Assembly: GCA_040752915.1 (NCBI GenBank) | Contig: JBFMHB010000019.1 | Coordinates: forward strand, 1-45,707 | From: Acidobacteriota bacterium | Lineage (GTDB): Bacteria; Acidobacteriota; UBA4820; DSQY01 | Length of the DNA: 45,707 nt | Direction: 5' to 3' | Part shown: positions 1 to 45,707 of the stretch, piece after piece | Numbering within the stretch: the first letter of the stretch is position 1 | Layout of the letters: each line of letters begins with the position of its first letter | The notes under the pieces: generated by a model | What the model was told of the DNA's origin: nothing | Database searches by the model: none | What the model saw: only the letters and a program-made list of their open reading frames with translations | Program-made: the position numbers and the translations under genes

Positions 1-1
1 G

Positions 2-2404
2 CCGCCCCGGGCGGCCTCGACCGCTCCGCCCTCCGCCCCTCCAAGGGAAGAGCCCAAACCTACACCCGCAGAGCCTCCCAAGCCTCCGGCCCCCGTGCCC
101 CCAGCGCCGCCCAAGGAGACCGCCAAGCCTGCGCCCGCCGAGCCCGCCAAGGCCGCCCCCCCGCCCGAGCCGCAGAAGGAGGCGCCCAAGCCCCCCGCCC
201 AGGAAGGCGTGGCCTTCGGAAACTACATCCTCATGGACAAGATCGCCGTGGGCGGCATGGCCGAGCTCTTCAAGGCCCGCCAGAACGGGCTGGAAGGCTT
301 CAAGCGGATCGTGGCCATCAAGCGGATCCTTCCCCACCTCGCCGCCAACCAGGAGTTTGTGACGATGTTCACGGACGAGGCCAAGCTGGCGGCCCAGCTC
401 AACCATCCCAACATCGGCCACATTTACGATCTGGGCAAGCTCGAGGACTCCTACTTCATCGCGATGGAGTACGTGGACGGGCGCGACCTCCGCACCATCC
501 TCAAGGAGCTCGACAACCATCAGGCCCGGATGCCCTACCGGGTGGCCGTGTTCATCGCCCAGAGGGTCTGCGCGGCTCTCCATTACGCCCACACCGCCAA
601 GGACGTGGACGGAAAGCCCATGGACCTGGTCCACCGGGACGTGTCCCCGCAGAACATCATCATCTCCACCACCGGCGAGGCCAAGCTGGTGGACTTCGGG
701 ATCGCCAAGGCCGCCTCCAAGGCGAGCCACACGCAGTCCGGCGCGCTCAAGGGGAAGCTCCTCTACATGTCCCCGGAGCAGGCCTGGGGCAAGACCATCA
801 ACCACCAGGCCGACATTTTCGCGCTCGGCGTGGTGATGTGGGAGATGCTCACGGGCCGCAAGCTCTTCTACGGCGATTCCGAAATGAGCATCCTGGAAAA
901 GGTCCGTGAGGCCAAGGTGGAGCCCCCGCAGAAGTACCGCGAGGACTTGCCCGAAGAGCTCGAGCGCATCGTGCTGAAGGCCCTGGGCAAGACCACCGAG
1001 GAGCGGTACCCCTCGTGCCAGGCCATGATGGCCGACCTGGAGCGGTTCGCGTACGACGAGTGGGAGACCCTTCCCTCGGCCTACGACGCCGCGGCCTTCC
1101 TGAACGGGTTCTTCCCGGACGTCTACAAGCGGGAGATCCTCGACAACCTCAAGAAGGAGCCCGAGGCCCAGGAGGGCAAGAGCGCCCGGGGAGGGAAGAT
1201 CCCCAAGTCCCAGCGCGGCCGGCCGGCCCCCCTGAAAAAGGACAAGGCGCCGGCTCCCGAGCCTCCGCCGGCGCCCGTCAAGGCCGAGGAGCCCCCCAAG
1301 GCCGTCCCGGCCCCCAAGGCGGTCCCGTCCGAACCCAAGCCGGCCCCCGCTCCCGCGGAGCCGAAGCCGGCCCCGGCGGCACCGCCCACGCCCGCCAAGA
1401 GCCTCGACGAGACGACGGGAAGCCGGATGTTCGGGGACGTGGTGGAGAAGCCCTCCGGCGGGATGAACAAGAACCTCCTCATCGGCGGAGGGGTGGCCGC
1501 GGCCATCCTGGTCGTTGTCGTCGGGTTCTTCGCTCTCCGCGGGAAGAAGCCCGCCGCCCCGCCCGTGCCCGAACCGACGGGAAGCCCGGCAGCGGCCGCC
1601 CAGCCCGGGCCCTCCGGCGCCTCCCCGGCCACCCAGCCGGCGGCCCCGCCGCCCGTGGTGGCGACCCCCGTCCCGGCGACCCCAGCCGCCGGAGCGCCCC
1701 CCGCCACGGAAGCCGAGATCGCCGCGGCTCGCCGGAGCGCCACGGGCGCCGTGAACGCCTTCAACAAGGCCGTGTCCGACCTGGAGCAGGCCGGGGCCGG
1801 TCAGTACGTGGCCGATTCCCTCGCCTCGCTCAAGCAGAGCCAGCAGAACATCCAGAACCTCATGCGGCGGGCGAAGACGCCCGAGGAGTTCAAGGCCGCC
1901 GAGGATGGGGCCAGGCAGGCGGTGACCCTCGCGGGACAGGTCAAGACCCAATTCGAGCAGGCGAAGGCCGCCGCGGACCAGGAGGCGGCGAGAAAGGCCG
2001 CCGAGGCGGAGGCCGCGCGCAAGGCCCAGGAGGAGGCCGCCCGTAAGGCTCAGGAAGAGGAGGCCGAGCGGGCCGCCCAGGCCGGGAAGATCAAGGCCGG
2101 CGACTTCGTGGACCTCTGGGCCGTGGACGTGAAGCCGCGCGAAACCAAGAAGGTGCCGGTGGCCTACACGCCCATGGCAAGGCAGAACAAAGTCCAGGGA
2201 ACGGTGTACGTGGAGGTCTCGATTTCCGAAACGGGTGACGTGACCGCCGCCAAGGTGGTGCGCGGGCTGACCCCCGACTACGGCCTCAACGACGCCTGCG
2301 TCCAGGCGGCCCTGCAAACCAAGTACTCCCCGGCCATCAAGGACGGGGTGCCCGTCAAGACGACGTTGACCTATCCTGTGGTCTTCAAGATCCAGAGCCC
2401 GTAG
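2..2404 (+). CDS. Membrane Ser/Thr protein kinase with C-terminal TonB-like domain (5' partial)
   Basis: The frame is open from the first bases of the window, so the true start lies upstream; a GTG at 95 sits inside a Pro/Ala-rich stretch without a ribosome binding site. A eukaryotic-type kinase domain spans about 215-1060: glycine loop (AVGGMAE), VAIK lysine, catalytic HRD at 632 (HRDVSPQN), DFG at 692 and the SPE motif of the activation segment. A Pro/Ala-rich linker, one membrane segment at about 1459-1535, an Ala/Glu-rich coiled coil at about 1960-2080 and a TonB-type C-terminal domain (about 2140-2400) follow. This topology puts the kinase in the cytoplasm and the TonB-like domain in the periplasm. 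The kinase and its family are certain; coupling to outer-membrane energisation is inference. The TonB-C fold is also used in proteins unrelated to transport. Confidence 0.9.
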   Translation, partial: PPRAASTAPPSAPPREEPKPTPAEPPKPPAPVPPAPPKETAKPAPAEPAKAAPPPEPQKEAPKPPAQEGVAFGNYILMDKIAVGGMAELFKARQNGLEGFKRIVAIKRILPHLAANQEFVTMFTDEAKLAAQLNHPNIGHIYDLGKLEDSYFIAMEYVDGRDLRTILKELDNHQARMPYRVAVFIAQRVCAALHYAHTAKDVDGKPMDLVHRDVSPQNIIISTTGEAKLVDFGIAKAASKASHTQSGALKGKLLYMSPEQAWGKTINHQADIFALGVVMWEMLTGRKLFYGDSEMSILEKVREAKVEPPQKYREDLPEELERIVLKALGKTTEERYPSCQAMMADLERFAYDEWETLPSAYDAAAFLNGFFPDVYKREILDNLKKEPEAQEGKSARGGKIPKSQRGRPAPLKKDKAPAPEPPPAPVKAEEPPKAVPAPKAVPSEPKPAPAPAEPKPAPAAPPTPAKSLDETTGSRMFGDVVEKPSGGMNKNLLIGGGVAAAILVVVVGFFALRGKKPAAPPVPEPTGSPAAAAQPGPSGASPATQPAAPPPVVATPVPATPAAGAPPATEAEIAAARRSATGAVNAFNKAVSDLEQAGAGQYVADSLASLKQSQQNIQNLMRRAKTPEEFKAAEDGARQAVTLAGQVKTQFEQAKAAADQEAARKAAEAEAARKAQEEAARKAQEEEAERAAQAGKIKAGDFVDLWAVDVKPRETKKVPVAYTPMARQNKVQGTVYVEVSISETGDVTAAKVVRGLTPDYGLNDACVQAALQTKYSPAIKDGVPVKTTLTYPVVFKIQSP

Positions 2405-2416
2405 CGAAGAAGAGGG

Positions 2417-2647
2417 ATGGAGGTGGCCGTGACCCTGACCGACAAGCAGAAGAAGTTCTACGAGGACGCGCACAAGCAGACGAAGGAAGAGATCAAGGAG
2501 ATCGACGCCCAGATCGAGGACGAGCTGGCCAAGGTCAAGGAGCGTCTGGCGGCCCTCCAGGAGGCCAAGAAGGCGGCCCTCCAGATGCACGCCGCCGCCT
2601 GCATGCGCCTGAGCCTGAAGAACGAGTTCGAGGAGGAAGCGGACTGA
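2417..2647 (+). CDS. Small coiled-coil protein of unknown function
   Basis: This encodes a 76-residue, highly charged, almost wholly helical protein with Glu/Lys heptads (residues 5-55). It has no signal peptide or membrane segment. It starts 13 bases after the kinase stop and is probably in the same transcript. Two starts are possible: ATG at 2417 has only a weak purine stretch, while an in-frame GTG at 2429 has GGAGG five bases upstream and would give a 72-residue protein. The second has the better ribosome binding site. I do not recognise the family; its position suggests a partner of the kinase, which is inference only. Confidence 0.6.
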   Translation: MEVAVTLTDKQKKFYEDAHKQTKEEIKEIDAQIEDELAKVKERLAALQEAKKAALQMHAAACMRLSLKNEFEEEAD

Positions 2648-2671
2648 CGAAGCCGGGGACGCGGGAGAGGC

Positions 2672-2688
2672 GGCGGGACGATCCCGCC
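2672..2688 (+). terminator. Possible terminator hairpin after the kinase unit
   Basis: A perfect 7-bp stem (GGCGGGA / TCCCGCC) with a CGA loop lies 25 bases after the coiled-coil gene and before the riboswitch. There is no T-run, so intrinsic termination is uncertain. Confidence 0.3.
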
Positions 2689-2725
2689 ACCGAGGCCCCC
2701 CCCGCGAGCCCCACATCCTCCGTCC

Positions 2726-2876
2726 GAGGTGCCCCTCCGGGGTGAAAAGGGAAGGCCGTGAAAATCGGCCGCGGCCCAGCCACTGTGAGCGGCGACGAAA
2801 GCGGCACGACGCCACTGCCCGCGTGAGGGTGGGAAGGCGCCGCGAGTAGGAAGACCCGCGAGCCAGGAGACCTGCC
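2726..2876 (+). promoter_or_regulatory. Cobalamin (AdoCbl-type) riboswitch
   Basis: The conserved B12 aptamer blocks appear in order: GGTGCCC near 2728, the GAAAAGGGAA segment at about 2743, GTGAAAATC, GCCACTGTGA, a second GCCACTG, GGGAAGG, GAGTAGG, and the B12 box AGCCAGGAGACCTGCC at 2861-2876. It lies directly upstream of btuF and should repress the B12 uptake operon when cobalamin is plentiful. Downstream, GGGACC (2929-2934) can pair with GGTCCC (2952-2957), which touches the btuF start codon. A further hairpin (CCCTC TCGG GAGGG, 2898-2911) lies between. With no T-run, a translational rather than transcriptional switch is likely; the pairing model is inference. Confidence 0.93.
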
Positions 2877-2957
2877 TCCAGGACGCACGTTGGGTTCCCT
2901 CTCGGGAGGGGGCCTCGCCGCGCGCCCCGGGACCCCCCGGATTGAAGGGAAGGTCCC

Positions 2958-3869
2958 ATGAGGCGCGCGCATTCGTTTTCCGATCCGGTCCCGCCGCAAA
3001 ACCCGTCCACGGGGAGATCGCCCCTCGGGGCTCTCGCCGCGCGCCTCCTCCCGGCGCTTCTGGCCCTGCTCCTGGCCTGCGCCCCAGGCGGCGGAACTCC
3101 CGCCGGCTCCACCCGATGGGTGAGCCTGGCCCCCAGCATGACGGAGATCCTCTTCGCGATCGGGGCGGGCCAGCAGGTGGCGGGCGTCTGCGAGCCGGCG
3201 GACCGCCCCCCGGAGGCGGCCTCCCTTCCCCGTGTGGCTTCCTGGGAGCGCCTGGACGTGGAGGCCGTTGTGGCGCTGAGGCCCTCGGCGTGCTTCACGG
3301 TCACCGGCATGCAGACGCCCTCGGCCCTCGCGAGCCTGGAACGCTTCGGGATCCCGGTCTACGCCTACCAGATGGAGAGCCTGGAGGACGTGTTCTCGGC
3401 GGTGGAATCGGTGGGAAGGCGCACGGGCCGGGCGGGGGACGGCCGGAGGCTGGCGGAGGCGTATCGGGCGCGGGTGAGGGCGGCAGGCCGGAGGCTCCCC
3501 CCCGGTCCCCCCGAGCGCGCCCTCGCGGTGGTGGGTCTGAATCCTCTCGTGGTGGCGGGCGGCCCGAGCTTCTTGACGGGGGTCCTGAAGGCGGCCGGCT
3601 TCGAGAACGCCCTCGGAGGCCGCGGCGAGGGTTATCCCGTCGTCTCTCTTGAGGATGCGGCGGCGGCGGCGCCGGATGCCGTCGTGTTCCCCGAGGGCGA
3701 GATGTCCCCGGAGGCCGTCCGCCGCTTTCTCGAACGGCTCCAAGAGGCTTCGGGCCGTACGGCCCGGGCCATTCCGGTGCCTGCGGACCTTCTGGTCCGG
3801 CCCGGTCCCGGGTCCGTGGAGGCCGTGGAACGGCTGGCCCGGCAGCGCAGGGCGGGGGGCGCCCCGTGA
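2958..3869 (+). CDS. btuF: Vitamin B12 ABC transporter, periplasmic-binding lipoprotein
   Basis: This 303-residue protein is a class III substrate-binding protein of the BtuF/FecB group. It starts with a signal peptide ending in a lipobox (LLLAC at about residues 35-39), so it is probably a lipoprotein anchored in the periplasm. The mature part opens with the family pattern VSLAPSMTEILFAIGAG and has the two-lobe organisation of periplasmic binding proteins. It delivers cobalamin to BtuCD. It is the first gene after the riboswitch, and its stop overlaps the btuC start by 4 bases (GTGA). The riboswitch supports B12 rather than iron-siderophore as substrate. The start at 2958 has a GAAGGGAAGG ribosome binding site. 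Confidence 0.9.
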   Translation: MRRAHSFSDPVPPQNPSTGRSPLGALAARLLPALLALLLACAPGGGTPAGSTRWVSLAPSMTEILFAIGAGQQVAGVCEPADRPPEAASLPRVASWERLDVEAVVALRPSACFTVTGMQTPSALASLERFGIPVYAYQMESLEDVFSAVESVGRRTGRAGDGRRLAEAYRARVRAAGRRLPPGPPERALAVVGLNPLVVAGGPSFLTGVLKAAGFENALGGRGEGYPVVSLEDAAAAAPDAVVFPEGEMSPEAVRRFLERLQEASGRTARAIPVPADLLVRPGPGSVEAVERLARQRRAGGAP

Positions 3870-4825
3870 ACCGCCGGGAAGGCTTCGCGCTCGCCCTCTC
3901 GGCCTGCGCCCTGGCGGTTTCCCTGGCGCTGGCCCTGGGGCTTTCCCTTCCCGGCGGGGGGGCGGAGTCCGCGCGCATTCTGGTCCACGTGCGGGTGCCG
4001 GAGGCCGCCGTGGCGCTCCTCGTGGGCGGGAGCCTGGGCCTCTCCGGGCTCCTCTACCAACTGGTTCTCCGGAACCCCCTGGCCGACCCCTACGTGCTGG
4101 GCGTGGCGGGCGGCGCCACCTTCGCGACGGTCCTCGTCCTCTTGTTGAGCGCGGGCACCGCCGCCATGATGGGCCTCGGCCTCCAGGCCGGGGCGGCCTT
4201 CGCCGGAGGCATGGCGACGCTGGTGGTTCTGATGCGTCTCTCCGAGGGGCGGACCGAGTCCCTCCTGCTCTGCGGCGTGATCGCCAACACGGCCTTCGCC
4301 GCGGGGGCGCGCCTCCTCACCGTCTGGCTCTCGCCCTCCGAAATCGCCACCGTAACGGCCTACCTCGTGGGCTTCGTCCCCACCCCCCCCTGGGTGGCCC
4401 CCGTCCTGCTCGCCCCTCCGGCCGCGTACGCTTTCGTCCGCTTCTCCCGGGCAGGCCGGGGGCTGGACCTCTTGTTGCTCACGGACGAGGAGGCAACCTC
4501 CCTGGGCCTGGCCGTGCGCAAGGTGCGGCGGGAGGCCCTCGTTCTCGCCACCCTCCTCGCATCGGCCTCCGTGGCGCTGTGCGGAATGCTGGGATTCGTG
4601 GGGCTGGTGGTCCCCCACGTGGCGCGCCTTCTGGCGGGCCACCGCCACCGCGCGCTCGTGCCCGCGTCCTTCCTTCTCGGAGCCTCGTTTCTGCTTGCCG
4701 CCCACGCCGTGGGAAAGGCCCTGTCCGGCGTGTGGTTCCTGCCCGTGGGGGTCTACACGACCCTCGTGGGCGCGCCGCTCTTCCTGTACCTCCTGGTCCG
4801 CTCCACCCGGAGGGCCTGGCCGTGA
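3866..4825 (+). CDS. btuC: Vitamin B12 ABC transporter, FecCD-family permease
   Basis: This 319-residue polytopic inner-membrane protein of the FecCD/BtuC family would form the homodimeric cobalamin pore. Family hallmarks include the early stretch RVPEAAVALLVGGSLGLSG, the LRNPLADPYVLG motif at about residues 69-80, and the GLVVPHVARLL segment at about residue 249, which contacts the ATPase. About nine to ten hydrophobic segments are visible. The GTG start overlaps the btuF stop, and its own stop overlaps the btuD GTG in the same 4-base way, so the three subunits are translationally coupled. Confidence 0.92.
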   Translation: MNRREGFALALSACALAVSLALALGLSLPGGGAESARILVHVRVPEAAVALLVGGSLGLSGLLYQLVLRNPLADPYVLGVAGGATFATVLVLLLSAGTAAMMGLGLQAGAAFAGGMATLVVLMRLSEGRTESLLLCGVIANTAFAAGARLLTVWLSPSEIATVTAYLVGFVPTPPWVAPVLLAPPAAYAFVRFSRAGRGLDLLLLTDEEATSLGLAVRKVRREALVLATLLASASVALCGMLGFVGLVVPHVARLLAGHRHRALVPASFLLGASFLLAAHAVGKALSGVWFLPVGVYTTLVGAPLFLYLLVRSTRRAWP

Positions 4826-5589
4826 TCCGCCTGGAAGAGGTCCGCCACGGGTATGCGGAACGCCCCGACGTCCTGAGGGGGTGTTCGTTGGAGGTGGCGG
4901 CCGGGGAGGTGGCGGCCGTGGCGGGTCCGAACGGTTCGGGAAAGAGCACCCTCCTCCGGGTGGCCGCCGGGGTCCTGGCCCCGCAGGGGGGGCGTGTTCT
5001 CCTCGACGGCCGTCTTGTCCCGGCGTGGCACCGGCTGGAACGGGCCAAGCGCCTGGCCTACGTTCCCCAGAGCCCCGTGCTCCCGCCCGAATGGACCGTC
5101 GCGGACCTGGTGGCCCTGGGGGACTATCCCCACCGCGAAAGGCCTCCGGCGCCGAGGCCGCTCCAGGAAAGGCTCGGGGAGGTGAAGGACCTGCTGAGTC
5201 TTGGAGAGGTCTGGTTTCGACGGGCGGGAGCCCTCTCGGGCGGGGAGGCCCAGCGGGTGGCCCTGGGCCGCGCACTGGTTCAGGACACGCCGGTCCTGGT
5301 CTTGGACGAGCCCGCTAGCCACCTGGACCTGAGCGGGCAGATCGCCCTCTTCCGGCTCCTCAAGTCCCTGGCCGGGAGGGGCCGGGCCGTCCTCCTGGCC
5401 ACCCACGACATCACCCTCTCCCTCCTCTTCGGCCACCGTCTGCTCATTCTGAACGGGGACGGGGTTCTGAAGCCCTTCCCCGAGGCGGAAGAGGCCCAGG
5501 GGCTCCTCCTTGAACGGGCCTTCGGCGTGCCCTTCGCGGGGATGGAGGTGGAAGGGGTGACCTGCTGGTATCCCAGGATCAACGCATGA
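4822..5589 (+). CDS. btuD: Vitamin B12 ABC transporter, ATP-binding protein
   Basis: This 255-residue ABC ATPase has Walker A GPNGSGKST, Q-loop VPQSP, signature LSGGEAQR, Walker B VLVLDEP and switch histidine ATHD. The frame is open far upstream, but the gene begins at GTG 4822, where it overlaps the btuC stop by 4 bases and follows a GGAGGG ribosome binding site. The reading frame before that point is a shadow of btuC. It couples ATP hydrolysis to cobalamin import through BtuC. Its last codons overlap an ATG at 5586, but btuB probably starts further on. Confidence 0.92.
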   Translation: MIRLEEVRHGYAERPDVLRGCSLEVAAGEVAAVAGPNGSGKSTLLRVAAGVLAPQGGRVLLDGRLVPAWHRLERAKRLAYVPQSPVLPPEWTVADLVALGDYPHRERPPAPRPLQERLGEVKDLLSLGEVWFRRAGALSGGEAQRVALGRALVQDTPVLVLDEPASHLDLSGQIALFRLLKSLAGRGRAVLLATHDITLSLLFGHRLLILNGDGVLKPFPEAEEAQGLLLERAFGVPFAGMEVEGVTCWYPRINA

Positions 5590-5654
5590 CCACGAACCGC
5601 CCGGGGACGCCCGGGCCCAGATCCGGCGCGAGAAGCGCGGAAGGAGAACAGACC

Positions 5655-7655
5655 ATGGCGGGACGGAGGGGAATCGCGGCGGCTCTTCTTCTGGGCGGGC
5701 TCTGGGCGGCGGCCCAACAGCCTTCTCGGTTGTTGGAGAACTACCAGACGGAGATCACCGTGTACGGGGAGCGGCTTCCCGGGGAGGAGAGGCAGATCCT
5801 CGACACGGCGGCCCCCGTGGTGGTCGTTTCCCGGGAGGCCATCGAGGCCTCGGGAGCGCGCACCCTCCAGGAAGTCCTGTCCCAGATCCCCGGCGTCACC
5901 CTGCACAACCAGACGGGGAACGCCGCCGAGAGCACGGTGGACGTGCGCGGCTTTCCGCAGGGGACGAGCCTGGCCATCTTCCTCGACGGCGTGCGGCTGA
6001 ACGACCTCCAGGACAACGCCGTCCGGTGGGACCTGATCCCGGTCGGGGACGTGGAGCGCATCGAAGTCTACTCCGGAGCGGCGGCGCCCCTGTACGGCGG
6101 GGGTGCTCTGGCGGGGGTCGTGAACGTCATCACGCGGCGCCGGCCCGGCTTCCCCCGCCTGGATCTTACGGCGGGGGCGGGGTCCTTCGGGGCCTGGGAG
6201 ACCCTGGTGCGCGCCTCGGGAAGCCGGGGTCCGGTGGAACTCTACGCGGCGGGCTCCCGCCGGGGCGAGCAGGGCTGGCGCCAGAACGACGGCCACCGCC
6301 TCGACGACGGGATCCTTCGCCTGAACGTCCAGCCCTGGGATGAGCACGAGTTTTCCCTGCTCCTCAAGTACTCCGGGGGAGCCCAAAGCGCCCCGGGCGC
6401 CCTGACGGGGGAAGAGCTGAGCCGGGACCGGGAGCAGACCCCCTTCAACCTGTACGACGGCACGCGGGGACGCCACCGACTGGCGGCCCTCGGGTACCGG
6501 GGGAAGGCGGGCGGGTGGAGCGTGGCCGGGCAGGCGTACGGCCGGTTCCACGACCGGGACACCCTCACGACGGGCCGATTCGGCTCCGGCTTCCTCGCTT
6601 CGGGCCGCGAGCGGCTGAGAGGGGCCACGGTCCAGGCCTCGCGGTCCGCGAGCTGGGGCGAGGCGGCCTTTTCCTTCAGCGGGGGCGCCGAACTTTCGCG
6701 GGGCACCTTCGAAGGCCGCGGGTCCTTCACGGACATCTTCGGAAAGAACCCTTCGCCGGCTTCGGACACGAGGACCCGCCAGCGGTCAGAGGGGGTCTAC
6801 GCCCAGGCCGAGGCGGCCCGTGGAGCGTGGCAGGCCCTCTGCGGAGTCCGGACGGACAGGGCCCGCTACGACTACACCGACCGGCGCGCTCCGTCCAACG
6901 ACGTCCGCCGGACCTTCCGGGAGACCACGTGGCGGGCGGGGCTCCTCTACCGGACGGGGGAGGCCTCCTCGGCCTTTCTGACCCGCTCTCAGGGATACCG
7001 CATCCCCTCGGTGGTGGACCTCTTCGCCTATCCCGGCTTCTCCTCCAATCCCGACCTCGAGTCCACCCGTTCCTCCGATTGGGAGGCGGGATGGCGGTAC
7101 CTCTCCCAGGGGCGCCGCTTCAAGGTGACCGTGTACCGGATGGAGATGCGCGACGAGGTGGTCTTCGTCCTGACGAACCCCCAGTGGTTCATCGGCCAGA
7201 ACCGGAACGTGGGCCGCTCCTTCCGGCGAGGCGTGGAGGCCGAGGCGGAGTGGCCCCTCCCCGCCGGCTTCCGCGCCTTCGCCTCGGGTTCCTACCAGGA
7301 CGCCGAGGTGACCGCGGGGCCCTACGCCGGAAAGCGCCTGCCCATGGTCCCGAGGGCCCAGGGCACGGCGGGCCTCCAGTGGAATGGCGGCGAATGGACC
7401 GTGCGCCTGGCGGCCACCTGGGTGGGCCCCCAGCTCCTCGACAACGACCTCACCAATCAACGAACTCCCCTCCCCGGCCATGCCGTGGCGGACCTTTCCG
7501 CCCGGTGGGCGCACCGGGCGCTCACGGTCGAGGCGGGGGCGTACAACTTCCTGGACAAGACGTACTCCGGACGCGGCATCACGAACGGGATGACCGACTA
7601 CTTCACGCCCTCCGCGCCCCGCTCCTTCCGCCTCGCCCTGACCTGGAGCTTCTAG
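5655..7655 (+). CDS. btuB: TonB-dependent outer-membrane vitamin B12 receptor
   Basis: From the ATG at 5655 this is a 666-residue TonB-dependent receptor. That ATG has an AAGGAGA site 8 bases upstream and opens directly into a signal peptide (MAGRRGIAAALLLGGLWAAA). The in-frame ATG at 5586 would add 23 hydrophilic residues before the signal peptide and is less likely. A TonB-box-like stretch (TEITVYGE) is followed by a plug domain of about 120 residues with the usual VDVRGF and GVVNVITRR motifs, then a barrel ending in a C-terminal aromatic (LALTWSF). Placement at the end of the riboswitch-controlled btuFCD operon argues for cobalamin as substrate. Substrate assignment by sequence alone would be weaker. 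Confidence 0.87.
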   Translation: MAGRRGIAAALLLGGLWAAAQQPSRLLENYQTEITVYGERLPGEERQILDTAAPVVVVSREAIEASGARTLQEVLSQIPGVTLHNQTGNAAESTVDVRGFPQGTSLAIFLDGVRLNDLQDNAVRWDLIPVGDVERIEVYSGAAAPLYGGGALAGVVNVITRRRPGFPRLDLTAGAGSFGAWETLVRASGSRGPVELYAAGSRRGEQGWRQNDGHRLDDGILRLNVQPWDEHEFSLLLKYSGGAQSAPGALTGEELSRDREQTPFNLYDGTRGRHRLAALGYRGKAGGWSVAGQAYGRFHDRDTLTTGRFGSGFLASGRERLRGATVQASRSASWGEAAFSFSGGAELSRGTFEGRGSFTDIFGKNPSPASDTRTRQRSEGVYAQAEAARGAWQALCGVRTDRARYDYTDRRAPSNDVRRTFRETTWRAGLLYRTGEASSAFLTRSQGYRIPSVVDLFAYPGFSSNPDLESTRSSDWEAGWRYLSQGRRFKVTVYRMEMRDEVVFVLTNPQWFIGQNRNVGRSFRRGVEAEAEWPLPAGFRAFASGSYQDAEVTAGPYAGKRLPMVPRAQGTAGLQWNGGEWTVRLAATWVGPQLLDNDLTNQRTPLPGHAVADLSARWAHRALTVEAGAYNFLDKTYSGRGITNGMTDYFTPSAPRSFRLALTWSF

Positions 7656-7775
7656 CGGATGAGGCCCCCCGCCGTGCCTCGCCTCGGGCCCGCACGCTCC
7701 TTGCGGTGGGTCCGCGGGGGCGTGCCAAGTGCCTGATGGGACTTCCGGCGCGATGGATGGCGGAGGTCGACCCTG

Positions 7776-10037
7776 CTACTGGTAGTCGGCCAGGCAGGTA
7801 CGGTTCGTATCCACGAGCACGAGGTCCGGCTTGAAGGCCAGAGGGAATTCCTGGCGGGACCCTTCGGGCTTGAGAAAGAACAGGTACTCCCGAACCTTCT
7901 TCTTCCCTTCCGCGGTCTGGATGGGGATGGGCAGGGTGAGCTTCGAATCCTGGCTGCCTTGGACCACGAGCTTGTCCCCCTCCACCTTGGTGGTGACCTT
8001 GACCTTGGGCAGGACGCTGCTGTGGAGCCATTGATTGAAGTACCAGCCCAACTGGACCTTCAGGTGGCGCTCGAAGGCCTCCTGCACGTCCCGGGTGGAG
8101 AGGAGCTTGCCTTTGGAATGCGTCACGAGGTCCTTGAGGGCCTCGTTGAAGGACCCCTCGCCCCCAGGAGTAAAGCAGGCCATCTTGGAGAGGTTGAGCA
8201 AGGTCCAGGCTCCCTTGTAGTAGACGACGGCCCCGTAAGCCGAATCGGGATCCAGCGTCGTGTACAGACGGGGCCCCAGGCTGATGGGGCCAAAGGAGAT
8301 GTAAGGTTTCTTGAGAACGTCGGAAAGCTTCGTAAAGGTGTGAAAATCGTGGGAGAGATACTTCTTCATCGTGTCCATGCCGGAGCGCTCCCTCAGACAC
8401 ACCAGGGAGGCGTACTCGGCCATGGATTCGGAGATCCATGCATCCCGATAGGTGAGGGGCGCCACTTGGTTGTACCACCACTGGTGGGCCACCTCGTGAG
8501 CCACGACCTGCTCGGGCCACGAGGAGCCGGACCTGTTGAACACACCGTACGAGAGCATGATCATGGAGGGGAAGCCCAGGTTCGTGTAGCCGCTGGTGAG
8601 GCCCGCCTTGAGCGTCTTGTAGGGAATGGGTCCGAACATCTTCGTGTACCGCTCCAAGGCGTCGGCGATCTCATCCGCCACCTCGTCCCGGTTGCGCGTG
8701 ATGTAGGTCGTGTTGGCGTTATCGGGCAACGCCACGTCCACCTCGATTCCCGCGGCGGTTCTCTTGGAATGCTTGAACTTGCCGAAGAGGAAACTGGCGA
8801 GGCGCACCTTTTCCGGCATGTCGTAGGTGAAGACCTCCCTCTCGCCCTGAACGCGGTGGTCGGTCAGGTCTCCCACTCCCAGGCATTCGTAGTTCTTGGG
8901 GACGTCGGCGGAGAACCCGAAGGTAAACCCGTCGGCATCGGAGAGTGAGGGGAACCACCCCGAATCGTCGTGCAGGGCCACGATCCCGAACTCGGAGAAG
9001 CAGAGTTCGGCCGTGTACCGGACTTCCAGAGTCAAGTCTTCTGGGGTTCCTTCCGGGAGACCCACCAGGAGGTGCGACTCGTGGTAGAAGTCTTTCTTCG
9101 AAAAGGCTTCCTTGATGAAGGGGACTTCGGCGCCGCCCGCGAGATTCAACCGGGAAATCTCCAGGCGCGGACTGCACGTGAACAGCAGAGAGCGGACGGG
9201 CCGGAGGAGCTTCATGTGGATGCGCACGAGGGTCCCATCCATCGCCTCACAGGAGCCGTCCAGAACCATCGAAGCCTCGATTCGGCGAACATCGGCAGGG
9301 AACTTGGCCCCGACCTCCGAGGGCGTCTGCAGCGGAGTGAGGGCTCCGGCGGCGTTCCGGTGGAGGCTGACCGCCGCGTCCCACCACCACGCCTCCACAT
9401 GGGGAGGGTGGCCAAGGCGCCGCAGGGACACTTCCTCGGTCTCGTTGGAATCGAGCACGTACGCCCAGACGTCCCCGTCCATCCGGAAGAGGACGGCCAC
9501 GTCTCCCTCTCCGTGCAGGGCGCGATTCAAGACGGTGTCGAGCCAGGACATGCCACCCGCGTGGAAGGCGTTCTTGTACCTCCGGTAGTCCGCTTGCCCT
9601 TCCATGGAGTACCCGCCCACTCCAGGGAGCGGAAGATCCGGGCACGGACCCAGGGGCAGGATGAAGAGGCTCTCCACCGGCTGCCCCGACAGGGCCTCAC
9701 GGCCGATGAACATCTTCAGGTGTTCCCGCTCGACGGGGTCCGAGACCGAGAAATCTATCCTCGCATCGCCCTCGAAGTAGAGTCCCCCCGGCTGGCCCGT
9801 GGAGCGGTCCTCCCCGAACAGCGTCCCGGGGCCAAGCGATGCCTTGAAGGCGGGCCTCGCGATGGTCAGGCCCTCGATGGCCTCCCGCGCCAGGGGTTGT
9901 GGCTCCGTGAGGAAGCGGTAGGATTTCAACAGGTCGGGGGAGGACCCCTTCTGGATGGCCCGGTTCCAGGTCATGTCCACCGCGTAGGAAGCCACCCAGG
10001 CCAGCGTAGCGAAAGCCGCGAACCAAGCTCGGATCAT
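7776..10037 (-). CDS. M1-family (gluzincin) zinc metallopeptidase, exported or membrane-anchored
   Basis: This encodes 753 residues. The start is the ATG complementary to 10035-10037, preceded by an AAGGAGGGGG ribosome binding site; the frame stays open further upstream but only as a shadow of the sigma-factor gene. The N-terminus has a hydrophobic export or anchor segment (residues 4-22). The zinc site is H514-E-V-A-H518 with E537 eighteen residues later (HEVAHQWWYN then WISES), the M1 pattern. The N-terminal half has the beta-rich character of M1 proteins. The canonical GxMEN exopeptidase motif is not evident; the equivalent place reads NLGFPSMIML. It may therefore not be a typical aminopeptidase. 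It is divergent from the ECF sigma operon. Confidence 0.85.
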   Translation of the reverse strand: MIRAWFAAFATLAWVASYAVDMTWNRAIQKGSSPDLLKSYRFLTEPQPLAREAIEGLTIARPAFKASLGPGTLFGEDRSTGQPGGLYFEGDARIDFSVSDPVEREHLKMFIGREALSGQPVESLFILPLGPCPDLPLPGVGGYSMEGQADYRRYKNAFHAGGMSWLDTVLNRALHGEGDVAVLFRMDGDVWAYVLDSNETEEVSLRRLGHPPHVEAWWWDAAVSLHRNAAGALTPLQTPSEVGAKFPADVRRIEASMVLDGSCEAMDGTLVRIHMKLLRPVRSLLFTCSPRLEISRLNLAGGAEVPFIKEAFSKKDFYHESHLLVGLPEGTPEDLTLEVRYTAELCFSEFGIVALHDDSGWFPSLSDADGFTFGFSADVPKNYECLGVGDLTDHRVQGEREVFTYDMPEKVRLASFLFGKFKHSKRTAAGIEVDVALPDNANTTYITRNRDEVADEIADALERYTKMFGPIPYKTLKAGLTSGYTNLGFPSMIMLSYGVFNRSGSSWPEQVVAHEVAHQWWYNQVAPLTYRDAWISESMAEYASLVCLRERSGMDTMKKYLSHDFHTFTKLSDVLKKPYISFGPISLGPRLYTTLDPDSAYGAVVYYKGAWTLLNLSKMACFTPGGEGSFNEALKDLVTHSKGKLLSTRDVQEAFERHLKVQLGWYFNQWLHSSVLPKVKVTTKVEGDKLVVQGSQDSKLTLPIPIQTAEGKKKVREYLFFLKPEGSRQEFPLAFKPDLVLVDTNRTCLADYQ

Positions 10038-10163
10038 CGCGCCCCCTCCTTCATCCTCTTCTGTGACCCAAATCCCCCTTGCGAAGTGGCTCCCATCATG
10101 CCACAAGGAGAGACGAGGGGCTACTCCTCCGGGGCTTCGGAAGGGCTTGCACCAAGTGGCCCC

Positions 10164-10190
10164 GGGAACCTTTTTTCCCCTTCCGTCGTC
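10164..10190 (+). promoter_or_regulatory. Putative ECF-type promoter of the sigma/anti-sigma operon
   Basis: GGGAACC at 10164-10170 is followed after 16 bases by CGTC at 10187-10190. This is the classic bipartite ECF promoter layout (GGAACC -35, CGTC -10). It ends 21 bases before the sigma-factor ATG, which suggests autoregulation. The prediction rests on pattern only. Confidence 0.5.
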
Positions 10191-10211
10191 ATGTGAGGGT
10201 GTGGAGGAACG

Positions 10212-10832
10212 ATGGAGAGCGCGACGCCCTCGCCGGACCTGTTTCTCGCGCGGCGCGCGGCCGCGGGGCACGAAGACGCCTGGGCGGACCTCGTGGACCG
10301 GCACGGCCGGCGCCTCTTCAACCTGGCCTTCCAGTTCACGGGAAACCGGGAGGAGGCGGAGGATCTCACCCAGGAGATCTTCGTCCGACTCTACCAGAAC
10401 CTCCGCAGCTACCGCGGGGAAGTCCCCTTTCTGGGCTGGGCCCTGCGGCTCTCCCGCAACCTCTGCATCGACCATTACCGCCGCGCCCGCAGGGAGCGGC
10501 GCTGGCGCCAGGTGGCCGGGGCCGTCCTGGACCAGATCCCGGCAGGGCGGGACTTCGAGGCCGAAGCCCTTCAAAAGCAATACCTCGAGGCGGTGTACGG
10601 AGCCCTGGCCGACATCCCGGAAGAGCACGCCGAGGCGGTGCTCCTGTGCGATCTCCAGGGGCTCTCCCATGAGGAGGCCTCGGCGTACCTGGACGTTCCG
10701 CTCGGAACGGTCAAGTCGAGGCTGTTCCGAGGACGCCAGCACCTGACGGAACTCGTGCGCGGGCGGCTGGGCCTCGACAAGGAAAGCCCGAGAGCCGCAC
10801 CGCGGGCCACGAAAGGGGGACCGCCGTGTTGA
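10212..10832 (+). CDS. ECF-family RNA polymerase sigma factor
   Basis: This 206-residue sigma-70 family protein of the extracytoplasmic-function group has only regions 2 and 4. Region 2 includes FTGNREEAEDLTQEIFVRLY (about residues 38-57) and the DNA-melting segment FLGWALRLSRNLCIDHYR. Region 4 is a helix-turn-helix at about residues 145-190 (LSHEEASAYLDVPLGTVKSR). The ATG at 10212 follows a GGAGG site. The gene overlaps the next, a ZAS anti-sigma gene, by 7 bases, so the two form a regulator pair. The likely target includes its own promoter, and possibly the divergent peptidase gene. Confidence 0.93.
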   Translation: MESATPSPDLFLARRAAAGHEDAWADLVDRHGRRLFNLAFQFTGNREEAEDLTQEIFVRLYQNLRSYRGEVPFLGWALRLSRNLCIDHYRRARRERRWRQVAGAVLDQIPAGRDFEAEALQKQYLEAVYGALADIPEEHAEAVLLCDLQGLSHEEASAYLDVPLGTVKSRLFRGRQHLTELVRGRLGLDKESPRAAPRATKGGPPC

Positions 10833-11509
10833 ACCCCTCTTGCCGCGCCTACCGGGAGGGGCTGGCGCCGGGAGAAACCGGTGGCCACGGCCTCGAGTGC
10901 GCCGCGTGCGCCCGCTGGGCCGCCGACGTAGGGAGCCTGCGCAGGGCGGGCGCGGACCTGCCCCTTTCCCCCGCCCTGCGGGCCCGGCTCCGTGAGGTCC
11001 CGGCAAGGCCCGTTCCGGACTGGAGGTCCGGCGTTTCCGGTCCCCATCCCCAGATCCCCCTCCCGCCGGGCCTGAAGGCCTCCCTGATCCGGATCCCCTT
11101 CGACGGCGCGGGCAGACGCCGGCCGCCCGCTCCCCCGGTCCGCACGCGGGAAACCGTGGCCGCGAGCCTCCTCTTTGCGGCCTTTCTCACCCTCGGCCTC
11201 GGCGATAGGGTCCGGCTCCGTCGGGAAGAGTGGCCCCCCGTTCTCGCGTGGGCATGGGGAGCGGGCGGAGGCCTCCTCTCGGACGCCAGCCAGCGCGGGA
11301 CGGACACGATCCTCGGAGCCGGGGCCACAATCCTCAGGGGGTGCGTGGCCGCCAACGGGACCTTGAGAAGGGCCTTGGGACGTCTGGCCGGTCCCGCGGA
11401 AGAGCCTCCCGCCTCCGTTCAACCTCCCCCAGCCGGCGCGGGAAAGCCCGTCCGGCCATCCGCAGAAGACAGGAAGGAGAACCCCGATGGAAGCCGCCCG
11501 ACCCGCTGA
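10826..11509 (+). CDS. Membrane-anchored ZAS-type anti-sigma factor (putative)
   Basis: This 227-residue protein begins with a short zinc-binding segment H21-x3-C25-x2-C28 (HGLECAAC), the defining ZAS anti-sigma motif. A hydrophobic segment at about residues 109-128 gives one membrane crossing, and the remaining C-terminal part is low-complexity and Pro-rich. It starts at GTG 10826 with a GGGGGA site and overlaps the ECF gene, the usual arrangement for a cognate pair. It should hold the sigma factor inactive at the membrane until a signal arrives. The signal is unknown. Overall sequence similarity to named anti-sigma families is weak, so the call rests on motif, topology and context. Confidence 0.68.
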   Translation: MLNPSCRAYREGLAPGETGGHGLECAACARWAADVGSLRRAGADLPLSPALRARLREVPARPVPDWRSGVSGPHPQIPLPPGLKASLIRIPFDGAGRRRPPAPPVRTRETVAASLLFAAFLTLGLGDRVRLRREEWPPVLAWAWGAGGGLLSDASQRGTDTILGAGATILRGCVAANGTLRRALGRLAGPAEEPPASVQPPPAGAGKPVRPSAEDRKENPDGSRPTR

Positions 11510-12029
11510 TTCCGCCCTTCCCGAGGTGAAGGCCCCGACCGCCCCGGACCGCCCGCCCCTTCTGAAGAAGCCCCTGCTGGCCGGGCTCCTCGCCCTCTTC
11601 CCCGGGGTGGGGAACCTGTACAACGGGCTCTACCTTCGGGGCGCCCTCTTCTTCGCCGTCGTCGCGACGCTCCTGGCCATCGGCTCCGAGGGGGAGCACC
11701 CGGTCCTCGGGTTCGTGGTGGCCTTCGCCTGGATCTTCAACGTCCTGGACTCCTACCGCCAGGCTCAGCTCATCAACTACGGGTACGCCCAGGACCTGGG
11801 ACTGGAAGATCTTCCGGCCCTGCCCAAGGCCGGCCAGGGAGGTCTCGCCGCCGGAGTGCTCCTCTTCGTCCTTGGCGCGGCGGCGAGTCTCCAGATCTAC
11901 TTCGACGTGGACCTGTCTTGGCTCCTGGAATTCTGGCCCCTCGGCCTCATGGCGGCGGGCGGCTGGCTGATCCTGTCCTGGTACCGCGAGAGGCGCCGCC
12001 GGCAGGATGCCGAGGAGAATCCCGCCTAG
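11487..12029 (+). CDS. Small polytopic membrane protein (TM2-like N-terminus)
   Basis: This 180-residue protein has four to five hydrophobic segments. The first part (LLAGLLALFPGVGNLYNG, about residues 29-46) matches the TM2-domain signature of small membrane proteins. The last part (WPLGLMAAGGWLIL) resembles the LiaF/DUF5668 type of hairpin. The ATG at 11487 has an AAGGAG site 8 bases upstream, inside the end of the anti-sigma gene (23-base overlap), so it belongs to the sigma operon. Function is unknown; an envelope-stress accessory role is inferred from the operon only. Confidence 0.75.
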   Translation: MEAARPADSALPEVKAPTAPDRPPLLKKPLLAGLLALFPGVGNLYNGLYLRGALFFAVVATLLAIGSEGEHPVLGFVVAFAWIFNVLDSYRQAQLINYGYAQDLGLEDLPALPKAGQGGLAAGVLLFVLGAAASLQIYFDVDLSWLLEFWPLGLMAAGGWLILSWYRERRRRQDAEENPA

Positions 12030-12136
12030 CCCATTTGCTCCCGATCCGTCCGCCAAGGGCCGCGGCGATCCCTTTCCCTCCCGCTGGGGTGAAATCGCTC
12101 ACTTCCGGGACGGAAGCGTCCGCCGCGGTTCTACCT

Positions 12137-12165
12137 TTGACTCGCCCAAGGCCTTGTGTTAGATT
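12137..12165 (+). promoter_or_regulatory. Sigma-70-type promoter for the DUF4388 gene
   Basis: TTGACT (12137-12142) and TAGATT (12160-12165) are separated by exactly 17 bases. The predicted transcript start near 12172 leaves a leader of about 70 bases before the ATG at 12245. Confidence 0.6.
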
Positions 12166-12244
12166 CACATACCTTTACAGATGAGAGAGGCGGGGCCTTC
12201 ACGGTGAGTACGTTCGGCGGTGTCGGGGAAACGGGACGGCATCC

Positions 12245-13126
12245 ATGACCTTTCAGGGCTCCCTGAGGGAGTTGCACCTCCCGGATGTCATCCAACTCGT
12301 CGCGGTTTCGGGGAAGACGGGCGCCTTCCAGCTCGTGAAGGGCCGGGAGGAGGGCCTCATCTACCTGGAGGCCGGACGGATCGTCCACGCCACCCTCGGG
12401 GACCTGAGCGGCGAAGAGGCGGTGTATGCTCTGGCCACCTGGGGCGAGGGGAGCTTCCGGTTTCTCCCGGGAGAGGTGCCGCCCGAGCGCACCGTCACCA
12501 AGAACAACACCAACCTCCTCATGGAGGCGGCCCGCCGAATGGATGAGTGGCGGGTCCTCAACAAGAAGATCCCGTCCCTGGACCACGTGCCGCGCTTCCA
12601 GGTGCCCGAGGGCAAGCAGGGCCAGATCAACCTCAACACGCAGGAGTGGCTGGTCCTGAGCAAGATCGACGGAAAGACCGGGATCTCGGAAATCGCCCGC
12701 CGCGTGAATCTCCCCGCCTTCGAGGTGGCCAAGCTTCTGTACGGGCTCGTCACCATGGGGCTCATCACCCTGGAGGAGCCGGCTCTCGAACCCGCCGGGC
12801 CTTCCGGGGAGAACGCGGCCATGAGCGCCGTGGAGAACGGCGTCGCGGTGGATTCGGACGACCTCCGGAAAGAACTCCACGGCCTCCTCCGGAAGTTGAG
12901 GGAAGAGGCCCAGATCGCCATGGGAGAGGTGGGGTGGAGCGTGATCCTCCGGGCCTACCGGCGCGCCAAGTCCGACCTCGAGAGCGGCCGGGGCACGGAG
13001 GCCGTTCAGACCATGTGCCAGGAGATCCTCAGCCAGGCGGCCCACCTGGAAGGGCCCGAGTCCCAGCGCCACCTCGCCGAGCGCTTCCGGGACGTCCTGG
13101 CCGAATGGAACGCCAAGGTCTCCTGA
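12245..13126 (+). CDS. DUF4388-domain protein
   Basis: This is a 293-residue cytoplasmic protein. The first 100 residues form a DUF4388 (PATAN-like) domain with the typical opening GSLRELHLPDVIQLVA and the stretch GLIYLEAGRIVHATLGDLSG. A winged-helix-like middle region (LVLSKIDGKTGISEIARRVN, about residues 138-157) is followed by a charged helical C-terminus. DUF4388 proteins are frequent in Myxococcota and related groups, often near signalling or gliding/polarity genes, but no biochemical role is established. The ribosome binding site is weak (GGGA). The next gene starts 52 bases downstream and may be cotranscribed. Confidence 0.83.
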   Translation: MTFQGSLRELHLPDVIQLVAVSGKTGAFQLVKGREEGLIYLEAGRIVHATLGDLSGEEAVYALATWGEGSFRFLPGEVPPERTVTKNNTNLLMEAARRMDEWRVLNKKIPSLDHVPRFQVPEGKQGQINLNTQEWLVLSKIDGKTGISEIARRVNLPAFEVAKLLYGLVTMGLITLEEPALEPAGPSGENAAMSAVENGVAVDSDDLRKELHGLLRKLREEAQIAMGEVGWSVILRAYRRAKSDLESGRGTEAVQTMCQEILSQAAHLEGPESQRHLAERFRDVLAEWNAKVS

Positions 13127-13178
13127 GGCCGGCTCGGCGGGGCCTTTCTCCCCCTTACCCTTCAGAGGACCTCGCCCC

Positions 13179-13799
13179 ATGAAACTCCTCGTGCTCGTCC
13201 GCCACGGTGAGACCGAATGGAACTCCGACAACCGCGTCCAGGGATCCGTGGACGTGCCCCTGTCCGAAAGGGGGAGATCCCAGGCCGCGGCCCTCGCGGT
13301 GGCCCTCGCCTCGAGGGGGGCGACCTTTCCCGTGGCCTACACCTCCGACCTGGGCCGGGCGCGGGAGACGGCCCGAACCGTCCAGGAGCGTCTCGGGGTT
13401 CCCAGGTTGGTGGTGGATCCGCTCCTGCGGGAGATGCACTGCGGGGAGTGGGAGGGGCGCTCCATCGACGAATTGAGGAGGGCCGAACCGGAGGCCTATG
13501 ACGCCTGGATGGACGACCCGGTCTTTCGGATTCCGGGAGGGGAGTCGGTCCAGGACGTTCGGGAGCGGGTGGACCGCTTCTTCGAGGCCCGGGCTGAGGA
13601 ACTCGCGGCGGCCGACCACGTCCTTCTCGTGGCCCACGGGCTCCTCAACCGGATGGTCCTCTCCCGCGTCATGGGGATCCCGCCCCAGCGCGCGAGGTAC
13701 TTCGCCACGGACAACGCCTCCGTGAGCCTGTTCCGCTTCACCCGGGGGCGAGTGTTCTGCGACGGCTGGAACATGGGCTGTCATCTGGACGGGGAGTAA
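13179..13799 (+). CDS. Histidine phosphatase superfamily protein (phosphoglycerate-mutase-like)
   Basis: This 206-residue protein has the N-terminal phosphohistidine motif LVRHGETEWN (catalytic His9), an arginine in SDLGRARETA, the acid residue in LREMHCGEWEG and the second histidine in VAHGLLN, all in the family order. It transfers phosphate through the active-site histidine; the substrate cannot be read from the sequence. Candidates are cofactor-dependent phosphoglycerate mutase-like enzymes, a broad phosphatase, or an alpha-ribazole phosphatase. The last is tempting given the B12 operon nearby, but nothing specific supports it. AGAGGA lies 9 bases before the ATG. Confidence 0.87.
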   Translation: MKLLVLVRHGETEWNSDNRVQGSVDVPLSERGRSQAAALAVALASRGATFPVAYTSDLGRARETARTVQERLGVPRLVVDPLLREMHCGEWEGRSIDELRRAEPEAYDAWMDDPVFRIPGGESVQDVRERVDRFFEARAEELAAADHVLLVAHGLLNRMVLSRVMGIPPQRARYFATDNASVSLFRFTRGRVFCDGWNMGCHLDGE

Positions 13800-13803
13800 T
13801 CAG

Positions 13804-13867
13804 GTAAGTGAGTAAGGGAGTAGGTGAGTAGGGGAGTAGGTGAGTAGGGGAGTGGGGGAGTAGGGGA
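13804..13867 (+). repeat. Tandem octamer array, 8 units
   Basis: Eight back-to-back 8-bp units of consensus GTAGGKGA run without interruption: GTAAGTGA, GTAAGGGA, GTAGGTGA, GTAGGGGA, GTAGGTGA, GTAGGGGA, GTGGGGGA, GTAGGGGA. The array begins four bases after the phosphatase stop. Related arrays occur at 14041-14064 and, inverted, at 17274-17297. Confidence 0.85.
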
Positions 13868-13875
13868 GTACTCAT

Positions 13876-13909
13876 CCGAGAGGGAAGGGGTTGGCCCCTT
13901 CCCTCTCGG
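13876..13909. repeat. Perfect 15-bp inverted repeat (hairpin)
   Basis: Arms 13876-13890 and 13895-13909 are exactly complementary with a 4-base TTGG loop. No T-run follows on either strand, so it is not a standard intrinsic terminator. Just downstream is a second near-palindrome, GCCCACCGCGGCGGGC, at about 13926-13941. The rest of the 13800-14200 spacer shows no gene. Confidence 0.8.
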
Positions 13910-14040
13910 CGCTCGGCCGGGCAAAGCCCACCGCGGCGGGCTGGTATCGTAAGGAGCCCCGCGGCATTGGCCTCGCTGCTCTCCCATCCCCGCTTCGAAG
14001 CTGCCCTTTGCGGAGCGTCAACCCTATTGGCGTCGGAGCA

Positions 14041-14064
14041 GTAAGGGAGCAGGGGAGCAGGGGA
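14041..14064 (+). repeat. Tandem octamer array, 3 units
   Basis: The units are GTAAGGGA, GCAGGGGA and GCAGGGGA, the same octamer family and strand as 13804-13867. The two arrays bracket the hairpin region between the phosphatase and argS. Confidence 0.7.
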
Positions 14065-14183
14065 AGATGGTAGAGGGACCATCGCCGCCCGCCCCTCGCC
14101 CTCCGCGACGCTTCCCCACCCAGCCCTCCATCGAAAGGACCTGGGAACGCAGGGAGGGCCCCTTTCCGCGGGGCCCCCGCGTG

Positions 14184-14192
14184 TGCTTTAAT
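14184..14192 (+). promoter_or_regulatory. Extended -10 promoter for a possibly leaderless argS mRNA
   Basis: TGC plus TTTAAT ends 8 bases before the argS ATG at 14201, and there is no Shine-Dalgarno sequence. A -10 at this distance places the transcript start at or next to the start codon. The -35 region is poor. Confidence 0.4.
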
Positions 14193-14200
14193 TCTGAGCC

Positions 14201-16171
14201 ATGCTGACAGCCCTCGCGATATGGCAGGAAGAACTGGCGGATGCCATCCGGGACCGGCTCGGAACGGCCTGGCGGCCTGACCGGATCCCCATCACCTTCC
14301 CTCCCAGGCCCGAAATGGGCGACGCGGCCTCGCCGGTGGCCTTCGCGCTGGCCAAGTCCCTCCGGCGCAACCCGGCGGATCTGGCGCGGGAGCTCGCGCC
14401 GGCCACCCTCACCGGTGTCCGGGAGATCCGTGCGGCCGGGGGGTACCTCAACCTGTACCTGGACCGGGCGGACGCCGTGGACCGCCTGCTTTCCGGGAAA
14501 TTCCTCCCCTACACCTCGGGCGACAAGGTCATCGTGGAGCACACCAACATCAATCCCAACAAGGCCGCGCACGTGGGGCACCTGCGCAACGCCGTGCTGG
14601 GAGACACGCTCGTGCGCTGCCTCCAGTACCTGGGCCGCCGGGTGGAGGTGCAGAACTACATCGATGACACGGGCGTCCAGGTGGCCGACGTGGTCGTGGG
14701 CTTCCAGCGGATCCTCGGATGGGACCTCATGCGCTTGAAGGCGGCCCTGGCGGGCTCCCTCGACGTCCCCTTCGATTCCTTCTGCTGGGACCTCTACGCC
14801 CGCGTGGCTCCCTGGTACGAGGCCTCCGAGGAGAACAAGAAGGCCCGATACGAGACCCTCCACCAGATGGAGGAGGGGAACAACCCGACGGCGGAGATGG
14901 CCGCCCTGGTGGCGGAAGAAATGGTCCGGTGCCACCTGGCCACCATGGCGAGGCTCGGGGTCACCTACCAGGTCCTGCCCCACGAGAGCGACATCCTGAA
15001 GATCGGGTTCTGGCAGGCCTGCTTCGAGAAGCTCAAGACCTCGGGCGCCATCCACCGGGTTCCCGACCAGTCGGAGGACAAGAACCGCGGGTGCTGGGTC
15101 ATGGCGCTCCAGGAATCGGAGGAGTTCAAGGGCCTGTCGGACGCCGACAAGGTCATCGTGCGCTCCAACGGCACCGTCACCTACATCGGCAAGGACATGG
15201 CGTACCAGCTCTGGAAGTTCGGCCTTCTCGGCAGGGACTTCCATTACCGGCGCTTCCGGACGCCCGTCGGGGAGGTGTGGCGGACCGACGCTTCCAAGTC
15301 CGACCCCGGCGCCCCCTCTTTCGGCGGCGGGGAGGCCGTCTACAACGTCATCGACGTGCGCCAGTCCTACCTCCAGAAGATCGTGAAGGAGGGCCTGCGG
15401 CAGATGGGCTACGAGGCCCAGGCCGATCGCTCGATCCATTTCGCCTACGAAATGGTGGCGCTCTCCACCGCTTTCGTGCGCTCCGAAATGGCGCGCGGGG
15501 CTTCTCTCCAGGTCTCCGAGGAGGACCTCCAGAAGCCCTTTGTGGAAATGTCCGGCCGCAAAGGCCTGGGGTTCCAGGCGAACCATCTCCTGGACCGTCT
15601 GGAGGAAAGGGCCCGGGAGGAGATTCTGAAGCGGGAGCCCGGCCTGTCCGAGGCCGAGGCGGGCGAACGCTCCCGCGCCCTGTCGGTGGGGGCGCTCCGG
15701 TACTACATGGTGCGTTATGGGAAAAACGTGATCATCCCCTTCGACCTGGACCAGGCGCTGGCCTTCGAGGGCGACACGGGGCCGTATCTCCAGTATGCCT
15801 GCGTGCGCGCCGAGAACATCCTCAGAAAGGCCCGGGAGGCGGGCCTGGAGGTGCCCGATCCGCGGGACCGGTCCGCCGCCAGAGAGGCCGTGGCCCATTT
15901 CGACGAAGAGGGGTGGGGGCTGGTTTCCCTCTTCCTGCGGGTGCCGATTCAGGTGCGGACCGCGGTAGACGGGTTGGACCTGAACATCGTGGCCCGCCAG
16001 TACTTCGACGCGGCCCAGGCCTTCCACGGCTACTATCACCAGTTTCCCGTGCTCCAGGAGGCGGATCCGAAGAAGCGGTTCGCCCGGCTCTACACGGTCG
16101 CGATCTTCGCGCGCCTTCTTCGGAGCGGCCTCGAAACCCTGCTGGGCATCCCGGTTCCCGAAAAAATGTAG
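14201..16171 (+). CDS. argS: Arginine--tRNA ligase
   Basis: This 656-residue class I synthetase charges tRNA-Arg. The N-terminal Add1-type domain covers about residues 1-105. The HIGH motif appears as HVGH at 124-127 within NPNKAAHVGHLRN, followed by the ArgS-typical stretch VEVQNYIDDTGVQVADVVVG. The KMSKS-equivalent is MSGRKG at residue 450. The C-terminal anticodon-binding DALR domain starts at about 525 (YLQYACVRAENILRKA) and ends normally. At 656 residues it is longer than the usual 550-600, with the extra length in the catalytic region. The ATG lacks a Shine-Dalgarno sequence and may be translated leaderless. Confidence 0.95.
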   Translation: MLTALAIWQEELADAIRDRLGTAWRPDRIPITFPPRPEMGDAASPVAFALAKSLRRNPADLARELAPATLTGVREIRAAGGYLNLYLDRADAVDRLLSGKFLPYTSGDKVIVEHTNINPNKAAHVGHLRNAVLGDTLVRCLQYLGRRVEVQNYIDDTGVQVADVVVGFQRILGWDLMRLKAALAGSLDVPFDSFCWDLYARVAPWYEASEENKKARYETLHQMEEGNNPTAEMAALVAEEMVRCHLATMARLGVTYQVLPHESDILKIGFWQACFEKLKTSGAIHRVPDQSEDKNRGCWVMALQESEEFKGLSDADKVIVRSNGTVTYIGKDMAYQLWKFGLLGRDFHYRRFRTPVGEVWRTDASKSDPGAPSFGGGEAVYNVIDVRQSYLQKIVKEGLRQMGYEAQADRSIHFAYEMVALSTAFVRSEMARGASLQVSEEDLQKPFVEMSGRKGLGFQANHLLDRLEERAREEILKREPGLSEAEAGERSRALSVGALRYYMVRYGKNVIIPFDLDQALAFEGDTGPYLQYACVRAENILRKAREAGLEVPDPRDRSAAREAVAHFDEEGWGLVSLFLRVPIQVRTAVDGLDLNIVARQYFDAAQAFHGYYHQFPVLQEADPKKRFARLYTVAIFARLLRSGLETLLGIPVPEKM

Positions 16172-16307
16172 GCGGGAGCGGAAACTCCGGCGCGGCAGGA
16201 CCGATCCGCAGACGCCGTCCGGCGCCGCCCGATGCGGGGAGGGCGCAGGATTCCAAGAACCGCGTCTTTCGCTTCACCGTGCCCCCCTCCTCTCCTTCTC
16301 CACTTCG

Positions 16308-16316
16308 TGGTACTTT
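16308..16316 (+). promoter_or_regulatory. Extended -10 promoter for a possibly leaderless lipid-kinase mRNA
   Basis: TGG plus TACTTT ends 6 bases before the ATG at 16323. No Shine-Dalgarno sequence is present, so transcription would start at about the ATG itself. Confidence 0.4.
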
Positions 16317-16322
16317 GTCTCC

Positions 16323-17207
16323 ATGAAAAAGACGCTCATCATCGTGAATCCGGCGGCGGGCAGGGGGAAAGCGCTCAAGGCGCTTCCCGCCATCGAGGCG
16401 GGGTGCCGCGAGATGGGACTGAAGTACGACGTGGTCCGGACGGAGGGCCCGGACGACGCCACGCGGCTGGCCCAGGAGGGGGCCAACGCCTCCTACGACG
16501 TGGTGGCCTGCGTGGGGGGGGACGGCACGGTCAGCGAAACGGGCCGAGGACTCATCGGCACCGACTCGGCCCTGGCCCTCCTGCCCGCGGGAACGGGAAA
16601 CGACTTTGCGCGCGCCCTGGGTGTCTACCGGAAAATGGACCTCGCGATCCGCACCCTGAGGGACGGCATCATGAAGCCCATCGACGTGGGCCGGTTCGGG
16701 CCCCACACGTTCCTCAATACCGTGGGCGTGGGTTTCGACGGCCAGGTGACGGCGGACAACCAGAAGGTCAAGACCCTGACGGGCATCCTTTCCTACCTGG
16801 TGGTGGTCCTCAAGAACCTCCCGACGTACAAGAACCCGCACTTCAAACTGAAGGGCCGCGACTGGGAGTTCCAGAGCAAGGGGGTCCTGGTGGAATTCGG
16901 GAACGGGCAGTGCGCCGGGGGCGGCTTCTTCCTCACGCCCCACGCCGACCTCCACGACGGCCTGATGGACGTGACCCTCCTGGGCGATTACGGGCCCATG
17001 GAGCGCTTCGTCGCGCTTCCCATGGTGCTTCTGAGGCGCATGGAGATGCTCAGCGGAGTCAAGACCTTCAAGACCGACATTCTGGAGATCTCGGTGGATC
17101 GGCCCACCTACATCCACGTGGATGGAAACCTGAAGACGCTGACGGAGCCAGCCACCGTGGAGATCCTCCCCCTGGCGCTCAAGGTGATGTTCCCGCCCGC
17201 CGCGTGA
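16323..17207 (+). CDS. Diacylglycerol kinase-family lipid kinase
   Basis: This 294-residue member of the DAGK/YegS/sphingosine-kinase family has the N-terminal IIVNPAAGRGK motif, the nucleotide-binding GGDGT loop at residues 65-69 and the PAGTGNDFAR motif at about residue 88. The C-terminal beta-sandwich domain is present, and length matches the bacterial family (about 290-310). It would phosphorylate diacylglycerol or a related membrane lipid at the cytoplasmic face; the exact lipid cannot be told. It follows argS after 151 bases and probably has its own promoter. Confidence 0.88.
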   Translation: MKKTLIIVNPAAGRGKALKALPAIEAGCREMGLKYDVVRTEGPDDATRLAQEGANASYDVVACVGGDGTVSETGRGLIGTDSALALLPAGTGNDFARALGVYRKMDLAIRTLRDGIMKPIDVGRFGPHTFLNTVGVGFDGQVTADNQKVKTLTGILSYLVVVLKNLPTYKNPHFKLKGRDWEFQSKGVLVEFGNGQCAGGGFFLTPHADLHDGLMDVTLLGDYGPMERFVALPMVLLRRMEMLSGVKTFKTDILEISVDRPTYIHVDGNLKTLTEPATVEILPLALKVMFPPAA

Positions 17208-17273
17208 CCCCTCTCCCCGGCGCGGGCCAGGGGGCAGGAGAGAGGGAAAGGAACCGCGAAACGGCCCCTTCCC

Positions 17274-17297
17274 CCACCAACTCACCTGCTTACCTAC
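17274..17297 (-). repeat. Octamer array, inverted copy (about 3 units)
   Basis: Read on the minus strand, the units are GTAGGTAA, GCAGGTGA and GTTGGTGG, matching the octamer family seen at 13804-13867 and 14041-14064. It lies in the 320-base spacer between the lipid kinase and the TetR gene. That spacer otherwise holds only the TetR promoter and operator. Confidence 0.6.
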
Positions 17298-17453
17298 TCA
17301 CTTCTTCATCCAGAGGCCGGGGCAGAGACGCCCCCGAGGCCACGGCCGTGCCGAGACAACCCGCCTCCCCGGGCCCCGCCACCCGCGCCGGGAAGCCTCC
17401 CCCGGCCCAGCCTTGTCCCTCAAGAACGGGGCGAATCGGGGGAGCGCGGAGCC

Positions 17454-17482
17454 TTGACAAGTGAGGGCTCGGGAGTTAAATT
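17454..17482 (+). promoter_or_regulatory. Sigma-70 promoter of the TetR/efflux operon
   Basis: TTGACA (17454-17459), a 17-base spacer and TAAATT (17477-17482) are close to consensus. It stands out as an AT-rich patch in GC-rich DNA. The transcript would start near 17489, immediately at the operator. Confidence 0.75.
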
Positions 17483-17490
17483 ATATAACT

Positions 17491-17507
17491 AGTTGGTTAG
17501 ACCAACT
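17491..17507. promoter_or_regulatory. TetR operator (palindrome)
   Basis: AGTTGGT-TAG-ACCAACT is a perfect 7-bp inverted repeat, followed by a partly overlapping second pair of half-sites (ACCAACTGGT, then CGGTT to 17515). It covers the predicted transcript start and lies 23 bases before the TetR ATG. This is the expected place for autorepression by the adjacent TetR protein. Confidence 0.7.
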
Positions 17508-17529
17508 GGTCGGTTGAGTAGGAGGAGCC

Positions 17530-18210
17530 ATGGAGGACGCGGTCAGGAAAGTGCGGAGGCCCATGAATCGGGACGTCCGGGGGGCCATTCTGGACGCCGC
17601 GGCGGGGGAGTTCGCCGCCCGGGGTTTCGAAGGGGCCCGGGTGGATTCGATCGCCCACGCGGCCGGCGTGAACAAGGCCATGCTCTACTACTACCACCGG
17701 AACAAGGAAGGCTTGTACGAGGATGTGCTTCTCCGGAACTTTGGCCGTGTCCAGGAGGCCCTCGATGCGGCGCTCCAGCGTCCCGGCACTCCCGAGGACC
17801 GCCTGCGGTCGGCCGTGGCGGCCTTGCTGCGGGTTCTGCGGGAGGTGCCCGAACATCCCGCGATCATGCTTCGGGAGGTAGCCTCGGGCGCGCCCCATCT
17901 GCCTCCGCCGGTGCTGGAGCAGATGGCCGGGCTGTTCCTCCGAATGCGCGGTCTCCTCCGGGAGGGGCAGGACCGCGGGGACTTCCGTCCGGTGCATCCC
18001 CTGGTGGCGCACCTTCAGATCGTGGGCGCCATCATCTTCCTTCAGGCCAGCGGCACCCTTAGGGAACGGTTCAGCGAGGTTTTGGGACAGCCAGGTCTCC
18101 TGGACGTGGGGATCGAGGACCTGTCCAGGGAACTGTCCGATCTCATCCTGTTCGGCGTCGGCATGCACGGGGCTCCCTCGAAGCCCTCCGCTTGGGAGAA
18201 GCGCCCATGA
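17530..18210 (+). CDS. TetR/AcrR-family transcriptional repressor
   Basis: This 226-residue protein has the N-terminal TetR helix-turn-helix (about residues 18-62: ILDAAAGEFAARGFEGARVD, then IAHAAGVNKAMLYYYHRNKE) and a helical ligand-binding C-terminal domain. The ATG has an AGGAGG site. It is first in the efflux operon and its stop overlaps the ATG of the HlyD gene (ATGA). The organisation resembles E. coli CecR with ybhGFSR, and the palindrome just upstream makes autoregulation likely. The inducing ligand is unknown. Confidence 0.9.
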   Translation: MEDAVRKVRRPMNRDVRGAILDAAAGEFAARGFEGARVDSIAHAAGVNKAMLYYYHRNKEGLYEDVLLRNFGRVQEALDAALQRPGTPEDRLRSAVAALLRVLREVPEHPAIMLREVASGAPHLPPPVLEQMAGLFLRMRGLLREGQDRGDFRPVHPLVAHLQIVGAIIFLQASGTLRERFSEVLGQPGLLDVGIEDLSRELSDLILFGVGMHGAPSKPSAWEKRP

Positions 18211-19208
18211 ACAAGAAGAAGCTCATGGCCGCCGCGGCGGCCCTGGTCGTGTTGGCGGCGGCGGTGGCCCTTTGGAGGGCCTGCTCTTCGCCTCGCGAGG
18301 GGGTTCTGGTCCTCTCGGGGAACATCGAAGCCGTGGAGGTTCCGGTCGGCTTCCGGGTGGGCGGGCGCCTCGCCGAACGCCTCGTGGACGAAGGCCAGGG
18401 AGTGGAAAAGGGCCAACTGCTGGCCCGCCTGGAATCCGCCGATCTGGACGCCCTCCTCGCCCAGCGCGAGGCGGAGGCGGCCGCGGCGCGGGCCATCCTT
18501 CGGGAATTGGAAAGGGGCTTTCGCTCCGAGGAAGTGGCCCAGGGTCGGGCGGCCTACGCGGCCGCGGCGGCGGAGGCCGAAAGGCTCGAGAAGGACCTGG
18601 AGCGCCAGAGAGCCCTCTTCGAACGGGAGGTCATTTCCAGGCGCGAGTTCGATGCCGCCAGGGCCGTCTCCCAGGCCGCCTCGGCGCGGCGGAGCGAGGC
18701 GGAGGAGCGCCTCAAGCTGCTGGAGCGGGGGGCCCGGAGCGAGCAGGTGGAGGCGGCGAAGGCGCGACTCGCGGCGGCGGAAAAGGCCCTGGACCTGGCT
18801 CGCGTCCAGAGGGGATTCGCGGAGTTGTATTCGCCCCTTTCGGGTCTGGCGCTGGCCAAGCACGCCGAGCCGGGGGAGGTGCTGGCCGCCGGGTCGCCCG
18901 TGCTGACGGTTTCCGACCTCGGCCGGGTCTACCTCCGGGCCTATCTGGACGAATCCGACCTGGGGAAGGTCAAGCTGGGGCAGAGCGTCTCCGTCACCAC
19001 CGATTCCTACCCGGGCAAGACCTACCCGGGCACCCTCGCCTTTCTGTCCGACGAGGCCGAGTTCACCCCGCGAACGGTCCAGACGCCCAAGGAGAGGGTC
19101 AAGCTCGTTTACCGGGTCAAGATCGATCTGGCCAACCCGGATCAGGAACTGAAGCCCGGCATGCCCGCCGAAGCGGAGGTCCTCCGCGAGGCGGGGAGAA
19201 ACCGATAA
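18207..19208 (+). CDS. HlyD-family membrane-fusion (periplasmic adaptor) protein, YbhG-like
   Basis: From the ATG at 18207 (GGGAGAAG site) it has 333 residues; an in-frame start 15 bases upstream is less likely. One N-terminal signal-anchor (residues 4-22) is followed by a lipoyl-like half-motif (VGGRLAERLVDEGQGVEKGQ), a long Ala/Glu/Arg-rich coiled-coil hairpin (about residues 75-200) and a beta-barrel region near the C-terminus. It bridges the inner-membrane ABC transporter and the outer-membrane TolC-like channel encoded four genes later. The repeated FRSEEVAQ / ARSEQVEA segments flank the hairpin as in YbhG. Confidence 0.88.
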   Translation: MNKKKLMAAAAALVVLAAAVALWRACSSPREGVLVLSGNIEAVEVPVGFRVGGRLAERLVDEGQGVEKGQLLARLESADLDALLAQREAEAAAARAILRELERGFRSEEVAQGRAAYAAAAAEAERLEKDLERQRALFEREVISRREFDAARAVSQAASARRSEAEERLKLLERGARSEQVEAAKARLAAAEKALDLARVQRGFAELYSPLSGLALAKHAEPGEVLAAGSPVLTVSDLGRVYLRAYLDESDLGKVKLGQSVSVTTDSYPGKTYPGTLAFLSDEAEFTPRTVQTPKERVKLVYRVKIDLANPDQELKPGMPAEAEVLREAGRNR

Positions 19209-19312
19209 GGTGCACAGGCCATGAGCGCTGGCGCGCCGCACGGCGCCCTATGCCCACTTCCGGTCCCGGTCCCGTTCCGGTCCTCCCAACCCGTCCGGGG
19301 GAGGAGGGGACC

Positions 19313-20299
19313 ATGAACCGAATGGCCCCGCCCCAGGGAAGTCCTCGCGGGATGGATGGCCCCGCCATCGAAGTGGCGAACCTCCGCCGGACCTTCGGAG
19401 AAAACGAGGCGGTGGCCGGCGTCTCCTTCTCGGTGTCCAGGGGAGAAATCTTCGGGCTCGTGGGGCCCGACGGGGCGGGAAAGACCACCATCCTGCGGAT
19501 GCTGACGGCGGTGCTCGCGCCCACCTCCGGGGAAGTCCGGGTCCTCGGGCTGGACGCGGTCCGCGATGGGGAGGCCATCAAGGACCGCATCGGCTACATG
19601 AGCCAGCGCTTCGGCCTCTACCCGGACCTATCGGTGGACGAGAACGCCGCCTTCTACGCCGATCTCTACGGCGTGGGCCGGGCCGAGCGCGACCGGCGGA
19701 TGGCCGAACTGCTCCGCTTCTCCGGGCTGGCCCCCTTCCGTTGCCGGAGGGCGGGGAACCTCTCGGGGGGAATGAAGCAGAAACTGGGCCTCTGCTGCGC
19801 CCTGATCCACTCGCCCGAGGTCCTCTTTCTGGACGAGCCCACCAACGGCGTGGACCCCGTGTCCAGGCGCGACTTCTGGCGGATCCTGTACCGCCTTCTG
19901 GGGGACGGCGTCACCATCCTCGTCTCCACGGCCTACCTGGACGAGGCCGAACGCTGCTCCAGGGTGGCGCTTCTCCACGAGGGGCGCGTGATCGCCTGTT
20001 CGACGCCCGAGGGCGTGAAGGCCCTCTTTCCGGGAGTCCTCCTCTCCATCCGGACGCCCCACGCGCGCCGGGCCGCCGGGCTCCTGAGGGAAGCGGGCCT
20101 GAGCCACGTGGCGGCGTATGGCGACCGCATCCACGCCGCCGTCGGTGAAACGGGCGAGGGCGAGCGGATCGTGGCCGAAGTCCTCACCGCCGGAGGCGTG
20201 AGTTTCCAGGGCGTGCGCCCCGCCGAGCCCTCCCTGGAGGATGTTTTTATGGCCCAGGTGGCGCGGCGCGGGGTGGATGCCCGGGAAGGAGGGGCCTAG
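19313..20299 (+). CDS. ABC transporter ATP-binding protein (first of two)
   Basis: This 328-residue ABC ATPase starts at ATG 19313 after a GGAGGAGGGG site. Its frame is open upstream across the HlyD gene, but that part is a shadow. It has Walker A GPDGAGKTT, signature LSGGMKQK, Walker B VLFLDEP and the drug-exporter C-terminal extension ending in PSLEDVFMA. A serine replaces the usual threonine before the switch region, and the position of the switch histidine reads VSTAY rather than VTTHY, so the H-loop His is missing. The partner ATPase downstream retains THY, suggesting one degenerate and one consensus site in a heterodimer. Confidence 0.9.
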   Translation: MNRMAPPQGSPRGMDGPAIEVANLRRTFGENEAVAGVSFSVSRGEIFGLVGPDGAGKTTILRMLTAVLAPTSGEVRVLGLDAVRDGEAIKDRIGYMSQRFGLYPDLSVDENAAFYADLYGVGRAERDRRMAELLRFSGLAPFRCRRAGNLSGGMKQKLGLCCALIHSPEVLFLDEPTNGVDPVSRRDFWRILYRLLGDGVTILVSTAYLDEAERCSRVALLHEGRVIACSTPEGVKALFPGVLLSIRTPHARRAAGLLREAGLSHVAAYGDRIHAAVGETGEGERIVAEVLTAGGVSFQGVRPAEPSLEDVFMAQVARRGVDAREGGA

Positions 20300-20301
20300 C
20301 C

Positions 20302-21267
20302 GTGGGGCACGCCGTGGCGGTACGTCTCGAGGGGCTCACGAGGCGGTTCGGGGAGTTCACGGCCGTCCGCGCCGTGAGCCTCGAGGTGGCGCAGGGGGAG
20401 ATCTTCGGTTTCCTGGGCCCGAACGGAGCCGGAAAGTCCACGACTATCCGGATGCTTTGCGGCCTCCTCGCCCCGACCTCGGGGCGGGGGTCGGTGGCGG
20501 GCTTCGACGTCTCCGCCGAGGCCGAGAAGATCAAGGCCCACATCGGCTACATGAGCCAGAGGTTCTCTCTTTACGACGACCTGACGGTGGAGCAGAACAT
20601 CGACTTCTTCTCCGGGATTTACCGCATTCCGAAAGGGAAGCGGGAGGATAGGAAGGCGTGGGTCCTGAACATGGCGGGTCTCGGTACGCTCCGGGGCCGC
20701 CTCACCGGTTCCCTGCCGGGAGGATGGAAACAGCGCCTGGCCCTGGGCTGCGCCCTCCTCCACGAGCCGGCCATCCTCTTTCTGGACGAGCCCACCTCGG
20801 GGGTGGACCCCGTCAGCCGGAGGAACTTCTGGGACATCATCCACGTGGAGGCCGATCGGGGGACCACCGTCTTCGTCACCACCCACTACATGGAGGAGGC
20901 CGAGTACTGCGACCGGCTGGGCCTCATCTATCGCGGGGAGCTCGTGGCGGCGGGAACCCCTTCCGAGATGAAGGAGCGCTTCATGGGCGACGCGGTCCTA
21001 GAGGTCCGGTGCGACCGGCCCCAGGAGGCCCTCGCCGTGATCGAGGGCGTCGAGGGCGTGAAGGACGCGGCCCTCTTCGGGCGGGACGTCCACGCCGTCG
21101 TCGCCAGCGCCCGGGACCTTGTCCCCCTGGTCCGCGGGCGGCTGGAGGCTTCCGGTTTCAGCGTTTCCTCCATCGAGCCGGTCCCGCCCTCCCTCGAGGA
21201 CGTCTTCGTCTCCCTCATCGAACGGCGGGACCGGGAAGAGGCCTCACAGAAGGAGTTCTCGCAGTGA
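20302..21267 (+). CDS. ABC transporter ATP-binding protein (second of two)
   Basis: This 321-residue ABC ATPase starts at GTG 20302, two bases after the previous stop. It has Walker A GPNGAGKST, Walker B ILFLDEPTSGVDP and switch histidine VTTHYMEEAEYC. The signature reads LPGGWKQR instead of LSGGQ, a departure at the serine that normally contacts ATP. Together with the missing H-loop His of the upstream ATPase this gives complementary defects across the two proteins. In E. coli YbhF the equivalents are fused in one chain. The C-terminal PSLEDVFVSL motif matches the drug-exporter type. Confidence 0.9.
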   Translation: MGHAVAVRLEGLTRRFGEFTAVRAVSLEVAQGEIFGFLGPNGAGKSTTIRMLCGLLAPTSGRGSVAGFDVSAEAEKIKAHIGYMSQRFSLYDDLTVEQNIDFFSGIYRIPKGKREDRKAWVLNMAGLGTLRGRLTGSLPGGWKQRLALGCALLHEPAILFLDEPTSGVDPVSRRNFWDIIHVEADRGTTVFVTTHYMEEAEYCDRLGLIYRGELVAAGTPSEMKERFMGDAVLEVRCDRPQEALAVIEGVEGVKDAALFGRDVHAVVASARDLVPLVRGRLEASGFSVSSIEPVPPSLEDVFVSLIERRDREEASQKEFSQ

Positions 21268-21304
21268 CGCCGAAGCGCGGGACCACCCGACTCGGAGGCC
21301 ATCC

Positions 21305-22438
21305 GTGAACTTGCGCCGCACATGGGCCGTGGCGAGGAAGGAGTTCCTCCACGTGATGCGGGACCCAAGGGCCCTCGGCATCAGCATCGCCCTCCCGATG
21401 GTCCTTCTCCTCCTCTTCGGGTACGCGCTCACGCTCGACGTGGACGATGTCCCCCTCGCGGTCTGGGACCAGAGCGGCACGCCCCAGAGCCGGGACCTCG
21501 TATCGAGGTTCGAAGCGTCGCGGTACTTCACCCTCGAGAGCCGCGCCTCCCGCTACGAGGATATCGAGAGCGCCCTGGACCGCGGCGAGGTCCTGGCGGC
21601 CCTCGTGATTCCGCGGAATTTCGCGGAGAACCTGGCGTCGGCGGCGGGGGCCGAGGTCGCGTTCCTGGCGGACGGCGCGGACGCCAACACGGCCACGCTC
21701 GTCCTCTCCTATGCGGACGCGGTCCTCTCCTCCTACGGCCGCGAGGTGAGGAGGAAGCAGTTCGAGAGGGCCACGGGCCTCGTCCAGGCACCGCCCATCG
21801 AGGTGCGGTCCCGGGTCTGGTACAACCCGGAGATGGAATCGAAGCACGCCATCATCCCGGGCCTCATCGCGGTCATCATGATGATCATCGCCGCTCTCCT
21901 GACCTCGCTGACGGTGGCGAGGGAGTGGGAGACGGGCACCATGGAGCAGCTCATCTCCACGCCCCTGAGGGGCCCGGAACTCGTCGTGGGGAAGCTCGTC
22001 CCCTACTTCGCCATCGGCATGGTGGACATGGCGCTTTCGGTGGCCGTGGGCCGGTACCTTTTCGGCGTGCCGTTCCGGGGCTTTCCGCCCCTCTTGGTGG
22101 CCATGTCCGCCGTATTCCTCGCCGGCGCCCTTTCCCTGGGGCTCGTCATCAGCATCCGGGCCAAGAACCAGCTCCTGGCGAGCCAGGTCGCGTTTGTCGT
22201 GACCTTCCTCCCCGCGTTTCTTCTCTCGGGCTTCATGTTCGACGTGGCCAACATGCCGAAGGCCCTTCAGGCGGTCAGCTACCTGATCCCCGCGCGGTAT
22301 TTCATCAACCTGCTGCGGGGCCTGTTCCTGAAGGGAGTGGGCATCTCGGTCCTGTGGCGCGAAGGGGTCTTCCTGTTCCTCTTCGCGGTGGGGATGACCG
22401 TTCTGGCTCTCCGGGCGTTCCGGAAACGCCTGGAGTGA
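21305..22438 (+). CDS. ABC-2 type transporter permease, YbhS-like
   Basis: This encodes 377 residues from GTG 21305, which has GGAGG 7 bases upstream. Earlier in-frame codons overlap the ATPase gene and lack a site. An N-terminal membrane helix (about residues 22-42) is followed by a large extracytoplasmic domain (about 45-170) and a cluster of five C-terminal helices. This is the ABC-2 exporter topology. EWETGTMEQLISTPL is the coupling region typical of YhgE/YbhS permeases. It pairs with the following paralogous permease. Confidence 0.9.
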   Translation: MNLRRTWAVARKEFLHVMRDPRALGISIALPMVLLLLFGYALTLDVDDVPLAVWDQSGTPQSRDLVSRFEASRYFTLESRASRYEDIESALDRGEVLAALVIPRNFAENLASAAGAEVAFLADGADANTATLVLSYADAVLSSYGREVRRKQFERATGLVQAPPIEVRSRVWYNPEMESKHAIIPGLIAVIMMIIAALLTSLTVAREWETGTMEQLISTPLRGPELVVGKLVPYFAIGMVDMALSVAVGRYLFGVPFRGFPPLLVAMSAVFLAGALSLGLVISIRAKNQLLASQVAFVVTFLPAFLLSGFMFDVANMPKALQAVSYLIPARYFINLLRGLFLKGVGISVLWREGVFLFLFAVGMTVLALRAFRKRLE

Positions 22439-22453
22439 CCTGAAGGAGATTCC

Positions 22454-23584
22454 GTGGGCGAGCGCCTGAAGCACATGCTCATCAAGGAGTTCATCCAGAT
22501 CGCGAGGGATCCGCGGATGCGGGCCATCCTTCTGGTGATCCCCGTCGTGCAGGTGCTCATCTTCGGGTACGCGGTGACCACGGACGTCCGGAACGTCCGG
22601 ACGGCGGTCTACGACCTAGACGAGACCCCCGCGAGCCGCGAACTCCTTTCGCGATTCGGGGGCTCCGGGTACTTCGATTTCGTCGTCCGCGTGCACAGCG
22701 AGTCGGAAGTGGCCGACCTCCTGGACCGGGGGGAGGTCAAGGCGGTCCTTCGGATGAATCGCGGTTTCGGGGGGGACCTTGGGGCGGGCCGCACGGCGCG
22801 CGTCCAGATTCTGTTGGACGGCACCGATTCGAATACGGCTTCGGTCATCCTGAGCTATGCGGCGCGCATCGCCGCGGACTTCGGCGCCGAGATCCTGTGG
22901 GAGCGCGCGCGCAGGACGCCGGGGGGAGCCGTGACTCCCTCGGCCGTGGCCATGGCGTCGCGCGCCTGGTTCAACCCCAATCTCGAGAGCCGCAACTTCT
23001 ATGTGCCGGGCGTCATCGCCCTGCTGGTGATGGTCCTCTCCATTCTTCTCTCGAGCATGGCCGTTGTTCGGGAGAAGGAAATCGGCACCATCGAACAGAT
23101 CATGGTGACCCCCATCGGCCGGGCGGAGTTCATTCTGGGCAAGACCGTTCCCTTCGTGCTGATCAGCCTGTTCGACGTGGTCTTGATCAGCGTGGTGGCG
23201 GTCTTCTGGTTCGACGTCCCCATCGTCGGCAATCCCCTCCTTCTCCTCGTTTCCACGGTCTTCTACCTGATGGGGACCCTGGGAGTGGGCCTCTTCATCT
23301 CCACGGTGAGCCTAACCCAGCAGCAGGCCATGATGACCGCCTTCTTCTTCATGCAGCCGGCCATCCTTCTCTCCGGATTCATCTATCCCATCGCCAACAT
23401 GCCCGAGGCGGTCCAATGGCTCACGTTTCTCAACCCGCTCCGGTACTTCCTGGTCATTCTCCGAGGCGTCTTCCTCAAGGGGGTGGGCCTTGAGGTGCTC
23501 TGGCCCCAGATGGCGGCCCTGGCGGTGCTGGGGGCCTCGCTCCTCGCCCTGGCCGCGCAGAGGTTCAAGAAAACCCTCGCCTAA
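22454..23584 (+). CDS. ABC-2 type transporter permease, YbhR-like
   Basis: This 376-residue paralogue of the preceding gene has the same topology: one N-terminal helix, a periplasmic domain and five C-terminal helices. It also has the matching coupling motif EKEIGTIEQIMVTPI and the PxxLLSGFxYPIANMP segment. It starts at GTG 22454 after an AAGGAG site, 15 bases behind the first permease. The two should form the heterodimeric membrane part of the exporter. Confidence 0.9.
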   Translation: MGERLKHMLIKEFIQIARDPRMRAILLVIPVVQVLIFGYAVTTDVRNVRTAVYDLDETPASRELLSRFGGSGYFDFVVRVHSESEVADLLDRGEVKAVLRMNRGFGGDLGAGRTARVQILLDGTDSNTASVILSYAARIAADFGAEILWERARRTPGGAVTPSAVAMASRAWFNPNLESRNFYVPGVIALLVMVLSILLSSMAVVREKEIGTIEQIMVTPIGRAEFILGKTVPFVLISLFDVVLISVVAVFWFDVPIVGNPLLLLVSTVFYLMGTLGVGLFISTVSLTQQQAMMTAFFFMQPAILLSGFIYPIANMPEAVQWLTFLNPLRYFLVILRGVFLKGVGLEVLWPQMAALAVLGASLLALAAQRFKKTLA

Positions 23585-23595
23585 GGAGGCGTCCC

Positions 23596-24969
23596 ATGCG
23601 TCACGTCCCTTCACGCGGTTCACTCGTCCTCTTCGTCCTCTTCTCCGCGGCGGCGGCGGCGCCCAACCCCTCGCCCGCCCAGGAGCCGCCGGCGGAGCCG
23701 ATGGGCATCGAAGCCTGTGTTCAGGAGGCGCTGAGGGCGAATCCCCTCCTCGAGGCGGCTGGACACGGGCTCCTCGCGGCAAGGGAGGCGGAGAGCGCGG
23801 CCCGTTCCGCCTACCTTCCCCGCCTGGATTTTCAGGCCGCCTCCCGGCGCTTCGAGAGCCGGGCCTTCCTGCCCTCCGCCCTCACCGGCGAAGCGGCTCC
23901 CGCGGGGGGCATTTCACCCGTCATCGGCCCGGTCAACCAGCACTCCCTCGCGATGAAAGGCACGTACACGCTCTTCGACGGCGGACTGAGGCGGGCCGAG
24001 GCCGCCCACGCCGCGGCGGGGACTTGGGGCGCTCTGCACGCGCGCGAGGAGGCGAGGCAGAAGGTGGTCCTCTCGGTCCACAAAGCCTTCTACGGTGCGC
24101 TGGCGGCCCAGGAGTCCCTCGGCGTGGCGGAGAAGGTCCTGGAGCGCGCCTTGCAGCACGAGCGCATGGCCCTGGCCCGAAGGGAGACGGGGGACGCGCC
24201 CCTGGCCGACGTGCTGAGGGCACGGGTCCGGACCTCCGAGGCCAGGGTGGCCCTCCTGCGGGCTTCCTCCGACGTCTCCGTGGCCATGGGAGCGCTGAAC
24301 GCGGCCATGGGCCGCCCTCCCCAGACGCCCCTTTCGATTCGGCACGATCCGCGGACACCGGCCGATGCCCCCCTTCCCTCGGTCGGAGAGGCCCTCGCCG
24401 CGGCCCTTTCGGAGAGGCCCGAACTGGACGGGGCCGTTCAGCGCGTGGAGGCCGGGCGGCGCCGCGTGGAGGCGGCTCGCAGCGCGTTCGTTCCGAAGGT
24501 CCGGCTGGAGGGTTCCTACGGACGCCTCGACCAGGGCTTCTTCCCGGGCGACAGGGACTGGTCCCTCGGGATCGCGCTGGCCGTTCCCGTCTTCACGGGC
24601 TTCGCCCGGGGTCACGACCTGGCTCGGGCGCGCGCCGAGCTGGCCCGATCCGAGAGCGAGGCGCTATGGGTCGTACTCGCGGTGGAACAGGAGGCCTTCG
24701 CCGCGCTGGCTCGGGCCGAGGAGTCCAGGGCCGCCGTGCTCGCGGTCCGGGATCTCGTGCGCGAGGCGGAAGAGAGCCTCCGAATGGCCAGGGAGCGGTA
24801 CGCCGAGGGCGCCGGGACGATCACGGACCTGCTCGACGCCGAAACGGGCCTCAGCGAAGCGCGCCTCCGCGAAGTTCGCGCGGTGTACGAGGAGCGGATG
24901 GCGGCGGCCGAATTGCGGTGGGCCACCGGTCGGGCGGACGGTGAAACCAGCGGGACGGGGGAGCGATGA
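23596..24969 (+). CDS. TolC-family outer-membrane efflux protein
   Basis: This 457-residue protein has a signal peptide (residues 1-29) and two homologous OEP halves. The first opens with GIEACVQEALRANPLLEAA, and each half is a pair of long amphipathic helices with intervening strands (YTLFDGGLRRAEA; AVPVFTGFARGHDLARA). It would form the trimeric exit duct for the HlyD/ABC pump encoded upstream. GGAGG precedes the ATG. Its stop overlaps the hydrolase ATG (ATGA). Confidence 0.9.
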   Translation: MRHVPSRGSLVLFVLFSAAAAAPNPSPAQEPPAEPMGIEACVQEALRANPLLEAAGHGLLAAREAESAARSAYLPRLDFQAASRRFESRAFLPSALTGEAAPAGGISPVIGPVNQHSLAMKGTYTLFDGGLRRAEAAHAAAGTWGALHAREEARQKVVLSVHKAFYGALAAQESLGVAEKVLERALQHERMALARRETGDAPLADVLRARVRTSEARVALLRASSDVSVAMGALNAAMGRPPQTPLSIRHDPRTPADAPLPSVGEALAAALSERPELDGAVQRVEAGRRRVEAARSAFVPKVRLEGSYGRLDQGFFPGDRDWSLGIALAVPVFTGFARGHDLARARAELARSESEALWVVLAVEQEAFAALARAEESRAAVLAVRDLVREAEESLRMARERYAEGAGTITDLLDAETGLSEARLREVRAVYEERMAAAELRWATGRADGETSGTGER

Positions 24970-25985
24970 ACGGCACGGACATCCAGGCGCGGAGCCGCGT
25001 GCAGGCGATCCTGGGCCACTACTGGACGCTCGCGCCGAGGATCGCCCACGGGCTGAGGCCCGAACGGGCGCCCGAAGCAGGGCCGTGGACCTCCCTTGTT
25101 CAAGATGCCCGTGCGGGCTCCGTGAGGCTGACGGGCCTGTACCGGAACCTCGGGGCGGGAACGCCCCTCCTCGTGGTCGTCCACGGGCTCGGGGGAACGG
25201 CGTCGAGCTACTACGCCTGCCGGGCGGCCCGGGCGGCGGAGGCCGCCGGCTTGTCCTGCCTTCGCCTCAACCTCCGGGGCGCGGCCCGGGACGGGGAGGA
25301 CTTCTACCACGCCGGCCTCGTGGAGGACCTGGAGGCGGCCCTCGCTTCTACCGAGACGAGCGACCATCCGGACGTCTACGTCCTGGGCTATTCCCTCGGA
25401 GGCCACCTCGCGCTGAGGTACGGCTGTCTCCGGCCCGATCCCCGGGTCCGCGCCCTGGCGGCCGTCTCCGCTCCCCTCGATCTCTCCGCGTGCGCCGACT
25501 GGATCGACCGGCCGGGGGCCTTGATTTACCGGAGGTATCTGCTGAGGTCCCTTTTCGAGATGTACGACAGAACCGCATCGCGCCGCCCCCACCTGCTTCC
25601 GCCGGACGGCGTGCGAAACATTCGGTCCATTCGCGCCTTCGACGAGGCGGTGGTGGCCCCGCGGCATGGCTTTGCGGGCGCAGCGGATTACTACGAGCGG
25701 GCCAGCGCGGGCCCCCTCCTCCACCGCCTCGCGCGCCCCGCCCTTCTTCTTCTTTCTCCCTACGACCCCATGGTTCCCGCGGGCTCGGCCGTACCGTGGC
25801 TGATCAAGGCCTCGCCCCTCCTGACGGTCCGCTGGACCGCACGGGGCGGCCACGTGGGCATGCCCAGCGGCCTGAGGATCGGAGAAGGCGCGGAGCCCGG
25901 AGCCGAGAACCAGATTGTGGGGTGGTTCAGGCGCCAGGGACGGAAGGGGGCCCAAACCGCTGCGGCGTATCCTGGCCATGGTTGA
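24966..25985 (+). CDS. Alpha/beta hydrolase, YheT-like
   Basis: This 339-residue alpha/beta hydrolase resembles the YheT (COG0429) group. It has the oxyanion-hole region VVVHGLGGTASSYY, nucleophile elbow GYSLGG (about residue 140), an acid in SPYDPMVP (about 263) and the histidine in RGGHVG (about 296), so the triad is complete. Substrate is unknown; YheT-type proteins are poorly characterised esterases. It overlaps the TolC-like gene by 4 bases and so belongs to the efflux operon transcript, although a transport role is not implied. Confidence 0.87.
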   Translation: MNGTDIQARSRVQAILGHYWTLAPRIAHGLRPERAPEAGPWTSLVQDARAGSVRLTGLYRNLGAGTPLLVVVHGLGGTASSYYACRAARAAEAAGLSCLRLNLRGAARDGEDFYHAGLVEDLEAALASTETSDHPDVYVLGYSLGGHLALRYGCLRPDPRVRALAAVSAPLDLSACADWIDRPGALIYRRYLLRSLFEMYDRTASRRPHLLPPDGVRNIRSIRAFDEAVVAPRHGFAGAADYYERASAGPLLHRLARPALLLLSPYDPMVPAGSAVPWLIKASPLLTVRWTARGGHVGMPSGLRIGEGAEPGAENQIVGWFRRQGRKGAQTAAAYPGHG

Positions 25986-26057
25986 TGGCATCTGGATGAA
26001 AGGCTTCCAGTGGAGTGGGCGGCCGCAGGAGAAGGAAGTCCCCCATCGGAGGACCGG

Positions 26058-26657
26058 ATGGACCGGAGAGCCCTGAAGCGGATCATCGAGGACCGCCTCG
26101 CGGCGCGGGATTGCGAATGGCTTCTCTCGGAAGGCCTCCCCGCCGGGCGGCTCCTTCGCCAGCTGGTCCAGCTCCTCCAGCGTCCGGACGATTTGTTGAA
26201 GTGGCGGGCGGTCGAGGCGCTGGGACGGGCCGCCAGAGCCCTTCCCCCTTCGGACCCGTCCCTCGCGGAAATCCTGCGCGGCCTCTTCTGGATGATGAAC
26301 GACGAGTCGGGGAACCTCTGCCGCATGGCCCCGGAAGCCATCGGGGAAATCCTTTCGGCCCGCCCGGACCTCGGGCCGGCCTTTGCACCCCTCCTGGTTC
26401 CGTTCCTTCACGAGGAACCCTTCGAGGCGGGCACCCTCTGGGCCCTCTGCCGGATGATCTCGAGCGGCTGTCCCGAACCGGAAGGCGTGGACCCTTCTGA
26501 CCTGTCCCTCGCCCTTTGCCACCCAGATCCCCGGCGAAGGGGGCTGGCGCGCAGGTTCTGCCGCCTGACCGGCCGGCCGCTCCCGCCGGGTCCCCCGGCG
26601 GTCTTCGAGGAGTACGACGCGGAGGGCGGGGGATTCACCCGGTCGGTGGAGGCGTGA
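26058..26657 (+). CDS. HEAT-repeat-like protein, DVU0298 type
   Basis: This encodes 199 residues from ATG 26058, which has GGAGGA 4 bases upstream; a GTG at 26010 is in frame but has no site. It is all-helical, with the family phrases LLKWRAVEALGRAA and MMNDESGNLCRMAPEAIGEI that I associate with DVU0298-type proteins of Desulfovibrio and relatives. No catalytic motif is visible, and the repeats suggest a protein-binding scaffold. Its last 23 bases overlap the convergent DUF2231 gene. Confidence 0.75.
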   Translation: MDRRALKRIIEDRLAARDCEWLLSEGLPAGRLLRQLVQLLQRPDDLLKWRAVEALGRAARALPPSDPSLAEILRGLFWMMNDESGNLCRMAPEAIGEILSARPDLGPAFAPLLVPFLHEEPFEAGTLWALCRMISSGCPEPEGVDPSDLSLALCHPDPRRRGLARRFCRLTGRPLPPGPPAVFEEYDAEGGGFTRSVEA

Positions 26658-27114
26658 CGTTTTTCGGGGCTTCCGCGCGGACCCCGACGCCGTATTCGAA
26701 GACGAGCCGCCCTCCCTGCATGGCCGTGACCGCCACCAGGACCGCCGCGGCCAGCGCCAGGAAGGGGAGCCCCCACGGGCCCGAACGCACGGTCCGCTTC
26801 TTGGCGAGTTCCAGCCCGCTCAAGATCCCCAGGGCCACCAGGGCCCCCAGGGTCAGGAGGCCCAGGTCCTCGTGGAGGTCCGCCGCGGCTTCGGCGCGAA
26901 GGAACCGCTCCGAATCTTCCATGACGGCGCGCGCCACCTGACCCGTCAGGTAGGCGGGCACGGAGAGGGCGGAGCCCATCAGGAGGGCCGCAAGCCCGAA
27001 GCGCCACGCCTCTTCCCGGCCGCGGATCCGCCCATACAGGAGGAGGCCCGCCCCGACGGCGCTGAGGGAGATGGGGAAGTGTACGAACGCGGGGTGCAGG
27101 AGTTCGATGGCCAT
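26635..27114 (-). CDS. DUF2231 membrane protein
   Basis: This 159-residue protein has four hydrophobic helices and the DUF2231 opening LLHPAFVHFPISLSAVG, followed by a second conserved segment with LHEDLGLLTLGALV. The histidines in the first and third helices are family-typical and may bind a cofactor, but function is not established. The ATG is preceded on the minus strand by C6 and the motif TGC-TATCCT with no Shine-Dalgarno sequence, suggesting a leaderless transcript. It is convergent with the HEAT-like gene and not obviously in an operon with queA (27 bases behind its stop). Confidence 0.82.
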   Translation of the reverse strand: MAIELLHPAFVHFPISLSAVGAGLLLYGRIRGREEAWRFGLAALLMGSALSVPAYLTGQVARAVMEDSERFLRAEAAADLHEDLGLLTLGALVALGILSGLELAKKRTVRSGPWGLPFLALAAAVLVAVTAMQGGRLVFEYGVGVRAEAPKNVTPPPTG

Positions 27115-27120
27115 GGGGGG

Positions 27121-27129
27121 AGGATAGCA
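27121..27129 (-). promoter_or_regulatory. Extended -10 promoter for the DUF2231 gene
   Basis: On the minus strand TGC plus TATCCT ends 6 bases before the ATG (27114). It lies in the short gap after queA and has the spacing of a leaderless promoter. Confidence 0.4.
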
Positions 27130-27141
27130 CGGGGCCGCCCG

Positions 27142-28182
27142 CTACCGCCCCTGCGCCCCCCACGCGAGCATGGCGTCCCCGTAAGAGTAAAAGCGGTAGT
27201 TAAGGGCCACGGCCTCGCGGTAGGCCGACAGGACGCGCTCCCTTCCGGCGAGGGCCGAGACGAGCATGATCAGCGTGGAGCCCGGGAGGTGGAAATTCGT
27301 GACCAGGCCGGATACGGCACGGAAGCGGAATCCGGGCGTGATGAAAAGATCCGTCTCGTACTCCCCTGGAATCACGGTTCCATGGCGGCGCATCTGGTCC
27401 TCCAGGCTCCGCGTGACGGTGGTGCCCACCGCGACGACGCGGCGCCCTTCGGCCAGGGCGGCGTTCACCTCGCGGGCCGTCTCTTCCGGAACCGCGTAGG
27501 GCTCCGGGTCCATCCGGTGGTCTTCCACCCTTTCGGCGGTCACGGGCTTGAAGGTCCCCGGGCCCACGTCCAGGCGTAGGCGCACGACGCGCACGCCACC
27601 CGTTTCGAGGGCTCGGAGGACCCGCGGCGTGAAGTGGAGCCCCGCCGTGGGGGCCGCCACCGAACGCCCTTCGCGGGCGTAGACCGTCTGGTACCTCCGG
27701 GCGTCTTTTTCCTCCGGAGGGCGTGCGATGTACGGCGGCAGGGGCGTGGAGCCGAAGGCGCGGATCAGGGTCTCCATATTCGCCCCGCGGGCCCGGACCT
27801 TCCGGCGGCCCTCCCCGGCCGCGGCCAGGATTTCCAAACCCGCCGACCCGCCGGAAAGGGACACGAAGGCTCCCGCCTTCAACTTGCGCCCGGGCTTCAC
27901 GAGAGCGTCCCAGGATTCCCCGTCCTCGGCGGGCTTCAGCAGGAACACCTCCGCCCGGCCGCCGCCGGGAAGCGCGCCGAGGAGCCTCGCCGGGATGACC
28001 TTCGTGTCGTTGAGGACCAGAACGTCCCCCGGAGAGAAGTGCGAGGGCAGGGCGCGGAAGCGGCCGTGGATCGGGTCCCCGGCGGGGGGAAGGACCAGCA
28101 GGCGGGAAGCGTCCCTCGGGCTCGCGGGATAGCGGGCGATGCGCTCGGAGGGAAGGTCGAATTCGAAGTCCCGGCGCCACAT
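27142..28182 (-). CDS. queA: S-adenosylmethionine:tRNA ribosyltransferase-isomerase
   Basis: This 346-residue enzyme converts preQ1 in tRNA to epoxyqueuosine using the ribosyl part of SAM. Family motifs are present in order: FDLPSERIARYPASPRDASR, VLNDTKVIPARL, YQTVYA, GSVAAPTAGLHF in the form SVAAPTAGLHFT, VGPGTFKPV, and the C-terminal NFHLPGSTLIMLVSA and FYSYGDAML. The start chosen (MWRRDF) matches the family N-terminus; frame remains open upstream without support. No Shine-Dalgarno sequence lies before it, but an extended -10 does. Confidence 0.95.
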   Translation of the reverse strand: MWRRDFEFDLPSERIARYPASPRDASRLLVLPPAGDPIHGRFRALPSHFSPGDVLVLNDTKVIPARLLGALPGGGRAEVFLLKPAEDGESWDALVKPGRKLKAGAFVSLSGGSAGLEILAAAGEGRRKVRARGANMETLIRAFGSTPLPPYIARPPEEKDARRYQTVYAREGRSVAAPTAGLHFTPRVLRALETGGVRVVRLRLDVGPGTFKPVTAERVEDHRMDPEPYAVPEETAREVNAALAEGRRVVAVGTTVTRSLEDQMRRHGTVIPGEYETDLFITPGFRFRAVSGLVTNFHLPGSTLIMLVSALAGRERVLSAYREAVALNYRFYSYGDAMLAWGAQGR

Positions 28183-28190
28183 GGGTGGGA

Positions 28191-28199
28191 AGGGTACCA
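28191..28199 (-). promoter_or_regulatory. Extended -10 promoter for a possibly leaderless queA mRNA
   Basis: On the minus strand TGG plus TACCCT ends 8 bases before the queA ATG. The -10 hexamer is only moderately good (TAnnnT). Confidence 0.35.
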
Positions 28200-28312
28200 C
28201 GGGGAGACGGCGGGGGAGGAGGGGGCCGGGTTCTCGGAGAGCGAAAGGACGAGCCATTGTCTGCGCTGCGGGCCGTCTTTTCGTTCAGCGCGGATCCCTC
28301 GACGGAGGGAGC

Positions 28313-29722
28313 CTACCTGGACTTGGGAGCCAGGTGCCGGTCGCGCCAATCCCGGAGGAAAGCCACCGCTCCCTCCCTCGTGGACACGGCGCCCTCCACT
28401 TGGCGCTCCAGGAGGGCGTCGAGGGCGCGCCCCAGGTCCGGTCCCGGGCGGGGCATGCCCAGGATCTCCAACGCCTCCAGGCCGTCCACGAACTTCGGGA
28501 GGTGGCGGATCTCCTCGCCTTCCCGGGCCGCCACGTCCAGGACCTCCCGGATCAGAGAGCCCAGTTCCTCCAGGTTCTCCCGGCGGTCCTTACCACGGGC
28601 GGCGGACTTGTCCGCGTAGGACAGGGCCAAAAGGAGCGGCAGGAGTTCCCCGAGGGAGTGGATCAGGCGGCGGACGGCGGTCTTTCTCGGAGAGGTCTTG
28701 AGGAGGGCCAGCGGCCGGAGGTGGTGGAGGCACAGGGTGGCGGCCTGCTCGGCGACGGCGTTGGGGAAGCGCAGGCGCCGAAGGATGTCCGAGGCCCGAT
28801 CGGCCGAAGGTTTGGAGTGTCCGTAGAAGTGGACCTTTCCATCTTCGCCCACGGTGCGGGTGTCGGCCTTCCCGAGGTCGTGCAGGAGGAGGGAGAGGCG
28901 GAGGACTTCCTTCTGGCGCGCACCGAAGCGGGGGAGCCCGAGGCGCTCGGCCCAACGGGGCGGGCCGTCGAATTCCGCCAGGGCCTCCAAAGAGTGGCGG
29001 AGCACATCGGCGTGGTGGTAGTCGTTCTGCGCGAGCCCGTCCAGCCGCTTCAGTTCGGGGAAGAGCACGAAGAGGACGCCGGACTCGGCCATGGCCCGGC
29101 AGGCCCGTCCCGCCGCGTCGCCCTCGAAGAGACGCTCCAGCTCCAGGTGGAGCCTCTCGGGTGGCGCATCCAAGAGAGCGCCGGCCCGGAAGCCGAGGAG
29201 TCTCTCCGTGTCCGCCTCCAGCCGGAATTCCGGAAGCTGCGCCAGGAAGCGGTAGGCCCGGAGGACCCGGACGGGGTCGTCCTCCAGGGCCTGCTCCGAG
29301 ACCAGCCGGATGAGTCCGGCGTCGAGGTCGCCGAGTCCGTTCGCCGGATCGAGGATCTCCCGGGTCCGGGGATCGTATCCGAGGGCGTTGAAGGTGAAGT
29401 CGCGCCGGAGGAGGTCGGTCTCGATGCCTCCGCCCTGCAAGGCCGTGAAGTCGAGAACCGCCGCGTCGAGGGGCACGCGATAGGTGGGGGCCGCCTCCTT
29501 TCCGAGGGAGACCACCCGCTTGCCCGCTCCATCGGCCAGGGAGGAGGCGAGTTCGTAAGGGTTGGGGGAAACGAAATCCACGTCCACGGGTTCGAGGCCC
29601 AGGGCCAGGTCCCTCAAGGCCCCCCCGACCAGGTAGACTCGCTCGCCGCGGGACGCCGCCTCTCCGAAGACGACGCGGGCAGGGGCCAGCGACTGCAGGG
29701 CAGTCCGGATGCGTTCTCTCAC
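28313..29722 (-). CDS. cca: CCA tRNA nucleotidyltransferase / polyA-polymerase family protein with HD domain
   Basis: From the GTG complementary to 29720-29722 (GGGAGG site 7 bases upstream) it has 469 residues. Frame is open further upstream but unsupported. The N-terminal nucleotidyltransferase head has YLVGGALRDLALG and the catalytic VDVDF carboxylates, followed by the neck motifs RRDFTFNALGYD and EDDPVRVLRAYRFLAQL. An HD domain is at about residues 250-370 (LLLHDLGKADTR; HHLRPLALL). This is the class II Cca/PcnB layout. It would add or repair CCA ends of tRNAs; a polyA polymerase cannot be excluded by sequence alone. Confidence 0.87.
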   Translation of the reverse strand: MRERIRTALQSLAPARVVFGEAASRGERVYLVGGALRDLALGLEPVDVDFVSPNPYELASSLADGAGKRVVSLGKEAAPTYRVPLDAAVLDFTALQGGGIETDLLRRDFTFNALGYDPRTREILDPANGLGDLDAGLIRLVSEQALEDDPVRVLRAYRFLAQLPEFRLEADTERLLGFRAGALLDAPPERLHLELERLFEGDAAGRACRAMAESGVLFVLFPELKRLDGLAQNDYHHADVLRHSLEALAEFDGPPRWAERLGLPRFGARQKEVLRLSLLLHDLGKADTRTVGEDGKVHFYGHSKPSADRASDILRRLRFPNAVAEQAATLCLHHLRPLALLKTSPRKTAVRRLIHSLGELLPLLLALSYADKSAARGKDRRENLEELGSLIREVLDVAAREGEEIRHLPKFVDGLEALEILGMPRPGPDLGRALDALLERQVEGAVSTREGAVAFLRDWRDRHLAPKSR

Positions 29723-29744
29723 GACGTTGCCTCCCGCTGGTGAA

Positions 29745-29773
29745 AATATAGCGTCCCACACCCCGGACGTCGA
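29745..29773 (-). promoter_or_regulatory. Promoter of the cca gene
   Basis: On the minus strand TCGACG (29768-29773), a 17-base spacer and TATATT (29745-29750) lie 22 bases before the start codon. The -10 is good and the -35 is weak (4 of 6). Confidence 0.45.
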
Positions 29774-29896
29774 AGGGCCCCTCTCAAGCGCCGCACCGGA
29801 GGGCGCGGGATCTGAACCGGGACATCGGCCGGCAACGATCCGAAACCAGTCCCTGGGGCATTGTTCTCGCGCTCTTCTCCTTCCCAAGGGGACAGG

Positions 29897-29925
29897 TTGA
29901 CTTTCTCGAGATTCCCCCGTAGTCT
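29897..29925 (+). promoter_or_regulatory. Promoter of the first giant secreted protein
   Basis: TTGACT (29897-29902), 17 bases, TAGTCT (29920-29925). The transcript would carry an untranslated leader of about 170 bases before the ATG at 30106, similar to the leader of the second giant gene. It is divergent from the cca promoter. Confidence 0.5.
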
Positions 29926-30105
29926 GCCCTCAGACGGATTCACCGGCGTGTCCGCGACAAGTCAGGTTCCATGCGCTTCGCGGGGGAGGCCTTGGACCAC
30001 GAGCACATCCGGCAACAGGAATGCAATCGAAGTGCGGTCATCCGGGGGGCCCGGGTCCGGGGGCTCCGGTTTTCGTCTGGCTTTCTTGGAAAGGGAGGGA
30101 ACGGC

Positions 30106-33100
30106 ATGAGAAGGACAGCATGGGTGGTGGTGTGTCTTGCCCTGGTCCTGACGGCGGTGGGCGCGATGGCGCAAGCCCCGCTCGCGGGCGCCGGCGAGAC
30201 GCAGGTGTTCTATCCCCACGGGGTGGCGGTGTCGCCTCCCTTGAGGGACCTTCCGCCGGCCACGGAAATGGCGGCTCCCGGCGGGAACCGCGAAATCCCC
30301 AACCCCGCTCTCCAGAAGGGGACCATGACCGCCGCGCCGTCTTCCGAAGAGGGCGATCCGGCTGTCCAGTCCTCCCACGGCATGTACGCCATGCCGGGGA
30401 CGGTGGCGGAGTTTGCGGGAATCGGGAACCTGGCGGGCGTGGCCCCGCCGGACACAGAGGGCGACATCGGCCCCGACCACTACGTCCAGTGGGTGAACCT
30501 CCACCTGGCGGCGTGGCAGATCAACCGCTCCACCGTTCCCTACACGGCCACGCAGGTCCTGGGGCCGATCGCGGGGAACACGATCTGGTCTTCCCTGGGC
30601 GGGCCGTGCGCGACGAACAACGACGGGGACCCCATCGTTTTGTGGGACCGCTTCCGGAACCGGTGGGTCATCAGCCAGTTCGCTCTGCCCGATCCGTACT
30701 ACGTGGCCATCGCCGTCTCTCAGACGGCCGATCCCACGGGGGCGTGGTACCTCTATTGCTACGAGTACGACGCCACGAACATGAACGACTACCCGAAGTT
30801 CGGCATCTGGCCCGACGGCTACTACATGACGGTGAACCAGTTCGCCAACATGTCCTCCTGGGCGGGCGCGGGCGTGTGCGTCTTCGAGGCGGACCAGATG
30901 ATCACGGGCAGCCCCACGGCCCGGATGCTGAAGGTGAACCTGGGCGCCGTGGACCTGAATTTCGGCGGCCAGTTGCCGGCCCACTTCGAAGGCATGACCA
31001 ACCCTCCGGCCGGATCGCCCTGCTACATCATGCAGGTGGACGACTCCTCCTGGATCCCCCCGAACGACGCCCTCCGAATCTGGAAGGCCACCACGAACTG
31101 GTCCACCGGGACCCTGACCCTGGGCGTGGCGGGCCAGCCCGACCTCATCCTTCCGACGAACAACTGGGACATCCTCTGCTCCGGAACGCGAAACTGCATT
31201 CCCCAGCCCGGCACCACGCAGGCCGTGGACGCCATCGCGGACCGCCTGATGTACCGGCTGCAATACCGCAACTTCGGCTCCTACGAGTCCATGGTGGTGA
31301 ACCACACGGTGAACGCTGGATCGAGCCGGGCCGGAGTGCGCTGGTACGAAGTGCGCAAGGACTCCACCCAGCCCGACTGGTACATTTACCAGCAGGGCAC
31401 CTTCGCCCCGGCGGACACCTACCACCGCTGGATGGGCAGCGCGGCGCAGGACCACATGGGGAACCTGGCCGTGGGCTACAGCGTCTCCGACGCCTCCACC
31501 ATGTATCCCTCCATTTACTACGCCGGCCGCCTGGCGGGCGACCCCCTGGGCGAACTGAGCCAGGGTGAAGCGTTGATGTACCTGGGTGCCGCCTCCCAGA
31601 CGGGGGTGAACCGCTGGGGCGACTACTCCAGCATGAGCATCGACCCCTATGACGACTGCACGTTCTGGTACACCACCGAGTATTCGACGGGCGGTTGGGA
31701 TTGGGAAACGCGGATCGGCGCCTTCAAGTTCGGCTCCTGCTCCGTCGGCCCGACGGGGACCCTGGCGGGCACGGTGACGGATGCGGCCACGGCTCTTCCA
31801 CTCTCCGGCGCCACGGTGACGGCCACCAACGGGACCATCACCGTGAACACGACGACGGCGGCGGATGGCACCTACAGCATGACCCTGCCCGTCTCCCCGC
31901 CGAACTATGACGTGGGCGCGGCCCGGTACGGTTACGTGCCGGACGCTGTGACGGGTCTCGTCATCACCGACGGCATGACGACGACCCAGAACTTCGCCCT
32001 GGCCCCGGCCCCCAGCCACGTCGTCTCCGGAATAGTGACCGATTCCAACACGGGCTGGCCCCTTTACGCCGAGATCACCATCAACGCTCCGGGCTTCCCC
32101 ACCACGACCCTCTTCACGGATCCCTTGACGGGCGGCTACAGCATCACTCTGGTGGACGGCATGGCCTACACCTTCGCCGTCTCCGCCTGGGTGTCCGGCT
32201 ACGATCCGGGCGGCGCGGTGGTGGGTCCCTTCTCCACCGACGTGACGCAGGACTTCCCCCTGACCCCCAACCTGACGGACTGCAACGCCCCCGGCTACCA
32301 TCCCGACTACGTGTGGATGGAGGACTTTGAGGCCGACAACGGCGGCTTCGCCGTGAGCGGGACCACCTCCTGGGCCTGGGGCGCTCCCACCAGCGGGCCG
32401 GGTGAGGCCCATTCGGGCGCCAACGTTTGGGCCACCAACCTGAGCGGAAACTACAACAACAGCGAGGACGGCTACATCACCTCCCCGGTCATCGACCTGA
32501 GCGCCTACGCGGGCCAGGTGCCCATCGTGGAGTGGTGGCAGTACCTGAACTCCGAGAGCGGGTACGACTACGGCAGTGTCGAGGTCACGAACAACGGGAC
32601 GACGTGGACGCGCGTGTACGGCGAGGTCTCCGGCGCCGTGGACACGGCGTGGACGAAGCACACCGTGGTCCTCGACGCCACCTACGCCACGGCGGCCTTC
32701 CAGATCCGCTTCCGCTTCCGCTCCGACTCCAGCGTGGTCTACCCCGGATACTACGTGGACGACGTGGGCGTGGCCGTGGCCGCCATTCCTCCGGCGACCG
32801 TCCTTTACTCTCAGGACTTCGAGGCCAACAACGGCGGTTACGCCGTGAGCGGTACGACGTCCTTCGCCTGGGGCACGCCCACCTCCGGTCCCGGAGCCGC
32901 CCACTCGGGCGTCAACGTCTGGGCCACCAACCTCAGCGGCAACTACGGCAACGGCGAAAACGGATACCTGACTTCCCCCGTGATCGACCTCTCGGCAGGA
33001 GCCGGGAATTCCATCACCCTCGACTGGTGGCAGTATCTGCGCAGCGAATCCGGCTACGACTACGCCAGCGTGGAAGTCAGCAACGACTCGGGCACCAACT

Positions 33101-35349
33101 GGACGCGGGTTTACGGCGAGGTTTCCGGGAGCATCGACCTCGCCTGGGCCAAGAAGTCCGTGACTCTGGCCTCCACGTACGCCGTGTCCACCTTCCGGCT
33201 CCGCTTCCACTTCCGCTCCGATTCGAGCGTCACCTACCCCGGTTGGTACATCGATGACGTGAGCCTCAGCTACTCGAATGCCCCGCCGATTTCGGTCGGG
33301 TGTATCGCTCCGGAAACCGGTGGCCTGGTTGTGGGCAACGTTTACGACGCCAACACGAACAACCCGTTGAACGGCGCCGCGGTGATCTGCGCGGCTTCCG
33401 GCACGGCGGCCGCTACCGCGGCGACACCGGATGACCCGGCCCTGGACGACGGCTTCTACTGCCTCTACGCGGCGGACAACCCGAGCGACCTGACGGCCAG
33501 CATGACCGGCTACGGCCCCGACACGGCCACGGTGGCCGTCCCCACCTTCGGCGCCGTGTGGCAGGATTTCCACCTTCCCACGGGACGCCTGGAGGCCACT
33601 CCGTCTCCCATCGAAGTGACGGTAAGCCCCTCGGCCCCAACGACCAGCGTGACCCTGACCCTGAGCGAAACGGGCGGAGCCGACGCCACCTTCGATATCC
33701 GCGAGCGGGACGGCCACGTGCTGGCCCCGGCGCGGCGCTTCTCCGTCAAGGGGCAGGAGATGCTGGCCAGGAAGATGGAGAAGAAGTGGGAAGCGGGCAA
33801 GGAAGGCACCAGCATCGGACGCGCCCCGGCCATCCAATTCCAGGGCGAAAAGAAGCCCGGTACGGAGACCATGAGGCCGGTGGCCGCCCTTCTGGGCGAG
33901 CCCGCCTACGGCTGCAACATCTATCCAGGAACCAACCTCGTTCAGTGGCCCGACATCGATATCCCCGGCACCTGGACCGACCTCGGGAGCTACGGCAGCT
34001 ACAGCTTCTTCGGCGGCGATTTCCTGAACGGCGACACGACGACGATGTACGCCGTGGACTACGACACCAACCAGCTCTGCGCCATCGACACGGCCACCCG
34101 CACCGTCACCGTCATCGGCCCTTGCACGCCCCTCGGCGGTGAAAGTTGGACGGGTCTGACTGGCTCCAACGACGGCACCCTCTACGGCTCGTCCACCGAC
34201 ATCACGCGTTCGACGCTCTACACCATTGATCCGTCCACGGGCGCCGCCACGGTAGTGGGGCAGATCACCAACGCTCCGGGCATCATCGACATCGCCATCA
34301 ACGTGGCGGGCGAAATGTACGGCGTGGACATCGTGACCGACTCGCTCATTCACATCGACCCGGCCACGGGCGCCGGCACGGTGGTGGGCGGCCTGGGCGT
34401 GAACGCCAACTACGCGCAGGGAATGGACTTCGAGGACATCTCGGGCATCCTGTACTGGGCGGCCTACACCACCTCGGGCGAACTTCGCACCATCGACACG
34501 GCCACCGGCGCCAGCACCCTCGTGGGCGCCTTCCCCGGCGGGGCCGAGGTGGACTGCCTGGCCTTCACGACCTTCGGCTCCGGCGACGTGCCGTGGCTCT
34601 CGGAGACTCCCACCACGGGGACGGTGGCGGCGAACACGTCGGAGGCCATCACGGTGGACTTCGACGCCACAGGTCTGGCGCCGGGCGACTACCTGGCGAC
34701 GCTGGTGGTGAACAACAACACGCTCTACGGCCGGATCAACGTTCCGGTGACGATGCACGTGGCGTACGACACGCTGGTGGCCACGGCGAGCTCCGACGTG
34801 AGCTTCGGCGAGGCGCCGCTGACGGTGAACTTCACGGGCGCGGCCACGGGCGGAGACGGGGTCTACACCTGGGCGTGGGACTTCGGCGACGGCGGGACCT
34901 CGACGGACCAGAACCCGACGCACGTGTACACGACGGCCGGCTTCTTCATGGCCGTGCTGACGGTGACGGACGGGCAGGGCTCAACGGCGACGGACACGGT
35001 GCTGATCCAGGTCACGATCCCCTTCGACATGAACTTCTACGACTACACGAACCGGGCCCAGCTGTGCGTGTGGAAGCAGACGGGCGCGTACCGGTGGATC
35101 GTCCTGTCCGGACCCTACGCGGGGATGACCTTCGAGGGGACGGGGGTGGTAGCCAACGGCGGCACGGCGTTCTGGACGAATCCGGCGGACCCGACCTACA
35201 TCTACGCGACGTACGACAGCCGCCGCCACCGCGCGCGGGCGTACCTGACGAACACGACGATGGGCGTGTACTCGGCCATCGTGGACACCAACACCCTCGA
35301 CAACCCGCCCTGCGGCGGAGGGGAGCCCGACGGGCCCTCCCAGAACTGA
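30106..35349 (+). CDS. Giant secreted multidomain protein with PKD and shared C-terminal module (1747 aa)
   Basis: The ATG at 30106 has an AAGGGAGGGA site and opens into a signal peptide (cleaved near residue 22); the frame upstream is open but not used. Domains in order: a beta-rich N-terminal head (about 100-545; PPDTEGDIGPDHYVQWVN); two carboxypeptidase-regulatory-like domains (about 551-635, 637-720); two tandem MAM/immune-inhibitor-A-like jelly rolls (about 736-895, 901-1057); a third regulatory-like domain (1072-1158); a beta-propeller-like region (about 1266-1491); a short beta domain; PKD (about 1556-1636, WDFGDGG); and the C-terminal module (1639-1736). No catalytic motif is recognised. 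It is presumably surface-exposed or released and may act in adhesion or polymer binding. Confidence 0.88.
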   Translation: MRRTAWVVVCLALVLTAVGAMAQAPLAGAGETQVFYPHGVAVSPPLRDLPPATEMAAPGGNREIPNPALQKGTMTAAPSSEEGDPAVQSSHGMYAMPGTVAEFAGIGNLAGVAPPDTEGDIGPDHYVQWVNLHLAAWQINRSTVPYTATQVLGPIAGNTIWSSLGGPCATNNDGDPIVLWDRFRNRWVISQFALPDPYYVAIAVSQTADPTGAWYLYCYEYDATNMNDYPKFGIWPDGYYMTVNQFANMSSWAGAGVCVFEADQMITGSPTARMLKVNLGAVDLNFGGQLPAHFEGMTNPPAGSPCYIMQVDDSSWIPPNDALRIWKATTNWSTGTLTLGVAGQPDLILPTNNWDILCSGTRNCIPQPGTTQAVDAIADRLMYRLQYRNFGSYESMVVNHTVNAGSSRAGVRWYEVRKDSTQPDWYIYQQGTFAPADTYHRWMGSAAQDHMGNLAVGYSVSDASTMYPSIYYAGRLAGDPLGELSQGEALMYLGAASQTGVNRWGDYSSMSIDPYDDCTFWYTTEYSTGGWDWETRIGAFKFGSCSVGPTGTLAGTVTDAATALPLSGATVTATNGTITVNTTTAADGTYSMTLPVSPPNYDVGAARYGYVPDAVTGLVITDGMTTTQNFALAPAPSHVVSGIVTDSNTGWPLYAEITINAPGFPTTTLFTDPLTGGYSITLVDGMAYTFAVSAWVSGYDPGGAVVGPFSTDVTQDFPLTPNLTDCNAPGYHPDYVWMEDFEADNGGFAVSGTTSWAWGAPTSGPGEAHSGANVWATNLSGNYNNSEDGYITSPVIDLSAYAGQVPIVEWWQYLNSESGYDYGSVEVTNNGTTWTRVYGEVSGAVDTAWTKHTVVLDATYATAAFQIRFRFRSDSSVVYPGYYVDDVGVAVAAIPPATVLYSQDFEANNGGYAVSGTTSFAWGTPTSGPGAAHSGVNVWATNLSGNYGNGENGYLTSPVIDLSAGAGNSITLDWWQYLRSESGYDYASVEVSNDSGTNWTRVYGEVSGSIDLAWAKKSVTLASTYAVSTFRLRFHFRSDSSVTYPGWYIDDVSLSYSNAPPISVGCIAPETGGLVVGNVYDANTNNPLNGAAVICAASGTAAATAATPDDPALDDGFYCLYAADNPSDLTASMTGYGPDTATVAVPTFGAVWQDFHLPTGRLEATPSPIEVTVSPSAPTTSVTLTLSETGGADATFDIRERDGHVLAPARRFSVKGQEMLARKMEKKWEAGKEGTSIGRAPAIQFQGEKKPGTETMRPVAALLGEPAYGCNIYPGTNLVQWPDIDIPGTWTDLGSYGSYSFFGGDFLNGDTTTMYAVDYDTNQLCAIDTATRTVTVIGPCTPLGGESWTGLTGSNDGTLYGSSTDITRSTLYTIDPSTGAATVVGQITNAPGIIDIAINVAGEMYGVDIVTDSLIHIDPATGAGTVVGGLGVNANYAQGMDFEDISGILYWAAYTTSGELRTIDTATGASTLVGAFPGGAEVDCLAFTTFGSGDVPWLSETPTTGTVAANTSEAITVDFDATGLAPGDYLATLVVNNNTLYGRINVPVTMHVAYDTLVATASSDVSFGEAPLTVNFTGAATGGDGVYTWAWDFGDGGTSTDQNPTHVYTTAGFFMAVLTVTDGQGSTATDTVLIQVTIPFDMNFYDYTNRAQLCVWKQTGAYRWIVLSGPYAGMTFEGTGVVANGGTAFWTNPADPTYIYATYDSRRHRARAYLTNTTMGVYSAIVDTNTLDNPPCGGGEPDGPSQN
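32311..33276 (+). repeat. Tandem duplication of a jelly-roll domain within the first giant gene
   Basis: Two adjacent copies of about 155 residues (32311-32790 and 32806-33276) share long stretches at protein and DNA level, for example DFEAxNGGxAVSGTTS, NVWATNLSGNY, WWQYL.SESGYDY and FRSDSSV.YPG.Y.DDV. The similarity points to a fairly recent internal duplication. Confidence 0.85.
35020..35313 (+). other. Shared C-terminal module, copy 1
   Basis: This 98-residue segment is at the end of the first giant protein. Conserved features are RAQLCV, VANGGTAFW, DPTYIYATYDSRR, RARAYLTN, VYSAIVD and a final NPPC. A short tail of 11 residues follows. It is homologous to segments in the next three genes. 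Confidence 0.9.
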
Positions 35350-35360
35350 CATTCGCTTCC

Positions 35361-35403
35361 TGAGGCACCTCGGGGCGCGGGGCTTCGGCTCCGCGCCCTT
35401 TTT
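35361..35403 (+). terminator. Rho-independent terminator with UUCG tetraloop, copy 1
   Basis: GGGCGCGG (35373-35380) pairs with CCGCGCCC (35391-35398); the inner GGC/GCT pairs close a cUUCGg loop, and five T follow. It ends the first giant gene. The surrounding 41 bases recur with one mismatch at 41091-41132. Confidence 0.92.
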
Positions 35404-35416
35404 CTTGTCCCACCCC

Positions 35417-35446
35417 TTGACGAAGCTCTCCCCTTGGGCATAAGGT
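35417..35446 (+). promoter_or_regulatory. Promoter of the second giant secreted protein
   Basis: TTGACG (35417-35422), 18 bases and TAAGGT (35441-35446) lie directly after the terminator. The leader to the ATG at 35624 is about 170 bases and contains no clear known riboswitch. Confidence 0.4.
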
Positions 35447-35623
35447 CGTGGTACCGCATCATTGCGCGATCAACGGGGAGGGGAATCGGCCGTCGGGGCG
35501 GCTTTGGAGATTCTCACGGGGAATTCGCGTCAAGAACCCGTGGCGTGGCAGAAGGCTCCTGTGGGGCCAGGCGGGGATAGTGTGCGTCGCAGCAGATCTG
35601 CGGGAAAGAGGGAGGGACGAACC

Positions 35624-38600
35624 ATGAGAGGGAAAGACGGGTGGATGGCGTGGCAAAGGGCGGTCCTGATCCTGATCGTCCTCATGCTGGCTATGCCCTG
35701 CGCGGCCCAGGTGGCCAAGCGCCGGGCGTCCAGCCTGGACGATCTCGCCTTCGTCAAGCCGGAACTCAGGGTCCAGCCGGCCGTGGCGGACCTCGACAGC
35801 CTTCGAGCCTTGGGTGCCGTCGAGGCCAAGGCCGTGGCCGAGGCCTACGACGCGTTTCTGAGCCGCGAGGGAGGCTCCTGGGTTCTCCTCGTGGATCGGA
35901 GCACGGGCCGGCCCCTGCTTTTGGAGGGCCAGGGCATCCCCTGGATCCCCGGCGCGAACTCGCTCACCTACGGGGATCTGGGCCTTCGGGGCCCTGACGT
36001 GTCGCTGGATTGGATGGAGGCCAGGGCGCTTTCGTTCTTGAACACCCATCCGGGCCTCTTTGGCGTGGAAGCGACCGACCTCGTGATCAACAAGGGAGCC
36101 TCGGGCCCCATCGGCGACTACCTCTACTTCCTCGATTTCGATTGGACCTACCACGGACTGCCCGTCGAGGGCGCCCACGTGATCTTCCGGGTGAATCACG
36201 GGAATCTCGTGCAGATAGGCGCCGAGGGCATCTCGGAGGCCATTCGTTCGCTGGATCCCCAGCCCTACCTTTCGGCACAGACGGCGACCGAGATCGCGGG
36301 AGGGTTCGTGGGCGGATTCCAGGAGGGAGATGAATTCCTGGGCCGGCCGGACCTGAAGGTCCTGCCCGTGGCGCTTCCGCCCGGGGACGAGACGGCGGCC
36401 TTCGACCGCCTCGCCTACCGGTTGGCATGGACCGTAGCGTTCCACCGGGAGGGCGTCATCGGCAACTGGCAGGTCCTGATAGACGCTCATACGGGGGAAG
36501 TCCTCTCCTTCCGCGACACCAACGACTACGGCAAGGTCCACGGCGGCGTCTATCCCAACGACCGGCCCGCCGCCGAAGTGGATCGCCCATTCCCCTTCGC
36601 GGATTTGGGCGGGGGACTCTTTTCCGATGCCGGGGGCCTTTTCACGGGGAACAACGCCACCTCCACCCTGAGCGGCCAGTACGTCCGGATTCAGGACGTC
36701 ACCTGCGGCGCCGGGGGCGGGGCGGGCGTGATCAGCCTGACCACCACGACCGGCGACCTCGATTTCGGTTCGAGCGCCGGAAGAGACTGCGTGACGCCGG
36801 GGATCGGCGGTTCGGGCAACACCCACGCCGCCCGCACCCAGTTCTACCAGGTCAACCTCATCAAGATGAAGGCCCGCTCGTATCTCCCCGCCAACGCCTG
36901 GCTCGGCGCCCAGCTCACCGACCGGGTCAACATCAACGACGTCTGCAACGCCTACTGGTCGAGCGCATCCGGCACGGTCAACTTCTTCAAGTACGGTGTG
37001 TACGGCTCCTGGACCTGCGAGAACACGGGCGAACTTCCCGGTGTGTCCCTCCACGAATGGGGACACGGCATGGACTACAACGACGGGAACGGCGCCTCGC
37101 CGGAAAAGGGAACGGGGGAGACGTACGGCGATTTCACGGCCGTCCTGCAAACCCACAATTCCTGCGCGGGCAACGGCTTCTTCATTGGCGCCAACTGCTC
37201 GGGCTACGGAGACCCTTGCCTCTCCTGCTCGGGCATCCGGGACATCGATTACGCCGCCCACCAGAGCAACACGCCCGCCGTCCCGACCATGTTGAGCGGC
37301 TCCTCGGGCTTCCACTGCAACACTTCGGGCTCCTATTACGGCCCCTGCGGCTACGAGGGCCACTGCGAGTCGTACATTTCTTCCGAAGCCCTCTGGGATT
37401 TGGCCGTCCGGGACCTGGTGACCTGGGGGATGGACCTGAACACCTCCTGGCTCCACGTGGACAAACTCTGGTACAGGAGCCGGGGCACATCGGGTTCCGC
37501 GTACACGTGCCCCTCTCTGGCCACGACCCACGGGTGCGGCGCGACCAACTACTTCAGCACCTTCCGGGTCATCGACGACGACGACGGGAACCTGGCCAAC
37601 GGGACACCCCACGCCACGGCCATTTTCGCCGCCTTCAACCGCCACGCCATCGCCTGCACGAGCGTCGTGAACACCGACTCCTCCGCGTGTCCTTCCATCG
37701 GCACGCCGGTCCTTGTGGGAACGGCGGGCAGCAATTCCAACGACCTGTCCTGGGGAGCGGTGACGAACGCGGCCACCTACGACGTGTACCGGAACGAGTC
37801 GGGGTGCGACGCCGGATTCACCCGTATCGCGACGGTCACGGCGCCCACCGTGACGTACACCGACAGCTCCGCCATCGACGGCCTGACCTACTACTACCGC
37901 ATCCAGGCCGTGGGCTCCAACGTGTCGTGCTTCAGCGCCCTTTCGAATTGCATGACGCTCACCCCCTCCACGCCCAGCGGGATCCTTCAGGGGACCGTGA
38001 CGGAGCAGGGAACGGGGCTTCCGCTGATGGGGGCCCTGGTGCACGCCGAATCGGGAGGGCTCATCTACGAGGCCACCACGGACCTCTCCGGGAATTACCA
38101 GATCAGCCCCATCGCCGTGGGCACCTACGACGTGACGGCGAGCCTCTTCGGCTACCTGCCGCAGACGGTGAACGGCGTGGCCATCGCCGAGGGCGCCACC
38201 ACGACCCAGAACTTCGCGCTTGCGCCCGCGCCCAGCTCTGTTCTCTCGGGTCACGTTTACGACGGCGACACCGGATGGCCGCTCTATGCCTCCGTCCAGA
38301 TCACCGGGCCGGGCTACCCGGGCACCACGATCTGGACCGACCCGGTGACCGGGTTCTACTCCATCACCCTCGTGGACGGGATCGCCTACACCCTGACGGT
38401 CACATCCTTTGTCACGGGCTACGACCCATTTTCTGATACGATGCTTCCCCTGAGCGGCGGCATGACATGGGACTTCGGTCTGGCGGCCACCGTCACGCCC
38501 TGCACCGCCCCCGGCTACGTGGGAACGGGCCTCTTCCAGAACTTCGACACGACGACCCCCCCGGCCCTTCCCGCCGGATGGGCCATGGTGCGTACGGGCG

Positions 38601-41080
38601 GCACGAACACGGCCACCGCCTGGGCCACACGGGCCGGAACTCGGTATCCGTCGGGCCAACCCTCCCACAGCGCCCCGAACCTGGTCTTCTTCAATTCCTT
38701 CTCGGTCACGACCGGAAACAACGCCCGCCTCTATTACACGGTTCCCCTGGACCTCACCGTGATCGGCGACCAGCTCTCCTTCTGGATGTACCACGATACC
38801 GGATACGCGACCTACAACGACAGGATTCAGGTCCAGGTCTCCACCGACGGCGGGACGATCTGGCAAGACGTGGGCGCGCCCATCTCCCGGTACCTGGCGG
38901 GCAGCAACTACTGGTCCCAGCACACCGTGACCCTCACGGGCTTCACTGGGAGCCCGACCAGCGTCCTCGTGGGAATCCACGGAATCAGCGCGTACGGGAA
39001 CGACATCCACCTGGACGACATCCAGGTCGGTACGCCCAGTTGCAGTGCTCCCTCTTCGGGCGGCCTCATCGTGGGCAACGTTTTGGACCAGAACACGGGC
39101 CTGGGCATCACGGGGTCCACGGCGACCAACACGACCACGGGGGCCTCCATGACCACCGTGGGAACGGGGGGAGATCCCGCCGTGGAGGAGGGCTTCTTCT
39201 GGTTCTACGGCCCTGAAGGGACGAACGACTTGACGGCCACCCGAACGGGCTACTCCTCCGGTTCAACGTCCGCTTCAGTGCCTCACCTCTCTACGGTCCG
39301 GGCGGACATCCTCCTCGGGGCCGGCCAGATTACTCCAACCCCCGCGGCCGTCGATGTGACGCTCCCCGTGGACTCCACCGACACCTTGGTCCTGCGGCTG
39401 GACAATACCGGGACCTCGGACGCGAATTACATGATCAACGAGACCGGGTCGAGGACGCTCCTCCTGCCCTACGCCTGGACCGTTCTCCCCAATGCCCCTA
39501 CGGGCGTTTCGCGCGCCGCGGGCGCCGCACTGGGCGGATACTTCTACATGATCGGCGGGGAATCCACCGGCGGCGGGCGCCTGGGCCTCGTCCAGCGATT
39601 CGACCTTTCGGCGAACGCCTGGGACACGGCTCTTCCCGCCATGCCCACGGGCGTCTCCAACATCACGGCGGCGGCACTGGGGAACGACATTTGCGTGGTG
39701 GGAGGAAGCGGGGCGTCGGCCAGCACCAACGCCCTCCAGGTCTTCCACACGGCCTCAGGGACCTGGGAGACGGTGACCTCGGACCCGTATCCCCAGACCG
39801 CCTACGGCGTCGTCGTGGCGGTCCACGGGAACAAGCTCTACGCCTTCGGCGGCTACACGACCACGTACATCAACAATGCCTACGTCTACGATCCGGCCGC
39901 CGCCGCCGGCTCCCGCTGGACCGCCCTCGCCGCCGCGCCGGTGAGCGGAGCGTGGGGCGGGGCCATGGCCATCGGGGACCGCATCTTCTGGGCCGGCATG
40001 CGAAACTCCACGGCGGACCTGGCCACCGTCGTCGCCTACGACGTCCCGTCCAACACGTGGGTCTCCTATCCGAATCTTCCCGCGGCCCGAGGAGGCGCCG
40101 GCGTCTGGACCAACGGGGCGAACCTCGTGGTGGGCGGCGGCGGTTGGTCCTCCTACAGCACGGCCGTCTACGAATACGACACGAATCAGGGGACGGGGGG
40201 GACCTGGTCCACCACCAACAGCCTCAACGCAGGGCGCCGGGCCTTCGCCTTTGCCACCGACCTCCTTGGTCAACTCTACGCGGCCGGCGGTTGGAACGGC
40301 TCCTACATGACGGCGGCCGAGATGACCCAGGCCTTCGCCGACTGTCCCTGGCTCACCGAATCCCCATTGACCGGGACGATTTCTCCGGGCCTTGGCCACG
40401 ACATCGACCTGCACTTCGACACGACCGGCCTCGTCGCCGGCACCACCTACCAGACGGACCTTCTCATCACCAACGATACCCCCTACGGGAACCTCACCGT
40501 ACCCGTCACCCTCCACGTGACCTATCCGCCCCTGGTGGCGGCGGCCTCGGCGGCGCCCACGAGCGGCACGGCGCCGCTGGCGGTGGCCTTCGCGGGAAGC
40601 GCCACGGGCGGCGACGGATCCTACACCTGGGAGTGGGACTTCGGGGACGGCTCGGCCCACGCCCTGACGCAGAACGCAAACCACACCTACATCGCCCCCG
40701 GCGTCTTTACAGCGACGCTCACCGTCACCGACGGCCAGGGATGGGTGGATACGGACACCGTGGACATCACCGTCACGGTGCCCTTCGACAGCAGTTTCTA
40801 CGACGACGCGGGCCGGGCCCAGGTGTGCGTGTGGCGGCAGGCCGGCATCTACCAGTGGACGATTCTCACGGGACCCAGCGCCGGAACCACGTACACCGGC
40901 ATCTGCGTCGTGGCCAACGGCGGCACGGCCTTCTGGAGCGCCGTGGGCGATCCGGTGAGCTTCTACGTCACTTACGATTCCAGGAGGAGAAGGGCCAGAG
41001 GCTACCTGACCGACACGGCCTCGGGGGTCTATTCGGCCATCGTGGATTCGAACACGACCAACAATCCTCCCTGCCCGTAA
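35624..41080 (+). CDS. Giant secreted metalloprotease with Kelch, PKD and shared C-terminal module (1818 aa)
   Basis: The ATG at 35624 has a GGGAGGGA site and a signal peptide to about residue 29. An FTP/PepSY-like propeptide (about 60-300) is followed by a gluzincin catalytic domain with H477-E-W-G-H481 and E499 in GETYGDF (HExxH-x17-E, then D four residues later, as in thermolysin-type enzymes). Next are a fibronectin-III-like domain (about 689-781), two carboxypeptidase-regulatory-like domains (786-956), a jelly-roll/choice-of-anchor-like domain (959-1139), a third regulatory-like domain (1146-1234), Kelch repeats (about 1279-1574), a short beta domain, PKD (1636-1718) and the C-terminal module (1720-1817). 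It should be a zinc endopeptidase acting outside the cell, activated by propeptide removal; the clan assignment (M4/M36-like) is inference. Confidence 0.9.
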   Translation: MRGKDGWMAWQRAVLILIVLMLAMPCAAQVAKRRASSLDDLAFVKPELRVQPAVADLDSLRALGAVEAKAVAEAYDAFLSREGGSWVLLVDRSTGRPLLLEGQGIPWIPGANSLTYGDLGLRGPDVSLDWMEARALSFLNTHPGLFGVEATDLVINKGASGPIGDYLYFLDFDWTYHGLPVEGAHVIFRVNHGNLVQIGAEGISEAIRSLDPQPYLSAQTATEIAGGFVGGFQEGDEFLGRPDLKVLPVALPPGDETAAFDRLAYRLAWTVAFHREGVIGNWQVLIDAHTGEVLSFRDTNDYGKVHGGVYPNDRPAAEVDRPFPFADLGGGLFSDAGGLFTGNNATSTLSGQYVRIQDVTCGAGGGAGVISLTTTTGDLDFGSSAGRDCVTPGIGGSGNTHAARTQFYQVNLIKMKARSYLPANAWLGAQLTDRVNINDVCNAYWSSASGTVNFFKYGVYGSWTCENTGELPGVSLHEWGHGMDYNDGNGASPEKGTGETYGDFTAVLQTHNSCAGNGFFIGANCSGYGDPCLSCSGIRDIDYAAHQSNTPAVPTMLSGSSGFHCNTSGSYYGPCGYEGHCESYISSEALWDLAVRDLVTWGMDLNTSWLHVDKLWYRSRGTSGSAYTCPSLATTHGCGATNYFSTFRVIDDDDGNLANGTPHATAIFAAFNRHAIACTSVVNTDSSACPSIGTPVLVGTAGSNSNDLSWGAVTNAATYDVYRNESGCDAGFTRIATVTAPTVTYTDSSAIDGLTYYYRIQAVGSNVSCFSALSNCMTLTPSTPSGILQGTVTEQGTGLPLMGALVHAESGGLIYEATTDLSGNYQISPIAVGTYDVTASLFGYLPQTVNGVAIAEGATTTQNFALAPAPSSVLSGHVYDGDTGWPLYASVQITGPGYPGTTIWTDPVTGFYSITLVDGIAYTLTVTSFVTGYDPFSDTMLPLSGGMTWDFGLAATVTPCTAPGYVGTGLFQNFDTTTPPALPAGWAMVRTGGTNTATAWATRAGTRYPSGQPSHSAPNLVFFNSFSVTTGNNARLYYTVPLDLTVIGDQLSFWMYHDTGYATYNDRIQVQVSTDGGTIWQDVGAPISRYLAGSNYWSQHTVTLTGFTGSPTSVLVGIHGISAYGNDIHLDDIQVGTPSCSAPSSGGLIVGNVLDQNTGLGITGSTATNTTTGASMTTVGTGGDPAVEEGFFWFYGPEGTNDLTATRTGYSSGSTSASVPHLSTVRADILLGAGQITPTPAAVDVTLPVDSTDTLVLRLDNTGTSDANYMINETGSRTLLLPYAWTVLPNAPTGVSRAAGAALGGYFYMIGGESTGGGRLGLVQRFDLSANAWDTALPAMPTGVSNITAAALGNDICVVGGSGASASTNALQVFHTASGTWETVTSDPYPQTAYGVVVAVHGNKLYAFGGYTTTYINNAYVYDPAAAAGSRWTALAAAPVSGAWGGAMAIGDRIFWAGMRNSTADLATVVAYDVPSNTWVSYPNLPAARGGAGVWTNGANLVVGGGGWSSYSTAVYEYDTNQGTGGTWSTTNSLNAGRRAFAFATDLLGQLYAAGGWNGSYMTAAEMTQAFADCPWLTESPLTGTISPGLGHDIDLHFDTTGLVAGTTYQTDLLITNDTPYGNLTVPVTLHVTYPPLVAAASAAPTSGTAPLAVAFAGSATGGDGSYTWEWDFGDGSAHALTQNANHTYIAPGVFTATLTVTDGQGWVDTDTVDITVTVPFDSSFYDDAGRAQVCVWRQAGIYQWTILTGPSAGTTYTGICVVANGGTAFWSAVGDPVSFYVTYDSRRRRARGYLTDTASGVYSAIVDSNTTNNPPCP
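40781..41074 (+). other. Shared C-terminal module, copy 2
   Basis: This 98-residue segment aligns without gaps to copy 1, with RAQVCV, VVANGGTAFW, TYDSRRRRARGYLTD, VYSAIVDSNT and NPPC. Only one residue follows the last cysteine before the stop. Confidence 0.9.
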
Positions 41081-41090
41081 GGGACCGGAA

Positions 41091-41132
41091 TGAGCCACCT
41101 CGGGGCGCGGGGCTTCGGCTCCGCGCCCTTTT
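41091..41132 (+). terminator. Rho-independent terminator with UUCG tetraloop, copy 2
   Basis: The stem GGGCGCGG (41103-41110) / CCGCGCCC (41121-41128), the cUUCGg loop and four T follow the second giant gene. It is a near-exact repeat of the terminator at 35361-35403. Confidence 0.9.
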
Positions 41133-41164
41133 CTTGTTCCGGGGAAAAGGGGTCCGGGGTTCGA

Positions 41165-41200
41165 ACCGGGTGGAAAAGCCTGGCTCCGGATTCACCCGGT
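41165..41200 (+). other. Inverted repeat in the spacer after the second giant gene
   Basis: ACCGGGTG (41165-41172) and CACCCGGT (41193-41200) are perfect 8-bp arms around a 20-base loop that contains a small AGCC/GGCT stem. It lies between the terminator and the next promoter. Its role is unknown. Confidence 0.4.
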
Positions 41201-41271
41201 GGAGGAGGTCCAGCGTTCTTTCTGAAGGATGGGGCATCCCGCCCAGTGAGAACCTAGTTGCCGATTTCTGA

Positions 41272-41300
41272 TTGATAGGAGTAGAAACCGAAGGTATACC
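41272..41300 (+). promoter_or_regulatory. Promoter of the third secreted-protein gene
   Basis: TTGATA (41272-41277), 17 bases, TATACC (41295-41300). The predicted leader is about 105 bases and holds a strong hairpin. Confidence 0.5.
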
Positions 41301-41330
41301 TGTCACCAGGTTCACGGTGCGAGGGCCGGG

Positions 41331-41370
41331 GTGCTTCGCTCCACGCGGGGGAAACCGGGAGGCGAAGCAC
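41331..41370 (+). other. Leader hairpin of the third secreted-protein gene
   Basis: GTGCTTCGC (41331-41339) and GCGAAGCAC (41362-41370) form a perfect 9-bp stem around a 22-base loop, entirely within the predicted 5' leader. It ends 44 bases before the ATG. It does not match a riboswitch class I know. Confidence 0.5.
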
Positions 41371-41414
41371 GACCAGACCATCAGAACGGGACGGATCATG
41401 AGGAGAAGAGCGCC

Positions 41415-42557
41415 ATGACGGGAACCATTCGAAAGGCGGGTGCGTGTCTGATTCTGATTCTGGGGCTCATACCGGGCCTGTGGGCCTGGGCCGAGGATGG
41501 CCTGGAGGGGCGCCAGAATGCCCTCGAAGCTCCGGCACCGCCGGCTCCGGCCGCCGCCTATGAACGGGCCGCGAACTCGGTGGTCCCCGCGGCGGAGATC
41601 CTGATCTACGCCGACGATCCCTACCACGCGGCCTCCAATACCTTCCTGGACCAGGCCCTCCAATATTGGGGACTGCCCTACGAGGCCCACTACGACGGCG
41701 ACTTCTCGGGCTTCGAGGCGGCCCTCGAGCTGGGCGGACCCTGGACCCTCGTCCTCTTCGGCAACGACAACTACGGCGCTCCCGAGTCGGTTTTCGACGC
41801 GCTGGAGGCCTACGTGGCGGGCGGCGGAAAACTGATCCTGAACACTTGGGTCATAAACAGTTATCCCGGGCATCCCCTCTGGGCCACGTTGGGTGTGGGC
41901 TATGCCGTAAACAACTACGACCCGCCGGCGCCCGTGTACTGGTGGGACCCGTCCCACCCCTTCTTTACGGACCCCATGGCCGTGCCCGAGCTGACGAGCC
42001 TCACGGGGTACCGCTACGGCACCTATGGCCAGTTCGTCGATCCCCTTCCCGGCTTCGAGGCCCTGGCGGGGTACGCGGCTTCGCCCGCCCCGGGCCAGGC
42101 GGCTCTCCTTCTCGGCAACGACGGGAGGACGGTCTACAAGGCCTTCCTCGACGGCCAGAACGACGCCGACCTGGACGGGGATTTGATCCTGGACGGGATA
42201 GAACTCTGGATCGACCTCGTCCGGGGAGTTCGAGAGGGGGTGGTCGTCTACGACGTCCTCTTCCAGGACGATCTGGGCCGGAGCCAGCTCTGCATCGCCA
42301 AGAAGACGGGCCACTACATCTGGAGCCTGAATAGCACGGGAGCCCTGTACACCGGCGTCGGCGAGGTGGCCAACGGCGGAACGGCCTTCTGGACGCTCCC
42401 CGAGGACCCCAACTACATCTACAGCGTGTACGACTCCCGGCGGAAGCGGGCCCGCGCCTACTTCAGCAACACGGAGGACGGAGTCTACTCGAGCCTTGTG
42501 GACCGCAACACGGCCAACAACGAGGGCGAGTGCTCCACCGAACCGCAGGAGCGATAA
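41415..42557 (+). CDS. Secreted protein with Rossmann-like domain and shared C-terminal module
   Basis: From ATG 41415 (GAGGAGAAG site) it has 380 residues with a signal peptide (about 1-26). The N-terminal domain (about residues 55-270) alternates strands and helices (AEILIYADDP, WTLVLFGNDNYGAP, AYVAGGGKLILNTWV), which suggests a Rossmann or class-I amidotransferase-like fold without a visible catalytic Cys. The last part (280-373) is the C-terminal module. It lacks the PKD and regulatory-like domains of the giants. The fourth gene follows after 65 bases and is probably cotranscribed. Confidence 0.85.
   Translation: MTGTIRKAGACLILILGLIPGLWAWAEDGLEGRQNALEAPAPPAPAAAYERAANSVVPAAEILIYADDPYHAASNTFLDQALQYWGLPYEAHYDGDFSGFEAALELGGPWTLVLFGNDNYGAPESVFDALEAYVAGGGKLILNTWVINSYPGHPLWATLGVGYAVNNYDPPAPVYWWDPSHPFFTDPMAVPELTSLTGYRYGTYGQFVDPLPGFEALAGYAASPAPGQAALLLGNDGRTVYKAFLDGQNDADLDGDLILDGIELWIDLVRGVREGVVVYDVLFQDDLGRSQLCIAKKTGHYIWSLNSTGALYTGVGEVANGGTAFWTLPEDPNYIYSVYDSRRKRARAYFSNTEDGVYSSLVDRNTANNEGECSTEPQER
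42252..42533 (+). other. Shared C-terminal module, copy 3
   Basis: This segment of about 94 residues has DDLGRSQLC, VANGGTAFWTLPEDP, YDSRRKRARAYFSN, VYSSLVDRNT and a final Cys. It is closest to copy 4 (shared TLPEDP and RKRARAYF). Confidence 0.9.
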
Positions 42558-42569
42558 GGAAGAGCAACC

Positions 42570-42588
42570 CGGCGGTTGAGCACCGCCG
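42570..42588 (+). other. Intercistronic hairpin between the third and fourth secreted-protein genes
   Basis: CGGCGG (42570-42575) and CCGCCG (42583-42588) form a 6-bp stem with a 7-base loop, without a T-run. It may influence mRNA stability between two probably cotranscribed genes. Confidence 0.35.
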
Positions 42589-42622
42589 AGAACTTTGTCG
42601 GAGGAAAGTGAGGAGGGACATC

Positions 42623-43540
42623 ATGAAGTCGAGACGGGCCATTTCCATCCTGGTTCTGGCGGGTCTGGTTCTCTCGGGGGCGGTCCTGGCCTTCGATCCC
42701 AACGACGCGGGCGTCCCCGTGCCCGAACCGAACCCCGGAGAGGTCTACACCGTACCCAACGCCTGCGTCACGATCAACGGCGTCCTCGGCAGCGGGTCCG
42801 CCGATTGGGCTTGGACGACCGGGACCATCCCCGGGTACCGGATTTTCCGGGACGGCAACCCATCGTCCTGCGCCTCGCCGAAGTCGTGTCCGGGGACCTG
42901 TTGCACCACTTCGTGCGCCTTTGACGCCTACACGATCTACAACACGACGGGCGCCGAATTGTGCGTGGAGGCGGACCTGAACGTCGCCGCGGACTACCTC
43001 CATCTCGTCGCCTACGACGGTGTCTTCGACCCTGCCGACATTTGCATCAATTACCTCGGGGACAGCGGGAGCAGCGCCGGCAGCGGCTCCACGGAAGGCC
43101 TCTCCGTTACGTTGCCCGCGGGCGCCGGCATCGTGTTCGTGGTTCACGAGAACACGCCCGGGGCGGGGATCGGCGACTCCTACCTCCTCACCGTCAACGG
43201 CGCGTGCGGCGGCGCCTTCGCTCCCGACCTGACCTTACTGGACGACCTGGGGCGCTCGGAGCTGTGCATCCAGAAGTCCAACGGGATGTACCAGTGGACC
43301 AACGCCGACGGGTCGGTCTACGCGGGCACGGGCGTGGTGGCCAACGGGGGCACGGCCTTCTGGACGCTGCCCGAGGACCCGACGTACATCTACGCGACCT
43401 ACGACAGCCGGCGCAAGCGCGCCCGGGCCTACTTCACGAACAGCGACGATGCCGTCTACAACAGCCTCGTGGACCGGAACACGACCAACAACCCCGAGTG
43501 CGGCAGCCTGATCGAAGTGGAGCCTCCGCCGGTCTACTGA
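42623..43540 (+). CDS. Secreted protein with PPC-like domain and shared C-terminal module
   Basis: From ATG 42623 (GAGGAGGGA site) it has 305 residues with a signal peptide ending near residue 23 (VLAF). A Cys-rich beta-sandwich follows (about 45-195; CVTINGVLG, SCPGTCCTTSC, FDAYTIYNTTGAELCVEADL, DSYLLTVNGAC). It resembles bacterial pre-peptidase C-terminal (PPC) domains. The C-terminal module covers about 202-293. With six clustered cysteines before the module the protein is probably disulfide-bonded and extracytoplasmic. No enzyme motif is seen. Confidence 0.85.
   Translation: MKSRRAISILVLAGLVLSGAVLAFDPNDAGVPVPEPNPGEVYTVPNACVTINGVLGSGSADWAWTTGTIPGYRIFRDGNPSSCASPKSCPGTCCTTSCAFDAYTIYNTTGAELCVEADLNVAADYLHLVAYDGVFDPADICINYLGDSGSSAGSGSTEGLSVTLPAGAGIVFVVHENTPGAGIGDSYLLTVNGACGGAFAPDLTLLDDLGRSELCIQKSNGMYQWTNADGSVYAGTGVVANGGTAFWTLPEDPTYIYATYDSRRKRARAYFTNSDDAVYNSLVDRNTTNNPECGSLIEVEPPPVY
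43226..43501 (+). other. Shared C-terminal module, copy 4
   Basis: This is the shortest copy, about 92 residues, with DDLGRSELC, VVANGGTAFWTLPEDP, YIYATYDSRRKRARAYF, VYNSLVDRNT and NPEC. Thirteen residues follow the last cysteine. Confidence 0.9.
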
Positions 43541-43571
43541 GCCGCGAGGAGACCATAGCCATGGGACCATC

Positions 43572-43595
43572 GGGGCGCGGGGCAACCCGCGCCCC
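43572..43595 (+). terminator. Terminator-like hairpin after the fourth secreted-protein gene
   Basis: GGGGCGCGGG (43572-43581) pairs perfectly with CCCGCGCCCC (43586-43595) around a GCAA tetraloop. The tail is T-rich but interrupted (TTCCTCTTC). The stem resembles those of the two UUCG terminators. Confidence 0.75.
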
Positions 43596-43599
43596 TTCC

Positions 43600-44030
43600 T
43601 CTTCGCGGTTACCCGTCCTTATCCTACTTGTGCAGTCGTACACATGGTTTCCGATCCATCGGAGTTCAGAATCTCCTTGTGAATGAGGCCGCTTCAGTGG
43701 GATTTCCACGCGAAATCCGACGCCCTCTTGAATGCCTTGACATGGCATCCGTACGGCCTCGCGCTAGGGGCGTGGACGTCGAATCGAACAGGTCGCTCCC
43801 TGCCCAAGAGGGCCCCAGAGTGATCGGTACACCAGGAGACAGCCGGTTCGTATGGAAATTCTGTGTAGAGAGTAATCGTCTCGTTCATGCGGCTGTAAGG
43901 ACTTTCTAGTCAGGTCGATACATGCATCGGGAACGAAGTATCCGCCCCGGAGCGTGCTTCGGAAGCCCACAGCCGGCCCATGCGCCGGAGCAGACGGCGC
44001 CCGCAGTCCAGAAGCGCAGGGAGTGTATCC
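43600..44030. other. Long spacer without a recognisable gene
   Basis: No reading frame with a ribosome binding site and coding character is visible, and no tRNA or known riboswitch. The stretch is less GC-rich than the flanking genes and has only short imperfect hairpins (for example CCGATCCATCGG near 43660). A decayed gene or a small RNA cannot be excluded. Confidence 0.4.
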
Positions 44031-44031
44031 C

Positions 44032-44060
44032 TTGACTTTCCATCGGGACACATGGACACT
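44032..44060 (+). promoter_or_regulatory. Possible promoter of the fifth secreted-protein gene
   Basis: TTGACT (44032-44037), 17 bases and GACACT (44055-44060). The -10 is weak (3 of 6), so this is tentative. The leader would be about 55 bases. Confidence 0.3.
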
Positions 44061-44122
44061 GGGTTCGCATCTGGATCCTCAGTCACCGACGTGCAGGGAT
44101 TGAGAAAGAGGAGGGAAGGGCC

Positions 44123-45707
44123 ATGCGTTCATGCGGGAGGTGTGTTCTTGTAGCCGTCTTGCTGGGGACCCTGGGGCTATTCGCCTGGGCGGGGACGGGA
44201 GCCGTCCCCCAGGTCTCCAGCGGGAAGACGATCGTGAAACTGGCTCCGGCTGGGCCTGTGGCGCCTCCGGAGAACCTGGCCCAGGAAAACGTGGGCGACG
44301 TCCCGGAGGAGCCGCCGTCTCCGCCGGACCAATTCGCCCCCCATGCGGTCCTGTGGGACCAGCCCGTGTCCTCCGTGAACACGGGGGTTTACGTGGATCA
44401 GGACTTTATCGATTTTCCGACCTACAGTTCCTACCTGGCCGATGATTTCACCAATGCCGGGCCTTGGAGCATTACCTCCATCTTCGTTGCGGGAGGCGGT
44501 TGGAACGGCTTCTCCTCCCTCGCCAACGCCACGGCTTTGAACTGGGCCATCTACGCCGATGGCGGGGGGGTTCCCGACGGCGATCCCTCGGGGGGAGGCA
44601 ACGCTCCGGTCTGGTCCCTCAGCCTCCTCCCATCCGACCCCCAGGTCGCCCTCACCATCAATCCCACCTACGGGATCCTGAGCGACACCCTGCTCACGCT
44701 TTCCGCGCCCGTGGCCCTTCCGCCGGGCACCTACTGGCTCGTTTTTTATCCCACGCTGGCCTTCGAGGGCGGCGGCCAGTTCGGCCGCTTCCCCTCCGAC
44801 ACGGCCAACGGCGCCACGGCCCAGTTCATCAACCCCGGAGGGGCCTTCGGATACGGAACCGCTTGGCAGAACTGGAACATCTTGGGGGCCGCGCAAACGG
44901 ATCTGGCCTTCCGAATCGAGGGCGACCTGGCTTCCTGCACGGTCCTCTACGACAACGGGCCCCTGGTGACCCACGTCGCGGGGTGCTCCGGGCAGGACGC
45001 CAGCCGGCTTCAGACGGGGCTGGGCATGAACACCCTGGGCTTCGGCCACCAGGCCGACCTGGGCTACCGGATGGCCGACGACTTCACGCTCACGTCCACG
45101 GCGCAGATCGACCAGATCGACTTCTTCGCCTACCAGACGGGAGCGCCCACTACCTCGCCGATCACGGCCGTCTACTACCAGATATGGGACGGCCCGCCCA
45201 ACGCAGGCGGGACGGTGATCTTCGGCGACCTCACGACAAACCGCCTCACGGCCACGGAGTTCTCCAACATCCAGCGGGACAGCGAAACGAGCTCCTGCGC
45301 CAACGACCGGTACATCTTCCGGAACACCTGCTCGGCGGGGGTCAGCCTCCCTGCCGGCACGTACTGGATCGACTGGATGACGGACGGGAGCCTCTCTTCG
45401 GGTCCCTGGGCGCCGCCCATCACCGTCCTGGGCCAGACAACCACCGGGAACGCCCTGCAGTACACCACGGCCTGGGCTTCGGCCAACGATTCGGGCACGC
45501 TGACCCAGCAGGGCATGCCCTTCGTGCTTTACACCTGCGCGGCGGGCTGTCCGACGATCACCATCGACCCGGCGGTTCTGCCGCCCATGCAGAGGGGCAC
45601 GCCCTGGTCGGTGACCTTCACGGCGTCGGGCGGGACGGCGCCCTACTCCTTCTCGCTGACGGGGACGGTGCCTCCTGGGCTGATCTGGGACCAGGTGAGC
45701 GCGACGC
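44123..45707 (+). CDS. Secreted beta-domain protein, 3' end outside the window
   Basis: The ATG at 44123 has a GAGGGAAGGG site and a signal peptide (about residues 1-27, ending FAWAGTGA). The frame is open with no stop through the window edge, giving at least 528 residues. Two related beta-sandwich units each start with an ADDFT motif (about residues 106 and 318) and contain a PPGTYW / PAGTYW turn. A He_PIG-type immunoglobulin-like domain begins at about 482 (SVTFTASGGTAPYSFSL). The gene lies beside four secreted proteins sharing a C-terminal module, so it may carry one too, but its C-terminus is not visible. No catalytic motif is seen. Confidence 0.82.
   Translation, partial: MRSCGRCVLVAVLLGTLGLFAWAGTGAVPQVSSGKTIVKLAPAGPVAPPENLAQENVGDVPEEPPSPPDQFAPHAVLWDQPVSSVNTGVYVDQDFIDFPTYSSYLADDFTNAGPWSITSIFVAGGGWNGFSSLANATALNWAIYADGGGVPDGDPSGGGNAPVWSLSLLPSDPQVALTINPTYGILSDTLLTLSAPVALPPGTYWLVFYPTLAFEGGGQFGRFPSDTANGATAQFINPGGAFGYGTAWQNWNILGAAQTDLAFRIEGDLASCTVLYDNGPLVTHVAGCSGQDASRLQTGLGMNTLGFGHQADLGYRMADDFTLTSTAQIDQIDFFAYQTGAPTTSPITAVYYQIWDGPPNAGGTVIFGDLTTNRLTATEFSNIQRDSETSSCANDRYIFRNTCSAGVSLPAGTYWIDWMTDGSLSSGPWAPPITVLGQTTTGNALQYTTAWASANDSGTLTQQGMPFVLYTCAAGCPTITIDPAVLPPMQRGTPWSVTFTASGGTAPYSFSLTGTVPPGLIWDQVSAT

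Follow-up and report, generated by a model that had tools for sequence, protein, structure and literature searches.

Near the right end of a contig from an Acidobacteriota bacterium, four adjacent genes for exported proteins close with the same stretch of about 95 amino acids, which raises the question of what kind of domain this is and what it does at the end of such different proteins. The window, i.e. the whole stretch of 45,707 nucleotides that was analyzed, is the entire contig C19 of a 3.07-Mb genome. An earlier note on this DNA had described a C-terminal module shared by the four genes, with everything before it different, and had read it as a sorting, anchoring or assembly signal. We found the same module at the end of all four genes (Table 1), with a length of 94–98 residues and a pairwise protein identity of 50–69% (E 1e-33 to 1e-48). 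All motifs named in the note could be located: two cysteines, VANGGTAFW, a DP pair, YDSRRxRARxY and VDxNTxxNxxC. Each of the four proteins has a signal-peptide-like N-terminus and none shows a terminal membrane helix, an LPxTG motif or a PEP-CTERM tail; here and below signal peptides were called from hydropathy and reading, not with SignalP.

Table 1. Positions of the module genes, module copies and neighboring features in the window, and of the stand-alone paralogue elsewhere.
Feature	Position	Strand	Description
g1	30106..35349	+	exported multidomain protein with signal-peptide-like start at 30106; carboxypeptidase-regulatory, choice-of-anchor J/MAM and PKD domains; C-terminal module
module copy 1 (g1)	35020..35313	+	98 aa; 12 residues before stop
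terminator stem-loop 3' of g1	35373..35398	+	26 nt, identical to g2 terminator
g2	35624..41080	+	exported M36-type metalloprotease (HEWGH); signal-peptide-like N-terminus; C-terminal module
module copy 2 (g2)	40781..41074	+	98 aa; one residue before stop
terminator stem-loop 3' of g2	41103..41128	+	same 26 nt as 3' of g1
g3	41415..42557	+	exported; alpha/beta-looking head without assigned family; C-terminal module
module copy 3 (g3)	42246..42533	+	
g4	42623..43540	+	exported; Cys-rich beta-type head without assigned family; C-terminal module; start codon chosen by position downstream of GGAGG
module copy 4 (g4)	43220..43501	+	
gene 5	44123..45707	+	exported protein; runs off contig end
stand-alone Cys-less paralogue	L075:7679-8314 (G000:C1:101885-102229); L164-L172		

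The heads in front of the module differ less completely than had been proposed. Those of g3 and g4 are indeed unrelated to each other and to g1 and g2, but g1 and g2 share further regions with each other: carboxypeptidase-regulatory, choice-of-anchor J/MAM and PKD regions, the last with 53% identity over 147 residues directly before the module. In g2, carboxypeptidase-regulatory, choice-of-anchor J, Kelch and PKD domains accompany the protease. Both g1 and g2 exceed the NCBIfam cut-off for choice-of-anchor J, presumably, going by its name, a domain found with varying anchoring ends. Homologues of the g3 head occur in the genus labelled g33 (43–52% identity) and in a genome without the module, G077 (40%), and the g4 head is homologous to heads in the genus labelled g3.

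Three further module copies are located in the source genome on contig C69, at the ends of an S8 subtilase, a propeller-like protein and a gene truncated at the contig edge. Searched with a profile of all seven copies, 9 of the 60 related genomes contained relatives. A 30-member profile detected the module in 18 genomes out of 297 from this phylum and in none of the 198 from the phylum to which a Saprospiraceae genome belongs. A single Saprospiraceae locus from a contig scan, with a match of 14 residues, was taken as chance. The distribution is patchy, with seven matches in G001 and none in its congener G004, and neither viral contigs nor a plasmid search gave any sign of carriage by phages or plasmids. 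Neither the window copies nor 30 diverse members matched any entry in Pfam, NCBIfam or the PDB sequences, which answers the question of the earlier note whether an already described family is involved, and we found no description of the domain in the literature. Across the phylum the skeleton YDL.F.DD.GRS.LC.NS.TG.Y.Y.VL.G.GAG.YTG.G, followed by RATA and then S.L.DRNT.DNP..C, is kept; among the sequences read, NGGTAFW and YDSRR are restricted to the lineage of the source genome. The module is a real and previously undescribed C-terminal domain family with an unusual evolution; anatomically it resembles a C-terminal sorting domain, while falling outside the known sorting families.

The right ends of the window (44123-45707) and of C69 (L008:13854-14159) each lie inside a gene for an exported protein, in compatible orientation. 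Gene 5 may supply the head that is missing from the truncated module gene on C69, and the two contigs may adjoin, then leading into the nuo (complex I) genes; the module genes might in that case form one longer array. The two ends share no sequence in an end-overlap comparison.

We read 58 module copies from 12 genomes, 57 of them with an intact end. The earlier note had suggested asking whether relatives are always C-terminal on signal-peptide proteins, and the C-terminal position held for all 57: the stop codon follows 0–16 residues (median 3) after the end of the module. There is one module per protein, and nearly all complete module genes start with a signal-peptide-like stretch as judged by hydropathy. 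The pattern general to C-terminal sorting domains, namely a strictly terminal position on exported proteins with unrelated heads, was thus found throughout, with at least ten head groups. Both cysteines are retained in 53 of 56 copies; three copies deviate, all of them from distant genomes and with four or six cysteines each. The conserved pair brackets the domain, and the last residues would probably be tied back by a Cys-Cys bond.

Two observations concern individual relatives. At L066:5020-7158 (G052:C104) a module lies behind a head that has lost its frame, beside two intact module genes, and looks like a decayed copy. A stand-alone paralogue lacking the cysteines, which consists of a signal peptide, the domain and a Pro-rich tail, occurs as one clear copy in nine of nine genomes of the family, whether these bear the module or not, and was for this reason rejected as the partner of the module.

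We compared the module with the known systems that act on protein C-termini. The C-terminal domains of type IX secretion (T9SS; TIGR04183 type A and TIGR04131 type B; PMC4804311) are likewise folded beta domains that form the very end of various proteins with Sec signal peptides. In position, size, export signal and independence of the head the module resembles them, and it could be asked whether it belongs to these signals. The outer-membrane translocon SprA was detected in none of the 34 genomes searched, while the same search scored 2343 bits in a Saprospiraceae genome, G297. Likewise, 30 diverse members gave no match to TIGR04183 or TIGR04131 at E up to 1 in NCBIfam, which includes both models. 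T9SS domains form a seven-stranded Ig-like sandwich (PMC4804311), in contrast to the eight strands and barrel matches of the predicted module structure (see below; one of the two models is poor), and they differ further from the module in its conserved Cys pair and in the phylum. Membership among the type IX signals is thus extremely improbable, and T9SS was rejected on the absence of SprA with a working positive control.

The tails recognized by exosortase (PEP-CTERM), rhombosortase (GlyGly-CTERM) and sortase (LPxTG) are also C-terminal, independent of the head and found on exported proteins, among them M36 proteases and choice-of-anchor proteins. However, they are short and consist of a membrane helix with a basic end, whereas the module is a polar, putatively all-beta domain of about 95 residues with a polar tail of 0–16 residues; none of the tails after the module contains a membrane helix with basic end or an LPxTG motif. 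Exosortase (PF09721) is absent from G000–G009 and G157; the source genome and its whole family lack it, and exosortase sorting was rejected for the source genome on this ground. The gene is present in some other module-bearing genomes, e.g. G040. A GspD-like secretin was discarded as a discriminating partner because matches occur in 34 of 34 genomes with or without the module. Among SprA, exosortase and GspD-like secretins, the co-occurring secretion system that the earlier note had suggested looking for was therefore not found, and no conserved partner gene adjoins the module loci, whose neighbors are housekeeping genes or shared only locally.

The structure was predicted with AlphaFold2 from the four window copies. 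With the g1 copy first, the model shows eight strands (pLDDT 80, pTM 0.64); with the g4 copy first it is poor (pLDDT 59). In Foldseek the g1-first model, which is of middling quality, matched MoaF-like, phenolic acid decarboxylase and avidin barrels with E-values of 0.003–0.03 and a probability of 1.0 for the best, and matches to viral structures were no stronger. We provisionally assign the module a predicted eight-stranded meander barrel, as in these calycin-like proteins. The likeness has limits, since the best E-value is only 0.003, identities are 8–21% and there is no family match by sequence. Known barrels of these types are mostly free-standing proteins, in contrast to the terminal module.

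Such a fold would suit a ligand-binding module, i.e. a small closed beta-barrel of carbohydrate-binding or lipocalin/avidin-like type that tethers the exported protein to some external polymer, e.g. a glycan or lipid. Consistent with this, the middle of the domain varies strongly from lineage to lineage, as a binding site might, and the stand-alone paralogue represents an exported version without a head. Binding modules are, however, commonly also located internally, at the N-terminus or in repeats, whereas this one is strictly terminal and single; the barrel model is of middling quality, and the second model is poor. We regard ligand binding as possible, if doubtful.

To which extent heads and modules have evolved together can be read from their relationships. 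The heads comprise S8 and M36 proteases, Kelch and other propellers, Ig-like proteins and unassigned types, and fall into ten groups with several members; nine of these groups extend over at least two genera. Heads from the source genome are 34–61% identical to their best counterparts elsewhere. Compared with the modules of any other genome, its own average only 26–35% identity, vs 58% among themselves. When 55 modules were placed on a maximum-likelihood tree, 9 changes of the genus label were required (minimum 7), compared to a mean of 32.7 after shuffling, and none of 200 shuffles was as low. On the roughly 45 rows whose head group is known, 25 changes were required for the head label vs 6 for the genus label. 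The seven modules of the source genome form one clade (support 100/97). As the alignment has only 99 columns, the fine branching is unsure, while the grouping by lineage is not. Modules group by lineage or genus and not by head; trees and DNA boundaries agree on the independence from the head that had been proposed. Conversely, the same heads occur with other endings: M36 paralogues in the source genome lack the module, as does the g3-type head in G077.

In addition, homologous heads at L144 and L145 (G000:C2) and L113 (G077:C1) carry other Cys-containing endings (TADAYCDK, TGACP, SCSGGCP), possibly further C-terminal modules of the same phylum.

At DNA level, long matches between the four window copies and thus a recent spread had been suggested. 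Within the window this could not be confirmed: exact matches between two modules reach at most 17 nt, and identity at fourfold sites ranges from 0.36 to 0.86. Other genomes clearly show recent spread. Two genes of G052 with unrelated heads have in common a block of 351 bp with 97% identity, which begins at the third base of the module and ends 50 bp beyond the stop codon, and in G040 blocks of 358 bp (90–92% identical) reach from the module start to 54 bp past the stop. In both genomes the shared blocks take in the terminator hairpin. In the window the identical terminator stems are situated 22–23 nt after the stop codons of g1 and g2, and this stem occurs nowhere else in the genome with up to two mismatches. 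A neighbor pair in G001 shares the upstream and signal-peptide DNA as well as the module and 3' flank, with different heads in between. These sharply bounded blocks join unrelated heads. The exchanged unit thus consists of module, stop codon and terminator, and the module is an interchangeable 3' cassette. Both gene conversion and repeated capture of heads fit its origin.

The genes at L071:5695-6864 and 7482-8468 (G001:C33) have near-identical signal-peptide regions, the same module and unrelated heads, as if the middle had been swapped.

Alternatively, the module might be a passive cap, a disulfide-closed domain that protects extracellular proteins or helps them fold, spread by recombination between neighboring genes and in need of no specific partner. 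The terminal position and the bracketing Cys pair agree with such a cap, as does the lack of a linked or co-occurring partner in our searches; tandem arrays and exact cassette edges favor gene conversion. On the other hand, the same heads do without the module in other genomes and in paralogues, the patchy distribution includes its loss in a congener (G004 compared to G001), and surface-type motifs are strongly conserved within a lineage. We consider such a cap quite unlikely.

The reading that we favor, tentatively and without calling it probable, is that the module is an interchangeable C-terminal tag domain read by a common partner in the cell envelope for sorting or retention. Small extracytoplasmic all-beta domains of this undescribed family would be fused to the ends of many kinds of exported proteins, one common partner would recognize all of them and sort them to, or hold them at, a given site, and module, stop codon and terminator would be exchanged or homogenized between genes by recombination. 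A commonly read tag is suggested because the module is strictly terminal, follows unrelated heads including choice-of-anchor hosts, is replaced by other endings on homologous heads and is uniform within lineages. The interpretation of the earlier note is partly supported, the sorting or anchoring role being putative.

Several findings count against such a tag. No receptor, protease or secretion system was found to track the module, and the several diverged module subtypes within some genomes (G040) speak against a single strict receptor. Homogenization of the modules may also result from DNA recombination alone. Furthermore, M36 enzymes continue to be exported in close relatives devoid of the module. 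Because these relatives still have the enzymes, the module is not needed for export as such, and surface retention or targeting to a site is a more likely role than bulk export. In a more far-reaching version, which we regard as rather unlikely, this phylum would possess a so far undescribed pathway for export or surface attachment, with the module as the signal on its cargo. The module would then be a functional counterpart of the T9SS signal with another fold and machinery, kept uniform in each lineage by cassette exchange.

If the tag role is true, the module would mark exported cargo such as proteases, propellers and Ig-like proteins in poorly known bacteria and would provide a handle for finding its receptor. 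Even without this role the domain family itself is undescribed, and the discordance between module and head relationships, combined with the exact 3' edges of the cassette, offers a clean example of a protein tag under concerted evolution.
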